From Sipunculus nudus (taxonomy: Eukaryota > Annelida > Sipuncula > Golfingiida > Sipunculidae), in contig CM049310.1 of assembly GCA_026874595.1 (NCBI GenBank), positions 88,791,556 through 88,855,555 on the forward strand: a stretch of 64,000 nucleotides of DNA, read 5' to 3'. The position numbers were made by a program, and so were the translations under genes. This document shows positions 1-64,000 of this stretch, piece by piece. Under the pieces are notes generated by a model that worked only from the letters and a program-made list of their open reading frames with translations, did not search any database and was not told where the DNA came from. Numbering within the stretch: the stretch's first letter is position 1; each line of letters starts with the position of its first letter.

Positions 1-3000
1 ACCACCTGATATTTCTTTCTGTCTCTACCAGCTGATATTTCTTTCTGTCTCTACCACCTGATATTTCTTTCTGTCTCTACCCCCTGATATTTCTTTCCCT
101 CTCTACCACCTGATATTTCTTTCTGTCTCTACCACCTGATATTTCTTTCCCTCTCTACCACCTGATATTTCTTTCTGTCTCTACCACCTGATATTTCTTT
201 CCCTCTCTACCACCTGATATTTCTTTCTGTCTCTACCTCCTTATATTTCTTTCCCTCTCTACCCCTGATATTTCTTTCTGTCTCTACCACCTGATATTTC
301 TTTCTGTCTATACCCCAGATATTTCTTTTTGTCTGTACCACCTGATATTTCTTTCCCTCTCTACCCCTGATATTTCTTTCTGTCTCTACCTCCTGGTATT
401 TCTTTATGTCTCTTCCTCCTGATATTTCTTTCCCTCTCTACCTCCTGATATTTCTTTCCCTCTCTACCCCTGATATTCCTTTCTGTCTCTACCACCTGAT
501 ATTTCTTTCTGTCTATACCCCTGATATTTCTTTCTGTCTCTACCTTCTGACATTTCTTTCCCTCTCTACCCCTGACATTTCTTTCTGTCTCTACCTCCTG
601 ATATTTCTTTCTGTCTATACCCCCTGATATTTCTTTCTGTCTCTCCCACCTGTTATTTCTTTCTGTCTCTATCTCCTGGTATATATTTTAGATTCTGCTT
701 CCTAATATTTCTTTCTGTCTCTACCTCCTGATATTTCTTTCTGTCTCTCCCACCTAATATTTCTTTTTGTCTCTACCACCTGATATTTCTTTCTGTCTCT
801 CCCTCCTGATTTTTCTTTCTGTCTCTACCTCCTAATATTTCTTTCTGTCTCTACCCCTGATATTTCTTTCTGTCTCTACCTCCTAATATTTCTTTCTGCC
901 TCTACCCTCTGATATTTCTTTCCCTCTCTACCACCTGATATTTCTTTCTGTCTCTACCAGCTGATATTTCTTTCTGTCTCTACCACCTGATATTTCTTTC
1001 TGTCTCTACCCCCTGATATTTCTTTCCCTCTCTACCACCTGATATTTCTTTCTGTCTCTACCACCTGATATTTCTTTCCCTCTCTACCACCTGATATTTC
1101 TTTCTGTCTCTACCACCTGATATTTTTTTTCCCTCTCTACCACCTGATATTTCTTTCTGTCTCTACCTCCTTATATTTCTTTCTGCCTCTACCCTCTGAT
1201 ATTTCTTTCCCTCTCTACCACCTGATATTTCTTTCTGTCTCTACCTCCTGGTATTTCTTCATGTCTCTTCCTCCTGATATTTCTTTCCCTCTCTACCTCC
1301 TGATATTTCTTTCCCTCTCTACCCCTGATATTTCTTTCTGTCTCTACCATCTGATATTTCTTTCTGTCTCTACCACCTGATATATCTTTCTGCCTCTACC
1401 TCTTGATATTTCTTTCCCTTTCTACCACCTGATATTTCTTTCTGTCTCTACCTCCTGGTATTTCTTTATGTCTCTTCCTCCTGATTTTTCTTTCCCTCTA
1501 CCTCCTGATATTTCTTTCTGTCTCTACCACCTGATATTTCTTTCTGTCTCTACCACCTGATATTTCTTTCTGTCTCTACCACCTGATATTTCTTTCTGTC
1601 TCTACCACCTGATATTTCTTTCTGTCTCTACCACCTGATATTTCTTTCTGTCTCTACCACCTGATATTTCTTTCTGCCTCTACCCCCTGATATTTCTTTC
1701 CCTCTCTAGCCCCTGATATTTCTATCTGCCTCTACCTCCTGATATTTCATTCTGTCTCTACCCCCTGATATTTCTTTCCCTCCCTAGCCCCTGATATTTC
1801 TCTCTGTCTCTACCACCTGATATTTCTTTCTGTCTCTACCACCTGATATTTCTTTCTGTCTCTATCACCTGATATTTCTTTCCTTCTCTACCACCTGATA
1901 TTTCTTTCTGTCTCTACCACCTGATATTTCTTTCTCTCTCTACCACCTGATATTTCTTTTTTGTCTCTACCTCCTGATATTTCTTTCTGTCTCTACCACC
2001 TGATATTTCTTTCTGTCTCTACCTCCTGATATTTCTTTCTGTCTCTACCTCCTGATATTTCCTTCTGTCTCTACCACCTGATATTTCTTTCTGTCTCTAC
2101 CACCTGATATTTCTTTCTGTCTCTACCTCCTGATATTTCTTTCTGTCTCTACCACCTGATATTTCTTTCTGTCTCTACCTCCTGATATTTCTTTCTGCCT
2201 CTACCCCCTGATATTTCTTTCCCTCTCTAGCCCCTGATATTTCTATCTGCCTCTACCTCCTGATATTTCTTTCTGTCTCTACCCCCTGATATTTCTTTCC
2301 CTCTCTAGCCCCTGATATTTCCCTCTGTCTCTACCACCTGATATTTCTTTCTGTCTCTACCACCTGATATTTCTTTCTGTCTCTATCACCTGATATTTCT
2401 TTCCTTCTCTACCACCTGATATTTTTTTTCTGTCTATACCTCCTGATATTTCTTTCACTCTCTACCACCTGATATTTCTTTTTTGTCTCTACCTCCTGAT
2501 ATTTCTTTCTGTCTCTACCACCTGATATTTCTTTCTGTCTCTACCTCCTGATATTTCTTTCTGTCTCTACCACCTGATATTTCTTTCTGTCTCTACCTCC
2601 TGATATTTCTTTCTGTCTCTACCACCTGATATTTCTTTCTGTCTCTACCTCCTGATATTTCCTTCTGTCTCTACCACCTGATATTTCTCTCTGTCTCTAC
2701 CTCCTGATATTTCTTTCTGTCTCTACCACCTGATATTTCTTTCTGTCTCTACCTCCTGATATTTCTTTCCCTCTCTACCTTCTGACATTTCTTTCCCTCT
2801 CTACCCCTGATATTTCTTTTTGTCTCTACCTCCTGATATTTCTTTCTGTCTATACCCCCAGATATTTCTTTCTGTCTCTCCTACCTGTTATTTCTTTCTG
2901 TCTCTATCTCCTGGTATATATTTTAGATTCTGCTTCCTAATATTTCTTTCTGTCTCTACCTCCTGATATTTCTTTCTGTCTCTCCCACCTAATATTTCTT

Positions 3001-3448
3001 TCTGTCTCTACCACCTGATATTTCTTTCTGTCTCTACCTCCTAATATTTCTTTCTGTCTCTACCATCTGATATTTCTTTCTGCCTCTACCCTCTGATATT
3101 TCTTTCCCTTTCTATCACCTGATATTTCTTTCTGTCTCTACCACCTGATATTTCTTTCTGTCTCTACCACCTGATATTTCTTTCTGTCTCTACCTCCTGA
3201 TATTTCTTTCTGTCTCTACCACCTGATATTTCTTTCTGTCTCTACCACCTGATATTTCTTTCTGTCTCTACCACCTGATATTTCTTTCTGTCTCTACCTC
3301 CTGATATTTCTTTCCCTCTCTACCTTCTGACATTTCTTTCCCTCTCTACCCCTGATATTTCTTTCTGTCTCTACCTCCTGATATTTCTTTCTGTCTATAC
3401 CCCCTGATATTTTTTTCTGTCTCTCCCACCTGTTATTTCTTTCTGTCT

Positions 3449-6400
3449 CTATCTCCTGGTATATATTTTAGATTCTGCTTCCTAATATTTCTTTCTGTCT
3501 CTACCTCCTGATATTTCTTTCTGTCTCTCCCACCTAATATTTCTTTTTGTCTCTACCACCTGATATTTCTTTCTGTCTCTCCCTCCTGATTTTTCTTTCT
3601 GTCTCTACCTCCTAATATTTCTTTCTGTCTCTACCCCTGATATTTCTTTCTGTCTCTACCTCCTAATATTTCTTTCTGCCTCTACCCTCTGATATTTCTT
3701 TCCCTTTCTACCACCTGATATTTCTTTCTGTCTCTACCACCTGATATTTCTTTCTGTCTCTACCACCTGATATTTCTTTCTGTCTCTACCCCCTGATATT
3801 TCTTTCCCTCTCTACCACCTGATATTTCTTTCTGTCGCTACCACCTGATATTTCTTTCCCTCTCTACCACCTGATATTTCTTTCTGTCTCTACCACCTGA
3901 TATTTCTTTCCCTCTCTACCACCTGATATTTCTTTCTGTCTCTACCACCTGATATTTCTTTCCCTCTCTACCACCTGATATTTCTTTCTGACTTTACCTC
4001 CTGATATTCTTTCATTCTCTACCACCTGATATTTCTTTCTGTCTCTACCACCTGATATTTCTTTCTGACTTTACCTCCTGATATTTCTTTCCCTCTCTAC
4101 CACCTGATATTTCTTTCTGTCTCTACCACCTGATATTTCTTTCCCTCTCTACTACCTGATATTTCTTTCTGTCTCTACCTCCTTATATTTCTTTCTGCCT
4201 CTACCCTCTGATATTTCTTTCCCTCTCTACCACCTGATATTTCTTCCTGTCTCTACCACCTGATATTTCTTTCTGTCTCTACCACCTGATATATCTTTCT
4301 GCCTCTACCTCTTGATATTTCTTTCCCTTTCTACCACCTGATATTTCTTTCTGTCTCTACCTCCTGGTATTTCTTTATGTCTCTTCCTCCTGATATTTCT
4401 TTCCCTCTCTACCTCCTGATATTTCTTTCCCTCTCTACCCCTGATATTTCTTTCTGTCTCTACCACCTGATATTTCTTTCTGTCAATACCCCAGATATTT
4501 CTTTTTGTCTCTACCACCTGATATTTCTTTCCCTCTCTACCCCTGATATTTCTTTCTGTCTCTACCTCCTGGTATTTCTTTATGTCTCTTCCTCCTGATA
4601 TTTCTTTCCCTGTCTACCTCCTGATATTTCTTTCCCTCTCTACTCCTGATATTTCTTTCTGTCTCTACCACCTGATATTTCTTTCTGTCTATACCCCTGA
4701 TATTTCTTTCTGTCTCTACCTTCTGACATTTCTTTCCCTCTCTACCCCTGATATTTCTTTCTGTCTCTACCTCCTGATATTTCTTTCTGTCTATACCCCC
4801 TGATATTTCTTTCTGTCTCTCCCACCTGTTATTTCTTTCTGTCTCTATCTCCTGGTATATATTTTAGATTCTGCTTCCTAATATTTCTTTCTGTCTCTAC
4901 CTCCTGATATTTCTTTCTGTCTCTCCCACCTAATATTTCTTTTTGTCTCTACCACATGATATTTCTTTCTGTCTCTCCCTCCTGATTTTTCTTTCTGTCT
5001 CTACCTCCTAATATTTCTTTCTGTCTCTACCCCTGATATTTCTTTCTGTCTCTACCTCCTAATATTTCTTTCTGCCTCTACCCTCTGATATTTCTTTCCC
5101 TCTCTACCACCTGATATTTCTTTCTGTCTCTACCACCTGATATTTCTTTCTGTCTCTACCACCTGATATTTCTTTCTGTCTCTACCCCCTGATATTTCTT
5201 TCCCTCTCTACCACCTGATATTTCTTTCTGTCTCTACCACCTGATATTTCTTTCCCTCTCTACCACCTGATATTTCTTTCTGTCTCTACCACCTGATATT
5301 TCTTTCCCTCTCTACCACCTGATATTTCTTTCTGTCTCTACCTCCTTATATTTCTTTCTGCCTCTACCCTCTGATATTTCTTTCCCTCTCTACCACCTGA
5401 TATTTCTTTCTGTCTCTACCTCCTGGTATTTCTTCATGTCTCTTCCTCCTGATATTTCTTTCCCTCTCTACCTCCTGATATTTCTTTCCCTCTCTACCCC
5501 TGATATTTCTATCTGTCTCTACCACCTGATATTTCTTTCTGTCTCTACCACCTGATATATCTTTCTGCCTCTACCTCTTGATATTTCTTTCCCTTTCTAC
5601 CACCTGATATTTCTTTCTGTCTCTACCTCCTGGTATTTCTTTATGTCTCTTCCTCCTGATATTTCTTTCCCTCTCTACCTCCTGATATTTCTTTCTGTCT
5701 CTACCACCTGATATTTCTTTCTGTCTCTACCACCTGATATTTCTTTCTGTCTCTACCACCTGATATTTCTTTCTGTCTCTACCACCTGATATTTCTTTCT
5801 GTCTCTACCACCTGATATTTCTTTCTGTCTCTACCACCTGATATTTCTTTCTGCCTCTACCCCCTGATATTTCTTTCCCTCTCTAGCCCCTGATATTTCT
5901 ATCTGCCTCTACCTCCTGATATTTCATTCTGTCTCTACCCCCTGATATTTCTTTCCCTCTCTAGCCCCTGATATTTTTCTCTGTCTCTACCACCTGATAT
6001 TTCTTTCTGTCTCTACCACCTGATATTTCTTTCTGTCTCTACCACCTGATATTTCTTTCCCTCTCTACCTTCTGACATTTCTTTCCCTCTCTACCCCTGA
6101 TATTTCTTTCTGTCTCTACCACCTAATATTTCTTTCTGTCCCTACCTCCTGATATTTCTTTCTGTCTATACCCCCTGATATTTCTTTCTGTCTCTCCCAC
6201 CTGTTATTTCTTTCTGTCTCTATCTCCTGGTATTTCTTTATGTCTCTTCCTCCTGATATTTCTTTCTGTCTCTACCTCCTGATATTTCTTTCTGTCTCTA
6301 CCACCTGATATTTCTTTCTGTCTCTACCACCTGATATTTCTTTCTGTCTCTACCACCTGATATTTCTTTCTGTCTCTACCTCCTGATATTTCTTTCCCTC

Positions 6401-8158
6401 TCTACCTTCTGACATTTCTTTCCCTCTCTACCCCTGATATTTCTTTCTGTCTCTACCACCTAATATTTCTTTCTGTCTCTACCTCCTGATATTTCTTTCT
6501 GTCTATACCCCCTGATATTTCTTTCTGTCTCTCCCACGTGTTATTTCTTTCTGTCTCTATCTCCTGGTATATATTTTAGATTCTGCTTCCTAATATTTCT
6601 TTCTGTCTCTACCTCCTGATATTTCTTTCTGTCTCTCCCACCTAATATTTCTTTTTGTCTCTACCACCTGATATTTCTTTCTGTCTCTCCCTCCTGATTT
6701 TTCTTTCTGTCTCTACCTCCTAATATTTCTTTCTGTCTCTACCCCTGATATTTCTTTCTGTCTCTACCTCCTAATATTTCTTTCTGCCTCTACCCTCTGA
6801 TATTTCTTTCCCTTTCTACCACCTGATATTTCTTTCTGTCTCTACCACCTGATATTTCTTTCTGTCTCTACCACCTGATATTTCTTTCTGTCTCTACCCC
6901 CTGATATTTCTTTCCCTCTCTACCACCTGATATTTCTTTCTGTCTCTACCACCTGATATTTCTTTCCCTCTCTACCACCTGATATTTCTTTCTGTCTCTA
7001 CCACCTGATATTTCTTTCCCTCTCTACCACCTGATATTTCTTTCTGTCTCTACCACCTGATATTTCTTTCCCTCTCTACCACCTGATATTTCTTTCTGAC
7101 TTTACCTCCTGATATTTCTTTCCCTCTCTACCACCTGATATTTCTTTCTGTCTCTACCACCTGATATTTCTTTCTGACTTACCTCCTGATATTTCTTTCC
7201 CTCTCTACCACCTGATATTTCTTTCTGTCTCTACCACCTGATATTTCTTTCCCTCTCTACCACCTGATATTTCTTTCTGTCTCTACCTCCTTATATTTCT
7301 TTCTGCCTCTACCCTCTGATATTTCTTTCCCTCTCTACCCCCTGATATTTCTTCCTGTCTCTACCACCTGATATTTCTTTCTGTCTCTACCACCTGATAT
7401 ATCTTTCTGCCTCTACCTCTTGATATTTCTTTCCCTTTCTACCACCTGATATTTCTTTCTGTCTCTACCTCCTGGTATTTCTTTATGTCTCTTCCTCCTG
7501 ATATTTCTTTCCCTCTCTACCTCCTGATATTTCTTTCCCTCTCTACCCCTGATATTTCTTTCTGTCTCTACCACCTGATATTTCTTTCTGTCTATACCCC
7601 AGATATTTCTTTTTGTCTCTACCACCTGATATTTCTTTCCCTCTCTACCCCTGATATTTCTTTCTGTCTCTACCTCCTGGTATTTCTTTATGTCTCTTCC
7701 TCCTGATATTTCTTTCCCTCTCTACCTCCTGATATATCTTTCCCTCTCTACCCCTGATATTTCTTTCTGTCTCTACCACCTGATATTTCTTTCTGTCTAT
7801 ACCCCTGATATTTCTTTCTGTCTCTACCTTCTGACATTTCTTTCCCTCTCTACCCCTGATATTTCTTCCTGTCTCTACCTCCTGATATTTCTTTCTGTCT
7901 ATACCCCCTGATATTTCTTTCTGTCTCTCCCACCTGTTATTTCTTCCTGTCTCTATCTCCTGGTATATATTTTAGATTCTGCTTCCTAATATTTCTTTCT
8001 GTCTCTACCTCCTGATATTTCTTTCTGTCTCTCCCACCTAATATTTCTTTTTGTCTCTACCACCTGATATTTCTTTCTGTCTCTCCCTCCTGATTTTTCT
8101 TTCTGTCTCTACCTCCTAATATTTCTTTCTGTCTCTACCCCTGATATTTCTTTCTGTC
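3449..8158. repeat. Higher-order tandem duplication, offset 3,108 bp
   Basis: Within the minisatellite, landmark variants at 3,449, 4,845 and in between recur at 6,557 and 7,953, all with the same 3,108-bp offset. The rare landmark is CTATCTCCTGGTATATATTT followed by TAGATTCTGCTTCC. Intervening unit variants match in order, so this is a segmental duplication of about 120 units. The match weakens near 8,158, where the later copy lacks two units. Confidence 0.85.
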
Positions 8159-11100
8159 TCTACCCCCTGATATTTCTTTCCCTCTCTACCACCTGATATT
8201 TCTTTCTGTCTCTACCACCTGATATTTCTTTCTGTCTCTACCACCTGATATTTCTTTCTGTCTCTACCACCTGATTTTTCTTTCTGTCTCTACCTCCTGA
8301 TATTTCTTTCTGTCTCTACCACCTGATATTTCTTTCTGTCTCTACCACCTGATATTTCTTTCTGTCTCTACCCCCTGATATTTCTTTCCCTCTCTACCAC
8401 CTGATATTTCTTTCTGTCTCTACCACCTGATATTTCTTTCCCTCTCTACCACCTGATATTTCTTTCTGTCTCTACCTCCTTATATTTCTTTCTGCCTCTA
8501 CCCTCTGCTATTTCTTTCCCTCTCTACCACCTGATATTTCTTTCTGTCTCTACCTCCTGGTATTTCTTCAGGTCTCTTCCTCCTGATATTTCTTTCCCTC
8601 TCTACCTCCTGATATTTCTTTCCCTCTCTACCCCTGATATTTCTTTCTGTCTCTACCACCTGATATTTCTTTCTGTCTCTACCACCTGATATATCTTTCT
8701 GCCTCTACCTCTTGATATTTCTTTCCCTTTCTACCTCTTGATATTTCTTTCCCTTTCTACCACCTGATATTTCTTTCTGTCTCTACCTCCTGGTATTTCT
8801 TTATGTCTCTTCCTCCTGATATTTCTTTCCCTCTCTACCTCCTGATATTTCTTTCCCTCTCTACCCCTGATATTTCTTTCTGTCTCTACCACCTGATATT
8901 TCTTTCTGTCTATACCCCAGATATTTCTTTTTGTCTCTACCACCTGATATTTCTTTCCCTCTCTACCCCTGATATTTCTTTCTGTCTCTACCTCCTGGTA
9001 TTTCTTTATGTCTCTTCCTCCTGATATTTCTTTCCCTCTCTACCTCCTGATATTTCTTTCCCTCTCTACCCCTGATATTTCTTTCTGTCTCTACCACCTG
9101 ATATTTCTTTCTGTCTATACCCCTGATATTTCTTTCTGTCTCTACCTTCTGACATTTCTTTCCCTCTCTACCCCTGATATTTCTTTCTGTCTCTACCTCC
9201 TGATATTTCTTTCTGTCTATACCCCCTGATATTTCTTTCTGTCTCTCCCACCTGTTATTTCTTTCTGTCTCTATCTCCTGGTATATATTTTAGATTCTGC
9301 TTCCTAATATTTCTTTCTGTCTCTACCTCCTGATATTTCTTTCTGTCTCTCCCACCTAATATTTCTTTTTGTCTCTACCACCTGATATTTCTTTCTGTCT
9401 CTCCCTCCTGATTTTTTTTTCTGTCTCTACCTCCTAATATTTCTTTCTGTCTCTACCCCTGATATTTCTTTCTGTCTCTACCCCCTGATATTTCTTTCCC
9501 TCTCTACCACCTGATATTTCTTTCTGTCTCTACCACCTGATATTTCTTTCTGTCTCTACCACCTGATATTTCTTTCCCTCTCTACCTCCTGATATTTCTT
9601 TCCCTCTCTACCCCTGATATTTCTTTCTGTCTCTACCACCTGATATTTCTTTCTGTCTATACCCCTGATATTTCTTTCTGTCTCTACCTTCTGACATTTC
9701 TTTCCCTCTCTACCCCTGATATTTCTTTCTGTCTCTACCTCCTGATATTTCTTTCTGTCTATACCCCCTGATATTTCTTTCTGTCTCTCCCACCTGTTAT
9801 TTCTTTCTGTCTCTATCTCCTGGTATATATTTTAGATTCTGCTTCCTAATATTTCTTTCTGTCTCTACCCCTGATATTTCTTTCTGTCTTTACCCCCTGA
9901 TATTTCTTTCCCTCTCTACCACCTGATATTTCTTTCTGTCTCTACCACCTGATATTTCTTTCTGTCTCTACCACCTGATATTTCTTTCTGTCTCTACCAC
10001 CTGATATTTCTTTCTGTCTCTACCTCCTGATATTTCTTTCTGTCTCTACCACCTGATATTTCTTTCTGTCTCTACCACCTGATATTTCTTTCTGTCTCTA
10101 CCCCCTGATATTTCTTTCCCTCTCTACCACCTGATATTTCTTTCTGTCTCTACCACCTGATATTTCTTTCCCTCTCTACCACCTGATATTTCTTTCTGTC
10201 TCTACCTCCTTATATTTCTTTCTGCCTCTACCCTCTGCTATTTCTTTCCCTCTCTACCACCTGATATTTCTTTCTGTCTCTACCTCCTGGTATTTCTTCA
10301 GGTCTCTTCCTCCTGATATTTCTTTCCCTCTCTACCTCCTGATATTTCTTTCCCTCTCTACCCCTGATATTTCTTTCTGTCTCTACCACCTGATATTTCT
10401 TTCTGTCTCTACCACCTGATATATCTTTCTGCCTCTACCTCTTGATATTTCTTTCCCTTTCTACCTCTTGATATTTCTTTCCCTTTCTACCACCTGATAT
10501 TTCTTTCTGTCTCTACCTCCTGGTATTTCTTTATGTCTCTTCCTCCTGATATTTCTTTCCCTCTCTACCTCCTGATATTTCTTTCCCTCTCTACCCCTGA
10601 TATTTCTTTCTGTCTCTACCACCTGATATTTCTTTCTGTCTATACCCCAGATATTTCTTTTTGTCTCTACCACCTGATATTTCTTTCCCTCTCTACCCCT
10701 GATATTTCTTTCTGTCTCTACCTCCTGGTATTTCTTTATGTCTCTTCCTCCTGATATTTCTTTCCCTCTCTACCTCCTGATATTTCTTTCCCTCTCTACC
10801 CCTGATATTTCTTTCTGTCTCTACCACCTGATATTTCTTTCTGTCTATACCCCTGATATTTCTTTCTGTCTCTACCTTCTGACATTTCTTTCCCTCTCTA
10901 CCCCTGATATTTCTTTCTGTCTCTACCTCCTGATATTTCTTTCTGTCTATACCCCCTGATATTTCTTTCTGTCTCTCCCACCTGTTATTTCTTTCTGTCT
11001 CTATCTCCTGGTATATATTTTAGATTCTGCTTCCTAATATTTCTTTCTGTCTCTACCTCCTGATATTTCTTTCTGTCTCTCCCACCTAATATTTCTTTTT

Positions 11101-11230
11101 GTCTCTACCACCTGATATTTCTTTCTGTCTCTCCCTCCTGATTTTTCTTTCTGTCTCTACCTCCTAATATTTCTTTCTGTCTCTACCCCTGATATTTCTT
11201 TCTGTCTCTACCCCCTGATATTTCTTTCCC
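8158..11230. repeat. Higher-order tandem duplication, offset 1,730 bp
   Basis: The run of unit variants from about 8,158 to 9,500 is repeated from about 9,888 to 11,230. Both copies share a diagnostic doubled CCTCTTGATATTTC unit (8,708 and 8,734 versus 10,438 and 10,464), and the landmark moves from 9,271 to 11,001. An extra landmark at 9,813 sits between them. Confidence 0.8.
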
Positions 11231-12741
11231 TCTCTACCACCTGATATTTCTTTCTGTCTCTACCACCTGATATTTCTTTCTGTCTCTACCACCTGATATT
11301 TCTTTCTGTCTCTACCACCTGATATTTCTTTCTGTCTCTACCTCCTGATATTTCTTTCTGTCTCTACCACCTGATATTTCTTTCTGTCTCTACCACCTGA
11401 TATTTCTTTCTGTCTCTACCCCCTGATATTTCTTTCCCTCTCTACCACCTGATATTTCTTTCTGTCTCTACCACCTGATATTTCTTTCCCTCTCCACCAC
11501 CTGATATTTCTTTCTGTCTCTACCTCCTGATATTTCTTTCTGCCTCTACCCTCTGCTATTTCTTTCCCTCTCTACCACCTGATATTTCTTTCTGTCTCTA
11601 CCTTCTGGTATTTCTTCAGGTCTCTTCCTCCTGATATTTCTTTCCCTCTCTACCTCCTGATATTTCTTTCCCTCTCTACACCTGATATTTCTTTCTGTCT
11701 CTACCACCTGATATATCTTTCTGCCTCTACCTCTTGATATTTCTTTCCCTTTCTACCACCTGATATTTCTTTCTGTCTCTACCACCTGATATTTCTTTCT
11801 GTCTCTACCACCTGATATTTCTTTCTGTCTCTACCACCTGATATTTCTTTCTGCCTCTACCCCCTGATATTTCTTTCCCTCTCTAGCCCCTGATATTTCT
11901 ATCTGCCTCTACCTCCTGATATTTCATTCTGTCTCTATCCCCTGATATTTCTTTCCCTCTCTAGCCCCTGATATTTCTCTCTGTCTCTACCACCTGATAT
12001 TTCTTTCTGTCTCTACCACCTGATATTTCTTTCTGTCTCTATCACCTGATATTTCTTTCCTTCTCTATCACCTGATATTTTTTTCTGTCTATACCTCCTG
12101 ATATTTCTTTCTCTCTCTACCACCTGATATTTCTTTTTTGTCTCTACCTCCTGATATTTCTTTCTGTCCCTACCACCTGATATTTCTTTCTGTCTCTACC
12201 TCGTGATATTTCTTTTTTGTCTCTACCACCTGATATTTCTTTCTGTCTCTACCTCCTGATATTTCTTTCTGTCTCTACCACCTGATATTTCTTTCTGTCT
12301 CTACCTCCTGATATTTCCTTCTGTCTCTACCACCTGATATTTCTTTCTGTCTCTACCACCTGATATTTCTTTCTGTCTCTACCTCCTGATATTTCTTTCT
12401 GTCTCCACCACCTGATATTTCTTTCTGTCTCTACCTCCTGATATTTCTTTCTGTCTCTACCACCTGATATTTCTTTCTGTCTCTACCTCCTGATATTTCT
12501 TTCTGTCTCTACCACCTGATATTTCTTTCTGTCTCTACCTCCTTATATTTCTTTCTGTCTCTACCACCTGATATTTCTTTCTGTCTCTACCTCCTGATAT
12601 TTCTTTCCCTCTCTACCTTCTGACATTTCTTTCCCTCTCTACCCCTGATATTTCTTTTTGTCTCTACCTCCTGATATTTCTTTCTGTCTATACCCCCTGA
12701 TATTTCTTTCTGTCTCTCCCACCTGTTATTTCTTTCTGTCT

Positions 12742-15700
12742 CTATCTCCTGGTATATATTTTAGATTCTGCTTCCTAATATTTCTTTCTGTCTCTACCTC
12801 CTGATATTTCTTTCTGTCTCTCCCACCTAATATTTCTTTCTGTCTCTACCACCTGATATTTCTTTCTGTCTCTACCTCCTAATATTTCTTTCTGTCTCTA
12901 CCATCTGATATTTCTTTCTGCCTCTACCCTCTGATATTTCTTGCCCTTTCTATCACCTGATATTTCTTTCTGTCTCTACCACCTGATATTTCTTTCGTTC
13001 TCTACCTAATGATATTTCTTTCTGTCTCTACCACCTGATATTTCTTTCTTTCTCTACCACCTGATATTTCTTTCTGTCTCTACCACCTGATATTTCTTTC
13101 TGTCTCTACCTCCTGATATTTCTTTCCCTCTCTACCTTCTGACATTTCTTTCCCTCTCTACCCCTGATATTTCCTTCTGTCTCTACCTACTGATATTTCT
13201 TTCTGTCTATACCCCCTGATATTTCTTTCTGTCTCTCCCACGTGTTATTTCTTTCTGTCTCTATCTCCTGGTATATATTTTAGATTCTGCTTCCTAATAT
13301 TTCTTTCTGTCCCTACCTCCTGATATTTCTTTCTGTCTCTCCCACCTAATATTTCTTTTTGTCTCTACCACCTGATATTTCTTTCTGTCTCTCCCTCCTG
13401 ATTTTTCTTTCTGTGTCTACCTCCTAATATTTCTTTCTGTCTCTACCCCTGATATTTCTTTCTGTCTCTACCTCCTAATATTTCTTTCTGCCTCTACCCT
13501 CTGATATTTCTTTCCCTTTCTACCACCTGATATTTCTTTCTGTCTCTACCACCTGATATTTCTTTCTGTTTCTACCCCCTGATATTTCTTTCCCTCTCTA
13601 CCACCTGATATTTCTTTCTGTCTCTACCACCTGATATTTCTTTCCCTCTCTACCACCTGATATTTCTTTCTGTCTCTACCACCTGATATTTCTTTCCCTC
13701 TCTACCACCTGATATTTCTTTCTTTGTCTACCACCTGATATTTCTTTCCCTCTCTACCACCTGATATTTCTTTCTGACTTTACCTCCTGATATTTCTTTC
13801 CCTCTCTACCACCTGATATTTCTTTCTGTCTCTACCACCTGATATTTCTTTCTGACTTTACCTCCTGATATTTCTTTCCCTCTCTACCACCTGATATTTC
13901 TTTCTGTCTCTACCACCTGATATTTCTTTCCCTCTCTACCACCTGATATTTCTTTCTGTCTCTACCTCCTTATATTTCTTTCTGCCTCTACCCTCTGATA
14001 TTTCTTTCCCTCTCTACCACCTGATATTTCTTCCTGTCTCTACCACCTGATATTTCTTTCTGTCTCTACCACCTGATATATCTTTCTGCCTCTACCTCTT
14101 GATATTTCTTTCCCTTTCTACCACCTGATATTTCTTTCTGTCTCTACCTCCTGGTATTTCTTTATGTCTCTTCCTCCTGATATTTCTTTCCCTCTCTACC
14201 TCCTGATATTTCTTTCCCTCTCTACCCCTGATATTTCTTTCTGTCTCTACCACCTGATATTTCTTTCTGTCTATACCCCTGATATTTCTTTTTGTCTCTA
14301 CCACCTGATATTTCTTTCCCTCTCTACCCCTGATATTTCTTTCTGTCTCTACCTCCTGGTATTTCTTTATGTCTCTTCCTCCTGATATTTCTTTCCCTCT
14401 CTACCTCCTGATATTTCTTTCCCTCTCTACCCCTGATATTTCTTTCTGTCTCTCCCACCTGATATTTCTTTCTGTCTATACCCCTGATATTTCTTTCTGT
14501 CTCTACCTTCTGACATTTCTTTCCCTCTCTACCCCTGATATTTCTTTCTGTCTCTACCTCCTGATATTTCTTTCTGTCTATACCCCCTGATATTTCTTTC
14601 TGTCTCTCCCACCTGTTATTTCTTTCTGTCTCTATCTCCTGGTATATATTTTAGATTCTGCTTCCTAATATTTCTTTCTGTCTCTACCACCTGATATTTC
14701 TTTCTGTCTCTACCTCCTAATATTTCTTTCTGTCTCTACCATCTGATATTTCTTCCTGCCTCTACCCTCTGATATTTCTTTCCCTTTCTATCACCTGATA
14801 TTTCTTTCTGTCTCTACCACCTGATATTTCTTTCTGTCTCTACCACCTGATATTTCTTTCTGTCTCTACCTCCTGATATTTCTTTCTGTCTCTACCACCT
14901 GATATTTCTTTCTGTCTCTACCACCTGATATTTCTTTCTGTCTCTACCACCTGATATTTCTTTCTGTCTCTACCTCCTAATATTTCTTTCCCTCTCTACA
15001 TTCTGACATTTCTTTCCCTCTCTACCCCTGATATTTCTTTCTGTCTCTCCCACCTAATATTTCTTTTTGTCTCTACCACCTGATATTTCTTTCTGTCTCT
15101 CCCTCCTGATTTTTCTTTCTGTCTCTACCTCCTAATATTTCTTTCTGTCTCTACCCCTGATATTTCTTTCTGTCTCTACCCCCTGATATTTCTTTCCCTC
15201 TCTACCACCTGATATTTCTTTCTGTCTCTACCACCTGATATTTCTTTCTGTCTCTACCACCTGATATTTCTTTCTGTCTCTACCACCTGATATTTCTTTC
15301 TGTCTCTACCTCCTGATATTTCTTTCGGTCTCTACCACCTGATATTTCTTTCTGTCTCTACCACCTGATATTTCTTTCTGTCTCTACCCCCTGATATTTC
15401 TTTCCCTCTCTACCACCTGATATTTCTTTCTGTCTCTACCACCTGATATTTCTTTCCCTCTCTACCACCTGATATTTCTTTCTGTCTCTACCTCCTGATA
15501 TTTCTTTCTGTCTCTACCACCTGATATTTCTTTCTGTCTCTACCTCCTGATATTTCTTTCTGTCTCTACCACCTGATATTTCTTTCTGTCTCTACCTCCT
15601 GATATTTCTTTCTGTCTCTACCACCTGATATTTCTTTCTGTCTCTACCTCCTGATATTTCTTTCCCTCTCTACCTTCTGACTTTTCTTTCCCTCTCTACC

Positions 15701-17727
15701 CCTGATATTTCTTTTTGTCTCTACCTCCTGATATTTCTTTCTGTCTATACCCCCTGATATTTCTTTCTGTCTCTCCCACCTGTTATTTCTTTCTGTCTCT
15801 ATCTCCTGGTATATATTTTAGATTCTGCTTCCTAATATTTCTTTCTGTCTCTACCTCCTGATATTTCTTTCTGTCTCTCCCACCTAATATTTCTTTCTGT
15901 CTCTACCACCTGATATTTCTTTCTGTCTCTACCTCCTAATATTTCTTTCTGTCTCTACCATCTGATATTTCTTTCTGCCTCTACCCTCTGATATTTCTTT
16001 CCCTTTCTATCACCTGATATTTCTTTCTGTCTCTACCACCTGATATTTCTTTCTGTCTCTACCTCCTGATATTTCTTTCTGTCTCTACCACCTGATATTT
16101 CTTTCTGTCTCTACCATCTGATATTTCTTTCTGTCTCTACCACCTGATATTTCTTTCTGTCTCTACCTCCTGATATTTCTTTCCCTCTCTACCTTCTGAC
16201 ATTTCTTTCCCTCTCTACCCCTGATATTTCTTTCTGTCTCTACCTACTGATATTTCTTTCTGTCTATACCCCCTGATATTTCTTTCTGTCTCTCCCACCT
16301 GTTATTTCTTTCTGTCTCTATCTCCTGGTATATATTTTAGATTCTGCTTCCTAATATTTCTTTCTGTCTCTACCTCCTGATATTTCTTTCTGTCTCTCCC
16401 ACCTAATATTTCTTTTTGTCTCTACCACCTGATATTTCTTTCTGTCTCTCCCTCCTGATTTTTCTTTCTGTCTCTACCTCCTAATATTTCTTTCTGTCTC
16501 TACCCCTGATATTTCTTTCTGTCTCTACCTCCTAATATTTCTTTCTGCCTCTACCCTCTGATATTTCTTTCCCTTTCTACCACCTGATATTTCTTTCTGT
16601 CTCTACCACCTGATATTTCTTTTTGTCTCTACCCCCTGATATTTCTTTCCCTCTCTACCACCTGATATTTCTTTCTGTCTCTACCACCTGATATTTCTTT
16701 CCCTCTCTACCACCTGATATTTCTTTCTGTCTCTACCACCTGATATTTCTTTCCCTCTCTACCACCTGATATTTCTTTCTGTCTCTACCACCTGATATTT
16801 CTTTCCCTCTCTACCACCTGATATTTCTTTCTGACTTTACCTCCTGATATTTCTTTCCCTCTCTACCACCTGATATTTCTTTCTGTCTCTACCACCTGAT
16901 ATTTCTTTCTGACTTGACCTCCTTATATTTCTTTCCCTCTCTACCACCTGATATTTCTTTCTGTCTCTACCACCTGATATTTCTTTCCCTCTCTACCACC
17001 TGATATTTCTTTCTGTCTCTACCTCCTTATATTTCTTTCTGCCTCTACCCTCTGATATTTCTTTCCCTCTCTACCACCTGATATTTCTTCCTGTCTCTAC
17101 CACCTGATATTTCTTTCTGTCTCTACCACCTGATATATCTTTCTGCCTCTACCTCTTGATATTTCTTTCCCTTTCTACCACCTGATATTTCTTTCTGTCT
17201 CTACCTCCTGGTATTTCTTTATGTCTCTTCCTCCTGATATTTCTTTCCCTCTCTACCTCCTGATATTTCTTTCCCTCTCTACCCCTGATATTTCTTTCTG
17301 TCTCTACCACCTGATATTTCTTTCTGTCTATACCCCTGATATTTCTTTTTGTCTCTACCACCTGATATTTCTTTCCCTCTCTACCCCTGATATTTCTTTC
17401 TGTCTCTACCTCCTGGTATTTCTTTATGTCTCTTCCTCCTGATATTTCTTTCCCTCTCTACCTCCTGATATTTCTTTCCCTCTCTACCCCTGATATTTCT
17501 TTCTGTCTCTCCCACCTGATATTTCTTTCTGTCTATACCCCTGATATTTCTTTCTGTCTCTACCTTCTGACATTTCTTTCCCTCTCTACCCCTGATATTT
17601 CTTTCTGTCTCTACCTCCTGATATTTCTTTCTGTCTATACCCCCTGATATTTCTTTCTGTCTCTCCCACCTGTTATTTCTTTCTGTCTCTATCTCCTGGT
17701 ATATATTTTAGATTCTGCTTCCTAATA
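12742..17727. repeat. Higher-order tandem duplication, offset 3,057 bp
   Basis: Landmarks at 12,742, 13,261 and 14,632 recur at 15,799, 16,318 and 17,689, each exactly 3,057 bp later. The variant order between them is nearly the same in both copies, with scattered substitutions. Just after the last landmark pair the two sequences diverge, which marks the duplication edge. Confidence 0.87.
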
Positions 17728-19012
17728 TTTCTTTCTGTCTCTACCTCCTGATATTTCTTTCTGTCTCTCCCACCTAATATTTCTTTTTGTCTCTACCACC
17801 TGATATTTCTTTCTGTCTCTCCCTCCTGATTTTTCTTTCTGTCTCTACCTCCTAATATTTCTTTCTGTCTCTACCCCTGATATTTCTTTCTGTCTCTACC
17901 TCCTAATATTTTTTCTGCCTCTACCCTCTGATATTTCTTTCCCTCTCTACCACCTGATATTTCTTTCTGTCTCTACCACCTGATATTTCTTTCTGTCTCT
18001 ACCACCTGATATTTCTTTCTGTCTCTACCCCCTGATATTTCTTTCCCTCTCTACCACCTGATATTTCTTTCTGTCTCTACCACCTGATATTTCTTTCCCT
18101 CTCTACCACCTGATATTTCTTTCTGTCTCTACCTCCTTATATTTCTTTCCCTCTCTACCACCTGATATTTTTTTCTTTCTCTACCACCTGATATTTCTTT
18201 CCCTCTCTACCACCTGATATTTCTTTCTGTCTCTACCTCCTTATATTTCTTTCTGCCTCTAACCTCTGATATTTCTTTCCCTCTCTACCACCTGATATTT
18301 CTTTCTGTCTCTACCTCCTGGTATTTCTTTATGTCTCTACCACCTGATATTTCTTTCCCTCTCTACCTCCTGATATTTCTTTCCCTCTCTACCCCTGATA
18401 TTTCTTTCTGTCTCTACCACCTGATATTTCTTTCTGTCTCTACCCTCTGATATATCTTTCTGCCTCTACCTCTTGACATTTCTTTCCCTTTCTACCACCT
18501 GATATTTCTTTCTGTCTCTACCTCCTGGTATTTCTTTATGTCTCTTCCTCCTGATATTTCTTTCCCTCTCTACCTCCTGATATTTCTTTCCCTCTCTACC
18601 CCTGATATTTCTTTCTGTCTCTACCACCTGATATTTCTTTCTGTCTATACCCCCTGATATTTCTTTCTGTCTCTCCCAGCTGTTATTTCTTTCTGTCTCT
18701 ATCTCCTGGTACATAATTTAGATTCTGCTTCCTGATATTTTTCTCTGTCTCTACCTTCTGATATTTCTCTCTGTCTCTAACACCTAATATTTCTTTCTGT
18801 CTCTGCCACCTGATATTTCTTTCTGTCTCTACCACCTGATATTTCTTTCTGTCTCTCCCACCTAATATTTCCTTTTGTCTCTCCCACCTGATATTTCTTT
18901 CTGTCTCTCCCACCTGATATTTCTTTCTGTCTATACCACCTGATATTTCTTTCTGTCGATAGCTCCAGATATTTCTTTCTGTCTCTACCTTTTGACATCT
19001 CTCCACATCTAA

Positions 19013-19361
19013 AACTCCTGATCTCTCCGAAGTTTATCTAGTTTCCTTCCAGTAGCCTCTGTCAGCTTCATAATCAGCTTTGGGAAAAACAATTGCACCA
19101 TCTATAAAAAGCTATACAATATGGCACGCTTAATCAAATCTTCTCATACATTTTAGTTTTATTCTTCTAACCAGTGGAACATCCATGCTTCTCGCTTTGA
19201 ATACCTTTTGGATGTGAACGTTCTATGGACGTTCCATTGGTTATTCCTGTTTTTAAGACGTAAGCGTAGGGATAACATCACGAAACCAACCAACCTTAAA
19301 TAATGATACAAACGCACCAAGCTATACATTTACTGACACACACTATCACAACCCACCTGTG
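19013..19361. other. Array flank, no recognised feature
   Basis: Ordinary complexity returns here. I see no coding frame, tRNA-like box or repeat of note except a short inverted repeat GAACGTTC..GGACGTTCC near 19,217-19,237. Confidence 0.6.
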
Positions 19362-19561
19362 CAGGGGCGGATCCAGGATTTAGGAAAAGGGGGGTCCAAC
19401 CAAGGAGGACAAATGAAAACCGAACCTTTAAAAAAAAAGGTCCTCAGGTCTGAAAAAGGGGGGTATCAGGCGGCAAAATTTTGTCTGAAGCCCTTAAAAA
19501 AACGTTTATTCTGATGAAAACCCCCTGGACCCCCCCCCCCCCCCCCCGCGATCCGCTTCTG
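19362..19561 (+). mobile_element. 200-bp MITE with CAGGGGCGG terminus
   Basis: The segment begins CAGGGGCGGATCC and ends GATCCGCTTCTG, giving imperfect 12-bp terminal inverted repeats with two mismatches. The interior has G runs near the left and a long C run near the right. CAGNG-type termini resemble hAT-derived MITEs; no clear 8-bp target duplication is visible. A related terminus (GACGCCCCTG) lies at about 60,034-60,045. Confidence 0.6.
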
Positions 19562-19655
19562 CAGTGGTATGCGTTGTGGTAGAAATGCCTGTGGATAGCG
19601 ACAATGCACCGATGTATTTTATCGACGTTATAGCAGCTATAGTGTTATGCTTCTA

Positions 19656-19658
<3 letters not shown>

Positions 19659-19703
<45 letters not shown>
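19659..19703. repeat. (TA)n microsatellite
   Basis: Uninterrupted TA dinucleotides, about 45 bp. Confidence 0.95.
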
Positions 19704-19705
<2 letters not shown>

Positions 19706-19845
19706 TATTCCTATTACATGGTATTGTATCCAGTACATTCTTTCATAATTATAACTGTAAAATACATATTCCTTATAGCTTACATTTGCGGAAAGACAAT
19801 CATCAACATACCTCCAGACAAGGTTACCAATTACGACTAATTAGA

Positions 19846-19977
19846 GCTCTGCCTAACCGCTGTTAGCGGTGGTTTGTTATACGTTCTGCGTGGCTCTAAC
19901 TTATAACTGTAATAATAGCTATGTCTAACCGCTGTTATTAGTGGTATTGGCATACGTTCTGCGTGGCTCTAACTTAA
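19846..19977 (+). repeat. Tandem duplication, 72-bp unit
   Basis: Two adjacent copies share CTAACCGCTGTTA and ATACGTTCTGCGTGGCTC at a 72-bp offset (19,854 and 19,926). They are diverged, so this is not recent. Confidence 0.8.
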
Positions 19978-19978
19978 A

Positions 19979-20200
19979 GGGACCCAATCACCTTTCGGAC
20001 CTTTATAAACTAATGTTTATTCCTTGGAACTTTCATAAAAATAGGCCAGAAAACGTGTATATAATCGCTCACAAGCTGCTTGTTTTGTTTATATGAACGT
20101 GTTTATAATATTTTGGCGCCCGGCAAAATAAAACAAATTCAACAAGGGTCATCTGGCAGCAAATGAGATAAGCCAGAGCTTTGCAAATGTGACCTCTCTG
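19979..20200 (+). repeat. Dispersed repeat R1, copy 1
   Basis: This matches segments at 37,079-37,262, 43,287-43,500, and in inverse orientation 43,855-44,070 and 55,423-55,615. Shared blocks are TAGGCCAGAAAACG, a GCTTGTTTTGTTTAT stretch, and CAACAAGG(A/G)..TCTGGCAGCAA. No terminal repeats or coding frame are seen; family unknown. Confidence 0.65.
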
Positions 20201-21065
20201 CACCTGCATATATACAACCTACCATCTTAGGTTACATGTTTTCCCGTTTTTCAGCATTGCTGGGTTCACAAACATGTTGTTGATAACGTAGTTCATACAT
20301 CCTCCAGGAAGGCGTTACAAGAACTTTTCACAACCAAAATTGTTTATCAAAAGGTAGTTTAATAGGCAACTTTAATATTCGTAAACAGACCAATATTTAT
20401 ACCGGCACTTGAAGTATCAAATTAACTAAAGCATTTTAGTGAAGCATGATTTACTAACAATATCACAGTCTAACACTTACTTATTCTTATAACCCCTAGA
20501 AGTATAACCTTATATCTGACATAGGACGTCCGACGTGCGCCTGTATTAAAGTATTAAAAAAAATGCGATTTCCACAAGTGTTTTTGACATATTTGATAAG
20601 TTCATGGAAATAAGACAGGAATGTATATTGTCTCTGGGTAAAAATGTATCTGCTGAGAGAGATTTGAGAGCCATCAGATCTGTATTTTTCATGTAGATGC
20701 CGGAAGGACAATCATGCACGTGATCAACTGCAGATTATGGTAGTACGTATTACCTATATTGGCGGAAGGGTCAAATATGTACACTGAACCAATCGATGTG
20801 CTTTAAATTACAAGTTGATTCGCACACTATTACTGTCTCCGAAAGGGGCATACGCGTTCATCCCCGTTCGTGGGTGTGTGTGTTTCTATACAACAAAACT
20901 CATGTAATCATGAACGGAATCTGATGAAATGTGTAGGGAATTTCGGGAATGGGCCAGTGAAGATCGAGTAGAAATTGGTGTGGATCCGGAACATGATCCT
21001 GCTTCAGGAACGTCCTCAGGAATATTCACAAATGTATGTGCACTAATGCACGAATCAACCTGGGA
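20201..21065. other. No gene recognised
   Basis: Unique-looking sequence. A minus-strand open stretch at 20,496-20,711 has no family resemblance and no splice context, so it is not called as a gene. Confidence 0.5.
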
Positions 21066-21190
21066 CTAGGTTGGTTACGAATAAGTGAATGCAAACGCGA
21101 AAGCTTGCGTTCTTTCTAGTTATTTTACCAATAAAAGGTTTAAGTTGCAATTTCTCCTCTTTCTTTCTCTCTCTCTCCTTTCACTCCTTC
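21066..21190 (+). repeat. Dispersed repeat R4, copy 1
   Basis: GAATAAGTGAA, TTTACCAATAAAAGGTTTAA and a CTCCTCTTTCTTTCTCTCTC tract recur in the same order on the minus strand at 51,112-51,262. This marks a moderately diverged interspersed repeat. Confidence 0.65.
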
Positions 21191-21377
21191 TCACACACAC
21201 ACTCATGTCTCATGTCTTAGATTCTCGCTAAGTTAAACCTTTATCTCAGATTTTCAATTTTTTATTCACAGATGTGTCTCTTTTAAACTATTCGTTTCCG
21301 CATTTGCATGGTAATTAAAGAGACCCAGATCAGTCAATCAATCTCTCCGAGATCTAGATGTTCATTGACCAATGGGA

Positions 21378-22412
21378 CAGTAAAACCTCGGTTCAGCGAC
21401 CACCTCAAAATAACGTTCACTTGTTCGTTTTTTGTGTGCCTTATATAAGTGTTATAGTGTAAATCCACGCTGTAGTATAAGCGTTAGCTGTGACCGTTTA
21501 CCTTCGGGGGGAGACTCCAGTCGCTTGCCCAGGACATGGCGGCAGGTCGCGCACAGTACGGTTTTGCACTGTGCGCTGTGTATTGTATGGGGTTTGCTGT
21601 TGAACCAACTGCACTAGTGTACTGGTCATAAACAAAGGATACAGTGCGTGTGTTTGTTTGGATAAATGAGGTCCCTATAGTTTAAGTGTCTTTTAGCTAG
21701 TCTGGTTTATTTATATATCATTAGGTAGCCCGAACTGTACACCACACTCGTGTTGGTTATTTAAGGATTACGTATTGTAACATTTAAGCAATTAACGATG
21801 AAAGCACAATACGGTGAAATTATGCCCACTTACTCTACCTTCAATTTAGTTATATTAAATATTCCATTAATGCCTACTTTTTAACATCTAGTAAGATATG
21901 TGGTAGTGAATAGCACCGTTAAGTTAAAGTTATTCATACCTAAATTAGTTATTTTTTAGATAAGTTATTCGGGATTACAGACAGGACCGGAAACACAGAT
22001 TTTGCTAAACCGAGAACATAAAGCACATAAAGTTAGCCTCAGGTTATAGCTGCTTGGTTAAGGTTTTCAATCTGAAGATACACCCAGCAGACTGATTCGA
22101 GAGACAGAGAGCTTTAGATAGATAAGGGCCTAGCAATTTAGTCAACGTTGGTACCGTCGGAGTATTTTGAACTCAGGTCGTTATAATCAGAAGGCTTCAG
22201 GAATGGCAACTTGTAAAAATGGTTATCATAAGAATACAAGAATGATTCTACAGAACGGAGTTCTCCTTGAAATATTGTGAGTTCTGACAGTGACTTAGGC
22301 ATGTGCAAGTGCTTCCCCAATCGCACATCATATAAGTCCTCACTTAGACGTCCACCTCAAAATGCGGTTGTGTTTTAGAGGACCGTTAGTGGTCGTAAGA
22401 TCGAGGTTTAAC
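21378..22412 (+). mobile_element. Pogo/Tigger-like MITE split by an insertion
   Basis: The left part (21,378-21,449) starts CAGTAAAACCTCGGTTCAGC and continues CCACCTCAAAATAACG. The right part (22,330-22,412) ends ATCGAGGTTTAAC. Joined, they colinearly match uninterrupted copies at 36,394-36,556 and 50,591-50,763. CAGT-AAACCTCG termini resemble the pogo/Tigger group of mariner-type transposons; the element has no coding capacity. Confidence 0.7.
21450..22329. mobile_element. 880-bp insertion within the MITE, ATATAAG repeats
   Basis: Compared with the two intact MITE copies, about 880 bp interrupts the element. The interrupted motif ATATAAG is present at both junctions (21,443-21,449 and 22,330-22,336), as expected for a target-site duplication. 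The insert starts TGTTATAGTG and ends CGCACATC, with no obvious inverted termini. It holds no convincing coding frame; class unknown. Confidence 0.6.
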
Positions 22413-22686
22413 ATAATAGAATCAACTTTATTTTGTTAAGTCACGTGCAGTCTAAATATTTTTTTAAACCCTATACTTTAATACTTCTGTTACAACGATT
22501 TAGCAAACCGGAAGAACAATCATCAAGGCAACCTTTAAAAGAATATAATCACTCTACATGATAGGCCTAAAATCATTTGTGATGACGGAATACATAACTG
22601 GGAAAAAACATAACAGTATGAAGTACTCTCCCTTTAAATGGGGAGTACAGAGCTCGGGCAAAGTACTGACGCACTAGTCCAGAGCG
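22413..22686. other. No gene recognised
   Basis: Intergenic sequence with no coding signal, RNA-like boxes or clear repeat. Confidence 0.5.
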
Positions 22687-22777
22687 GGACTGCTCGGGGC
22701 CTGCTTATAATCTGATATTCTATGTTGTAACGGGGCAGCATAGACCATCAGATTATAAATAGGACCCGAACAGTCCA
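22687..22777. repeat. Imperfect hairpin inverted repeat
   Basis: Left arm GGGACTGCTCGGG..TATAATCTGAT (from 22,687) pairs with ATCAGATTATAA..CCCGAACAGTCC (to 22,777) around a short loop. The CTATG/CATAG bases near the loop also pair. It could be a MITE core. Confidence 0.7.
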
Positions 22778-23149
22778 GATATGGACTACGATCCTACATA
22801 TAAGACTACCTTGCTACTCCGACCACCAGACCTTACCTATGCTATATACTAGTATGCAAATTGCGGTAGCAGAACGGGGTATGCCGTTGCGAATGTGATA
22901 TAGAATCGCGTTGGGCATTTTCTTGGCGGGCGGTAAAACACTGCCATATGAGCCCGTTGACCTCCAACCCAGCTAAGCGCACTGGATCAGTAGGTCATAC
23001 ATATGGTAACCAGAGTCCATGGGCGCTATTTCGATCGGTCTGCAGATCCAATTCTCCACTAAGACTTCTATTTTTTCCGCATTTTGCATATCGCGGGCCC
23101 GGTAAACGATCTTACAGGTATGAGTACTACCGGGTAACCCCCCCCCCCC

Positions 23150-23265
23150 CCCAAGCAAACACTTCATGTGTAAGACACGTGTATCGTGTAGAGTTGGTGT
23201 ACCTTTACACGTGATTTGTTTCATGTACATTTCACGTGATAAACACGTAGTTGCTACATGAGATT
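23150..23265. repeat. CACGTG-rich degenerate repeat
   Basis: Several ACACGTG or CACGTG motifs lie here (GACACGTGT, TTACACGTGA, TTTCACGTGA, AACACGTAG). A similar cluster lies at 25,188-25,315, so it is likely a shared repeat and not a promoter. Confidence 0.55.
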
Positions 23266-23732
23266 ATAAACACGTTAAAAACATATGAAAATCACATATC
23301 CATAGCACCAGTGTCATGCTATCTAGTGGATAAATTCAAAATCAAAATCGGCCACATGAGATTTAATAATATATGGGAGATGTTTTTCCTCAACAATGTT
23401 AACCGATTGTGTCCGAGCCTTGAACCAAGAGTGGACATTCAAAACAATCAGCTCACCGTTCTAGCGTATGCATTTACAATAAGTAGCTTTTTCACTTGCT
23501 GAACAGGCCTACCAGCGGAAACAAGACGTTGATTTTGCGCTGATAAATAGTTTAAATTACGTTATTACGTTGAGCAACCATTGCTGGATCCAGGATTGAA
23601 AACGTTTAAAAAAAGATTCAACGGTTTATAAAATGTTAAGGGAAAAGGTTTATTAAAAACATTTATGGGACATTAAAAATATTCTGGAAACATTCTGAAA
23701 AGTTTTCGTCAATGTTGATAAATATGCACGTA

Positions 23733-23784
<52 letters not shown>

Positions 23785-23867
23785 ACTGGAGAAAAACAAC
23801 ACTAAAAATTCACAACAGTCTGTTTCACGGGATGCGACCCGATCATCAAGTGAATGTGGTTAGAATG

Positions 23868-23928
<61 letters not shown>

Positions 23929-24982
23929 AAACTCGAAGCTGAATGTACAGCTGTACCGGCTGACACTTCACAGTCTCAGTTGCTCACAGGCCCTCGGATC
24001 TGCTCAGACATAAACAATTAATCAGCACCCGCCAGCCCGGTTGCCAGCAAGGACACCGGGCCCAGTGCTCCATTCCCTGGGTCAACAGTATTAGGTTTCC
24101 ATGTAAGGCCCACACGCATGCGTAAACATTAAAGGATTTTAAATATACCACATTCAATTAAAGCCCTTTTCCATGGCGCGTGTTTTTTTTAGCATTATGC
24201 TCGCAACTTTTGTCTGGGAGGACCACGCGCAGCGTATAAATAAACGCTCACACTACATTCTGTACTGACGTTTCTATGTGGCGACTTTTTACCGCGCGGA
24301 AAAAGACCGCGCAGACAAAATCGCTAGGTGAAGCGATTTATTTTAGCGTGACTGCGCGGCTCTTATAGAGTTTGCTAGGGAATTCCTTGATGACGTCACA
24401 GACCATACAATGCATTAAATATATATATGCATTCAAATCCTAAATTGTCAAGCACAGGTATATAAAAACAAAAATAAACACACACATATATATATATAAA
24501 CATATAATTATATTTATAAATATATAAATAATATGCATACATTCTAAGGCTGTGTCCGTACTAACAAATAATCCGTATCGTGAATCGGTTTACTCTGTCC
24601 GCACTAAGCCACTAATCCACATCAGTTCGGTTTACTGTAGTCTTCTTGAAAGGTGGCCCATAAAACCTATATTGTTATGCATCCGATATATTTCACATAT
24701 TGCTAGCCAATTTCGGATACAAAAATGTGTGGTCGTACACCAAAAATATCGGAAGGCGGTTTTACACCGACTGCGTCCGAACGAATTTTACGTCCGAACG
24801 AACACCTAATCTGAACAATGATTTCCGAACGGAAATAAATAGAACTTTTCGTTCGCATCGGACAAAATTGGCTTCTTTTCACCTTAAACACAAACGATCT
24901 GGAACATTTTATAACCAGACTGGTTCATTTGTATGTTACTTATTTGATATATGACACTGTACAACAAAGAAGTTGTGTTCCG
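23266..24982. other. Intergenic, two (TA)n tracts, no gene
   Basis: (TA)n microsatellites occupy 23,737-23,781 and 23,872-23,925, and a looser AT-rich tract lies near 24,417-24,540. Nothing else is recognised; open stretches at 24,552-24,954 overlap on both strands without any family motif. Confidence 0.6.
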
Positions 24983-25180
24983 GCTTCTGTGGCTCAGGGG
25001 TAGAGCGCAGAGCTCAAAGCCGGGAGATCGTGAGTTCGAATTTCAGCCGAGCCGGTGAGATTTTTCACGGTCGACCCCTACCCAGGGTTGGTGCTCTGCA
25101 GGCCCAATGGGGAGACTGTACCCAACAGTCGGGTTTCACTCACAAACAAGTGCGCCTTTCGGGGATGAAAGCAAAGGAAA
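24983..25180 (+). mobile_element. tRNA-derived SINE, copy 1
   Basis: An RNA polymerase III box A-like block TGGCTCAGGGGTAGAGCG (24,990-25,007) is followed after tRNA-like spacing by a box B-like GAGTTCGAATTTC (25,032-25,044). The partly paired GGCTT/GAGCC ends also recall a tRNA. A non-tRNA body follows (TGGGGAGACTGTACCCAACAG) and is shared with 27,806-27,945. It is a degenerate tRNA-like head, not a functional tRNA gene. Confidence 0.75.
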
Positions 25181-25187
25181 TTTATGT

Positions 25188-25315
25188 ATTTTACACGTGT
25201 CCTTTACACGTGAAATTTATACGTGTTTAAACGTGCTTTCGACACGCCACTTCCACATGTTTTTTCACGTGTCCACTACAGGTGTTTCCTGGTAGCGAGA
25301 ATACGTGTTTTTACG
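25188..25315. repeat. CACGTG-rich tail after the SINE
   Basis: ACACGTGT, TACACGTGAAA, ATACGTGTTTAAACGTG, TTTCACGTGTCC and ATACGTGTTTTTACG occur within about 130 bp. Their phase is irregular, so this looks like a decayed simple array. Confidence 0.6.
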
Positions 25316-25477
25316 AGTTTGAATTTTTTAAGGCGCCAAAATAGAATTTTCCTTACACGAACCGCAGATCGATAAGTTCGCATATTTTTGTATACACGAC
25401 TGTCGGACTTGGAGAATCTCTTTTTACTTAAATTTTTATTATATTACTTGCTATAATAATAAAATATATAAGTATAT

Positions 25478-26189
25478 TATTCCCATGCAACTGTCCGTCC
25501 AGGATACAAGCTTGTCGAAATCTATCAGAACAGGTCCGCATCGTCTTTTTATACTCTATGTAGTCGCCCAGGCTCACCTCCTTTTAGCGTCTATGTCCGT
25601 AAGATTTCAATGCCGAGTTCGTCAGGAGTCACTTCCGGACCTCCTCGTAAGCTTTCATACCGAAAGGTCGGTACAATGAATTTTTAACCAGTTCAAAATT
25701 ACTGGCAAAATGCTCATACGAAACCATCGCTACCTGACCAGGATAGGCATCAGCGAGACGCAAGTATAAGTTTAAGATCTTCGTAGATTGTATGGCATAT
25801 GAGGGTTGCTTCCTTTGACACGTCATTTCCGGCAAATATGGAAACAAAGCTGAGGCCTCCCAGGGTTACATTCCGCGACGCTGCGATTGCCAGCAGAAGT
25901 CGAAGGTTATAGAGAACAAGAAGTTTAGGCAGTTTCTGGAGCAACAGCTCTGGGGTATCCAAAGTTGTCCAATTAAAGTGAATCATGGCATTATTGCATG
26001 CAATTTAGTTCTAATTATGATAAACACACGAAAGCTTGCTCTCAAAGATTATTTTCACAGTTCTTTTATTCCTCCAATGATCTTCCGTTATACTTAAGTT
26101 CATCACCTGGCTATCCACATTTTTCTTGTCTGTAAAGATATATATGACGTTCAGTCGTTTGGCCTAATACGGAATTATATCGACCGCAG
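25478..26189 (-). pseudogene. Copy B, exon 4 remnant
   Basis: Minus-strand sequence aligns with intact exon 4 from the codons around CSSRYNSVST to the stop. Two open segments remain: one with LLVLYNL and AIAASRNVTLGG (25,750-25,986) and one with RLADAYPGQVAMVSYEHFAS (25,629-25,847), in different frames. The 3'-phosphate-binding motif reads YNLRLLLAIAASR, where the intact gene has YNLRHPLAIAASR. A TGA replaces the Trp codon after EVRK. The final block (DYIEYK, CGPVL, FDKLV) is present but frame-broken. The first part of the exon and its acceptor are deleted. Confidence 0.92.
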
Positions 26190-26550
26190 TTGCGTATGCC
26201 CCCGCTCCCTACCGCTTTCCTTTCGTCTTTGAACCTTTTAGATATTTATATAGTACAAGTGAGATGTGCCAGGTTGTCAGTAATTATCAGTTTTCCACTA
26301 CATTAGGCCTGTTTATGTTATAAGACCTTATTCCATCCCTCGATGACGTAATAGTTCAGTGTGCGGGACAGTGATGGCTCCAAATCAGGTAATGTGCGGC
26401 GAACAAAACATGGTAAACACAGTTTTAATCTATTTAAACCTATCAACAATCCGCCTAAAATTATGTTATCACCAAGGATATTCTAAAATTGAGAGCCATT
26501 TTTTTAAATCTTTTATTCACATGCACGTTATACATTAGCCATGACAACAT

Positions 26551-26603
26551 GACACTCAGGCCTTAGGAAATATACTGACACTCAGGCCTTAGGAAATATA
26601 CTG
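26551..26603 (+). repeat. Perfect 26-bp tandem duplication
   Basis: GACACTCAGGCCTTAGGAAA followed by TATACT occurs twice in a row near the left end of the 4.2-kb insertion. Confidence 0.9.
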
Positions 26604-27293
26604 ATAGGGCCTGGAGTCATGATGGCAGTCACAACAGAACGCCCATTCTAAGGGTCGGATCAAAATATTTCCTGTCTGGTATTATTTGGTATCACAGGCT
26701 TATTTAGTCGAATTATATGTGCTTAATATCGAAGAAAAAATGTTGTTACACAAAAATAATTACATTTATTACCTCCTTCCATCACTGTGGCACCGATTCA
26801 CGTGAAGCGGTACTTCTCATTCAAAACTAAATGTGTCATGGCGCGGTCGTGTATGTAAACTTGAAAGTCGGAAGCCGGAAGCCGGAAACCAAGGAAAGCA
26901 GTTTAAAGCATATACAAAATGCTAACGCTTCAATACCGTTTTGTTTTTTCCCCGATAGAATAAGATATTTATTATCCTTCTGTGAAGAATAATAGTTATC
27001 CATTGTTTAATCTGAACGTTATGGAAGATTTTGTGCTCGGATGCCATCTCGGAAGTCAGTCAGAAGTGCTGGGATGTTATCCAATGTGTATAACTCGGAA
27101 GTCACAGAGACACACTTGTTAACTTGTGGTCAGTTAAGAGCCACAGCCCAAATGCAAATCCATTATAATTATAGTTGCATGCATATATTAAAATTGCTTA
27201 TGCATGATTCTGCTTTTAATTAGTGTATAATACAATACATGATACATAATCGGAAAACTATAAGTTCTTATTTTTTTTTATTTGTAAATATTA

Positions 27294-27308
27294 TGTATAT
27301 ATATATAT

Positions 27309-27376
<68 letters not shown>
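27294..27376. repeat. (TA)n microsatellite
   Basis: About 80 bp of TA with one ACAC interruption near 27,310. Confidence 0.95.
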
Positions 27377-27378
<2 letters not shown>

Positions 27379-27805
27379 GTGTATTTTCGCGTAATATATT
27401 TCACCCCATCTAGAGCCATGTTTTTGTGAAAGATATTTATATTTACATGGGGAGGGTATGGGAAGGGATTAATTCTTAAATATGCAATGTAAAGAGGACA
27501 TTTTGAGGCACCTTAAACAAAAGATTACGGGGATTTTCTGTTCCGCAACTATTCTCATACATGTTTTTGAACAATGTATACAAACTTTAGGTTGTTGGGC
27601 TTTAATATTTAAAATTACGGTATAACCTGGAAAGTCCAAATATTCAAAAGTTCGTAACATGTTAATGTCAATGATGAAATGCGCGTCTATGAATTTATAG
27701 CCTGCAAATGCCACTACTAGTATTTAAATGTAGTACTCGTTGTAAAATATTTGATATGTTTAAGTCTTGTGACAATCTTTGCATTTTACCGACATTTGTG
27801 ATCCG

Positions 27806-27969
27806 TGAGCGCACAGGCTCGGGCAGCAGAGCACAGTGCGCGAGTCTGAGTGTCAGCTGAGGAGCCGTGAGATTTTACCAAGGTCGATCCCACCCCGAGC
27901 TGAACTCTGTGGGGAGACCGTGCATGTCTCACACGGTAATGCGATGGGGGGGGGGGGGGGGGGGGGGGG
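27806..27969 (+). mobile_element. SINE, copy 2, ending in a G run
   Basis: The block with GCCGTGAGATTTTACCAAGG, CGATCCCACCCC and TGGGGAGACCGTGCATGTC parallels the SINE at 24,983-25,180. The tRNA-like head is more decayed. A 24-base G homopolymer (27,946-27,969) follows. Confidence 0.65.
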
Positions 27970-29216
27970 AGAGAGATTGGGATTCCTCGGTGTTATGACC
28001 GAGGAAAGTGTGATAACGGAAAGACTTCCTCTCTCAATATACTAGTATATATTTGGATGCTCTCTCAGTGGAGTAAATCACCAACTTATGAATTGGAAAG
28101 TTATAAATATAATAATGAAATTGCTAGGGAATAAAAAAAAGTAATCTAGAAAAGAAATGAAAATTGATTACGAATAAATGGGAAAAGAACTCGATAAATG
28201 AAAGATATTACGTCTGAAGGGGCTTGCGCCCTCTATGGATGCACCACTGAATAATAAATATGGTATAATAAACCCTAATATACGGCATTAAAAATACAGT
28301 TATAAATTACGATGTCATTCAAAATAAAAATAGTAATATATTTTCCATACGTTGAATATTATATGAAAATTCAATATATCCCAGTAGGTCATCGCTGGAA
28401 CGAACATGAATGTATCATCAACGATATTTAAAAAAATGTTAAATTTATATCTTAGAAAAGGGATACAACAGTCCAGATAATATATAACATACTAATACAC
28501 GTGATCGATTTGTGTATTTAAGCAAATATTTTTTCAAACTAAAATAAATTCTTTTTCAAGTTTTTGACTCTTTCTTTCAAACTTTTTCAATCTTGATATT
28601 TATATTATAATAATTTCACTCCTGATGTTTCAACATCACATTTCAACTTCAAATATATGGATATTTATTGATATATTTAAGTATATTTGCAACTGATTTC
28701 ACTCTCAAACGTTATTATATGTGCATGATAAGGGCATCTAAACAGAATGTGCTCCCTTCAACTTCATATTACTGTACGATTACAAGGATCTCGATAAGAA
28801 ATTACAATTTTGTTTACAGAGGAGATCATTGAATGTAAAATCTTTGATAAATAACCCATATTGAATCTTTATCGACACGTAAGACATTTGGGGCTTCAAG
28901 TAAAAGTCTGTCTAGAGGTGACCTGGTGTTTTAAAGGTGCTACAGGATATAAGCATTTTTATTGAACCTGTTGCTCATTTATATGATTCATTCCTTGAAA
29001 TTCCACATAAAAATGATGATACCAAGCAATAATGGAACCAAACCGTTTTGATAAATCAAGTTAGATATTTACCGCTAAGATAAATATTTCAATTACAAAT
29101 ATTAATTATTCCCATTCTACTTTTGCTGTATATTCCGTGTATACTCACTATTTTTATTTGATTTATATTTTTATCCTCAGAAACAAAATTAAACGGACTA
29201 TAGTTTGATGTATTTT

Positions 29217-29287
<71 letters not shown>

Positions 29288-29616
29288 CAAGTATAAATGT
29301 TTGTGTCCTGTGGTTTTGCAAATTTTCAGAACATTAATTTGATGAATATTGTACCTAACAGCATAAAAAATATCGATTATATATTGAATCGTTCTGCAAA
29401 AACAGAAACTATTGTTTTTATATGATTGTTAAATGTTACAATCAGCATCATATCTATTCACACATGCATTGTGTATATTTTTCTGTCAAGGTATTTATAT
29501 TGTTTGTGTTTATTTTGTAATTTTGCAGGATACGTCTGATGAAATCATTATCAAACAATTGAAACAGGTTCCATTTACAGCAGGAACATATGGGGAAAAT
29601 ATTACATTGTGATTTA

Positions 29617-29670
<54 letters not shown>

Positions 29671-30598
29671 CGATGTTTGCAACCTGAAATGTAAAATATA
29701 ATTGGCATAAAAGTATTACATAATAGATAAGAGTTTAAGAGATTCATAATCCTGATGAAATTTTTTGGTCAATGATAGAGGAAAAGGTTTTTCAATTTAT
29801 ACATTAAAAATAAATTATTTTGTTCGAAACAACTTGTAAAAACATTTACTGGACGTTTTTTGGTTCAGTCAAATATTCTTTTTAAGTCTCTATGATATTA
29901 TCAGGGTAATTTTTATAGGGGCACATTTGTAACGTGAATAAAAAATTATCAATACCTTTATTTTTTTTTCATGTTTCCACCAACACAAAATACGGTAACA
30001 GCGTAAAATATTGATGAGTTAAAATAATCTTGTTTTGCACAATAAAAAAATATCAATATTATAAATTATAAAAAAAAAACAGCATCATGAATGTTACAAA
30101 ACAGATTGAGTTTATGAAAAATATGTGATATTGAAGAAACTGAAAATGCTTGACACGTTTGCTGACGATATGATGACCAGTGCATTAGCCATTACTGGCT
30201 TCCAAGTTTTAAGCATTTCCGAGCAAAATAATAGTCTATAACTTCGGATGGATAACTTTGATATTTTTACATAATGATAGAAAATACCTTATTCTATCAA
30301 TAAAAATAAAATCGTACTTTCCATTGATGTAGTAGCATTTTAATTATGCTTCGATCATTGCTTTATTTAAAAAATCCTTGCTTTCGACTTCGGACTTCCG
30401 AGTTTTACACATAGCCGTTTGGAAATCCCCTACCGGAAGTTATGGTTCTCCCGCTGACAGACGTGGAGACGAGTTTTTCGAATTAAACCTGCCTCGGAAT
30501 TAAAAACTACTGCACGAATACACGTAAGTCAACCGTGGATGTAATAATTATTATTTTCCCCAACAGAATAACGTCACTTTTTGTCTTAACTCAGGAAA
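27970..30598. other. AT-rich interior of the 4.2-kb insertion
   Basis: No gene recognised. (TA)n tracts lie at 29,219-29,282 and 29,621-29,667; otherwise the sequence is AT-rich with scattered stops in all frames. Confidence 0.6.
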
Positions 30599-30757
30599 AT
30601 GACAGTCCGAGAAGTAGATGAAAATGAAAAAGTAGTGTCAGAAATGGCGTGCACATCTGCACATACTAGAATTGATGCGAACCCAATAGCTTGTACTGTC
30701 ACCCCATCGTCTTCAGTTCATCTAAAATCGACGTTTGGGGTGACAAGCTGTCGCTAG
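30599..30757 (+). other. Possible small coding exon, 52 codons
   Basis: ATG at 30,599 opens a 52-residue frame starting MTVREVDENEKVV and ending at TAG 30,755-30,757, exactly at the inferred right end of the insertion. A pyrimidine-rich acceptor-like TTGTCTTAACTCAG precedes the ATG, and a donor-like ACACGTAAGTC lies about 70 bp upstream of that. It could be a leftover exon of a transposon gene, or chance. No family recognised. Confidence 0.2.
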
Positions 30758-31186
30758 TTATACATATATAATTTCTCCCCCCCCCCCTTTTTTTCTTGTG
30801 TCTTCCAACTTTATAAGTATCTAGAGAATACATATAGAGTTACCATGCCGTCAGTATTTATGTTTTCCACTACATTAGGCCTATGTGTAAAATACGATGT
30901 TATTCCATGCCTCGATAGATGTAATGGTTTGGTGTGCGGGAACATGTGTTTCGGTCAAAAATCCATAGATTAGTTTAATAATTTACCGGTAGATGGCAGC
31001 ACGAATTATACTATCTTGAATTGCTTGGTTTTACGCCGCCTGAACACATGCAACATCCATGCTGGTCACATTATTGGTGTCAGGACGGGTCTATGTCTTT
31101 GCTTATATATGAATATTAATTATAAAAACAGATTTAGAACACTTAAGTATAAAATGATACATAATTGTGTATTGAATATAACTTAC

Positions 31187-31242
31187 CTGTATGTGTCATA
31201 AGAAAAGCGGTTTTGTTGGTAGGTACGTTGAAGCTGGGGTTG
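31187..31242 (-). pseudogene. Copy B, exon 3, 3' part
   Basis: Minus strand reads CAACCCCAGCTTCAACG, then ACCGCTTTTC and ACACATACAG before GTAAGT. This aligns with the intact exon from NPGFN to the GTYR donor. It lies beyond the foldback element that separates it from the rest of exon 3. Confidence 0.93.
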
Positions 31243-32428
31243 TAGGCCAGGAGATTTAGCCAGAAAGGTAAAAAAAAATTGCAACAGAATTTCTGTTTGC
31301 ACAATGCATTTTCGTAAGGTATGTAGTTTGACATACTAAATGTCTACCAAAATCAACTCATGGGAAATATGAATATTTTACGTTTTTCTTATACCAGGAG
31401 TCGCTATTTTTTTTTAAATTTAGAATTTGACATAAATTATATTACAAATCCTCATTTCCGTTACCCAAGTTCAACCACTGTACTAAAGTAAGCAAAACTA
31501 ATGGTATGATGACATTAGAAAACGAAAAGTGACAAATTAAATGTATTTTGGATACAAATATGATTTTTAGGTAATTTTTTCTTCATAAAATATTGCGTAT
31601 TTATAAGGTCACTTCACAGACTTCTCTCTCCTCACTTACATCCATGCACATATTGTTGTATGTTATACTTGGATACATTTGATAATTTCTTGGCTGTGTT
31701 GTAAAATAAATGTTGACAAAATATTTTTTATCTGTAGAGAGATATGACTGTTTTTGTACTTGAAGGTTACCCCTACCCCTTAGTGGTTAATAATGGTATA
31801 CAAGCATGTAAGTTGAGTTGCCAGTAAGGGGTACCTTTGAATGGTCTATTTTATAAGGTTTTTTAATGAATTTGTGATGGTAGGGGTCCACTGATACTTT
31901 TGAGTTGGGTTGTGCTCACGACGACCTCAGGCAACCTTTGTAATATGCAAATTAGGGCAGCCATTGGCGAAAATTCTATTTTCTTCGATATCTCCAGAAC
32001 TAACCATGATAATTGGTCGAATATTGTGTCTAGACCTAGGTTTTCATGGTCAAAGATTCCAATAAAACCATAATAGTAACGGTTAACTTCATATTTTAAA
32101 TTTTAATATGTAAATTAGGGCCGCCATTGAAAAACAGTCTGCTTTCCTCAATATCTGAAAGACTAACCATGATGATTGGCCGAAAATTGTGTCTAGACCT
32201 AGGTTTTCATGGCCAAAGATGCAAATGAAACCATATTAACAACGGTTAAGTTCATATTTTAAATTTTAATATGTAAATTAGAGCCGCCATTGATGAAAAG
32301 TCTACTTTCCTCAATATCTGGAAAACTAACCATGATAATTGGTCAAACATTCTGTCTAAACCTAGGTTTTCATGGTCAAATATTCAAACGAAACTATGTG
32401 AATAATGGGTTAACTGAAATTAGTTGTG
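31243..32428 (+). repeat. Foldback element, left inverted arm
   Basis: Pairs with the right arm along its length. Shared blocks include GTAAGGTATGTAGTTTGACA, GGTTACCCCTACCCCTTAG, GGTATACAAGCATGT, TGCCAGTAAGGGGTACC and GTGCTCACGACGACC. Near the outer end the left arm lacks about 12 bases present in the right arm. A partial second copy of an arm segment (GGTTACCCCTACCCC) lies just inside, at 32,440-32,545. Confidence 0.92.
31949..32428 (+). repeat. Internal tandem repeats of the left arm, about 164 bp
   Basis: Three copies start at the AATTAG(G/A)GC motif at 31,949, 32,113 and 32,276. Each carries CTAACCATGAT(A/G)ATTGG and CCTAGGTTTTCATGG. Three mirrored copies lie at about 34,735-35,215 in the right arm. 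Confidence 0.9.
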
Positions 32429-32545
32429 CTTTAAAAACAAATTTTGACGTAATACTTTATTTCTGTAGAGAGGTATTACCGCTTTTGTTTTTCAGGGTTA
32501 CCCCTACCCCCGAGTGGTTAATCATGGTATACGAGGATTAACGTC

Positions 32546-34037
32546 TCTACCTTTGAAGAAACGATGGCAAATATGCGATACAACCCTTGTGATTACACAT
32601 TTTGATGGCCATGCCCACTCTAGCTACTGTAGTACGTGTATCCATCAGTTTATAAGGTATTTAAGTGCCTTTTTAGAATAATTAAGTAGAAAATACCAGA
32701 GCATGTACGTGCTACGTCTGTTTTAGGTGTACATGCAGAAGCCAGAGTTAACACATTACCTCCCCCCCCCCCTATGGCCATCATATATTTAGATGGTGTA
32801 TTTTTTCAGCGGAACTTTTCAGCAGAAGTTTTTATTGCCTCTTCAAGAACTACTCATATTGTTTTTGGTGGAAGAATTTAAAATTTACAGCGACTGTTTC
32901 ATTTTTACAATAAAGTAATGTTTCATACATTGTATCTGCAAACAAATCTCTAAATAATTGTCCCTTATAAACTATTCTTGAGCAAAGCATGGTTGAAAAG
33001 ATTTCAGTATACTGCTGACTGATCTGACAATTATTTCTGAACCATGCAAAAATAATTATTTATCATTTGGTATTTTATTAGTACTTAGTATACTATATTT
33101 TGTATATATATCATTTATTCGAAAAAAGATGTGCTTTAAAACATAACTCTTTTTATCATAAAAATTCTCACATTTTCAGTATCAATAACCACAATGAATA
33201 TATTTCCAAACTGAATTGTTAACCATATGTTAGATCCCTGACGCGGGAACAAATGCAAACAGAATATGGTGGTGAATTGTCAAGAAAGGTGTCACTACCA
33301 AACTTTGTGTAGGTGAGAGTTTTTGCACAGAAAACTGTCAAACGTTAGGGAGGACTTACAGAAGTGTCAATTTAAATACAAAGCTCCTTTTTTAAAGCTG
33401 AATTGATATTAATAAGCCTCCCGTGCCCCACTACATAGTGTTTGATGACTAGATATCATTAACCAATCATATTCACTATTTTTACAAACATTTATATAAA
33501 ATGATTCGTTTGCTTCTATTAAATAACCTAGTTAATAGCAACTTCTGCCTTCTAAAATGGACTGAAGACACAATTCCTTTTCAATTTACATATGTAAACA
33601 TAAGGTATATCAATTTGCATGTAAATCAAAAGAGATGATATTGTTAATGAGGATAAATGCCTCAGAATATTTATTCCAGTGGATATGAACTGGTCCCTGT
33701 GGGATTGTTTTTTTAATATACTAAATGTCTAGCAGAAAAAGTATCCTTATGGCTAAAATGTGCTTACATCCTAATAATATTGTATAATACATTTATCTAT
33801 ATATCTTGACATACTCTCAGTATAACATATCTTGGCGAAGTTTAGTAGATAATCTGTAAAAAGGTATTTTATGTTCAGTGCTGGCACTCTGGATTTAATT
33901 GAAAAATGTATAAAATCTTACAAGAAAAAAGTATAACATTGTGGGGAAAAGTATGAAAAAGTACAATTCATTGCCAGATAGTGCAATTTTTGTACAATTT
34001 AACCACATGCGATACTTCTAAACAAGCTTAAGGTATG

Positions 34038-34081
<44 letters not shown>

Positions 34082-34740
34082 AGTATTCCATATAACCAGT
34101 GATTCTGTATAACATCTAGATCGCAGAAAAAAGTCATTGCTAATAAAATGGCATTATAATGAAATATTCACGGAACATATCTATTTAACTCAATTGGTTC
34201 AGGTAAACAACCTATAATCACCACTTAAAGATGATTATTTTAGAAAAAAGTATTGACCCCAGAAAAAGTATGAAAAAAAATATAAAAAGAGTCTTGCCTG
34301 AAAAAAAAGTATGATACTTAAAAAAAAAGTATAGAGTGGCAACACTGTTTAGAACAGAACCCCAAATAGAACCGTTACAGGAAATATTCATTGCCATTCG
34401 TGAAATATAGATACAAATGATTGATACACTATTCATTTTGACTCTATGTCATAGTATTAAGCATAGAACGTACACTCCATCTAACTCCTAGATTAATGCT
34501 AGTTCCTTAAACTGATCTTTGACCAAGAAATTTCAGGTTTAGCAAATATATTTGACCTTTTATCAATATTTTAAATATATACTGGATAAACTAGGTTTTA
34601 CGGCAATGACTACCGTAATTTGCATTTTCAAAATATAAAAAAAAAACTTAACATCAGGCTTTTGTTCCGATGATCTTTTAACAATCTTTGAAAATGAAAA
34701 CCTATGTCTAGATTCCATGTAATGCCATCCAAATTTGCAT
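32546..34740. other. Foldback element spacer, no gene
   Basis: AT-rich sequence with a (TA)n tract at 34,040-34,078 and an A/T-homopolymer-rich stretch at 34,240-34,335. No open frame of transposase size or motif is visible on either strand. Confidence 0.7.
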
Positions 34741-35942
34741 TCTAAATTTTAGTTAACCCATTGTTCACATGGTTTCATTTGAATCTTTGAACATGAAAAC
34801 CTAGGTTTAGACATAATGTTCAATCAATTACAATGGTTATTTTTTCAGATAATGTGGAAGGTAGATATTTCATCAATGGCGGCTCTAATTTACATATTAA
34901 AATTTAAAATATGAACTTAACCTTTGTTAATATGGTTTCATTTGAATCTTTGACCAAGAAAACATAGGTCTAGAAACAATGTTCGGCCAATTATCATGGT
35001 TAGTCTTTCAGATATTGAGGAAAGTTGGCTATTCTTCAATGGCGGCCCTAATTTACATATTAAAATTTAAAATATGAAGTTAACTTTACTATTATGGTTT
35101 TATTGGAATCTTTGACCATGAAAACCTAGGTCTAGACACAATATTCGACCAATTATCATGGTTAGTTTTTGAGATATCGAAGAAAATAGAATTTTCGCCA
35201 ATGGCGGCCCTAATTTGCATATTACACAAGTTGCCTAAGGTCGTCGTGAGCACAACCCAACTCAAAAGTATCAGTGGACCCCTACCATCACAAATTCATC
35301 AAATTCATTTAAAAACCTTATAATATAGACCATTCAAAGGTACCCCTTACTGGCAACTCAACTAACATGCTTGTATACCATTATTTATCACTAAGGGGTA
35401 GGGGTAACCTTCAAGTACAAAAGCAATCATATCTCTCTACAGTAACACAGTTTTTTTGTCAAAAAAAAATTTAAAACAAAGCCAAGAAATTATCAAATGT
35501 ATCCCAGTTTAACATACAACAATATGTGGAGGGATGTAAGGGATAAAAGAGAAGTCTGTAAAATGACCCTATAAATACGCTATTTTTATGAAGAAAAAAT
35601 CACCTAAAATAACATTTTTATCCAAAATACATATTTAATTTGGCACCTTTTAGTTTCTAATGTTATCAATCCAATAGTTTTGCTTACTTTAGCACCTTGG
35701 TTGGAACTGTTATTAATGAAATGAGAATCTGCAATGTCATTTATGTCAAAATCTAATATTTTAAAAAAATTACGACTCCGGGTTGAAGAAAAACGTAAAA
35801 TTTCATATTTCCCATCGGTTGATTTTGGTAGACTTTTAGTATGTCAAACTACATACCTTACGAAAATGCATTATGCAAAACAGAAATTCTGTTGCAATTT
35901 TTTTTACCTTTGGTCTTTATTCTGGCTAAATCTCCTGGCCTA
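34741..35942 (-). repeat. Foldback element, right inverted arm
   Basis: Reverse complement of the left arm, including the three 164-bp modules (GCGGC(T/C)CTAATTT at about 34,880, 35,040 and 35,205) and the outer TATGTCAAACTACATACCTT block. Confidence 0.92.
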
Positions 35943-36108
35943 TTGGCTCCGTACAAAGCCAAGTAAACGCCATTTTTCGGCCCATACCAGTAGAAGGCAA
36001 CCGGGTTCTTGTTGACTGCCTGGTCGAGGCAAGGTGAACCCACTTCTCATGTGAGTCACCATAAAGACGTACCGGGTCTCGTCAGAGAACAAGGGGTTAA
36101 TGTGTTTA
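35943..36108 (-). pseudogene. Copy B, exon 3, 5' part
   Basis: Minus strand reads ACCCCTTGTTCTCTGACGAG, then TATGGTGACTCACATGAG and GTCAACAAGAACCCGG, matching the PAPS-loop exon of the intact gene. The acceptor AG has become AA. TTGCCTCGACC against TTGCTCGGCC shows a 1-bp insertion that shifts the frame just after the loop. The Phe-Glu-Pro following the loop reads YGP. Exon sequence stops at the foldback element. Confidence 0.92.
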
Positions 36109-36159
36109 AAAACAGAGAGACATTTAATTTCAATGTATTACATCGAGTACTTAGGTTCT

Positions 36160-36260
36160 TTTTGGTCTGTTGGTAGGACACAGGGCTCAAAATACGAGAG
36201 ATTCAGAGTTAGAATCCCAGCTAAGGAGCAATGACATTTTTCAGGATCTGCAAGAGCGTA
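36160..36260 (+). mobile_element. Degenerate tRNA-like SINE fragment
   Basis: TCTGTTGGTAGGACACAGGG resembles box A and AGAGTTAGAATCCCAGCT resembles box B, with tRNA-like spacing. The following GAGCAATGACATTTTTCAGG recalls the start of the SINE body. Confidence 0.5.
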
Positions 36261-36393
36261 GCCAGGAGAATGCCGCAGGCGGACACGCCCCCTCCCAAAC
36301 CCACACCCCTATCATACGACTCTGAATGTAATATTCAAACCTTACCCCTGCATGGAATCTGACCCCCCCCCCCCCCCCACCCAACACCAAGTT

Positions 36394-36556
36394 CTGTAAG
36401 ACCTCGCTTATCGAGCACCTCTGTTTTACGACCACCTCAAAATAACGACCACTTGTTCATGGTCCCTATTTTTTGCTCCTTATATAAGACCTCGTTCAGT
36501 CGACCGCTCCGAAAGTGCGACCGGATTATTGAGGTCATAATTTCGAGGTTTTACTG
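36394..36556 (+). mobile_element. Pogo/Tigger-like MITE, intact copy
   Basis: Begins CTGTAAGACCTCGCTTATCG and ends ATTTCGAGGTTTTACTG, with near-palindromic halves (CCACCTCAAAATAACGACCA in the left half). The TTATATAAGACCTCG centre is uninterrupted, unlike the copy at 21,378. It lies in intron 2 of pseudogene B. Confidence 0.75.
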
Positions 36557-37078
36557 AATTCCAATGAGGGGAAACATAAGAGAGATCTATTTAGGTTTGT
36601 CGCTGTGTGTTTGCTGTCGAATTTTCAATAGAGGAACGCTTTCGAACAATTTACCAGCCGTTTACCTTGACATGAAACCTCCAATGATTTGTTGCATTCT
36701 TTTTCTGTAGTGGATAGCACTGGTCACACATTAATTTTCATATATAAATATACATTCGTGCACAGGTTTCTGTTTACTTCTGCGCCAAATATGGTAGATC
36801 CACCATTTACGCCATCAGTATGGTCACCTATACAGCGGAAGAGCTCCATTAGCATCCTGAATAAAGATGCTGTTTACATGAGCTGGTGAGTTGTAAAAGT
36901 CTCTCAGAAAATTTGTACTTTAGGTGTTATGTATTTAAGGTTGACTTATTCCCTTCTTACAACTCATGATCGGATGTCTGGGTATTCAAACATTGCGGTT
37001 CATCATTTTCAACACCTGTCAGTTTTGTATGCGCAATAATACTTGCAACTGAACCATAAAACAAGTGAAATTTTAAAG

Positions 37079-37262
37079 GGCTATTCCGATATCTAACGTC
37101 TATTAACTAAAAATAATCCCTTGAACTTTTTTTTTTAAAAATAGGGAAGGAGACGCTAGTCCAACCACCACGGGCTGCTCGTGTTTATAACAGAAAATAA
37201 TCTAAACACATTCAACAACGACATCTGGCGGCAAGTCAGACAAACAAGAGTTTTTGCAACAA
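37079..37262 (+). repeat. Dispersed repeat R1, copy 2
   Basis: CCGATATCTAACGTCTATTA, GTGTTTATAACAG and CATTCAACAACGACATCTGG match other R1 copies. It lies in intron 2 of copy B and has its counterpart at 55,423-55,615 in copy C, so it predates the B/C split. Confidence 0.7.
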
Positions 37263-37470
37263 GTTACCTTTAATCTTCCGCACACAAGCAAATAATCACC
37301 TTTGGTGGTACGTTAACCCTCTCATACTTCTGTCACAGAAGTTGTATAATAACTTTTCTTAAAAGGAATTACCTAGAATTCATTACTATGCACGTAGAGT
37401 AAGCCAGAAATCACATAAATTCAATAAAAGAGGTAGATGAATAGTTGGCTTTAAGAAAATTAGAATATAC

Positions 37471-37529
37471 CTGATGTTGAAGTAAATACCGTTTTCATCG
37501 TGTATGTTGGCTGTTGACTTGTGTTCTAC
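37471..37529 (-). pseudogene. Copy B, exon 2 fragment
   Basis: Minus strand GAACACAAGTCAACAGCC, then GATGAAAACGG and ATTTACTTCAACATCAG before GTATAT. It aligns with the 3' part of intact exon 2 (VENTIPQPKYTLKTDHQYLLQYQ region), with a short deletion. The donor GTATAT is conserved. Confidence 0.88.
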
Positions 37530-37646
37530 CCTCGTGTGTGACCCAATATTTAAGCCTCCTGGTTTTTAATGTGTGGACAATCCTGCATATAACAATCTCA
37601 AATCATTCACTTCTGGAAAAAGGATGTTAGTATGTATTTAAAATAC

Positions 37647-37800
37647 AGTGGAACTTATCTGAAAGACACCTTGTCAAATAAGACCACCTGCATATTAAGA
37701 CAGCCATTCAGGGAATCAAAAGCATTCACATTCGATATAACTGACCTGTCTAATAAAGCTAAGTGTCAATTAGGACCACCCCAAGGATGGTTTTACGTCA
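37647..37800 (+). mobile_element. Possible pogo-like MITE
   Basis: ATACAGTGGAACTTATCTGA followed by repeated AAGACCACC and AGGACCACC blocks resembles pogo/Tigger-type termini, but the right end is not clear. It lies in intron 1 of copy B. Confidence 0.35.
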
Positions 37801-38001
37801 CCAGTTTCTACTGTAATATTATCACATAAATTCACGTTGTATTTTTTTCTCTCCTTATTTTAAAGTATAGGTTCATGGCCTGTTGGTGGCACGCACTGTC
37901 TTTGAATGAGGATGAAGGTTTTTATATGATAAGTAATATGTTATTGTTAAACCATCTAGATTTCAGGTTTTATATGCATAACCTTTCGTTAAACATTAGA
38001 G

Positions 38002-38108
38002 CAAATCTCTGAGGTCCAAGCGAGATTTCACCATTGTGCCAATGAGGCACCGTTTAGGTTCGGACCGGGGACCTTCAGCTGCAACGCCTTAACCACTACC
38101 CTAATGTA
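38002..38108 (-). mobile_element. tRNA-like SINE fragment
   Basis: On the minus strand, GGTAGTGGTTAAGGCGTTGC resembles box A and CCCGGTCCGAACCT resembles box B, with tRNA-like spacing. A short tail (TGCCTCATTGGCACAATGG) follows. It differs from the SINE at 24,983. Confidence 0.5.
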
Positions 38109-38615
38109 TTGCTTATGGCTGAGATGATAGATACTAACGCTAACATGAATTTGATTAAATGGAAATTTCCGGAAATAGATGATCCAATTACCATGAGCCA
38201 GCATATTATGTTATGGACTATTCAGGATATTTTAAAAATGCGTTCTAGAGTCTCGCAGTAAAATGGTTCAAACCCAACTTCAAAGTGATCAATGAAATTT
38301 ATATTCTTAATTTATGTTCAAATAAAATTTAATTTAGCTTGTATGATTTTGTCCGAACTTCCCTCATGCTGCAAAAGTATTTTTTTACACTCGCTTCTTT
38401 GAATTAAAATTAGGGTCAGGTCTCTTGCTTATATTTCTGAGGGAACTGCAATATTGAAGTTGAAAAATATTTTCTTTCATGCGTGTTACAGACGAGATTT
38501 ACGACATATTACTTGTTTATTTGGGTCCTACTAAAAGATTTGAAATGATAATTTATTGCCAAGTCACTCTGGCGTTTATTTCATGAATAATGAACAAGGC
38601 AATTGAACCAATTAA

Positions 38616-38840
38616 TTGACTCGCGTTAACTTGTTTCACTCGGCTGCCGGAGCACGCCCTGTGCTAGTTCTAGACCAAACGTTTAGCATTATCGGAAGTT
38701 TAGATATCAGAACTAACAGTTACAGGCTTGTTCATTTTTCATTAAATGGACGCGGGTGGTGGCTTGCTGAATCAAGGTTTGTGAAAAGCGTAGCTGTCAC
38801 ATGCAGACTTGGTGATATGAAGACAATATTTTGGCGTTAG
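38616..38840 (+). other. Unassigned open stretch in pseudogene B
   Basis: A 74-codon open stretch within intron 1 or the decayed exon 1 region of copy B. It has no motif I recognise and no match in the intact gene, so I do not call it a gene. Confidence 0.2.
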
Positions 38841-38984
38841 CAGCGCAAAGAAAACCACAAATAATCCCTGAAATACTACATGTTGTGTTCAACATCTAAT
38901 GAAACATGGTGACGGTGACCATACATACCATCAGGCCACACGGTAGTATTTTACACTCCGTGGCAAAACGGGAGACTATGTCTC

Positions 38985-39212
38985 ATCCAGTAAACCTGAT
39001 TGTAGGGAAATAAATTCTAACATTTTAATGAGACATGTTGATTCTAAACAGGTGTTATTGGTGTAAAAATATTCATGGTCCATATGCACGGTACGCGCGG
39101 TGTTGGGAATGCATTCCATTGATTGACACTAAATTCGGAGGATTAATGCTTATGTTGATTGATAAGATATGTAAATAATATTTAAATTATCTTGGCACGT
39201 GTTCCTCTGAGC
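38985..39212 (-). promoter_or_regulatory. Copy B 5' flank homologous to the intact gene
   Basis: Minus strand GAGGAACACGTGCCAAGAT, TTTAGTGTCAATCAATGG and CACCGCGCGT run colinear with the 5' flank of copy A (45,515-45,793) and copy C (54,747-55,016). The match ends near 38,985, before the start-codon position. Confidence 0.8.
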
Positions 39213-39345
39213 TTATATATCACTATATATTACAACTACATTAAAATCAGAGGATTAATGCTTATGTGGATTGTTCGAATATGTAATTAATGTTTTAAGT
39301 ATCTCGGCCCCATAGCCTACATATCACTTTATATAACTATATCAC
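39127..39345. repeat. Tandem duplication within the copy B 5' flank
   Basis: GAGGATTAATGCTTATGT and following AT-rich sequence occur at 39,139 and again at 39,250, a 111-bp offset. Copies A and C lack this duplication. Confidence 0.75.
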
Positions 39346-39387
39346 CACATTTTATCGCTGGAGTTGACTGAATAGAATGTATACACC

Positions 39388-39655
39388 CAAGCCTTCTAAA
39401 ATAACTGATATGTGCCTGTAAGTCATGATGCAAGTCATAATAAAACAACCATTCTAAGGATTGGATCAACATACATCAGAGGCTTATATGGTCGTGTTAT
39501 ATTTGTTAAATAATGAAGAAAAATGTTGTTACACAAAATTAATTACACTAGTTACCTCCTTTCTTCCTTATGGCACCGATTCACACAAAACTGTAAAGCT
39601 ATCATGACGGAAGCAGAGACAAACTTTCTGAGTAAAACCAGCCTCGTTCTTATAA
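39388..39655 (+). repeat. Short relative of the 4.2-kb insertion
   Basis: AAGCCTTCTAAAATAACTGA, AATGTTGTTACACAAAA and TGGCACCGATTCACAC parallel 26,563-26,815. GACGGAAGCAGAGAC..CCAGCCTCG weakly parallels 30,458-30,500, near the other end of that insertion. This suggests an internally deleted derivative. Confidence 0.5.
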
Positions 39656-39659
39656 CCTA

Positions 39660-39785
39660 TAAAGTTCCATAAAGAACCTCTTAAGAGGTTCAGAGAAGAA
39701 CCCTCTAAGGTTCTTCACGGTGGACTGAGTGGGGAACCTTAAAAGGTTCTTCGTGGAACCAATGTGTAGGGTTCTTCATAGAACC
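39660..39785. repeat. GGTTCTT/AAGAACC palindromic repeat
   Basis: AAGAACCTCTTAAGAGGTTC, GAACCTTAAAAGGTTCTTCG and GGTTCTTCATAGAACC form overlapping hairpins. A similar cluster lies at 41,625-41,790. Confidence 0.75.
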
Positions 39786-40811
39786 TTCAATGCATTTTAT
39801 TTAAGAAAACTGCCTAAGATGTCCTATTATACGTTTAGGATAAATTAAATACGTCATATGTCCATACATATTTGATATAGTGTTGATTGATATGCAAAAA
39901 ATATAAAAGCATTTCTCAAACAAGGTGGGTACCTGCAAGGATCATAGCTGAAAACATATATATATATATATATTTGTATCCTTTAAATGTGATGAAACTT
40001 TCGAGGCAAAACGAAAACAGTTTTTTTTAAGGAAACACATTTTTATTCAGTTGTAAAGACCAGTCTGTGTAAAAAGAGCATTTACAAAAAGCATTACCTA
40101 ATAAATGCACGTAATTGATATAACTGACATTTGCTATACGGAGTTCGTGAACATCTCGCACAGTTCCGAGTCGCTTTCTCAAACTTAAATAAATTCCCTT
40201 GTTATCGTTCAGCGTAGAGTTTTTAAAATTCAGGCAAATGTTGTGTTTTGCCTGCAAGAATTTCAGTTTTCTTGGTATATACTAACCATGAAATTTAATA
40301 TTTCGCACTGTCTCCCTATCTGCACACACCAACATCGCTATAAGAATAGAACATCCACGATGCGCAGTGTTCTGTTTTTTTTTGTGGGTTTGATATCCGG
40401 TGTACGTCAAGAATATTTTTGATGAATTATTTGTGTGTTCTCAGGTATTTGTCTATCTCTTGCGAGTTCAGGTCCTATTGTGTAGCAATTCTGTATTATA
40501 AAAATAATACTTATCTGCTTTACAAGATAAAATATACGAAGTCGCAGCAACGTATAATCGATACACAACAGGTGATCCAACAAGTGTCTTGCATGATGTT
40601 TGTACAGCTGATACGCCTTGGTGAGCGATTCAAACGAATTCCAGTCCCATAGGCAAACGTATTGTTTCTATGTATACAAATCTTCAAACGAAATGCCTGC
40701 ATAGAATCGATAAGCTGTATGATCGGCGATAAAGTCCAAACACTGCGACGGTCGAACTAATCTCTGATTCCGTTTCATCATATCCCTTAATTGCGTGATG
40801 CGTACTTGGCA
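39786..40811. other. No gene recognised
   Basis: A short (TA)n at about 39,955-39,973. Overlapping open stretches at 40,419-40,702 occur on both strands with no family motif. Confidence 0.5.
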
Positions 40812-40941
40812 TGGAAAGGTACGGAGAATCGATCTGAAAGAAATAAGAGATGAAATATATATTACCAGCAGTTGAGAATGGAAAGGTACGGAGAATCGAT
40901 CTGAAAGAAATAAGAGATGAAATATATATTACCAGCAGTTG
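40812..40941 (+). repeat. Perfect 65-bp tandem duplication
   Basis: A 65-bp block starting ATGGAAAGGTACGGAGAATC is immediately repeated without a visible mismatch, so the duplication is recent. Confidence 0.95.
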
Positions 40942-41000
40942 AGAATTTATAAACATACGATGTTTCAGGTCTGTGAAGTCGCTAATTGGAACTCGCTCCC

Positions 41001-41001
41001 T

Positions 41002-41040
<39 letters not shown>
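41001..41040 (+). repeat. (CT)n microsatellite
   Basis: CCTCCCTCCC leads into a run of CT dinucleotides. Confidence 0.95.
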
Positions 41041-41041
<1 letters not shown>

Positions 41042-41624
41042 GAGTGGAGATTGCAATTTGAATGTTGATGTTGATGCTTTAAACGAATGTGTAATTAAGC
41101 GTAACCACACAGTGAGAGGCCCAGTTCTGTCCCGCGTGTCCATATGTAGTGAAAACCCCAATACTAAGGTCTCCAAAACAAAATATAAACATAACAAAAT
41201 AGAATGCATATGTGTGCATTGGATTACAACGATGAATCAATAGAATTAATAAGCAACCTTGTCTTATTCTTTAAAATGTATTGTATGTTCCTCACAATTA
41301 GATGTAAATACACACATAAAAACTTTAGATTTTTGTTTTGTGATACACAATTCCATGTTTATTGGCACCACTTGACAGTCACAATTTAAGTATAACTCCG
41401 GAATAACGTTTAAAACACGATATATAAACTTACCTTTTCATAGGAAAATTCCTGTCAAATTCTTTTTCATTTGCTCTCTTAATATCCAGGCAGATGTATC
41501 TTGTCACTGCAAAGAGGAATGCATGTGTTTATTAAGTAAAGTCTACGCTTGGTAATAATTAGCCCACTATACAACACCGAGTTAATTAGTGAACACTTTC
41601 AGTCAATGTGCAATAGGGTGTGAC

Positions 41625-41790
41625 ACGGGTTCCACCTAGAACCCCATTTTGAGTTATGATCATGCCACGAACCTCCAGGTTCCATCTAGAACCAATCATG
41701 GGGAAAAGAGTTCCAGAAAGAACCATGGTTCTATCCAGAATCTTTTGGGTTCTTAAAAGAATCATCAGAAACCCTTTTTTCTTAGAGTGT
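41625..41790. repeat. GGTTCTT/AAGAACC repeat, second cluster
   Basis: GGTTCCACCTAGAACC, GGTTCCATCTAGAACC, GAACCATGGTTC and GGGTTCTTAAAAGAATC recall the cluster at 39,660-39,785. The two could be ends or copies of one element. Confidence 0.65.
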
Positions 41791-41799
41791 AGATGGGGC

Positions 41800-42418
41800 G
41801 CATATGTCGTTGGGAGAAATAAGGAAACTCATCATCAATGACACTGACTGGAACCATGAATTTATATTTTATTATATATATATATATATATGTCAGATTG
41901 TTAATTAGCTTAATTATAGGAGACCTAATCATACTCAATTATTCTACAGAATCATGCATGTTATCTGATTTGATAGAAAACATACCGCACGTTGAATGCA
42001 ATTGGCCGTGACTTTGCATGGCTATCTTCTTTGAATAATTAAATATAACCACGCATATTTATGGAATCCTATTAAAGATATCTTATAGATTAAATAAAAT
42101 TATGTTTTAAAGTAGAATAAGTAAGTTCAAGGGATTTCTGTCAATAGCTTATAAAAAAAGTATGTGAACAAATAAAAGCCTCGTCTCTGTTTTTTTTAAT
42201 AAAAATTAAAATAGATGTTTCTAGTCGCACAGAGATAGCCTGGATCAGGCTAAAAAGCTTGAAATTTAGTTAATCTTTTTCCTATCACTATGAGGCTCCT
42301 TTTGATGAAAAGTCATTTAGAAAAACGGACGTATCAGCGTGGGAATATATTTCAATGGGTGACGGGGAATACCTTTTCTGGGCGGGATATATATATTATA
42401 TATATATTATATATATAT

Positions 42419-42456
<38 letters not shown>

Positions 42457-43286
42457 ATAAAATATATAAATACCGTGTGGAAAATTTTAAAGAACCATCT
42501 TTTAAATGTTTTGTGAATACCTTTGAGGTCAATGGCCTATACAAAAGCTTCAAGAAAAATTATAAATTAAATATTTTACACAGTTAAAATATATCACTGG
42601 CATAAATGGTGTGGAGGCAATATTCCTTCAATGCCCCCCCCCCCCCCCCGAGACACACACATACTCTTCAGTGTTGTTGTGTTGGAGAGAAAGCGAAACA
42701 GGGAAAAAACGACCGATAATGGGGGAATAGCAATGGAATGTACGGCCTTGAAAAAAGGTAAAATAAATAATTAAATAAATAGATGCAAATCTATGCAGAT
42801 GCAAATCTGTCATCGGTGTCTTATATTATGTATCACGATTTATAGAGAACATTTTGGCAATGCCCCCCTTAGGACACACTTGACATCGTTCCCGACAGTA
42901 GAAGACAACCAGGATTTTTTATGCGAGGCCACAGAAGGGCTGCGTCACCTGTGCTTGCTATATAACTGATTGTAATCAAAGTAAACAGGAATATGTCGTT
43001 TTTTGTCCGTGCCAATCGGTGATTTGTCCCGTTATGGGTTTGTGTTATCTTTATATGGACCTGTGTTATTACCCGCTCACCTGTTTCCTGTTTGAAATTA
43101 TATGACATGACAACATCAAGACGTATAATAAACGAGAATCCAATAACCATTAGGTAAAGGTCGAACTTAGATTCAGGAACTGGATAATATATCAGTACTG
43201 AGTCGGCTTTACGCCAACAAATGCTGTTGTCAAATAATTTCTTATTCTAGTGCAGGAACCACTAAAAGAAGGTTTTATGTCTGTTA
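41800..43286. other. Intergenic, repeats only
   Basis: An AT-repeat tract lies at 42,387-42,456 and a C run at about 42,634-42,649. No coding exon recognised. Confidence 0.55.
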
Positions 43287-43500
43287 AAGTGCAATTAACT
43301 AAAGATAATCGTTTGAATCTTTTATAAAATAGGCCAGAAAACGCCGATCCAGCTGAGCGTAGATAGTTTGTTTTGTCTTTATCCACGAAGTTATTACAGG
43401 TAGGGGTCACGCCAAAATAATCAAGACAGATTCATCAAGGACGTCTGATGGAAATTCAGACAATTCAGAGCTTTGCACAGGGGGTTTTGCAAATAGTGCC
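43287..43500 (+). repeat. Dispersed repeat R1, copy 3
   Basis: TAGGCCAGAAAACGCCG, TTTGTTTTGTC and AAGGACGTCTGATGG match the other R1 copies in order. Confidence 0.7.
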
Positions 43501-43639
43501 ATTTCAACACATATGCAACTACTAGCCACTTGAGGTAACATGGTGTCTGTAGGCCAGGGGCGCATATATACAGTATGACCATAACATACAAACATGAAAA
43601 ATAAAAGGATTCACCTTAATTTGAGAACTACAGATGAAA

Positions 43640-43740
43640 AAATTTATGATGACTATCTGTAAATTACGCTTCCGAGGCAGCGGAAATCTTGCGATTCTAT
43701 AGGTAAAGCGCTGTGTAAAGAGCGTATCAGTAAATAAGTG
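43640..43740 (-). repeat. Repeat shared with 53,995-54,605
   Basis: On the minus strand, CGCTCTTTACACAGCGCTTT, then CTATAGA and CGCAAGATTTCCGCTGCC are contiguous. In the plus-strand copy at 53,995-54,605 these two blocks are about 550 bp apart. Confidence 0.6.
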
Positions 43741-43854
43741 GTTGATAAAATGCCCGAGGTTCCGATGTTATTGGTGCAAGATTTTATGGAATTCGCGTTA
43801 AATATATGTTTTTTTTTTCAAGTTTGATCTTTCATTTTTTATCAACATATATAT

Positions 43855-44070
43855 TCAAACGTTTAAATTCAAATTAACTTGCCACCAGACGTCCTTGTTG
43901 AGTGTGTTTTTATTACTTCGCGGGCCCCAACATGTTGTAAACACTAGATATAAGCAAAACGAACTGCTTGTGCATGGTGGAATCGGCGTGATCCGGTACA
44001 TTTTTATATACAATTCAACGGATTACCTTTAGTTAATAGATGTCATATATCGGATAGTGCCGTTATCTGG
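43855..44070 (-). repeat. Dispersed repeat R1, copy 4
   Basis: Minus strand ACATCTATTAACTAAAGG, then GCAGTTCGTTTTGCTTATAT and CAACAAGGACGTCTGGTGGC match R1. Copies 3 and 4 lie about 350 bp apart in opposite orientation. Confidence 0.75.
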
Positions 44071-44723
44071 TAAAACAACTCTTGAATGATCACCAGTGTA
44101 TTCAGAGTTATCTCATTTTCACCAGCACCCATACGCTCTGAACACAGCGCGTGACCTCCCGGCCCAGTGACTTAAGTGTAGCGAATAGTTGAGCGTAGCG
44201 TAGCCGCTGCTTATGAAGCGTACAGCACCCACAATTGATATATTGAGATTATTTAAGAGCTCCCTATCCAAATCGTGAAGACTAGACCTCATACCAGCGT
44301 GGCTTCTTACAAGGTGTGCTGAACAGATTGACCCCTTAGCCACCTCAACAATTCACTGAGGACCTTGGTCGTCCAGTCCTCATTAAAATTAGCACATATA
44401 ACTCCCTTGCTGAAAAAAAGAGGGATCAGACGTTGAGAAATTTTCTGATTACGGGCCGATCCAAAATCTACCATTCATATCAAAAATGTTAAAGAGAACT
44501 GTGTCTTGTTGGCTTAAGTCATATGTGAATGAAGACTTTAAATGATCCGTTTCGATAAGCTTACCGTACTTACTATTCAACAGAGACGGCGCTTATTTAA
44601 GGTTCAGAATGATACAACTAGTAATGTTGACACAGTTTTATTATTCACCAGAAATCGGTTGCCTTGGCTTCAAATATTTCTACCATTTACGTATATTATT
44701 ATATTTAACCCCGTATACACCAA

Positions 44724-44779
<56 letters not shown>

Positions 44780-44861
44780 AATTTATATGTATTTAATCAT
44801 ATGTTCATATTTATATACATATATGTATATTTGTATATATGTATATGTGTGTTTATACATG

Positions 44862-44901
<40 letters not shown>

Positions 44902-45067
44902 TTTATTTATTGTTGATAGAAAACAGAATTAGCAAAGCGGTTCCAATTGTGAGTATCCAACGTAGTTTTGTTACACATTCGGCAGGGATTTCTGTCTAAT
45001 ATTAACGATTCAATCCCATGAGTATGAATATGAGCTCAACACAAGTATAACTTATAGTTTTAATAGT
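44071..45067. other. No gene; (TA)n and TATG tracts
   Basis: (TA)n at 44,728-44,780 and 44,865-44,897, with ATATGTATAT-type sequence between. Nothing else is recognised. Confidence 0.6.
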
Positions 45068-45150
45068 AGGAGTGCGTGATATTATCGATATATCGGTATA
45101 TTGCGATACGGTGATTCCGATATTTGGCATTATGATACAATTTTGATAAG
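45068..45150 (+). repeat. TATCGATA-rich terminus of a hAT-like element
   Basis: TAGGAGTGCGTGATATTATC, then GATATATCGG and GCGATACGGTG resemble the left end of the element at 52,103. No matching right end is found, so the copy is probably truncated. Confidence 0.45.
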
Positions 45151-45514
45151 CATTCCAAAATTTTTCGATATTTTGTTAAATGACTTTTTTTTTGTAAAAA
45201 TAATGTTTCTGTTACGAATTCGGACATCTAAATGAAAAACACGTTCAGGCGGCTTTAAACGACAAATCAGACAGTTTGGACAGAAGTGCCAGATTAACTT
45301 TTCCCATTCTATTACAGTCATAATAAAACAACTTATTTACTCCTTTCACAACTAAATTCTGAAACACCTCCATCCCATTTACTGTCCTAGAAGGAGGTCG
45401 TCATGGCAATTCACAACCCCTATATCAGTGTTAACGCCTGGGTATTTGTGGTTTGCAGATCTTATACACTGTCGTCATAGAGACCATAAAAATTACGGAA
45501 TAAAAGAATAATAA

Positions 45515-45793
45515 ACCCTGAGGAACACGTGCCAAGATGCTTTAAACATTAGTTATATATTAAATCAATCTACCTAAGAATTAATTCACCGAATTTAATG
45601 TCAATCCATTGATTGCCCTGCTATAACCGCGCGTTCTGTGTGTTTATGGACCCCGTGTAATTTTACAGCAGTCACACCTGGATAGAATCAATAAGAGACA
45701 TATCCACCTACCGAAAAAAATAAATTTTATTTCCCCGCATTTACAGTAAAAATATTAGGTTCACTTGCTGGCTTGTGTGTTCACCGCTAAGAC
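45515..45793 (+). promoter_or_regulatory. Conserved 5' flank of the sulfotransferase gene
   Basis: About 280 bp directly upstream of the start codon are shared with both pseudogene copies, including AACACGTGCCAAGAT (an E-box type CACGTG), TGTCAATCCATTGATTG, ACCGCGCGTTCTGTG and ACTTGCTGGCTTGT. This probably holds the promoter and 5' untranslated region. The conservation reflects shared ancestry and does not by itself prove function. No canonical TATA box at a clear distance is seen. Confidence 0.55.
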
Positions 45794-45896
45794 ATGGCTT
45801 CCTGTTTCCTCCTAAGAAGATGTCACATACTAGGGTTTGCCCTGCTGCTTTGTATTACTGCCATCATCTTGGTTCACCAGATGTTGACCACAACTA
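45794..45896 (+). CDS. Sulfotransferase exon 1, signal anchor
   Basis: ATG in a good context (GACATGG), preceded by an in-frame TAA at 45,788-45,790, so this is the first possible Met. It encodes MASCFLLRRC and then a hydrophobic run ending IILVHQ. The donor is GTAAGT at 45,897 and the exon ends one base into a codon. Confidence 0.88.
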
Positions 45897-46195
45897 GTAA
45901 GTTATTCAGGGATTATGTATGGTAGTCGCCATTACTACCCATTACACTATTATTTCATTTGAATCAGTGTTGATAGAAACATATCCAACCCCTAACTTAG
46001 CTAAACCCGTGGATTTCATGAATGACGCTTTAAAAATGAATATTGCAATAATTGACTTTTTTCTCATCCATTCTTAATTTTAATTTTTTTTTCTTTTGTT
46101 GTAGCTGTTTCTCTTGTTATGAATTTAAAAAATGTTTTAAACACACTGAGTTCAAGGCTGATTCTCGCCAGTATTTAAAATCTACTGTTTTAATA

Positions 46196-46246
<51 letters not shown>

Positions 46247-49200
46247 CAGTATATCGTGTGTGAGTGAATCCAGGAGCACCGATTGCCCATCATGAGGTAT
46301 ACCCAAAATCCGGCATCCTCCTTCTCTGAATCCTGCCTTCGCTTCCTCTTTCGCTGTGCTATCTACACCAAGATATTGCCATTTCAACTTCTTTTAAACT
46401 TGGACTCCAACAAACAAGGAATATGTAGTATTTAAATGTCGCCTGTCATTCCTTCTAAAAACTAAAAGAGAGATCTCACCTTGTTTCGCTATCAAATAAA
46501 GAAACAATTATAAGAAAAATACTTGGTTGTGACAATAAACTTCTTAAGCATGGGGAAGGCTGGGAAGTTTATAAGCGGAAGGGGTCGGGAGACTTTTGGA
46601 CCCTAGTTCGTAAGAATTAACTAAAGTCTGAATCATAGAAGCTAAATTTTTTTCTATTATAATGATGCTAAATTTACTTTTATTTTAGCATTATGTAAGA
46701 CTACAAGTATCTTAAGTCAGTTTGACATTGGTTCTCTATTATTGCGACACTCTAGAACGCCTTTGAACATATCCTGAAAAGCCAATAATACATTTAATGC
46801 TGGTTCATATGGATAACTGAGACATCTATTTCCGGAAATTTCTATTTCATCTGGATCATGTTAGCATATTATTTTAATTTGGCCATAAGCAAAACCATAT
46901 GCATTCTTGTAATAGTAATATATTAAATTCACACTCAAAACCAATGTAAAAAACTTAATGATTTTGGGGTTGATATATGCAGAATGGTCTATGCATAAAA
47001 GAAGCCAGGAGCCCGAAACGTTGGGTCAAACACGAGAGTACACTTCATCAATGCTACCTGGATTCGTGGAGAACACAATTCCGCAGCCAAAATACACGCT
47101 GAAAACGGATCACCAATATTTACTTCAATATCAGGTATATTTCAGTTGTCTATAAATTGTCATTTTTTGTGAGGTTAAGTTGCATTAATTATCGTACATA
47201 CTTAACTGGCGCATGAACAAATCTATGAACACGAATGATTATTAGCCATGACAACACGACTCAGTTGGCACTTGTATTAGGCTTGAAAGCCTAACTTGAG
47301 TCGTGGTAAATAACCCATAATCTTAACATTAGGCTACAAATGATGATTTAACACTAAAGAATACATGTCGACCAAAACTGAAACTCCGTCTCTATGGTAA
47401 CGAGTTATTTCCAGTATCGCGTACCAGTCACCCGTGCAGGGTTGCTTGCATTCATGCTGTCAGTAATTCAACTGACCTGCTAAGGATTTTACCAATATGT
47501 TGATTGAAACGGAATTTTCCTCGCTCAAATTTTGTTTGTTAAAAGGTCAGAAAGCGTTTTTTTAGGTTGAGTCATGGCGTCCAGAAACACAGTAATCAAC
47601 CATAATAAGCAAAGGTTACCTTCTGGTAAAAAATCACATGTCATTGAGAAAGACAATGTTCCATCATAGTATACATGAATAGATCTGTATACATAGTATA
47701 TTCAATGCAATGACAACATATCTACGGTATATGTATTCAGGATATCGAACAAAATTGTTTAGATTTAAATTATATCAAATTCAACTGTTTCACCTACGGG
47801 ATGGAGAACTATAAACAGAAGAGAATCTATAAAGACTCCTAGGCCTATATAAGATAATATATATAAATGATTTTGTCAGACTAAATTTGCCGTGTCTACT
47901 GTCTATCCCGTTGAGTCGGGTCTTTACCTGTATGCTCCCCGATTGTTGTCGGTCTACATGTTAAAAAAATAGGGAAACCTGTACAAAACTCAAGAAAAAA
48001 TGTCCAGTCGGCCGCAGTTCAGTCGTGTCGTGACGGTACGTGTATATGCGCTTCAATTGTGAAATTCTTACGACACACCAAAGACTGTCCTGTGAATTTT
48101 CCTTATTTTCTGTCGTGGACCTGTTGCATACCATGCATCAGTCTCAGGAAAGCCAACAGCCCTATTTAAGATGCTTACGATGCCCCACCCGTCGCAATCG
48201 GTGACCAGACAGATAAAGTCTTGAGAGTCGAGAAGACGGAATACTGGGTGGGGGCATATTCTGAAAAAAATATGCCGCTTCTCGGCTATGTTTCTAACTC
48301 GCATCCCCCGCCGGTGTTTTGAGCCCTGCGTTCTAGCAATAGACAAAAATGTCAATTTTTTTTACAGCCGAGCTGCAATCCATGTATTTAATGTAATGAA
48401 TTGATGTTAAATGTCCTTCTATTTAGAACCACAACAACCCCTTGTTCTCCGACAACGACACCCGGTACGTCTTAATGGTGACTCACATGAGAAGTGGGTC
48501 GACCTTGCTCGGCCAGGCAGTCAACAAGAACCCGGATGCCTTCTACTGGTTTGAGCCGATAGATGGCGTGTACGTCGCGATGTACGGAACCAACCCTGGC
48601 TTCAACGTTCCTTGCGACATAACCGCTTTTCCTAATGGCACATACAGGTCAGTCCTATTCAAATTCACAATTTTGTTCATTTATACATCAAGTGTTCTCA
48701 CTCTGCTGGTATTATTAATATTTATTTATAAGCAAAGACAATGAGTTGACACCAATATCGTGACCAGCTTAGATGTTTCATGTGCTCAGACGGCGTAATA
48801 CCCAGCCATTTTAAGAGCGTATGAATCGTGCTGAAATCTGCTGCTTAACTGTAACTGATGCCTGTTTTTTTTTGTTCGCCGTACATTAATTGTTTTGGAG
48901 CCAGCACAATCCCGCACATCAAACCATTACATCTATCGAGGCATGGAATATGATCTTATTTTACACATAGGCCTAATGTGGTGGAAAACATAAATACTTG
49001 CGGCTTGGTATCTCTACTCTATAGTTGGAAAACACAAGAAAAAAAAAGGGGGGGGGGGGGAGAGAGAGAGAAGAAATATATGTATAACGTACATGTAAAT
49101 TAAAAGAAATTGGCTCTCAATTTGAGAATATCCGTTGTGATAACAGAATTTAGTTTTTAGATTGTTCATAGATTTAAATAGATCAAAACAGCGTTAACCA

Positions 49201-50495
49201 TCTTTTGTTCGCCGCACATAACAAGTTATGGAGCCAGCACAGTGCCGCACACTGAACTATTACGTCTACCGAGGGATGGAATAAGGTCTGATTACATACA
49301 TAGCCCTAATGTAGAGGAAATTGGTAATTACTGACAGGCTGGCACATCTTACATGTACTCTAAAAATATTTTAAAGGTTCAAAGACGCAAGGAAAGCTAG
49401 GGGGGGCATACAAAAACTATGTGCAACTGAAAAGAACTTGGCTTTCAATTTTAAAATATCGGTGGTTATAACATAGTTTTAGTAGTTTTAGGAGGATTGT
49501 TGATAAATTTTAAATAGGTCAAAACACTGTTTACTTTTTTTTGAAGGAAGATTCTTCAAGAGGAAAAAGATGTTGTGGTTGATGCGATGTATAACATTTT
49601 AACCTGCAACCTAAGGAAGTTGCCGACTGAAGTACTGACACACAATTTTATCTGGAATTTCAACGGTGGATGGTGGGACGTTGGGCCTTACGGCTATTGT
49701 GTGAAAAAGCTGAAGGAATTCAGGGCAGAGTGTTGGCAGAAAAAGCCACTTTGCAGCAGTCGATATAATTCTGTATCTACCCAAATGATTGAATGTCATA
49801 AATATCTTTATAGGCAAGAAAATGTGGATAGCAAGGGATTTTATATTACAGGTCTGAACAAGGGAAAGAACTTGAGTATAATTGAAGCTCAGTTGGAAGA
49901 GTACAAGAACTGTGAAAATCAACTTCGAGAGCAAGCTTTTACGTGTTTACCATTACTAGAACAAAAATGCAATAAAGCCAAGATTCGGTCAGCCAAGGTA
50001 ATAAGGACAACTTTGAATACTGCAGAGCTGTTGCTCCAGAAAATGCCTAAACTCCTTGTTCTCTATAATCTTCGACATCCGCTGGCAATCGCAGCGTCGC
50101 GGAATGTAACACTGGGAGGCCTGAGTTTTGTTTCAATATATGCCGGAAATGACGTAGCAAAGGAAGCAACCCTCATATGCCATACAATCTACGAAGATCT
50201 GAAAACTTACTTGCGTCTCGCTGATGCCTATCCTGGTCAAGTAGCGATGGTTTCGTATGAGCATTTTGCCAGTAATTCTGAACTGGTTGTAAATTCTTTG
50301 TACCGACGTTTAGGTATGGAACCTCACGAGGCGGTACGGAAGTGGTTCCTGGCGAACATGGCAACGCCATCTGACGGTCTAAGACGCTGGCAAAGGAGGA
50401 TGAGCCTTCGCGACTACATTGAATATAAAAGACAATGCGGACCTGTTCTGAAAGATTTCGACAAGCTTGTGCCTTGGAGGGACAGTTGGGAATAA
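45794..50495 (+). CDS. Carbohydrate-sulfotransferase-like type II membrane protein, 4 exons, 474 aa
   Basis: Joined exons 45,794-45,896, 46,983-47,134, 48,427-48,647 and 49,547-50,495 give one open frame of 474 codons plus TAA, with splice phases 1, 0 and 2 all agreeing. The protein should transfer sulfate from PAPS to a glycan in the Golgi lumen. Residues 1-10 form a short basic tail, about 11-27 a hydrophobic signal anchor, then a stem. THMRSGSTLLG (104-114) is the 5'-phosphosulfate loop. YNLRHPLAIAASR (332-344) is the 3'-phosphate motif, with Arg335 and Ser343 in the R-x7-S spacing of sulfotransferases. The Cys and Trp-rich C-terminus (RWQRRM, CGPVLKDFDKLVPW) resembles the Gal/GlcNAc/GalNAc 6-O-sulfotransferase group. 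Sequons occur at N155, N267 and N345. The length is usual for that family. The exact acceptor sugar cannot be told. It is the only intact member in the window. Confidence 0.93.
46194..46243. repeat. (TA)n microsatellite in intron 1
   Basis: About 50 bp of TA within sulfotransferase intron 1. Confidence 0.95.
46983..47134 (+). CDS. Sulfotransferase exon 2, stem region
   Basis: Acceptor ATATATGCAG precedes 46,983 and donor GTATAT follows 47,134. It encodes the luminal stem from WSMHKR to YLLQYQ. Exon 2 fragments with the same donor occur in copies B and C, which supports these boundaries. Confidence 0.9.
47236..47330 (+). repeat. Hairpin sharing an end with the 4.2-kb insertion
   Basis: TAGCCATGACAACACGACTC matches the left end of the insertion at 26,536. 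It is followed by the stem TTAGGCTTGAAAGCCTAA and then GAGTCGTGG. It lies in intron 2 of the intact gene. Confidence 0.5.
48427..48647 (+). CDS. Sulfotransferase exon 3, PAPS-binding loop
   Basis: Acceptor CTTCTATTTAG precedes 48,427 and donor GTCAGT begins at 48,648. It encodes RYVLMVTHMRSGSTLLG and then NPDAFYWFEP, the classic sulfotransferase loop and following FEP. A sequon NGT lies just before the exon end. Confidence 0.93.
48874..49540 (+). repeat. Tandem 333-bp duplication filling intron 3
   Basis: GTTCGCCG(T/C)ACAT, GGAGCCAGCACA, GGCATGGAAT or GGGATGGAAT, and the AAATAG(A/G)TCAAAACA block occur in order from 48,874 and again from 49,207. The second unit runs to the exon 4 acceptor. 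Copy B carries both units, so the duplication predates the gene copies. Confidence 0.88.
49547..50495 (+). CDS. Sulfotransferase exon 4, catalytic C-terminal part
   Basis: Acceptor TTTTTTTTGAAG precedes 49,547. The exon opens with the last base of an Arg codon followed by KILQEEKD and runs open to TAA at 50,493-50,495. It holds the 3'-phosphate-binding motif and all of the C-terminus. Confidence 0.93.
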
Positions 50496-50590
50496 TACTG
50501 ACCGTTATATTACTATCCTTCTGGTATGTGCTTACTGTATTCATAAAAGAAACTGGTCTCCCTAGCTTACCTTGTAACTTCTATTAAGTA

Positions 50591-50763
50591 CAGTGAAACG
50601 ATGTTACGACTACTAACGGACCTCGATAACACAGTCGCATTTTCGAGGTGGTCGTCCAAAAGAGGTCTTATATAAAGAGCAAAAAGAATCGGGACCTGGA
50701 ACAAGTGGTCGTTATTTTGAGGTGGTTGTTCAAGCGAGTTTGTCGTAAGGTGAGGTTTTACTG
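50591..50763 (-). mobile_element. Pogo/Tigger-like MITE, intact copy
   Basis: Starts CAGTGAAACGATGTTACGAC after a TA and ends GGTGAGGTTTTACTG. On the minus strand it is colinear with 36,394-36,556 and with the two halves at 21,378-22,412. It lies about 100 bp past the sulfotransferase stop codon and could fall within its 3' untranslated region. Confidence 0.78.
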
Positions 50764-51111
50764 GTTTTAAAGTAATCACCTTCTTCCTCTTCCCGTAGAG
50801 GTTTGATGCAATTTATTTACGTTTCAAATTTGATAACCAGCTGGAAACCATGATGGAAATACGGAGATTTCCCAATTTAAGATATTACATATACTTGGCT
50901 CGAAATAATGTTTGCAATATGATACCAGCCAATCTCTTGAGGACCGTCGAAAACTAAAATTAATTATATCATTGTCGAAATACATCTCGAGTTTTATTGA
51001 CTGTTTATCATGCTAATGCGGAATACAGTGGTTTCGAACAGTAGAACTTTAGTTGTGAATAAAAATTTGGGTTCCTCAGAAGGTGAAATAGCGGTTTATC
51101 TTGGAGGGAAC
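50764..51111. other. No feature recognised
   Basis: Downstream flank of the sulfotransferase gene. No AATAAA is seen close to the stop; the nearest (AATAAAATAAA) lies near 51,285. Confidence 0.5.
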
Positions 51112-51262
51112 TAAGGATATGAGAGAGAGAAAGAAAGAGGAGACATTGAAACTTAAACCTGTTATTGGTAAAATATCTAGAAATCTGCATTCTTGATAAT
51201 GTAAGCTTCCGCCATATGGGGTCCCTGTCGTAGGATACTCCCAAAACCTTCACTTATTCGGA
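51112..51262 (-). repeat. Dispersed repeat R4, copy 2
   Basis: Reverse complement shares CCGAATAAGTGAA, TTTACCAATAACAGGTTTAA and CTCCTCTTTCTTTCTCTCTC with 21,066-21,190. Confidence 0.65.
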
Positions 51263-51841
51263 ACCTTTTCCCAGGCCCATTCGTAAATAAAATAAACTCA
51301 TCAACCCAAAAGGGCGTTCCCTCTCTACTCGGGAATTCTAAAAAAAAAACTAATTAAATGCCTGGATATAAACCTCACTGCACCTAAAATTATGGTGCCA
51401 GAATATACTAGCGGTTTGTCCAGTGAATAGAACGAGGTGAATCACTGGTATTAATGTATTGGCACGTCTAATTTGATCCTTGTCATTTTAATACAGCTGA
51501 ATGGAAACAGGTGGTGCGGACTCCCATCTCAAATTCATTGACCCAGCTGGTTTGCCAAAAAGTCAGAATCTTTTGTGTAATTTTTCGCCAGATGACAGCA
51601 CTTAAGTCGAACAAAGTCACGGGTTGTGATATTTTCTTGAAAAAATAATTTCGTTAATTCTATGAATGAGAATTGGTAATTTAAATCACTTCTATTTGGC
51701 ATAAAACATACACAAAAATCCACGATGTGCCAGTTAACATTAACAAGCTATCCAACCATCAATCATTCATTACAATCAAATTGTTGTTATCTTTTAGCCA
51801 GGAAATATTCACAAAAGCTGCTGCAGACTAGAATAGAGTTT

Positions 51842-52070
51842 AGAGAAGGTGTGATACCAGGAACGCATACAATACACAACAGAAAACGATAGCAATGACG
51901 TGATAAGCGTAATGAAAACTAGAAACATGCTTTCCAAGGAATGCAAGGTTCCGCTTCAGAGAAGGCGTGATACCAAAAAAACATTTAATACACAACAGAC
52001 AATGGTAGCAATGAATTGTAATGAAAAATAGAAACCTGCATTCTCTGGAATGCAAGGTTCAGCCATGTGT
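51842..52070 (+). repeat. Tandem duplication, 116-bp unit
   Basis: AGAGAAGG(T/C)GTGATACCA, AATACACAACAGA and GGAATGCAAGGTTC recur from 51,842 and 51,958. Confidence 0.85.
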
Positions 52071-52102
52071 GGGGTCCTTATTTTGGAAACTATAAACACA
52101 AG

Positions 52103-52661
52103 TAGGGCTGGGTATCCGTCCGCCTCTTCCGCTACAATACGTATTGCGATACAGTTAATTCGATACCGATAGGTATTGACGATACGTTTCATTTTTCTTT
52201 TTATATCATTTCTTAAAAAAGGCTTTGTTTCTTGTTTTTATATGTTTTCTTTTTAATTAAACATACAACATATTTAGTATGCTACGCACTTAAGCAGCTT
52301 AAGCTGGATATTGAATAAAAAAACAAACCAGTTGATTTTAATTTTAAGACTACCAAAATCTCGATCTTCTTTGAGCCCTTAGCATCCCCCTGCACAAAAC
52401 TGTTTTATTGCATTTGGTTTGGAAGATCATAGGCTTTATTTTTATATAATTACACAGGTTTGTATATTTCTGTGAATATGAATCCCATTAGACACTCCCC
52501 TTTTTGTACAGGATTTGTACCCAGGCTTTAACCATTTATTTGACATCTGATGTCGAACGCGGGAGTTCCGAGCAACCTATGACCGGCTGCGTAAATAAAA
52601 AAATAGAGATAAAATGACATATCATAAAGCGAATAAGTGCCTTGTTCAGGTCACAGAATTG

Positions 52662-52712
<51 letters not shown>

Positions 52713-53076
52713 GTTAGGATATATACGTGAATGTACCTTGTTCATAGTAGCAATATGTAATGTGAATATTGATTTCATTAATAAAGAGGATCGTCAATAT
52801 CATTCTCCTATTATCGCTCACATGCGCCTGCTTGTCATGAAAGTACTGCATGCGTATATACATGTACATTTATTAACAAGTCTTAAAAGCCAAAGCAACA
52901 AATATACAGTGCATTTAGATTTATAAATTGTCATGGTTATATTTAAAGTTAGATTTATATCTCAATTCATTAGCAATCAACAGATACGACCAATACAGCA
53001 TGCAACACATTTCAGTTATCGTATCGACGTCGTGTATCGATTCGTATCGATATATCGATATATTGATACATCCCTA
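52103..53076 (+). mobile_element. hAT-like MITE, 974 bp, 8-bp target duplication
   Basis: Begins TAGGGCTGGGTATCC and ends ATTGATACATCCCTA, so the terminal repeats pair as TAGGG(C/A)TG. Both subterminal regions are rich in TATCGATA motifs. AACACAAG flanks it perfectly at 52,095-52,102 and 53,077-53,084. An 8-bp duplication with short termini fits the hAT superfamily. A (TA)n tract (52,664-52,711) lies inside and no transposase frame exists, so it is non-autonomous. Confidence 0.85.
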
Positions 53077-53137
53077 AACACAAGCCAAGCTTTCATTAAA
53101 CTGAAAGACCACAAACTGTAATTTTAAAATAAATCAA

Positions 53138-53725
53138 TCTGTAGACTAATAAAACCATCCAAACCAGAAATCAGGAAAATAAGCAAGCTGCAAAAAATGT
53201 CCTATACATATCGCTGGACTTGCGCAGTGGTACATTCAAGCCATTCATAAAGCCCAACAATAACGTTGTGTGCGTAAACAAGGAAAGTAACCACCCACCA
53301 TCTTTCTAAAAGAAAAACATACAGGCAAATATTAATAAACGGCTCACTAACATTTGAGCGAACGAGGTGATTTTTGAGGAGGCAGCGCCTATCTACCTGA
53401 ATGCGCTATAGAGCGGCTTCAACTACAAACTCAGTTACACCCCCACCCCGACTCTGATAAGGACACGACGAATAGGAAGACAAGAAAAAACAGAAGGAGA
53501 AATATATCCTGGTTCAATCGGCTTAACAGAAAACACATTTAAAGCATCCTTCAATGCCCACACATCCAGCTTCAGAAACAAAAAAAGACCAAAGTCCACG
53601 ACACTAAGTGCATCTATTTGGAATCTGAAGGACATGAACGCTCCATACACCATACAATGGAAGATTGAGCGTACTCATCATCTAAATCCTGTTATCTTTG
53701 TTAGGAAGAAAACAAAACTTTAAAT
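53138..53725 (+). mobile_element. Penelope-like retroelement remnant (RT end and GIY-YIG)
   Basis: Translated pieces match the familiar layout of Penelope-like or related GIY-YIG retroelements. KPFIKPNNNVVCVNKES then NHPPS is at 53,235-53,307. After a frameshift, EAAPIYLNAL, an in-frame TAG and NYKLSYTPTP follow from about 53,377. The same frame jumps directly to IGLTENTFKASFNAHTSSF and IWNLKDMNAPYTIQWKIE, the endonuclease segment. The region between thumb and endonuclease is deleted. It is short, broken and inactive. The family is judged by eye. Confidence 0.65.
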
Positions 53726-53951
53726 TATTTAGCGCCCCTTACTATGCACACTTAAAAAAGAAATAAAATTGCACCGTTATGCAGGCAAAGAACCAAACGC
53801 CTGCTGGCCAGTTACAAATCCCCCAGTTCATACAGCCAAAAGCCCCGTTACGACGACTCAGTGTTCCTGAGGAGTGAGGCCCCACACCGACCCTTACGAA
53901 ATAGAGCTGTCTAACACGAGGTAGAGAGTTTAATCTTAAACTGTATATATT

Positions 53952-53982
<31 letters not shown>

Positions 53983-54746
53983 AACAGACTACGCTCTTTA
54001 CACAGCGCTTTAACTATAGACCTGCTCCCTATATAGTAAGCGCTGTTTGTTATGACCCCGTATCCTGAATTGCGACACCAGAGGGGAGCACTGTATTTTT
54101 GTCCAATCAGATGAGACCTTGTGCTGGAAGACACAGCCAAGCGAGGAATACACGGAGCCAATCATTTTCAATTCGTTTTGAGTGACAGCATATCGCTCAG
54201 GTAACCATCTGAACAGGCTTAAGAGAGAATTGCCCCAGAGGTGGTTTGCTAGGGGCCTTGGACACATTGGATGCCTGGCCGGTGAGTTGTAATTCAAACA
54301 AAAGCTGCGTGCACTCATCGCTAGCTGGTTTCAGTTCTGCAGACAACAGATACATGGCTACGCTAACACATTCATAATGTCATAATCGAATCGGTCGATG
54401 ATGCGAGAATACAGAGGGAGCAAAGAAAATTCGACCGTAAACTCTCATCAAGCGGCGCTTGAAGTGCAGCTATGGGCGGAGCTAGGATGCCTGTCACCTT
54501 TTTTTTTCAGCGAACAACGAACCGCAATCTGGTGTCTAAATATATCATTAACGGTCAAAGCTGTTGCTTCTTTAGAAGCGCAAGATTTCCGCTGCCCCGG
54601 GAGCGTAGAAACAGACAAAGTGTATTCACTTTATTAGAAGGAGCTCTACCGGTATTTAACTCTGAAAGCCTATGGTGTAAAAATTTTGTTCATTTAACTC
54701 TAATAATAAAATACTATGCTATAGTGAAATACAGTGATATATAGAC
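53726..54746. other. No gene; (GT)n and an interrupted repeat
   Basis: (GT)n at 53,960-53,982. Blocks at 53,995-54,024 and 54,574-54,605 match adjacent blocks at 43,640-43,740, so about 550 bp between them look inserted. Overlapping minus-strand open stretches of 102 and 139 codons here have no recognisable motif. Confidence 0.5.
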
Positions 54747-55016
54747 CATGAGTAACATGTGCCAAGATACTTTAAATATTTATTATATACATAATCAATT
54801 TAGGATTAATGCTCCGAATTCAGTACCAATCAATAAAATATTAATAAATGTCCTCCTATCACCGCGCGTTCTGTGTTTATGGTAATAACACCCGGGTAGG
54901 GTCAATAAGTCGCATATGCACCTCCAGAAAAAAAAGCAACTTCCATTTTATTTTCCCACAATTAAAGTAGAAGTACCAGGTTTACTTGCTGGCTTGTATG
55001 GTGGCGGCTAAGACAC
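54747..55016 (+). promoter_or_regulatory. Copy C 5' flank homologous to the intact gene
   Basis: ACATGTGCCAAGATAC, GGATTAATGCTCCGAATTC, ACCGCGCGTTCTGTG and TTTACTTGCTGGCTTGT are colinear with the 5' flank of copy A. The CACGTG of A and B reads CATGTG here. Confidence 0.8.
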
Positions 55017-55102
55017 GGCGTCTGTTCGTCCCAGGTCAACAGACCGTGTAACATTCATGTAACAGCTAGACATACATAACACACGTCACCTTTGCCATCA
55101 AG

Positions 55103-55174
55103 ATTCGTGGAGAACACAAGCCACAGCCAACATACATGATGAAAACGGATCAACAGTACTTACTTCAACATCAG
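55103..55174 (+). pseudogene. Copy C, exon 2 fragment
   Basis: ATTCGTGGAGAACACAAGCC through TACTTACTTCAACATCAG before GTATAT matches the second half of intact exon 2. The first half is missing. Confidence 0.9.
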
Positions 55175-55422
55175 GTATATCCCAAATTTCTTATATCCAA
55201 CTAATCACCTACCTCTTCTATAGAATTTTTAAGATATTTGGTTAAGTCTGCGTGCATAGTAATGAATTCTAGGTAATATCTTTTAAGAAAAGATATTTTA
55301 CAACTTCTGTGACTGACGTATGAGAGGGTTTATGCACTGGCTGTTGGGAAACACTGCAGTGTTGACAAAGGAAAACACAAATATTACTTGATGTGGTTGG
55401 TTACATTTGAGTGGAAGTTTAA

Positions 55423-55615
55423 AGGTCACTAGTTGCAAAAACATTCCGCCAGATTCCCTTGTTGAATGTGTTTGGATTATACTGTTATAAAAACGAGGAT
55501 ATAAACAAAAGGAACAGCCTTGGCGCGGTTGTATTACCCTATTTTTTTATTTTTTTTAAATGTTCAACAGATTTCCTTTAATTAATAGAAGTGAGTTATC
55601 GGAAAAAGCCCCTTT
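55423..55615 (-). repeat. Dispersed repeat R1, copy 5
   Basis: CGCCAGATTCCCTTGTTGAA, ACTGTTATAAAAACGAGG and TTTAATTAATAGAAGTGAG, in inverse orientation to copy 1. It sits at the same place in intron 2 as copy 2 does in pseudogene B. Confidence 0.7.
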
Positions 55616-55739
55616 TAAATGTCCCTTTTGTTGTAAGGTCAGTTGCAAGTATTATTGATCATACAAAACTGTCGCGTGTTCATAATGATGAACCCCAATG
55701 TTTGGATACACAAATTTTACACCATGATTTTAAAGAAGG

Positions 55740-56888
55740 GACTTAGTAAGAGACTTAAATAAAATTCATTCTTATTCTTATTCAAAGCATTGCCAAAAAA
55801 AATCAGTATTTGCGGAGTTTCTTTTATGTGACACTGCCACCCTTATTTCGGGCAATATTATTCTTTCAAAGGACTGGAACCGATGATTTCAACGTAACTG
55901 CGTTGCCAGGTGTTTTAACACCGGTCATTGGTCATGACCTCTCGCACGGTTGGGCTTTAAATCAAAAGCGATTAAAGACCTTAATATTATCCAGTTTGGC
56001 GACTAATACAGTAAATCATAGCTCAGAATGATGAACTCATATTTTCCAAGCTTGGCGAATCATTCTCTCCATATAAAGTTTTTACCTGTTCGGATGAAAA
56101 CAAGACCAATGACCCTGACAGGAATATGTCACCGATAGTATAACACGACGTCTCATGAATACGAGTGACACGGACCAATCACAAAGGCCGTATCACATCT
56201 TTATTCTTCTTTTTTTATCGTCTTCAACTTTGCGATCGAGCCTTATGTTAGTATAAGTGTGGATGAGAATTAAACACAAAACTTTTTTTAATACATGATT
56301 TTTTAACGCCAGCAAAAGGGTGAGTAGTTATGAAATATGAAGCACATGTAGAAAACACTTCAAAACAACCCACGGCAATGACGGCATCTAGGGAGCAAAT
56401 GAAAAAAAACGATATTTCACCGGTACATGAACGTATTAATGACAAATAAATCGAACACATGTGACACGGAACATTCTATGAATCAGTTTCTTTTTGGCCT
56501 TCATGACAACCTAGACATCCGGTCAGTGAGTCTTTTGTCGGGAGGCGTTAATTAATTTGCACTACTTGACATCAGGTGATCATACAACATCCCAGAGGTT
56601 TCAAACACAGCATTACAAAGTAACTCTGACAGTACATATTTTCAGTTCCTTGCCCCCGTGATTTCACCCGATCAGTGCTACCATATTAGTCATAAAATGT
56701 CTGTCTTCTCTTCATCGTCTACAAAAGTTGTTTCGGTGGGCTGGATATGTACAATACACAATAGTAGGCCCACACGCTGTCTGACTATCGGCTGGGGGGA
56801 GGGGGGGGGGGGGGCTCTTTCGACATACATGTATATCAGTAACATTGATTGCTACAACTTCTACTACTATTATTTACTACTACTATTT
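55740..56888. other. Intron 2 to exon 4 interval of copy C, no exon 3 found
   Basis: I searched for the PAPS-loop exon (GACTCACATGAGAAGTGG-like) and did not find it. A G run lies at about 56,795-56,814. Confidence 0.55.
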
Positions 56889-57798
56889 TGTATAACCTTT
56901 TAACTTGCACTCTCAGCAAGCTACCAACTGAATTACTGCTACCTATACATTTGGGGTCCAAATAATGAACGATTCAGCCTTGGACCATACAGGGAGTGTT
57001 TAACAAAGCTCCAGATGCCAAATATATTAAAAAAAGTTTCAGGACAAAAACAATTTACTCAGACCCATTTAATCCTATTTCTGTACAAATGCTTGAATGC
57101 CATAAGTATCTTTAAAAAGAAGGAAACATGGACAGTCGCCAAGGATATCATATTATAGGTTTCAACAAAGGGAAGTATTTGATTTCAACAGAGGCTCAAC
57201 TAGAGCTTTATAAATGCTGTACAAATAAACTTCAAAAGCAAACTTTCAAGTGTTTATCATTTCTAGAACAGCTCTGTAAAAAGCCAAGAAATATTCGATC
57301 TACTAAATTAAAAAAAGTAACTTTCGATACAGCAGAGCTGTTGCTTAAAAGAATCCCTTGCCTCTTGGTCATCTATAATCTCCGCCATCCACTGGGGATC
57401 TCGGCATCCCGGACTTCCTTAATAACCAGATAAATCTAATTATACGCCGGAACTGACGTCACAAAAGAAGTTGCCCTGATATGCCAGACTATGTACGAAG
57501 ATTTGAAAACTTACATGCGCCTCGTGAAGACTTGTCCTGGCAGATTGCGTTGGGTTCGTATGAGCATTTTGCGTATAATTCTGAATGTGTTGTAAATTCT
57601 TTGTATCAACGTTTAGGTATGAAGACTCGCGAGGTGGTAAGAAAGTGGCTCTTAAAAAACATGAAACCAACATCGAAGGGACCGACACGGTGGCAAAGTA
57701 AAGTAAAACTCGGAGAATGTATTGAATATAAATAACAATGCGGACCTATAATGAAGGATTTAGACAAGATTGTTCCTTAGAGGGACAGTTAGGAGTAG
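56889..57798 (+). pseudogene. Copy C, exon 4 remnant
   Basis: Begins within the exon at ATAACCTTTTAAC and ends at the stop-equivalent TAG at 57,796-57,798. Recognisable pieces are GFNKGKYL, TAELLLKRIP, LLVIYNLRHPLGISASR (57,356-57,415), SYEHFAYNSECVVNSLYQRL and CGPIMKDLDKIVP. TAA follows HKYL at about 57,114, a frameshift and TAA break the frame after SASR, and TAA, TAG and TAG codons lie near the end. The Arg and Ser of the 3'-phosphate motif are still present. Confidence 0.92.
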
Positions 57799-59135
57799 GA
57801 AAAATTGAAACTTCATCGAGTAAATCTTTGCCATATACATAGTCTAATTGGATTGGCTTCAGGGCGGTCGTCATATCATAAGCAGTTTAAGCTTTATCTG
57901 AACATCTGAGGCTAAGAAAGGCTAGCCATACAGTGATGGGGCCTTGGAGTCACGACACCAGGCCTAATAAACTTTTTCACTAGCGACACCTATCGGAGAT
58001 ATCTGACATGTACGTTTTAGGGTTAATAGCACATAAGTGCACGGCAGTCCAAGGCAAAAACCCTTTGTTTTCGGCCCAGTAGCAGTGACATAACTTGAAG
58101 GGTCCTTGGCCACTGTTAGAACCTGAACGAAACAGAGTTCAACTTGGAACCGCTGTTTCTTTTGACGTATCTGTATCTGACAATCCATGCTAATTACGTC
58201 AACAAAATAGTGATGTTTATTCCTTTATTTCTAATCATATTAAATAATATGTAGCTATAATATAGTTGCATTCTGTCTAGTATTTATAAATATTAGACAT
58301 CTGAATATTTGATAATCATCTCGCATGTTTGTTTACATACAGATGTCAGATAACTTGAACCCTGCATATACGAAAACTGGTAAATATTAATTCTTGATAC
58401 GGCATGTGGTATCTAAAAATTTGTGAAAATAACCGTTTCTTAGACAGACGAACATGACCGCGTGCAGTCAAACATGGCCCGTACATCTTCTTAACTTAAA
58501 ATTGATCACATCCCTATACATAGTCCTATCACTCTAAATTCACAAAAAAATAAATATCGACGATTGTGTGGCAGGCGGCCGCTATGGCCAGGCGGAAATG
58601 AATCAAGGCGTGTCGTCTTAGATAGACACGATCCGCACATGCGGTCAGGATACAGGTAGAGACACGGATATATTCACTGTTTTTTTTTAATTGTGCCTTT
58701 TATTAAACTCGTCATTGTCACAAAAAAGTCTAAAATATACAAGCAACATTTATTGTTTTATAACTTTATGGTTAGCAGGCTAGGGAAAATGAAGCCAAAC
58801 GTTTATATTTATTTGTTGAAGTTATGTTATATGGGTTATATATATTTGAGTTTAAATGCTACGAGAGACATCACCTTTATCGTATATTTACCTGGTATAA
58901 TGGACACAGATGTTCTTCGTTAATTGGATATTGGCTAAATATCACCATAAGCAGGAATTAAAAAATCAACCATAAGATTGTCTGTTATATTACGATCATA
59001 TTCTAGGTCCTGACAGCATTAATGGTTGATCTGTAATACCTATTTAATAAGTGGAATAAAAGAATACACAGTTTTCGAGTTCTTCCAAGATATACTTGTT
59101 GTTTTATTTACAGGTCAAGGAAAAACGTTCCCCTG
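57799..59135. other. No gene recognised
   Basis: Includes a possible repeat with GGGGCCTTGGAGTCACGAC at 57,940-57,962, similar to GGGCCTGGAGTCATGATGG at 26,597-26,615. Nothing else supported. Confidence 0.5.
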
Positions 59136-59553
59136 ATAGGCCCTGCCATATATTGAGTCCGATATTCATACGGTGAGAGTTTCTACATAATAAACCTCCG
59201 ACTACGGGCCAATCAATGCTCTTATAACCAGTGTCAAAAGATGTTTTAATCAACCAGTGCCAGTGCACTCTTTAAAGATGGCCCTTTTAAACAAAATGTA
59301 AGATAATTCTGGCTTTCAGTACCTGAGTCAGCGAGGCTCCCAGTGAGGTGTTCAAGCACCTTTAATCCTGTGTCTACACTGTCCCTACTGAACTCGCTGA
59401 TATGCCTTTGGTAAAATATAAAGGTCACTAAATGTCTAAAAATAATGATCCAAGTCAAAGAGGATGCAACGGATCCGTTGCATATACCGTGGTTTATATG
59501 GAAAAAAAAACTCTTATTGTATGCATATCGGACTGAATATGGCAGGGCCTAAT
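59136..59553. mobile_element. MITE-like element with 46-bp inverted ends
   Basis: The left arm ATAGGCCCTGCCATATATTG continues through AGTCCGATATTCATAC to GAGAGTTT (59,182). The right arm runs from AAACTCTTATTG (59,508) through CATATCGGACTGAATATGGC to AGGGCCTAAT. The interior has no coding frame. A perfect 20-bp palindrome ATGCAACGGATCCGTTGCAT lies at 59,464-59,483, just inside the right arm. Confidence 0.75.
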
Positions 59554-60216
59554 AATGCAGAGTCCGATTAAATCGGGCCAACGATGTTGTTGATACGTTT
59601 CAGGAGTGAGTAGATACAGACCCTGAATGGCTGAACAGTCCTGTAAAATTGGCAAATATTTGATGCTGACCGTGTTTAATGCACTTTCAAGCAGTGGTGT
59701 CAATTTATCATCAAAGGGATGACTTGCAGTTGTTTTAGAACGTTTTTATAAACACACACACACACACACATATATATTATCTGTTATTGTCTGTGTGACA
59801 TACTTTACAAATGTTATAATTCAGTATATGCTAATTCTAAACCAGATTAAGATTCATTACATTTTATTGTAAACTCAGAAATAGAACCAAGGTCCATTAC
59901 TCTAATTTTTAATATATTTAATTTCAAATATATAAATATAATTCTCTGAATATCAGGATGAAAAAAAAATTGACCATTCCCCTTGCTAAAAAGTAGGGGG
60001 TGGTGGGAATATATTCCCCCATTTCCCCTGTTTTGACGCCCCTGCTTTCAAATCATCCTTATACATGTATATTGATGCTTAACTAAAACAACTGATGCAA
60101 CTTTGTGGGCTTAATTATTGCAAAAAGTTTAGGCAAGTATTTGTTGCCTGGTGCTCCCCTATCTAAAAACGCCCCGATAAAACAAGAGGAATGGAATCAA
60201 ACTTCGGCAGAACGCC
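59554..60216. other. No gene recognised
   Basis: A (CA)n tract at 59,752-59,770 and a CCCCT-rich end GACGCCCCTG near 60,034-60,045, like the MITE at 19,362. Confidence 0.5.
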
Positions 60217-60682
60217 TCAGTTTTGTCTAGATATACCCGAATTGCCATTAATATGGTTATTCATGTGATTTGGTTCAGGGCGGTAGTATGGATACAACAA
60301 TTTCGGCTTGAGCAGAGTGGACGTACGCATCTTCTTGAAAAAAGATGTTGATATCACATTCTTCGCATCAATTTGTATATATGGTGTAATATCCACTTTC
60401 TGTAACTTTGCAACCAGATCAGTCCACACAACAGACGCAAATCCTCGTTGTCTGTAACCATCGACGGTCCAGATATGACCTTGACTGCCGTCAGCATACG
60501 TCACTACCCACGAGACCGGAAGTCCCTTTGAATTCCGGACACAGGAAGAGGGCAGGGTGCGCACACTCAACAGGAGCTCTCTTTCCGTTTCCTGTCCTTT
60601 CCTGTATGGCCAACAGCCGTGTATAGTGCTTACATCACTCTCCCTTAAAGAATCCAAAATGAAACCCTCCGGTAGATGAAAG
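60217..60682 (-). CDS. GLYAT-like acyltransferase, last exon
   Basis: The minus-strand frame opens after acceptor TTATTTTTACAG at 60,683 and runs to the stop at 60,217. The protein reads FHLPEGFILDSLRESDV, then WPYRKG, LPSSCVRNSKGLPVSWVVTY, GHIWTVDGYRQRGFASVVW and SFFKKM. This is the order seen in the C-terminal domain of glycine N-acyltransferase-like (GLYAT, FR47/GNAT-fold) proteins: the LPEGF-DV-WPY lead, the PSSC strand, and YRxRG(F/Y) as the acyl-CoA-binding loop. Such enzymes move acyl groups from CoA to amines such as glycine. The first base completes a codon begun in an upstream exon (phase 2). The substrate is unknown. Confidence 0.8.
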
Positions 60683-61572
60683 CTGTAAAAATAATATAAA
60701 ATACATAATAAGTTTCCAGATAAACTAGATGTATGCAGTCGTCTGAGCGTTCACTGAACAATGTTTCCAATGTTTTCCTACACATCTCTATATACTTTAA
60801 AACTGAAATTTTAAATTATGATTCGAAATTCTGATAAAATTTAAAATTTCCTTTTTCAACTAGAAAGACACACCGAAGAGGAAAATCACGAATCGCAATC
60901 ATGTTTGGATCATTAGGACTACCTCGGACGATCGTTGCCGTAGGGCCGATGATACTCAACATATGTGGTATCGTTCTTCGAAAATCCACCGGGTTGCCAA
61001 TCCAAAATCCCCGCCAGAGAAAAAGGAAAGAGTTCAATGTTCCGAATTAAAAAATGATAATGAAATAGAATTTATCGCGATATATCATGGTATCCTTTAA
61101 GATTCACAAGAGTCTCCAGCATTTGTCGCCATATCACAAATGTCAGTGATATCTGCCATGTCCGACCTCTTATAAGCGGGCAAATCTTCAGTTTTCAGAG
61201 AAAATGATTCTGTCGGTTTGTCCACCGCTGTCATTTTGTACATACCCATGATAAAATAAATGGTATCCTTGAAAATATATGAACACAGAAAGACCATAGT
61301 GTTGTCATAATATTTTGGTTTTAACCCTAATAGGGCATGTGTGTGTTTCAAAACTCTGGACAAACTAAATGTGGTCGGACAATGGTCTTCAGAGGGCCCC
61401 GCGTTTCTGCTAGTGCTGGACTAGTTTACACATGGGTGAAAAATTAAGTTAAATTTGAAAAATATCAAAAACAGTAACATATTTTTATCAATATGCGCGA
61501 GGGTAAAAATCAAACTGGATTAAAGAAGATATTTCTTAAATAATGTGTGCAATAGAAAATCACCGAATGTAG
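60683..61572. other. Intron region of the GLYAT-like gene, middle exon not found
   Basis: The family needs a middle segment between the exons at 63,585-63,708 and 60,217-60,682. Open minus-strand stretches at 60,816-61,037 and 61,097-61,363 lack family motifs and usable splice sites, so I do not assign them. Confidence 0.4.
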
Positions 61573-62280
61573 TCTGTTAGCCATATTTGATTTTGAACAA
61601 GACTGTAATTCAATAGGTCTGGAGCCCTCATAAGGACTAATGATCCCTGTAAATTTGGAAAAGCTGTTGTTTTTTAGTTATCACGCATGAAAGATAGTCA
61701 GCAATTGAACAGTGGCAGCCATATTGAAATTCCAACAGGTCTGCAATTCAAAAGGTCTCGAGCCCTTACAGGTAGCAATCATCCCTGTGAATTTGGGAAA
61801 GCTGCAGGAGGTTGTTGAGTTATGGCACATGAAAGAAAATCAGCAAGTGGGCTGTGGCGACCATATTGGAATTCCGACAGGTCTGTAATTCAATAGGTTT
61901 GGAGCTGTCATAGGTACCAATCATCCCTGTGAATTCGGGAAAGCTGCAGTAGGTTGTTGTTGAGTTATCGCGCACAAAAGAAAATCAGCAATCGGGCTGT
62001 GGAGGCCATACTGGAATTCAGACAGGTCTGCTTTTTAATAGGTCTGGAGCCCTCATAGGTACCAATCACCCCTGTGAATTTGGGAAAGCTGAAGTATGTT
62101 GTTGTTGAGTTATCGCGTGCAAAAGAAAATCAGCGATTGGGCTGTGGCGGCCATATTTGAATTCCGACAGGTCTGTTATTCGATAGGTCTGGAGCACTCA
62201 TAGGTACCAATCATCCCTGTGAATTTGGGAAAGCTGCAGTATGTTGTTGTTGAGTTATCGCGTGCGAAAGAAAGTGTCAC
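61573..62280 (+). repeat. Tandem repeat, about 141-145-bp unit, five copies
   Basis: Each copy has AGGTCTGGAGCCCTCATAGG, CATCCCTGTGAATTTGGG, AAAGCTGCAG and GGCCATATTGGAATTC. GGTCTGGAG or its variants lie near 61,617, 61,756, 61,896, 62,041 and 62,186. Confidence 0.92.
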
Positions 62281-62283
62281 TGA

Positions 62284-62338
62284 CGGAGAACGGAAGGACG
62301 GAAGGACGGATGGACGGAAGGACGGAAGGACGGACTGA
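62284..62338 (+). repeat. (GGACGGAA)n short tandem repeat
   Basis: GGACGGAAGGACGGATGGAC and similar, directly after the 145-bp array. The two may belong to one element. Confidence 0.92.
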
Positions 62339-62395
62339 CACTGTGATCACTATAGGGCACCGCTTGTCAAGCATATCATGCTATTGCGATAACAA

Positions 62396-62472
62396 GGAAG
62401 TTAACGATACAGTTATTGGAACTGTCAGATATCGCGATTATCCCATATATCGGTTATCGTTCCAACCCTAAA
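62396..62472 (+). repeat. TATCG-rich element terminus
   Basis: ATATCGCGATTATCCCATAT, ATCGGTTATCGTTCC and terminal AACCCTA resemble the right end of the hAT-like element at 53,076. The matching left end is not seen. Confidence 0.4.
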
Positions 62473-63390
62473 AATAAGGTTTATAATATGAGCTTGATAT
62501 GTTGCTGAGCATCAAATATAGCTTTTTTCGACTGCAGATTTACCTTGAAGTTCAAGTTTGACACAGAAGCCCCATATATCGCCCACTAGGGGCAGACCTC
62601 CCGGCTTGAGCTTTTATCCCAATTCGGAACCACGCTACTCGGATTATTTTGGATTTTTATTTTCTATTTGTTAATTTTGTAATGATTTAGCATTTTAAGA
62701 CAGGATCTGGGAATGGCATTATCTTCATTATCATATTGACCCTCTGGCATTACGACCAGATTACTGGCGCCAGAGTGTCATGACATCTATGTCTGAGGAT
62801 CGCATTATAAGGCCTTATGAAGATGCAAATATTTTCGTCATTTCTGACAAAGCTTCATGGGCTACAGGTACACTGTCAATCAACATAAACTAGACCATTC
62901 GTTAGCATTTTTGTGTACTTTCTAATAATACCAAATATGAGCGAGAAAAGTTCCTGTTGAACCCAGCACATTTGTAAACCCCTCGGCATGTTTGTTGAAT
63001 TTATGACCGCATGAACACAAGCATGGCTCACACGGGTTACAGGACGCAGGCAACTTGCAGGCGACACAGGAAATGACCCGTGTCCATGGAGACGGTGTTT
63101 CAGTTTGGGTTGCGAGCTCCTATATATACTATTGTGTTTATTCACCATTCTAAGTATAATATTGAGATTATGGGCCGGTAACCACAATATGAATGCATCT
63201 AGATGCAAGACCACTGCGATACATTCCTGCATATTACTGGTATCACGACTCGAGTAGGCTTACCAGCCCAATTATCCGATTGCCTACTGAGTCGGGTTGT
63301 CTCGGCTAGATGTGCAGTGGACTTGGCCATGATCTTGAATTGCCGGCGATTCACTGATTTACACCGGGGGGGGGGGATGAAGCCAGCGGA
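62473..63390. other. No gene recognised
   Basis: The 118-codon minus-strand stretch at 62,876-63,232 has no family motif. Presumed intron of the GLYAT-like gene. Confidence 0.45.
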
Positions 63391-63538
63391 TTCGGCCGAT
63401 GTGTAACGAGTGATGTTTGGATGGTTTAATTTATGATTGAAGACCGTCTACTTGATTAGGCATTTTCGGTCGAGGTGTAACGAGTGATGTCTGGATGGGT
63501 TACTTTAAGGTTGAAGACCGTCAACTTGATTATGCATT
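63391..63538 (+). repeat. Tandem duplication, 74-bp unit
   Basis: TTCGG(C/T)CGA..GTGTAACGAGTGATGT and TTGAAGACCGTC(T/A)ACTTGA occur at 63,391 and 63,465. Confidence 0.9.
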
Positions 63539-63584
63539 TTGTAAATGTTACACACATAAATTAACGAGAAAATTGACCACTTAC

Positions 63585-63708
63585 TTAAATTCACCAGGGT
63601 AGTCTGATGCTAGGGTGAACACATTGTAGGAAACGTCATCGTCAGTCAAATGGCCTCCCGCTTCCAGCGCCGCCTGGCGGAAAGCAGAGATATATCTGTC
63701 AGCCATCG
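63585..63708 (-). CDS. GLYAT-like gene, upstream exon (partial gene)
   Basis: Minus strand: acceptor GCACGTTTCAG, then 124 nt encoding MADRYISAFRQAALEAGG and DDDVSYNVFTLASDYPGEF, then donor GTAAGT. It ends two bases into a codon, the phase needed by the exon at 60,682. The Y-x-VFTL-DYPGEF pattern recalls the N-terminal half of GLYAT-like proteins before the VIDW segment. Assignment to the same gene is inferred from strand, phase and this resemblance. The gene continues beyond 64,000. Confidence 0.55.
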
Positions 63709-64000
63709 CTGAAACGTGCAAATATTAACACATTTATGAAATACCATTTTTCATTGCCATATTATTATATAAATGGTTTTTACCTTTGGTATTTAACCAT
63801 TCAGTAATTATTATACGTAAACGGCCGGTTTCTGTACACCTGCAAAAAAAATGTTTGCCTTATAGCTAGTTATTCCCCTATCTTATCTATAGATCTGTGA
63901 CTTTTTGCTTATACTCTACATAGCTATTAATGCACTACTGGTACTGTCTGGTAAGAAAAATCTCTGTGACAGATGAATCAGCTTGCTTATCTACAAGCTG
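63709..64000. other. Intron or flank at window edge
   Basis: No exon recognised; presumed intron of the GLYAT-like gene. Confidence 0.4.

Follow-up and report, generated by a model that had tools for sequence, protein, structure and literature searches.

How did a 4,700-bp segment come to lie inside exon 3 of a degraded sulfotransferase gene, and what kind of element is it? The locus belongs to a 64-kb window (the whole stretch of DNA that was analysed) that also contains a second sulfotransferase copy, referred to as paralog A, the interrupted one being copy B. A sequence-only reading had described the segment as a foldback element with ends fixed to the base, and these boundaries hold exactly: the two ends are perfect inverted complements of each other over 23 bp, and the paralog supplies the corresponding empty site. 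Order-1 resampling of the 6.7-kb region, repeated 200 times, produced no 23-bp inverted pair with a spacing of 1–6 kb. The proposed inverted arms of about 1.2 kb are likewise present and align with each other over 1,205 columns (31243-32421 against 35942-34745) at 88.5% identity. Each arm holds three tandem modules, as the same reading had it, with a repeat unit of 163 bp rather than the 164 bp it gave; the right arm carries additional degenerate module pieces on its inner side. By structure the element is of the foldback type that had been suggested, in which a variable middle is enclosed by long inverted repeats that contain tandem modules. The coordinates are collected in the table.

Table. 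Positions in the 64-kb window of the inserted element, its parts, the interrupted exon and the empty sites.
Feature	Position	Strand	Basis or remark
Whole inserted element, 4,700 bp	31243..35942	.	Inverted ends, empty site in paralog, siblings L009/L010/L012
Left target site duplication TTG	31240..31242		
Right target site duplication TTG	35943..35945		
Left terminal inverted repeat, TAGGCCAGGAGATTTAGCCAGAA	31243..31265	+	23/23 complementary to right end
Right terminal inverted repeat	35920..35942	-	23-bp perfect complement of left end
Left arm	31243..32421	+	88.5% identity with right arm
Right arm	34745..35942	-	88.5% identity with left arm
Three tandem 163-bp modules, left arm	31938..32426	+	
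Three tandem modules of 162-163 bp, right arm	34730..35217	-	
Middle region without recognisable coding sequence	32422..34744	.	
Upstream part of sulfotransferase copy B exon 3	35943..36108	-	Flank alignment to paralog A
Downstream part of sulfotransferase copy B exon 3	31187..31242	-	Flank alignment to paralog A
Single TTG, empty site in paralog A exon 3	48591..48593	-	Read off flank alignment
Single ATA in dispersed repeat, paralogous empty site of L019	63187..63189	+	Read off alignment

When the sequences flanking the element are joined with one TTG retained, they align continuously to paralog A (minus strand, 49016-48391, 78% identity), which bears out both the claimed division of copy B exon 3 into two parts and the claimed empty site in the intact paralog. 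The TTG duplication, also part of the earlier claim, is found at both flanks of the element and as a single TTG in the paralog, where the junction reads GGGTTGG. Since no TA occurs at this junction, the duplication is TTG and the terminal TA is part of the element; TA as the target duplication is consequently rejected. Copy B, which lies on the minus strand, is degraded: its exon 4 remnant (26185-25490) contains stops and frame breaks, and by our reading of the flank alignment the copy also has a 1-base insertion and has lost a splice acceptor AG. In paralog A the frames of exons 3 and 4 are open, and exon 4 gives a match to the Pfam family Sulfotransfer_3 with 29.9 bits against a cut-off of 27.

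The element is one of many dispersed copies. The window corresponds to C5:88791556-88855555 of a 1.43-Gb genome, and judging from its genes it is probably of animal origin. A search of this genome with the arm's first 106 bp gave at least 41 matches (from the best 40 of 257 candidates scored). Other genomic copies share the ends, as shown by 92 genome-wide matches to the 23-base end with at most 3 mismatches and none to the reversed control; a degenerate 17-mer version of the end gave 70 matches and its reversed control 2. Merging the end searches yields a list of about 125 distinct positions, including 19 pairs less than 30 kb apart. The list is partial, more diverged ends being absent from it, and a few of its positions are not true ends, since C11:76173537 is an internal match (query 28-103) and the reversed 17-mer control itself gave 2 matches. 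We read 30 copies covering 47 of the 125 listed end positions. Nine of them are one-ended (L016, L017, L020, L022, L023, L026, L027, L034 and L035), and the remaining 21, selected for having two ends, range from 685 to 7,329 bp. Short relatives of 685-1,658 bp have family-type ends and 3-bp duplications. Across the 42 ends of the two-ended copies the terminal positions are nearly invariant, with C5 and A7 present in 42/42 and A2 in 41/42.

Inverted arms alone could originate from two separate insertions or from a local inversion rather than from one element, and the arms of this copy have been examined with that reading in mind. Three full-length siblings of the window copy (L009, L010 and L012) have the two arms arranged as in the window copy, with the same middle, and the six pairs among these four copies are 96.3-97.2% identical. 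Within one copy the left and right arms are 79-90% alike. In a tree of the eight arms, the left arms and the right arms fall on opposite sides of one branch with support 100/100; of the five inner branches of this tree, two reach the threshold of support and another two are open. The left arm of L010 is an outlier in the arm alignment, at 84-87% to the other left arms, although its identity over aligned bases rises to 95-98% when full-length copies are aligned. Because the siblings share this arrangement of both arms and the arms separate by side on the tree, the whole unit has moved; the separation by side also means that the arms had already diverged when the subfamily spread and that they travel together. 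The single TTG of the empty site and the clustering of arms by side refute the reading of two insertions or an inversion, which is left with practically no chance of being correct. Neither of the two outcomes that the earlier reading named as refuting it, different ends in other copies or arms from separate insertions, was thus observed.

A 3-bp target site duplication characterises the family. Comparison of the flanks across copies, as had been proposed, found exact 3-bp duplications, differing in sequence, in 18 of the 21 two-ended copies (TTG, CAT, CAC, GGG, TAT, AAA, TAT, TTA, CAG, GGG, TAT, TAA, AAG, GTA, AAA, TAG, CAA and GTA) and no 4-bp duplication among the 19 copies checked for one. 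L013, L014 and L025 have mutated ends, and their boundaries were placed by consensus before counting; decayed ends occur in some of the duplication-bearing copies, for example L013, L025 and L031, and the GGG of L025, which sits in a G run on the right side, is weak and may be due to chance. Empty sites help to interpret two copies with mismatched flanks. L019 is flanked by ATA and AAA, and its empty site, in the window repeat at 62927-63309, reads ATA. L014 is flanked by ATT and ATA, and another unit of the repeat that hosts it (L014 891-1362) reads CAATATTC, i.e., ATA, with more units of this repeat in L018, L020 and L027 also spanning the junction. Judged from the aligned repeats, both mismatches look like one-base decay. 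The third mismatched copy, L024, is flanked by GGT and AGA, which show no duplication. There are three empty sites in all, for the window copy, L019 and L014; the joined flanks of L018, whose alignment (72% over 117 columns) is gapped at the junction, were not counted as another.

The window element is very probably a copy of a non-autonomous, foldback-shaped family of cut-and-paste DNA transposons that is moved in trans by a transposase cutting its target with a 3-bp stagger. In DDE transposition, staggered strand transfer explains duplications of fixed length. Its outcome is visible here in the conserved ends, the 3-bp duplications and the empty sites. The transposase that we infer for this family would recognise the TAGGCCAGGAGATTTAG ends, excise the element and join it to a staggered cut in a target without fixed sequence, and gap repair would then yield the 3-bp duplication. 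The long arms and the 163-bp modules belong to the mobile unit, and they may supply extra transposase binding sites, as proposed for the modules of Galileo (excerpt of PMC4079207). The family is of a known general kind, of which the foldback form with 3-bp duplications is a variant.

The coding relative with the same ends that the earlier reading suggested looking for was not found among the 30 copies read (47 of 125 listed ends). Judged by frame lengths and sequences, with a few copies scanned with Pfam, none of the 30 has a recognisable transposase. The window element contains no stop-to-stop frame of 100 aa or more, a frame of 92 aa starts in the left arm, and a six-frame Pfam scan of its middle gave only two matches, with E values of 0.14 and 0.23. 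L029 (6,258 bp) has a different middle of 2.5 kb, in which there is no frame above 127 aa and no Pfam match at E ≤1. Two of the long copies, L014 (7,329 bp) and L018 (5,648 bp), are by our reading long because they contain another, itself tandem, repeat. Several large frames in the neighbourhood of copies belong to other genes or to retroelements: those at the one-ended copies L016 and L020 are a Mab-21 gene and a reverse transcriptase by Pfam, and the frame beside the two-ended L021 and those at L027 and L034 read as a P450, a receptor and a Gypsy-like polyprotein, respectively.

Which superfamily would have supplied the transposase can be approached through terminal motifs and duplication rules. 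EnSpm/CACTA elements have CACT(A/G) termini and are rejected, the family ends reading TAGGCCAG. The published duplication rules, cited here from excerpts of the papers, are TWA for PIF/Harbinger, CWG or ANT for NuwaI and Pangu and a 2-bp AT for ISL2EU (PMC4482050), and 9 or 10 bp for AcademH (PMC10045372). These groups are excluded because the duplications do not fit. TWA accounts for only 2 of the 18 exact duplications (TTA and TAA), CWG for one and ANT for none; ISL2EU/ATon fails on duplications that are 3 bp and varied and on a window empty site that reads GGGTTGG, not AT; and the length is 3 bp against the 9 or 10 bp of AcademH. A foldback of the Mutator or P kind is rejected on duplications of 3 bp against 7-10 bp, a 4-bp duplication being found in 0/19 copies. 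The TA..TA terminal rule of IS3EU describes the family ends, and IS3EU is set aside on its usual 6-bp duplications (excerpt of PMC10045372). The rve_3 domain (PF13683), a lead from the IS3EU ends, gave at least 147 matches (from the best 150 of 2,794 candidates), and many of those listed lie in frames of several hundred to more than 1,000 aa. One of them (C8:35279347-35279529) falls in a 1,154-aa frame about 13.5 kb inside the end at C8:35292997; by its length this frame looks like a retroelement polyprotein. Two small elements at L045, with GGCCAAA ends between TAA and TTA, read as PIF/Harbinger-type MITEs and were rejected as unrelated.

AcademX and Zator fit, by duplication length alone. 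Genome-wide profile searches for superfamily markers returned 26 matches to DUF6589, one to an ISAzo13/Zator-type transposase and five to XPG_I; measured against the 125 listed ends, the nearest of the 32 is 179 kb away, so that none falls inside 100 kb. We take DUF6589 to be a mark of Academ, a guess with which the helicase frame at L048 agrees, and the five XPG_I matches presumably amount to about the number expected from host repair genes alone. At L048 a Helicase_C frame lies close to a DUF6589 protein, and therefore Academ-type sequence is present in this genome; from this pairing of frames, the locus is taken as probably AcademH-like, of the helicase-encoding lineage. It is possible, though we put it forward only tentatively, that the source transposase is of the AcademX lineage and that the element represents a non-autonomous Academ family. 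Duplications of 3 or 4 bp are given for AcademX (PMC10045372) and of 3 bp for Academ (PMC5199201) in the excerpts cited, which agrees with the duplication length in 18 of 21 copies; and Academ is named third among the richest DDE superfamilies (excerpt of PMC10294476), a point that counts if the host is a bivalve. The distances given above speak against this source, no linked transposase or XPG nuclease having been found within 100 kb of the listed ends, a list that lacks more diverged ends, as does the result that none of ten DUF6589 loci (eight short ones, L048 and L049) contains a TAGGCCAGGAG inverted pair with at most 2 mismatches. Unpaired TAGGCCAGGAG matches occur in four of the ten, and the 8.4 kb around L048 contain no pair of family ends.

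A Zator source is unlikely. Zator elements do make 3-bp duplications (excerpt of PMC10045372) and the genome holds an ISAzo13-type transposase match (L047), but this sole match is apparently a relic, lies 4.9 Mb from the nearest listed end and so is not linked to the family, and shows no TAGGCCAGGAG inverted pair with at most 2 mismatches in the 7.5 kb around it. We consider it similarly improbable that the family represents an undescribed cut-and-paste superfamily in which TA..TA termini go together with 3-bp duplications of variable sequence. The published rules put PIF/Harbinger, NuwaI, Pangu and ISL2EU out by their duplications and AcademH by length, and IS3EU shares the ends but not the usual duplication, which favours a new group; nevertheless, a missing transposase is weak evidence for one, and the two 3-bp groups, AcademX and Zator, still fit. 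An undescribed eukaryotic transposase lineage that would recognise TAGGCC..GGCCTA ends, duplicate any 3 bp and have produced a foldback form outside Mutator and P is given little weight.

Our preferred reading of a non-autonomous foldback family places the element beside several known systems, compared here through excerpts of the cited papers. Tetris, a foldback transposon of Drosophila virilis, has long TIRs with internal tandem repeats of about 220 bp, compared to 163 bp here, and in both cases the middle lacks apparent coding capacity and no autonomous copy was found. Tetris, for which its authors suggested the Mutator superfamily, differs in its 8-10-bp duplications, compared to 3 bp here, and in that its repeats also build kb-long satellite arrays (PMC4079207), whereas module runs in the 19 two-ended copies scanned here do not exceed three plus a partial one. 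A genome-wide module search gave at least 113 matches (from the best 40 of 515 candidates scored), and no longer run was seen among the matches listed. Galileo resembles the present family in its long, internally repetitive inverted repeats, which recall Foldback, and differs in that its P-superfamily transposase is known while none was found here; P elements make 7-8-bp duplications (PMC5199201). The foldback elements compared here link to the Mutator (Tetris) or P (Galileo) superfamily, and in the present family the same architecture occurs with a 3-bp duplication. This combination agrees with a view, cited in PMC4079207, by which different transposon lineages have acquired the foldback structure independently. 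With their fixed ends and three empty sites, the copies provide a ready query for the source enzyme in related genomes.

The pearl elements of bivalves are likewise non-autonomous and modular, with internal satellite-like repeats, and by description (excerpt of PMC5139131) they differ from the present family, where the repeats sit within the inverted arms. Among the matches listed in a literature search on TAGGCC ends, which did not extend to Repbase/Dfam, only ATon of Aedes aegypti is related. It is non-autonomous, has terminal ATAGGCC and its autonomous partner was not found; in contrast to the family described here, whose 3-bp target is free in sequence and whose empty site in the window lacks a TA, it inserts at AT and measures 112-144 bp in two families (excerpt of PMC3422177). 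As a minor observation, and a hint only, three modules in the window contain TAGGGCC, which resembles the terminal TAGGCC.

Among the loci studied as possible sources of the foldback family's transposase, L048 combines a protein with DUF6589, taken as the mark of Academ, with a nearby Helicase_C frame, and this pair would represent an AcademH-like element; the ends of such an element were not found at this locus. The genome search returned a sole ISAzo13/Zator-type transposase match, at L047, which is apparently a relic. At a further locus, L045, a DUF6589 fragment has one small element with inverted repeats on each side. Both of these elements end in GGCCAAA, lie between TAA and TTA, and read as probable PIF/Harbinger-type MITEs.

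Among the rve_3 matches listed, seven of the eight strongest are on contigs C106, C110, C118, C128, C134 and C135, and six of these seven are free of internal stops. These contigs could derive from a bacterial contaminant or from a symbiont.

Features of the window and of loci elsewhere in the assembly (G000)
Feature	Location	Positions	Strand
DUF6589 protein, 554 aa	L048 (C3:42844757-42853136)	3414-5075	+
Helicase_C frame	L048	6882-7691	-
ISAzo13/Zator-type match	L047 (C7:75734869-75742402)	3279-4061	-
GGCCAAA-ended elements	L045	~1057-1392, ~2570-2850	
Mab-21 open frame, 762 aa	L016	6216-8501	+
Dispersed repeat, first copy	window	62927-63309	
Dispersed repeat, second copy	window	47535-47243	
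Third sulfotransferase copy	window	56891-57795	
26-bp tandem repeat	window	1-18989	

The first copy of a dispersed repeat in the window is the paralogous empty site for the insertion of a two-ended sibling, L019. About 1.2 kb from the family end of L016, a one-ended copy, an open frame encodes Mab-21 nucleotidyltransferase domains of the cGAS-like kind. The window also holds a third sulfotransferase copy, degraded by stops and a frame change, and a tandem array of some 733 repeat units; the strand asymmetry of this array is very strong, at a GC skew of about -0.65.
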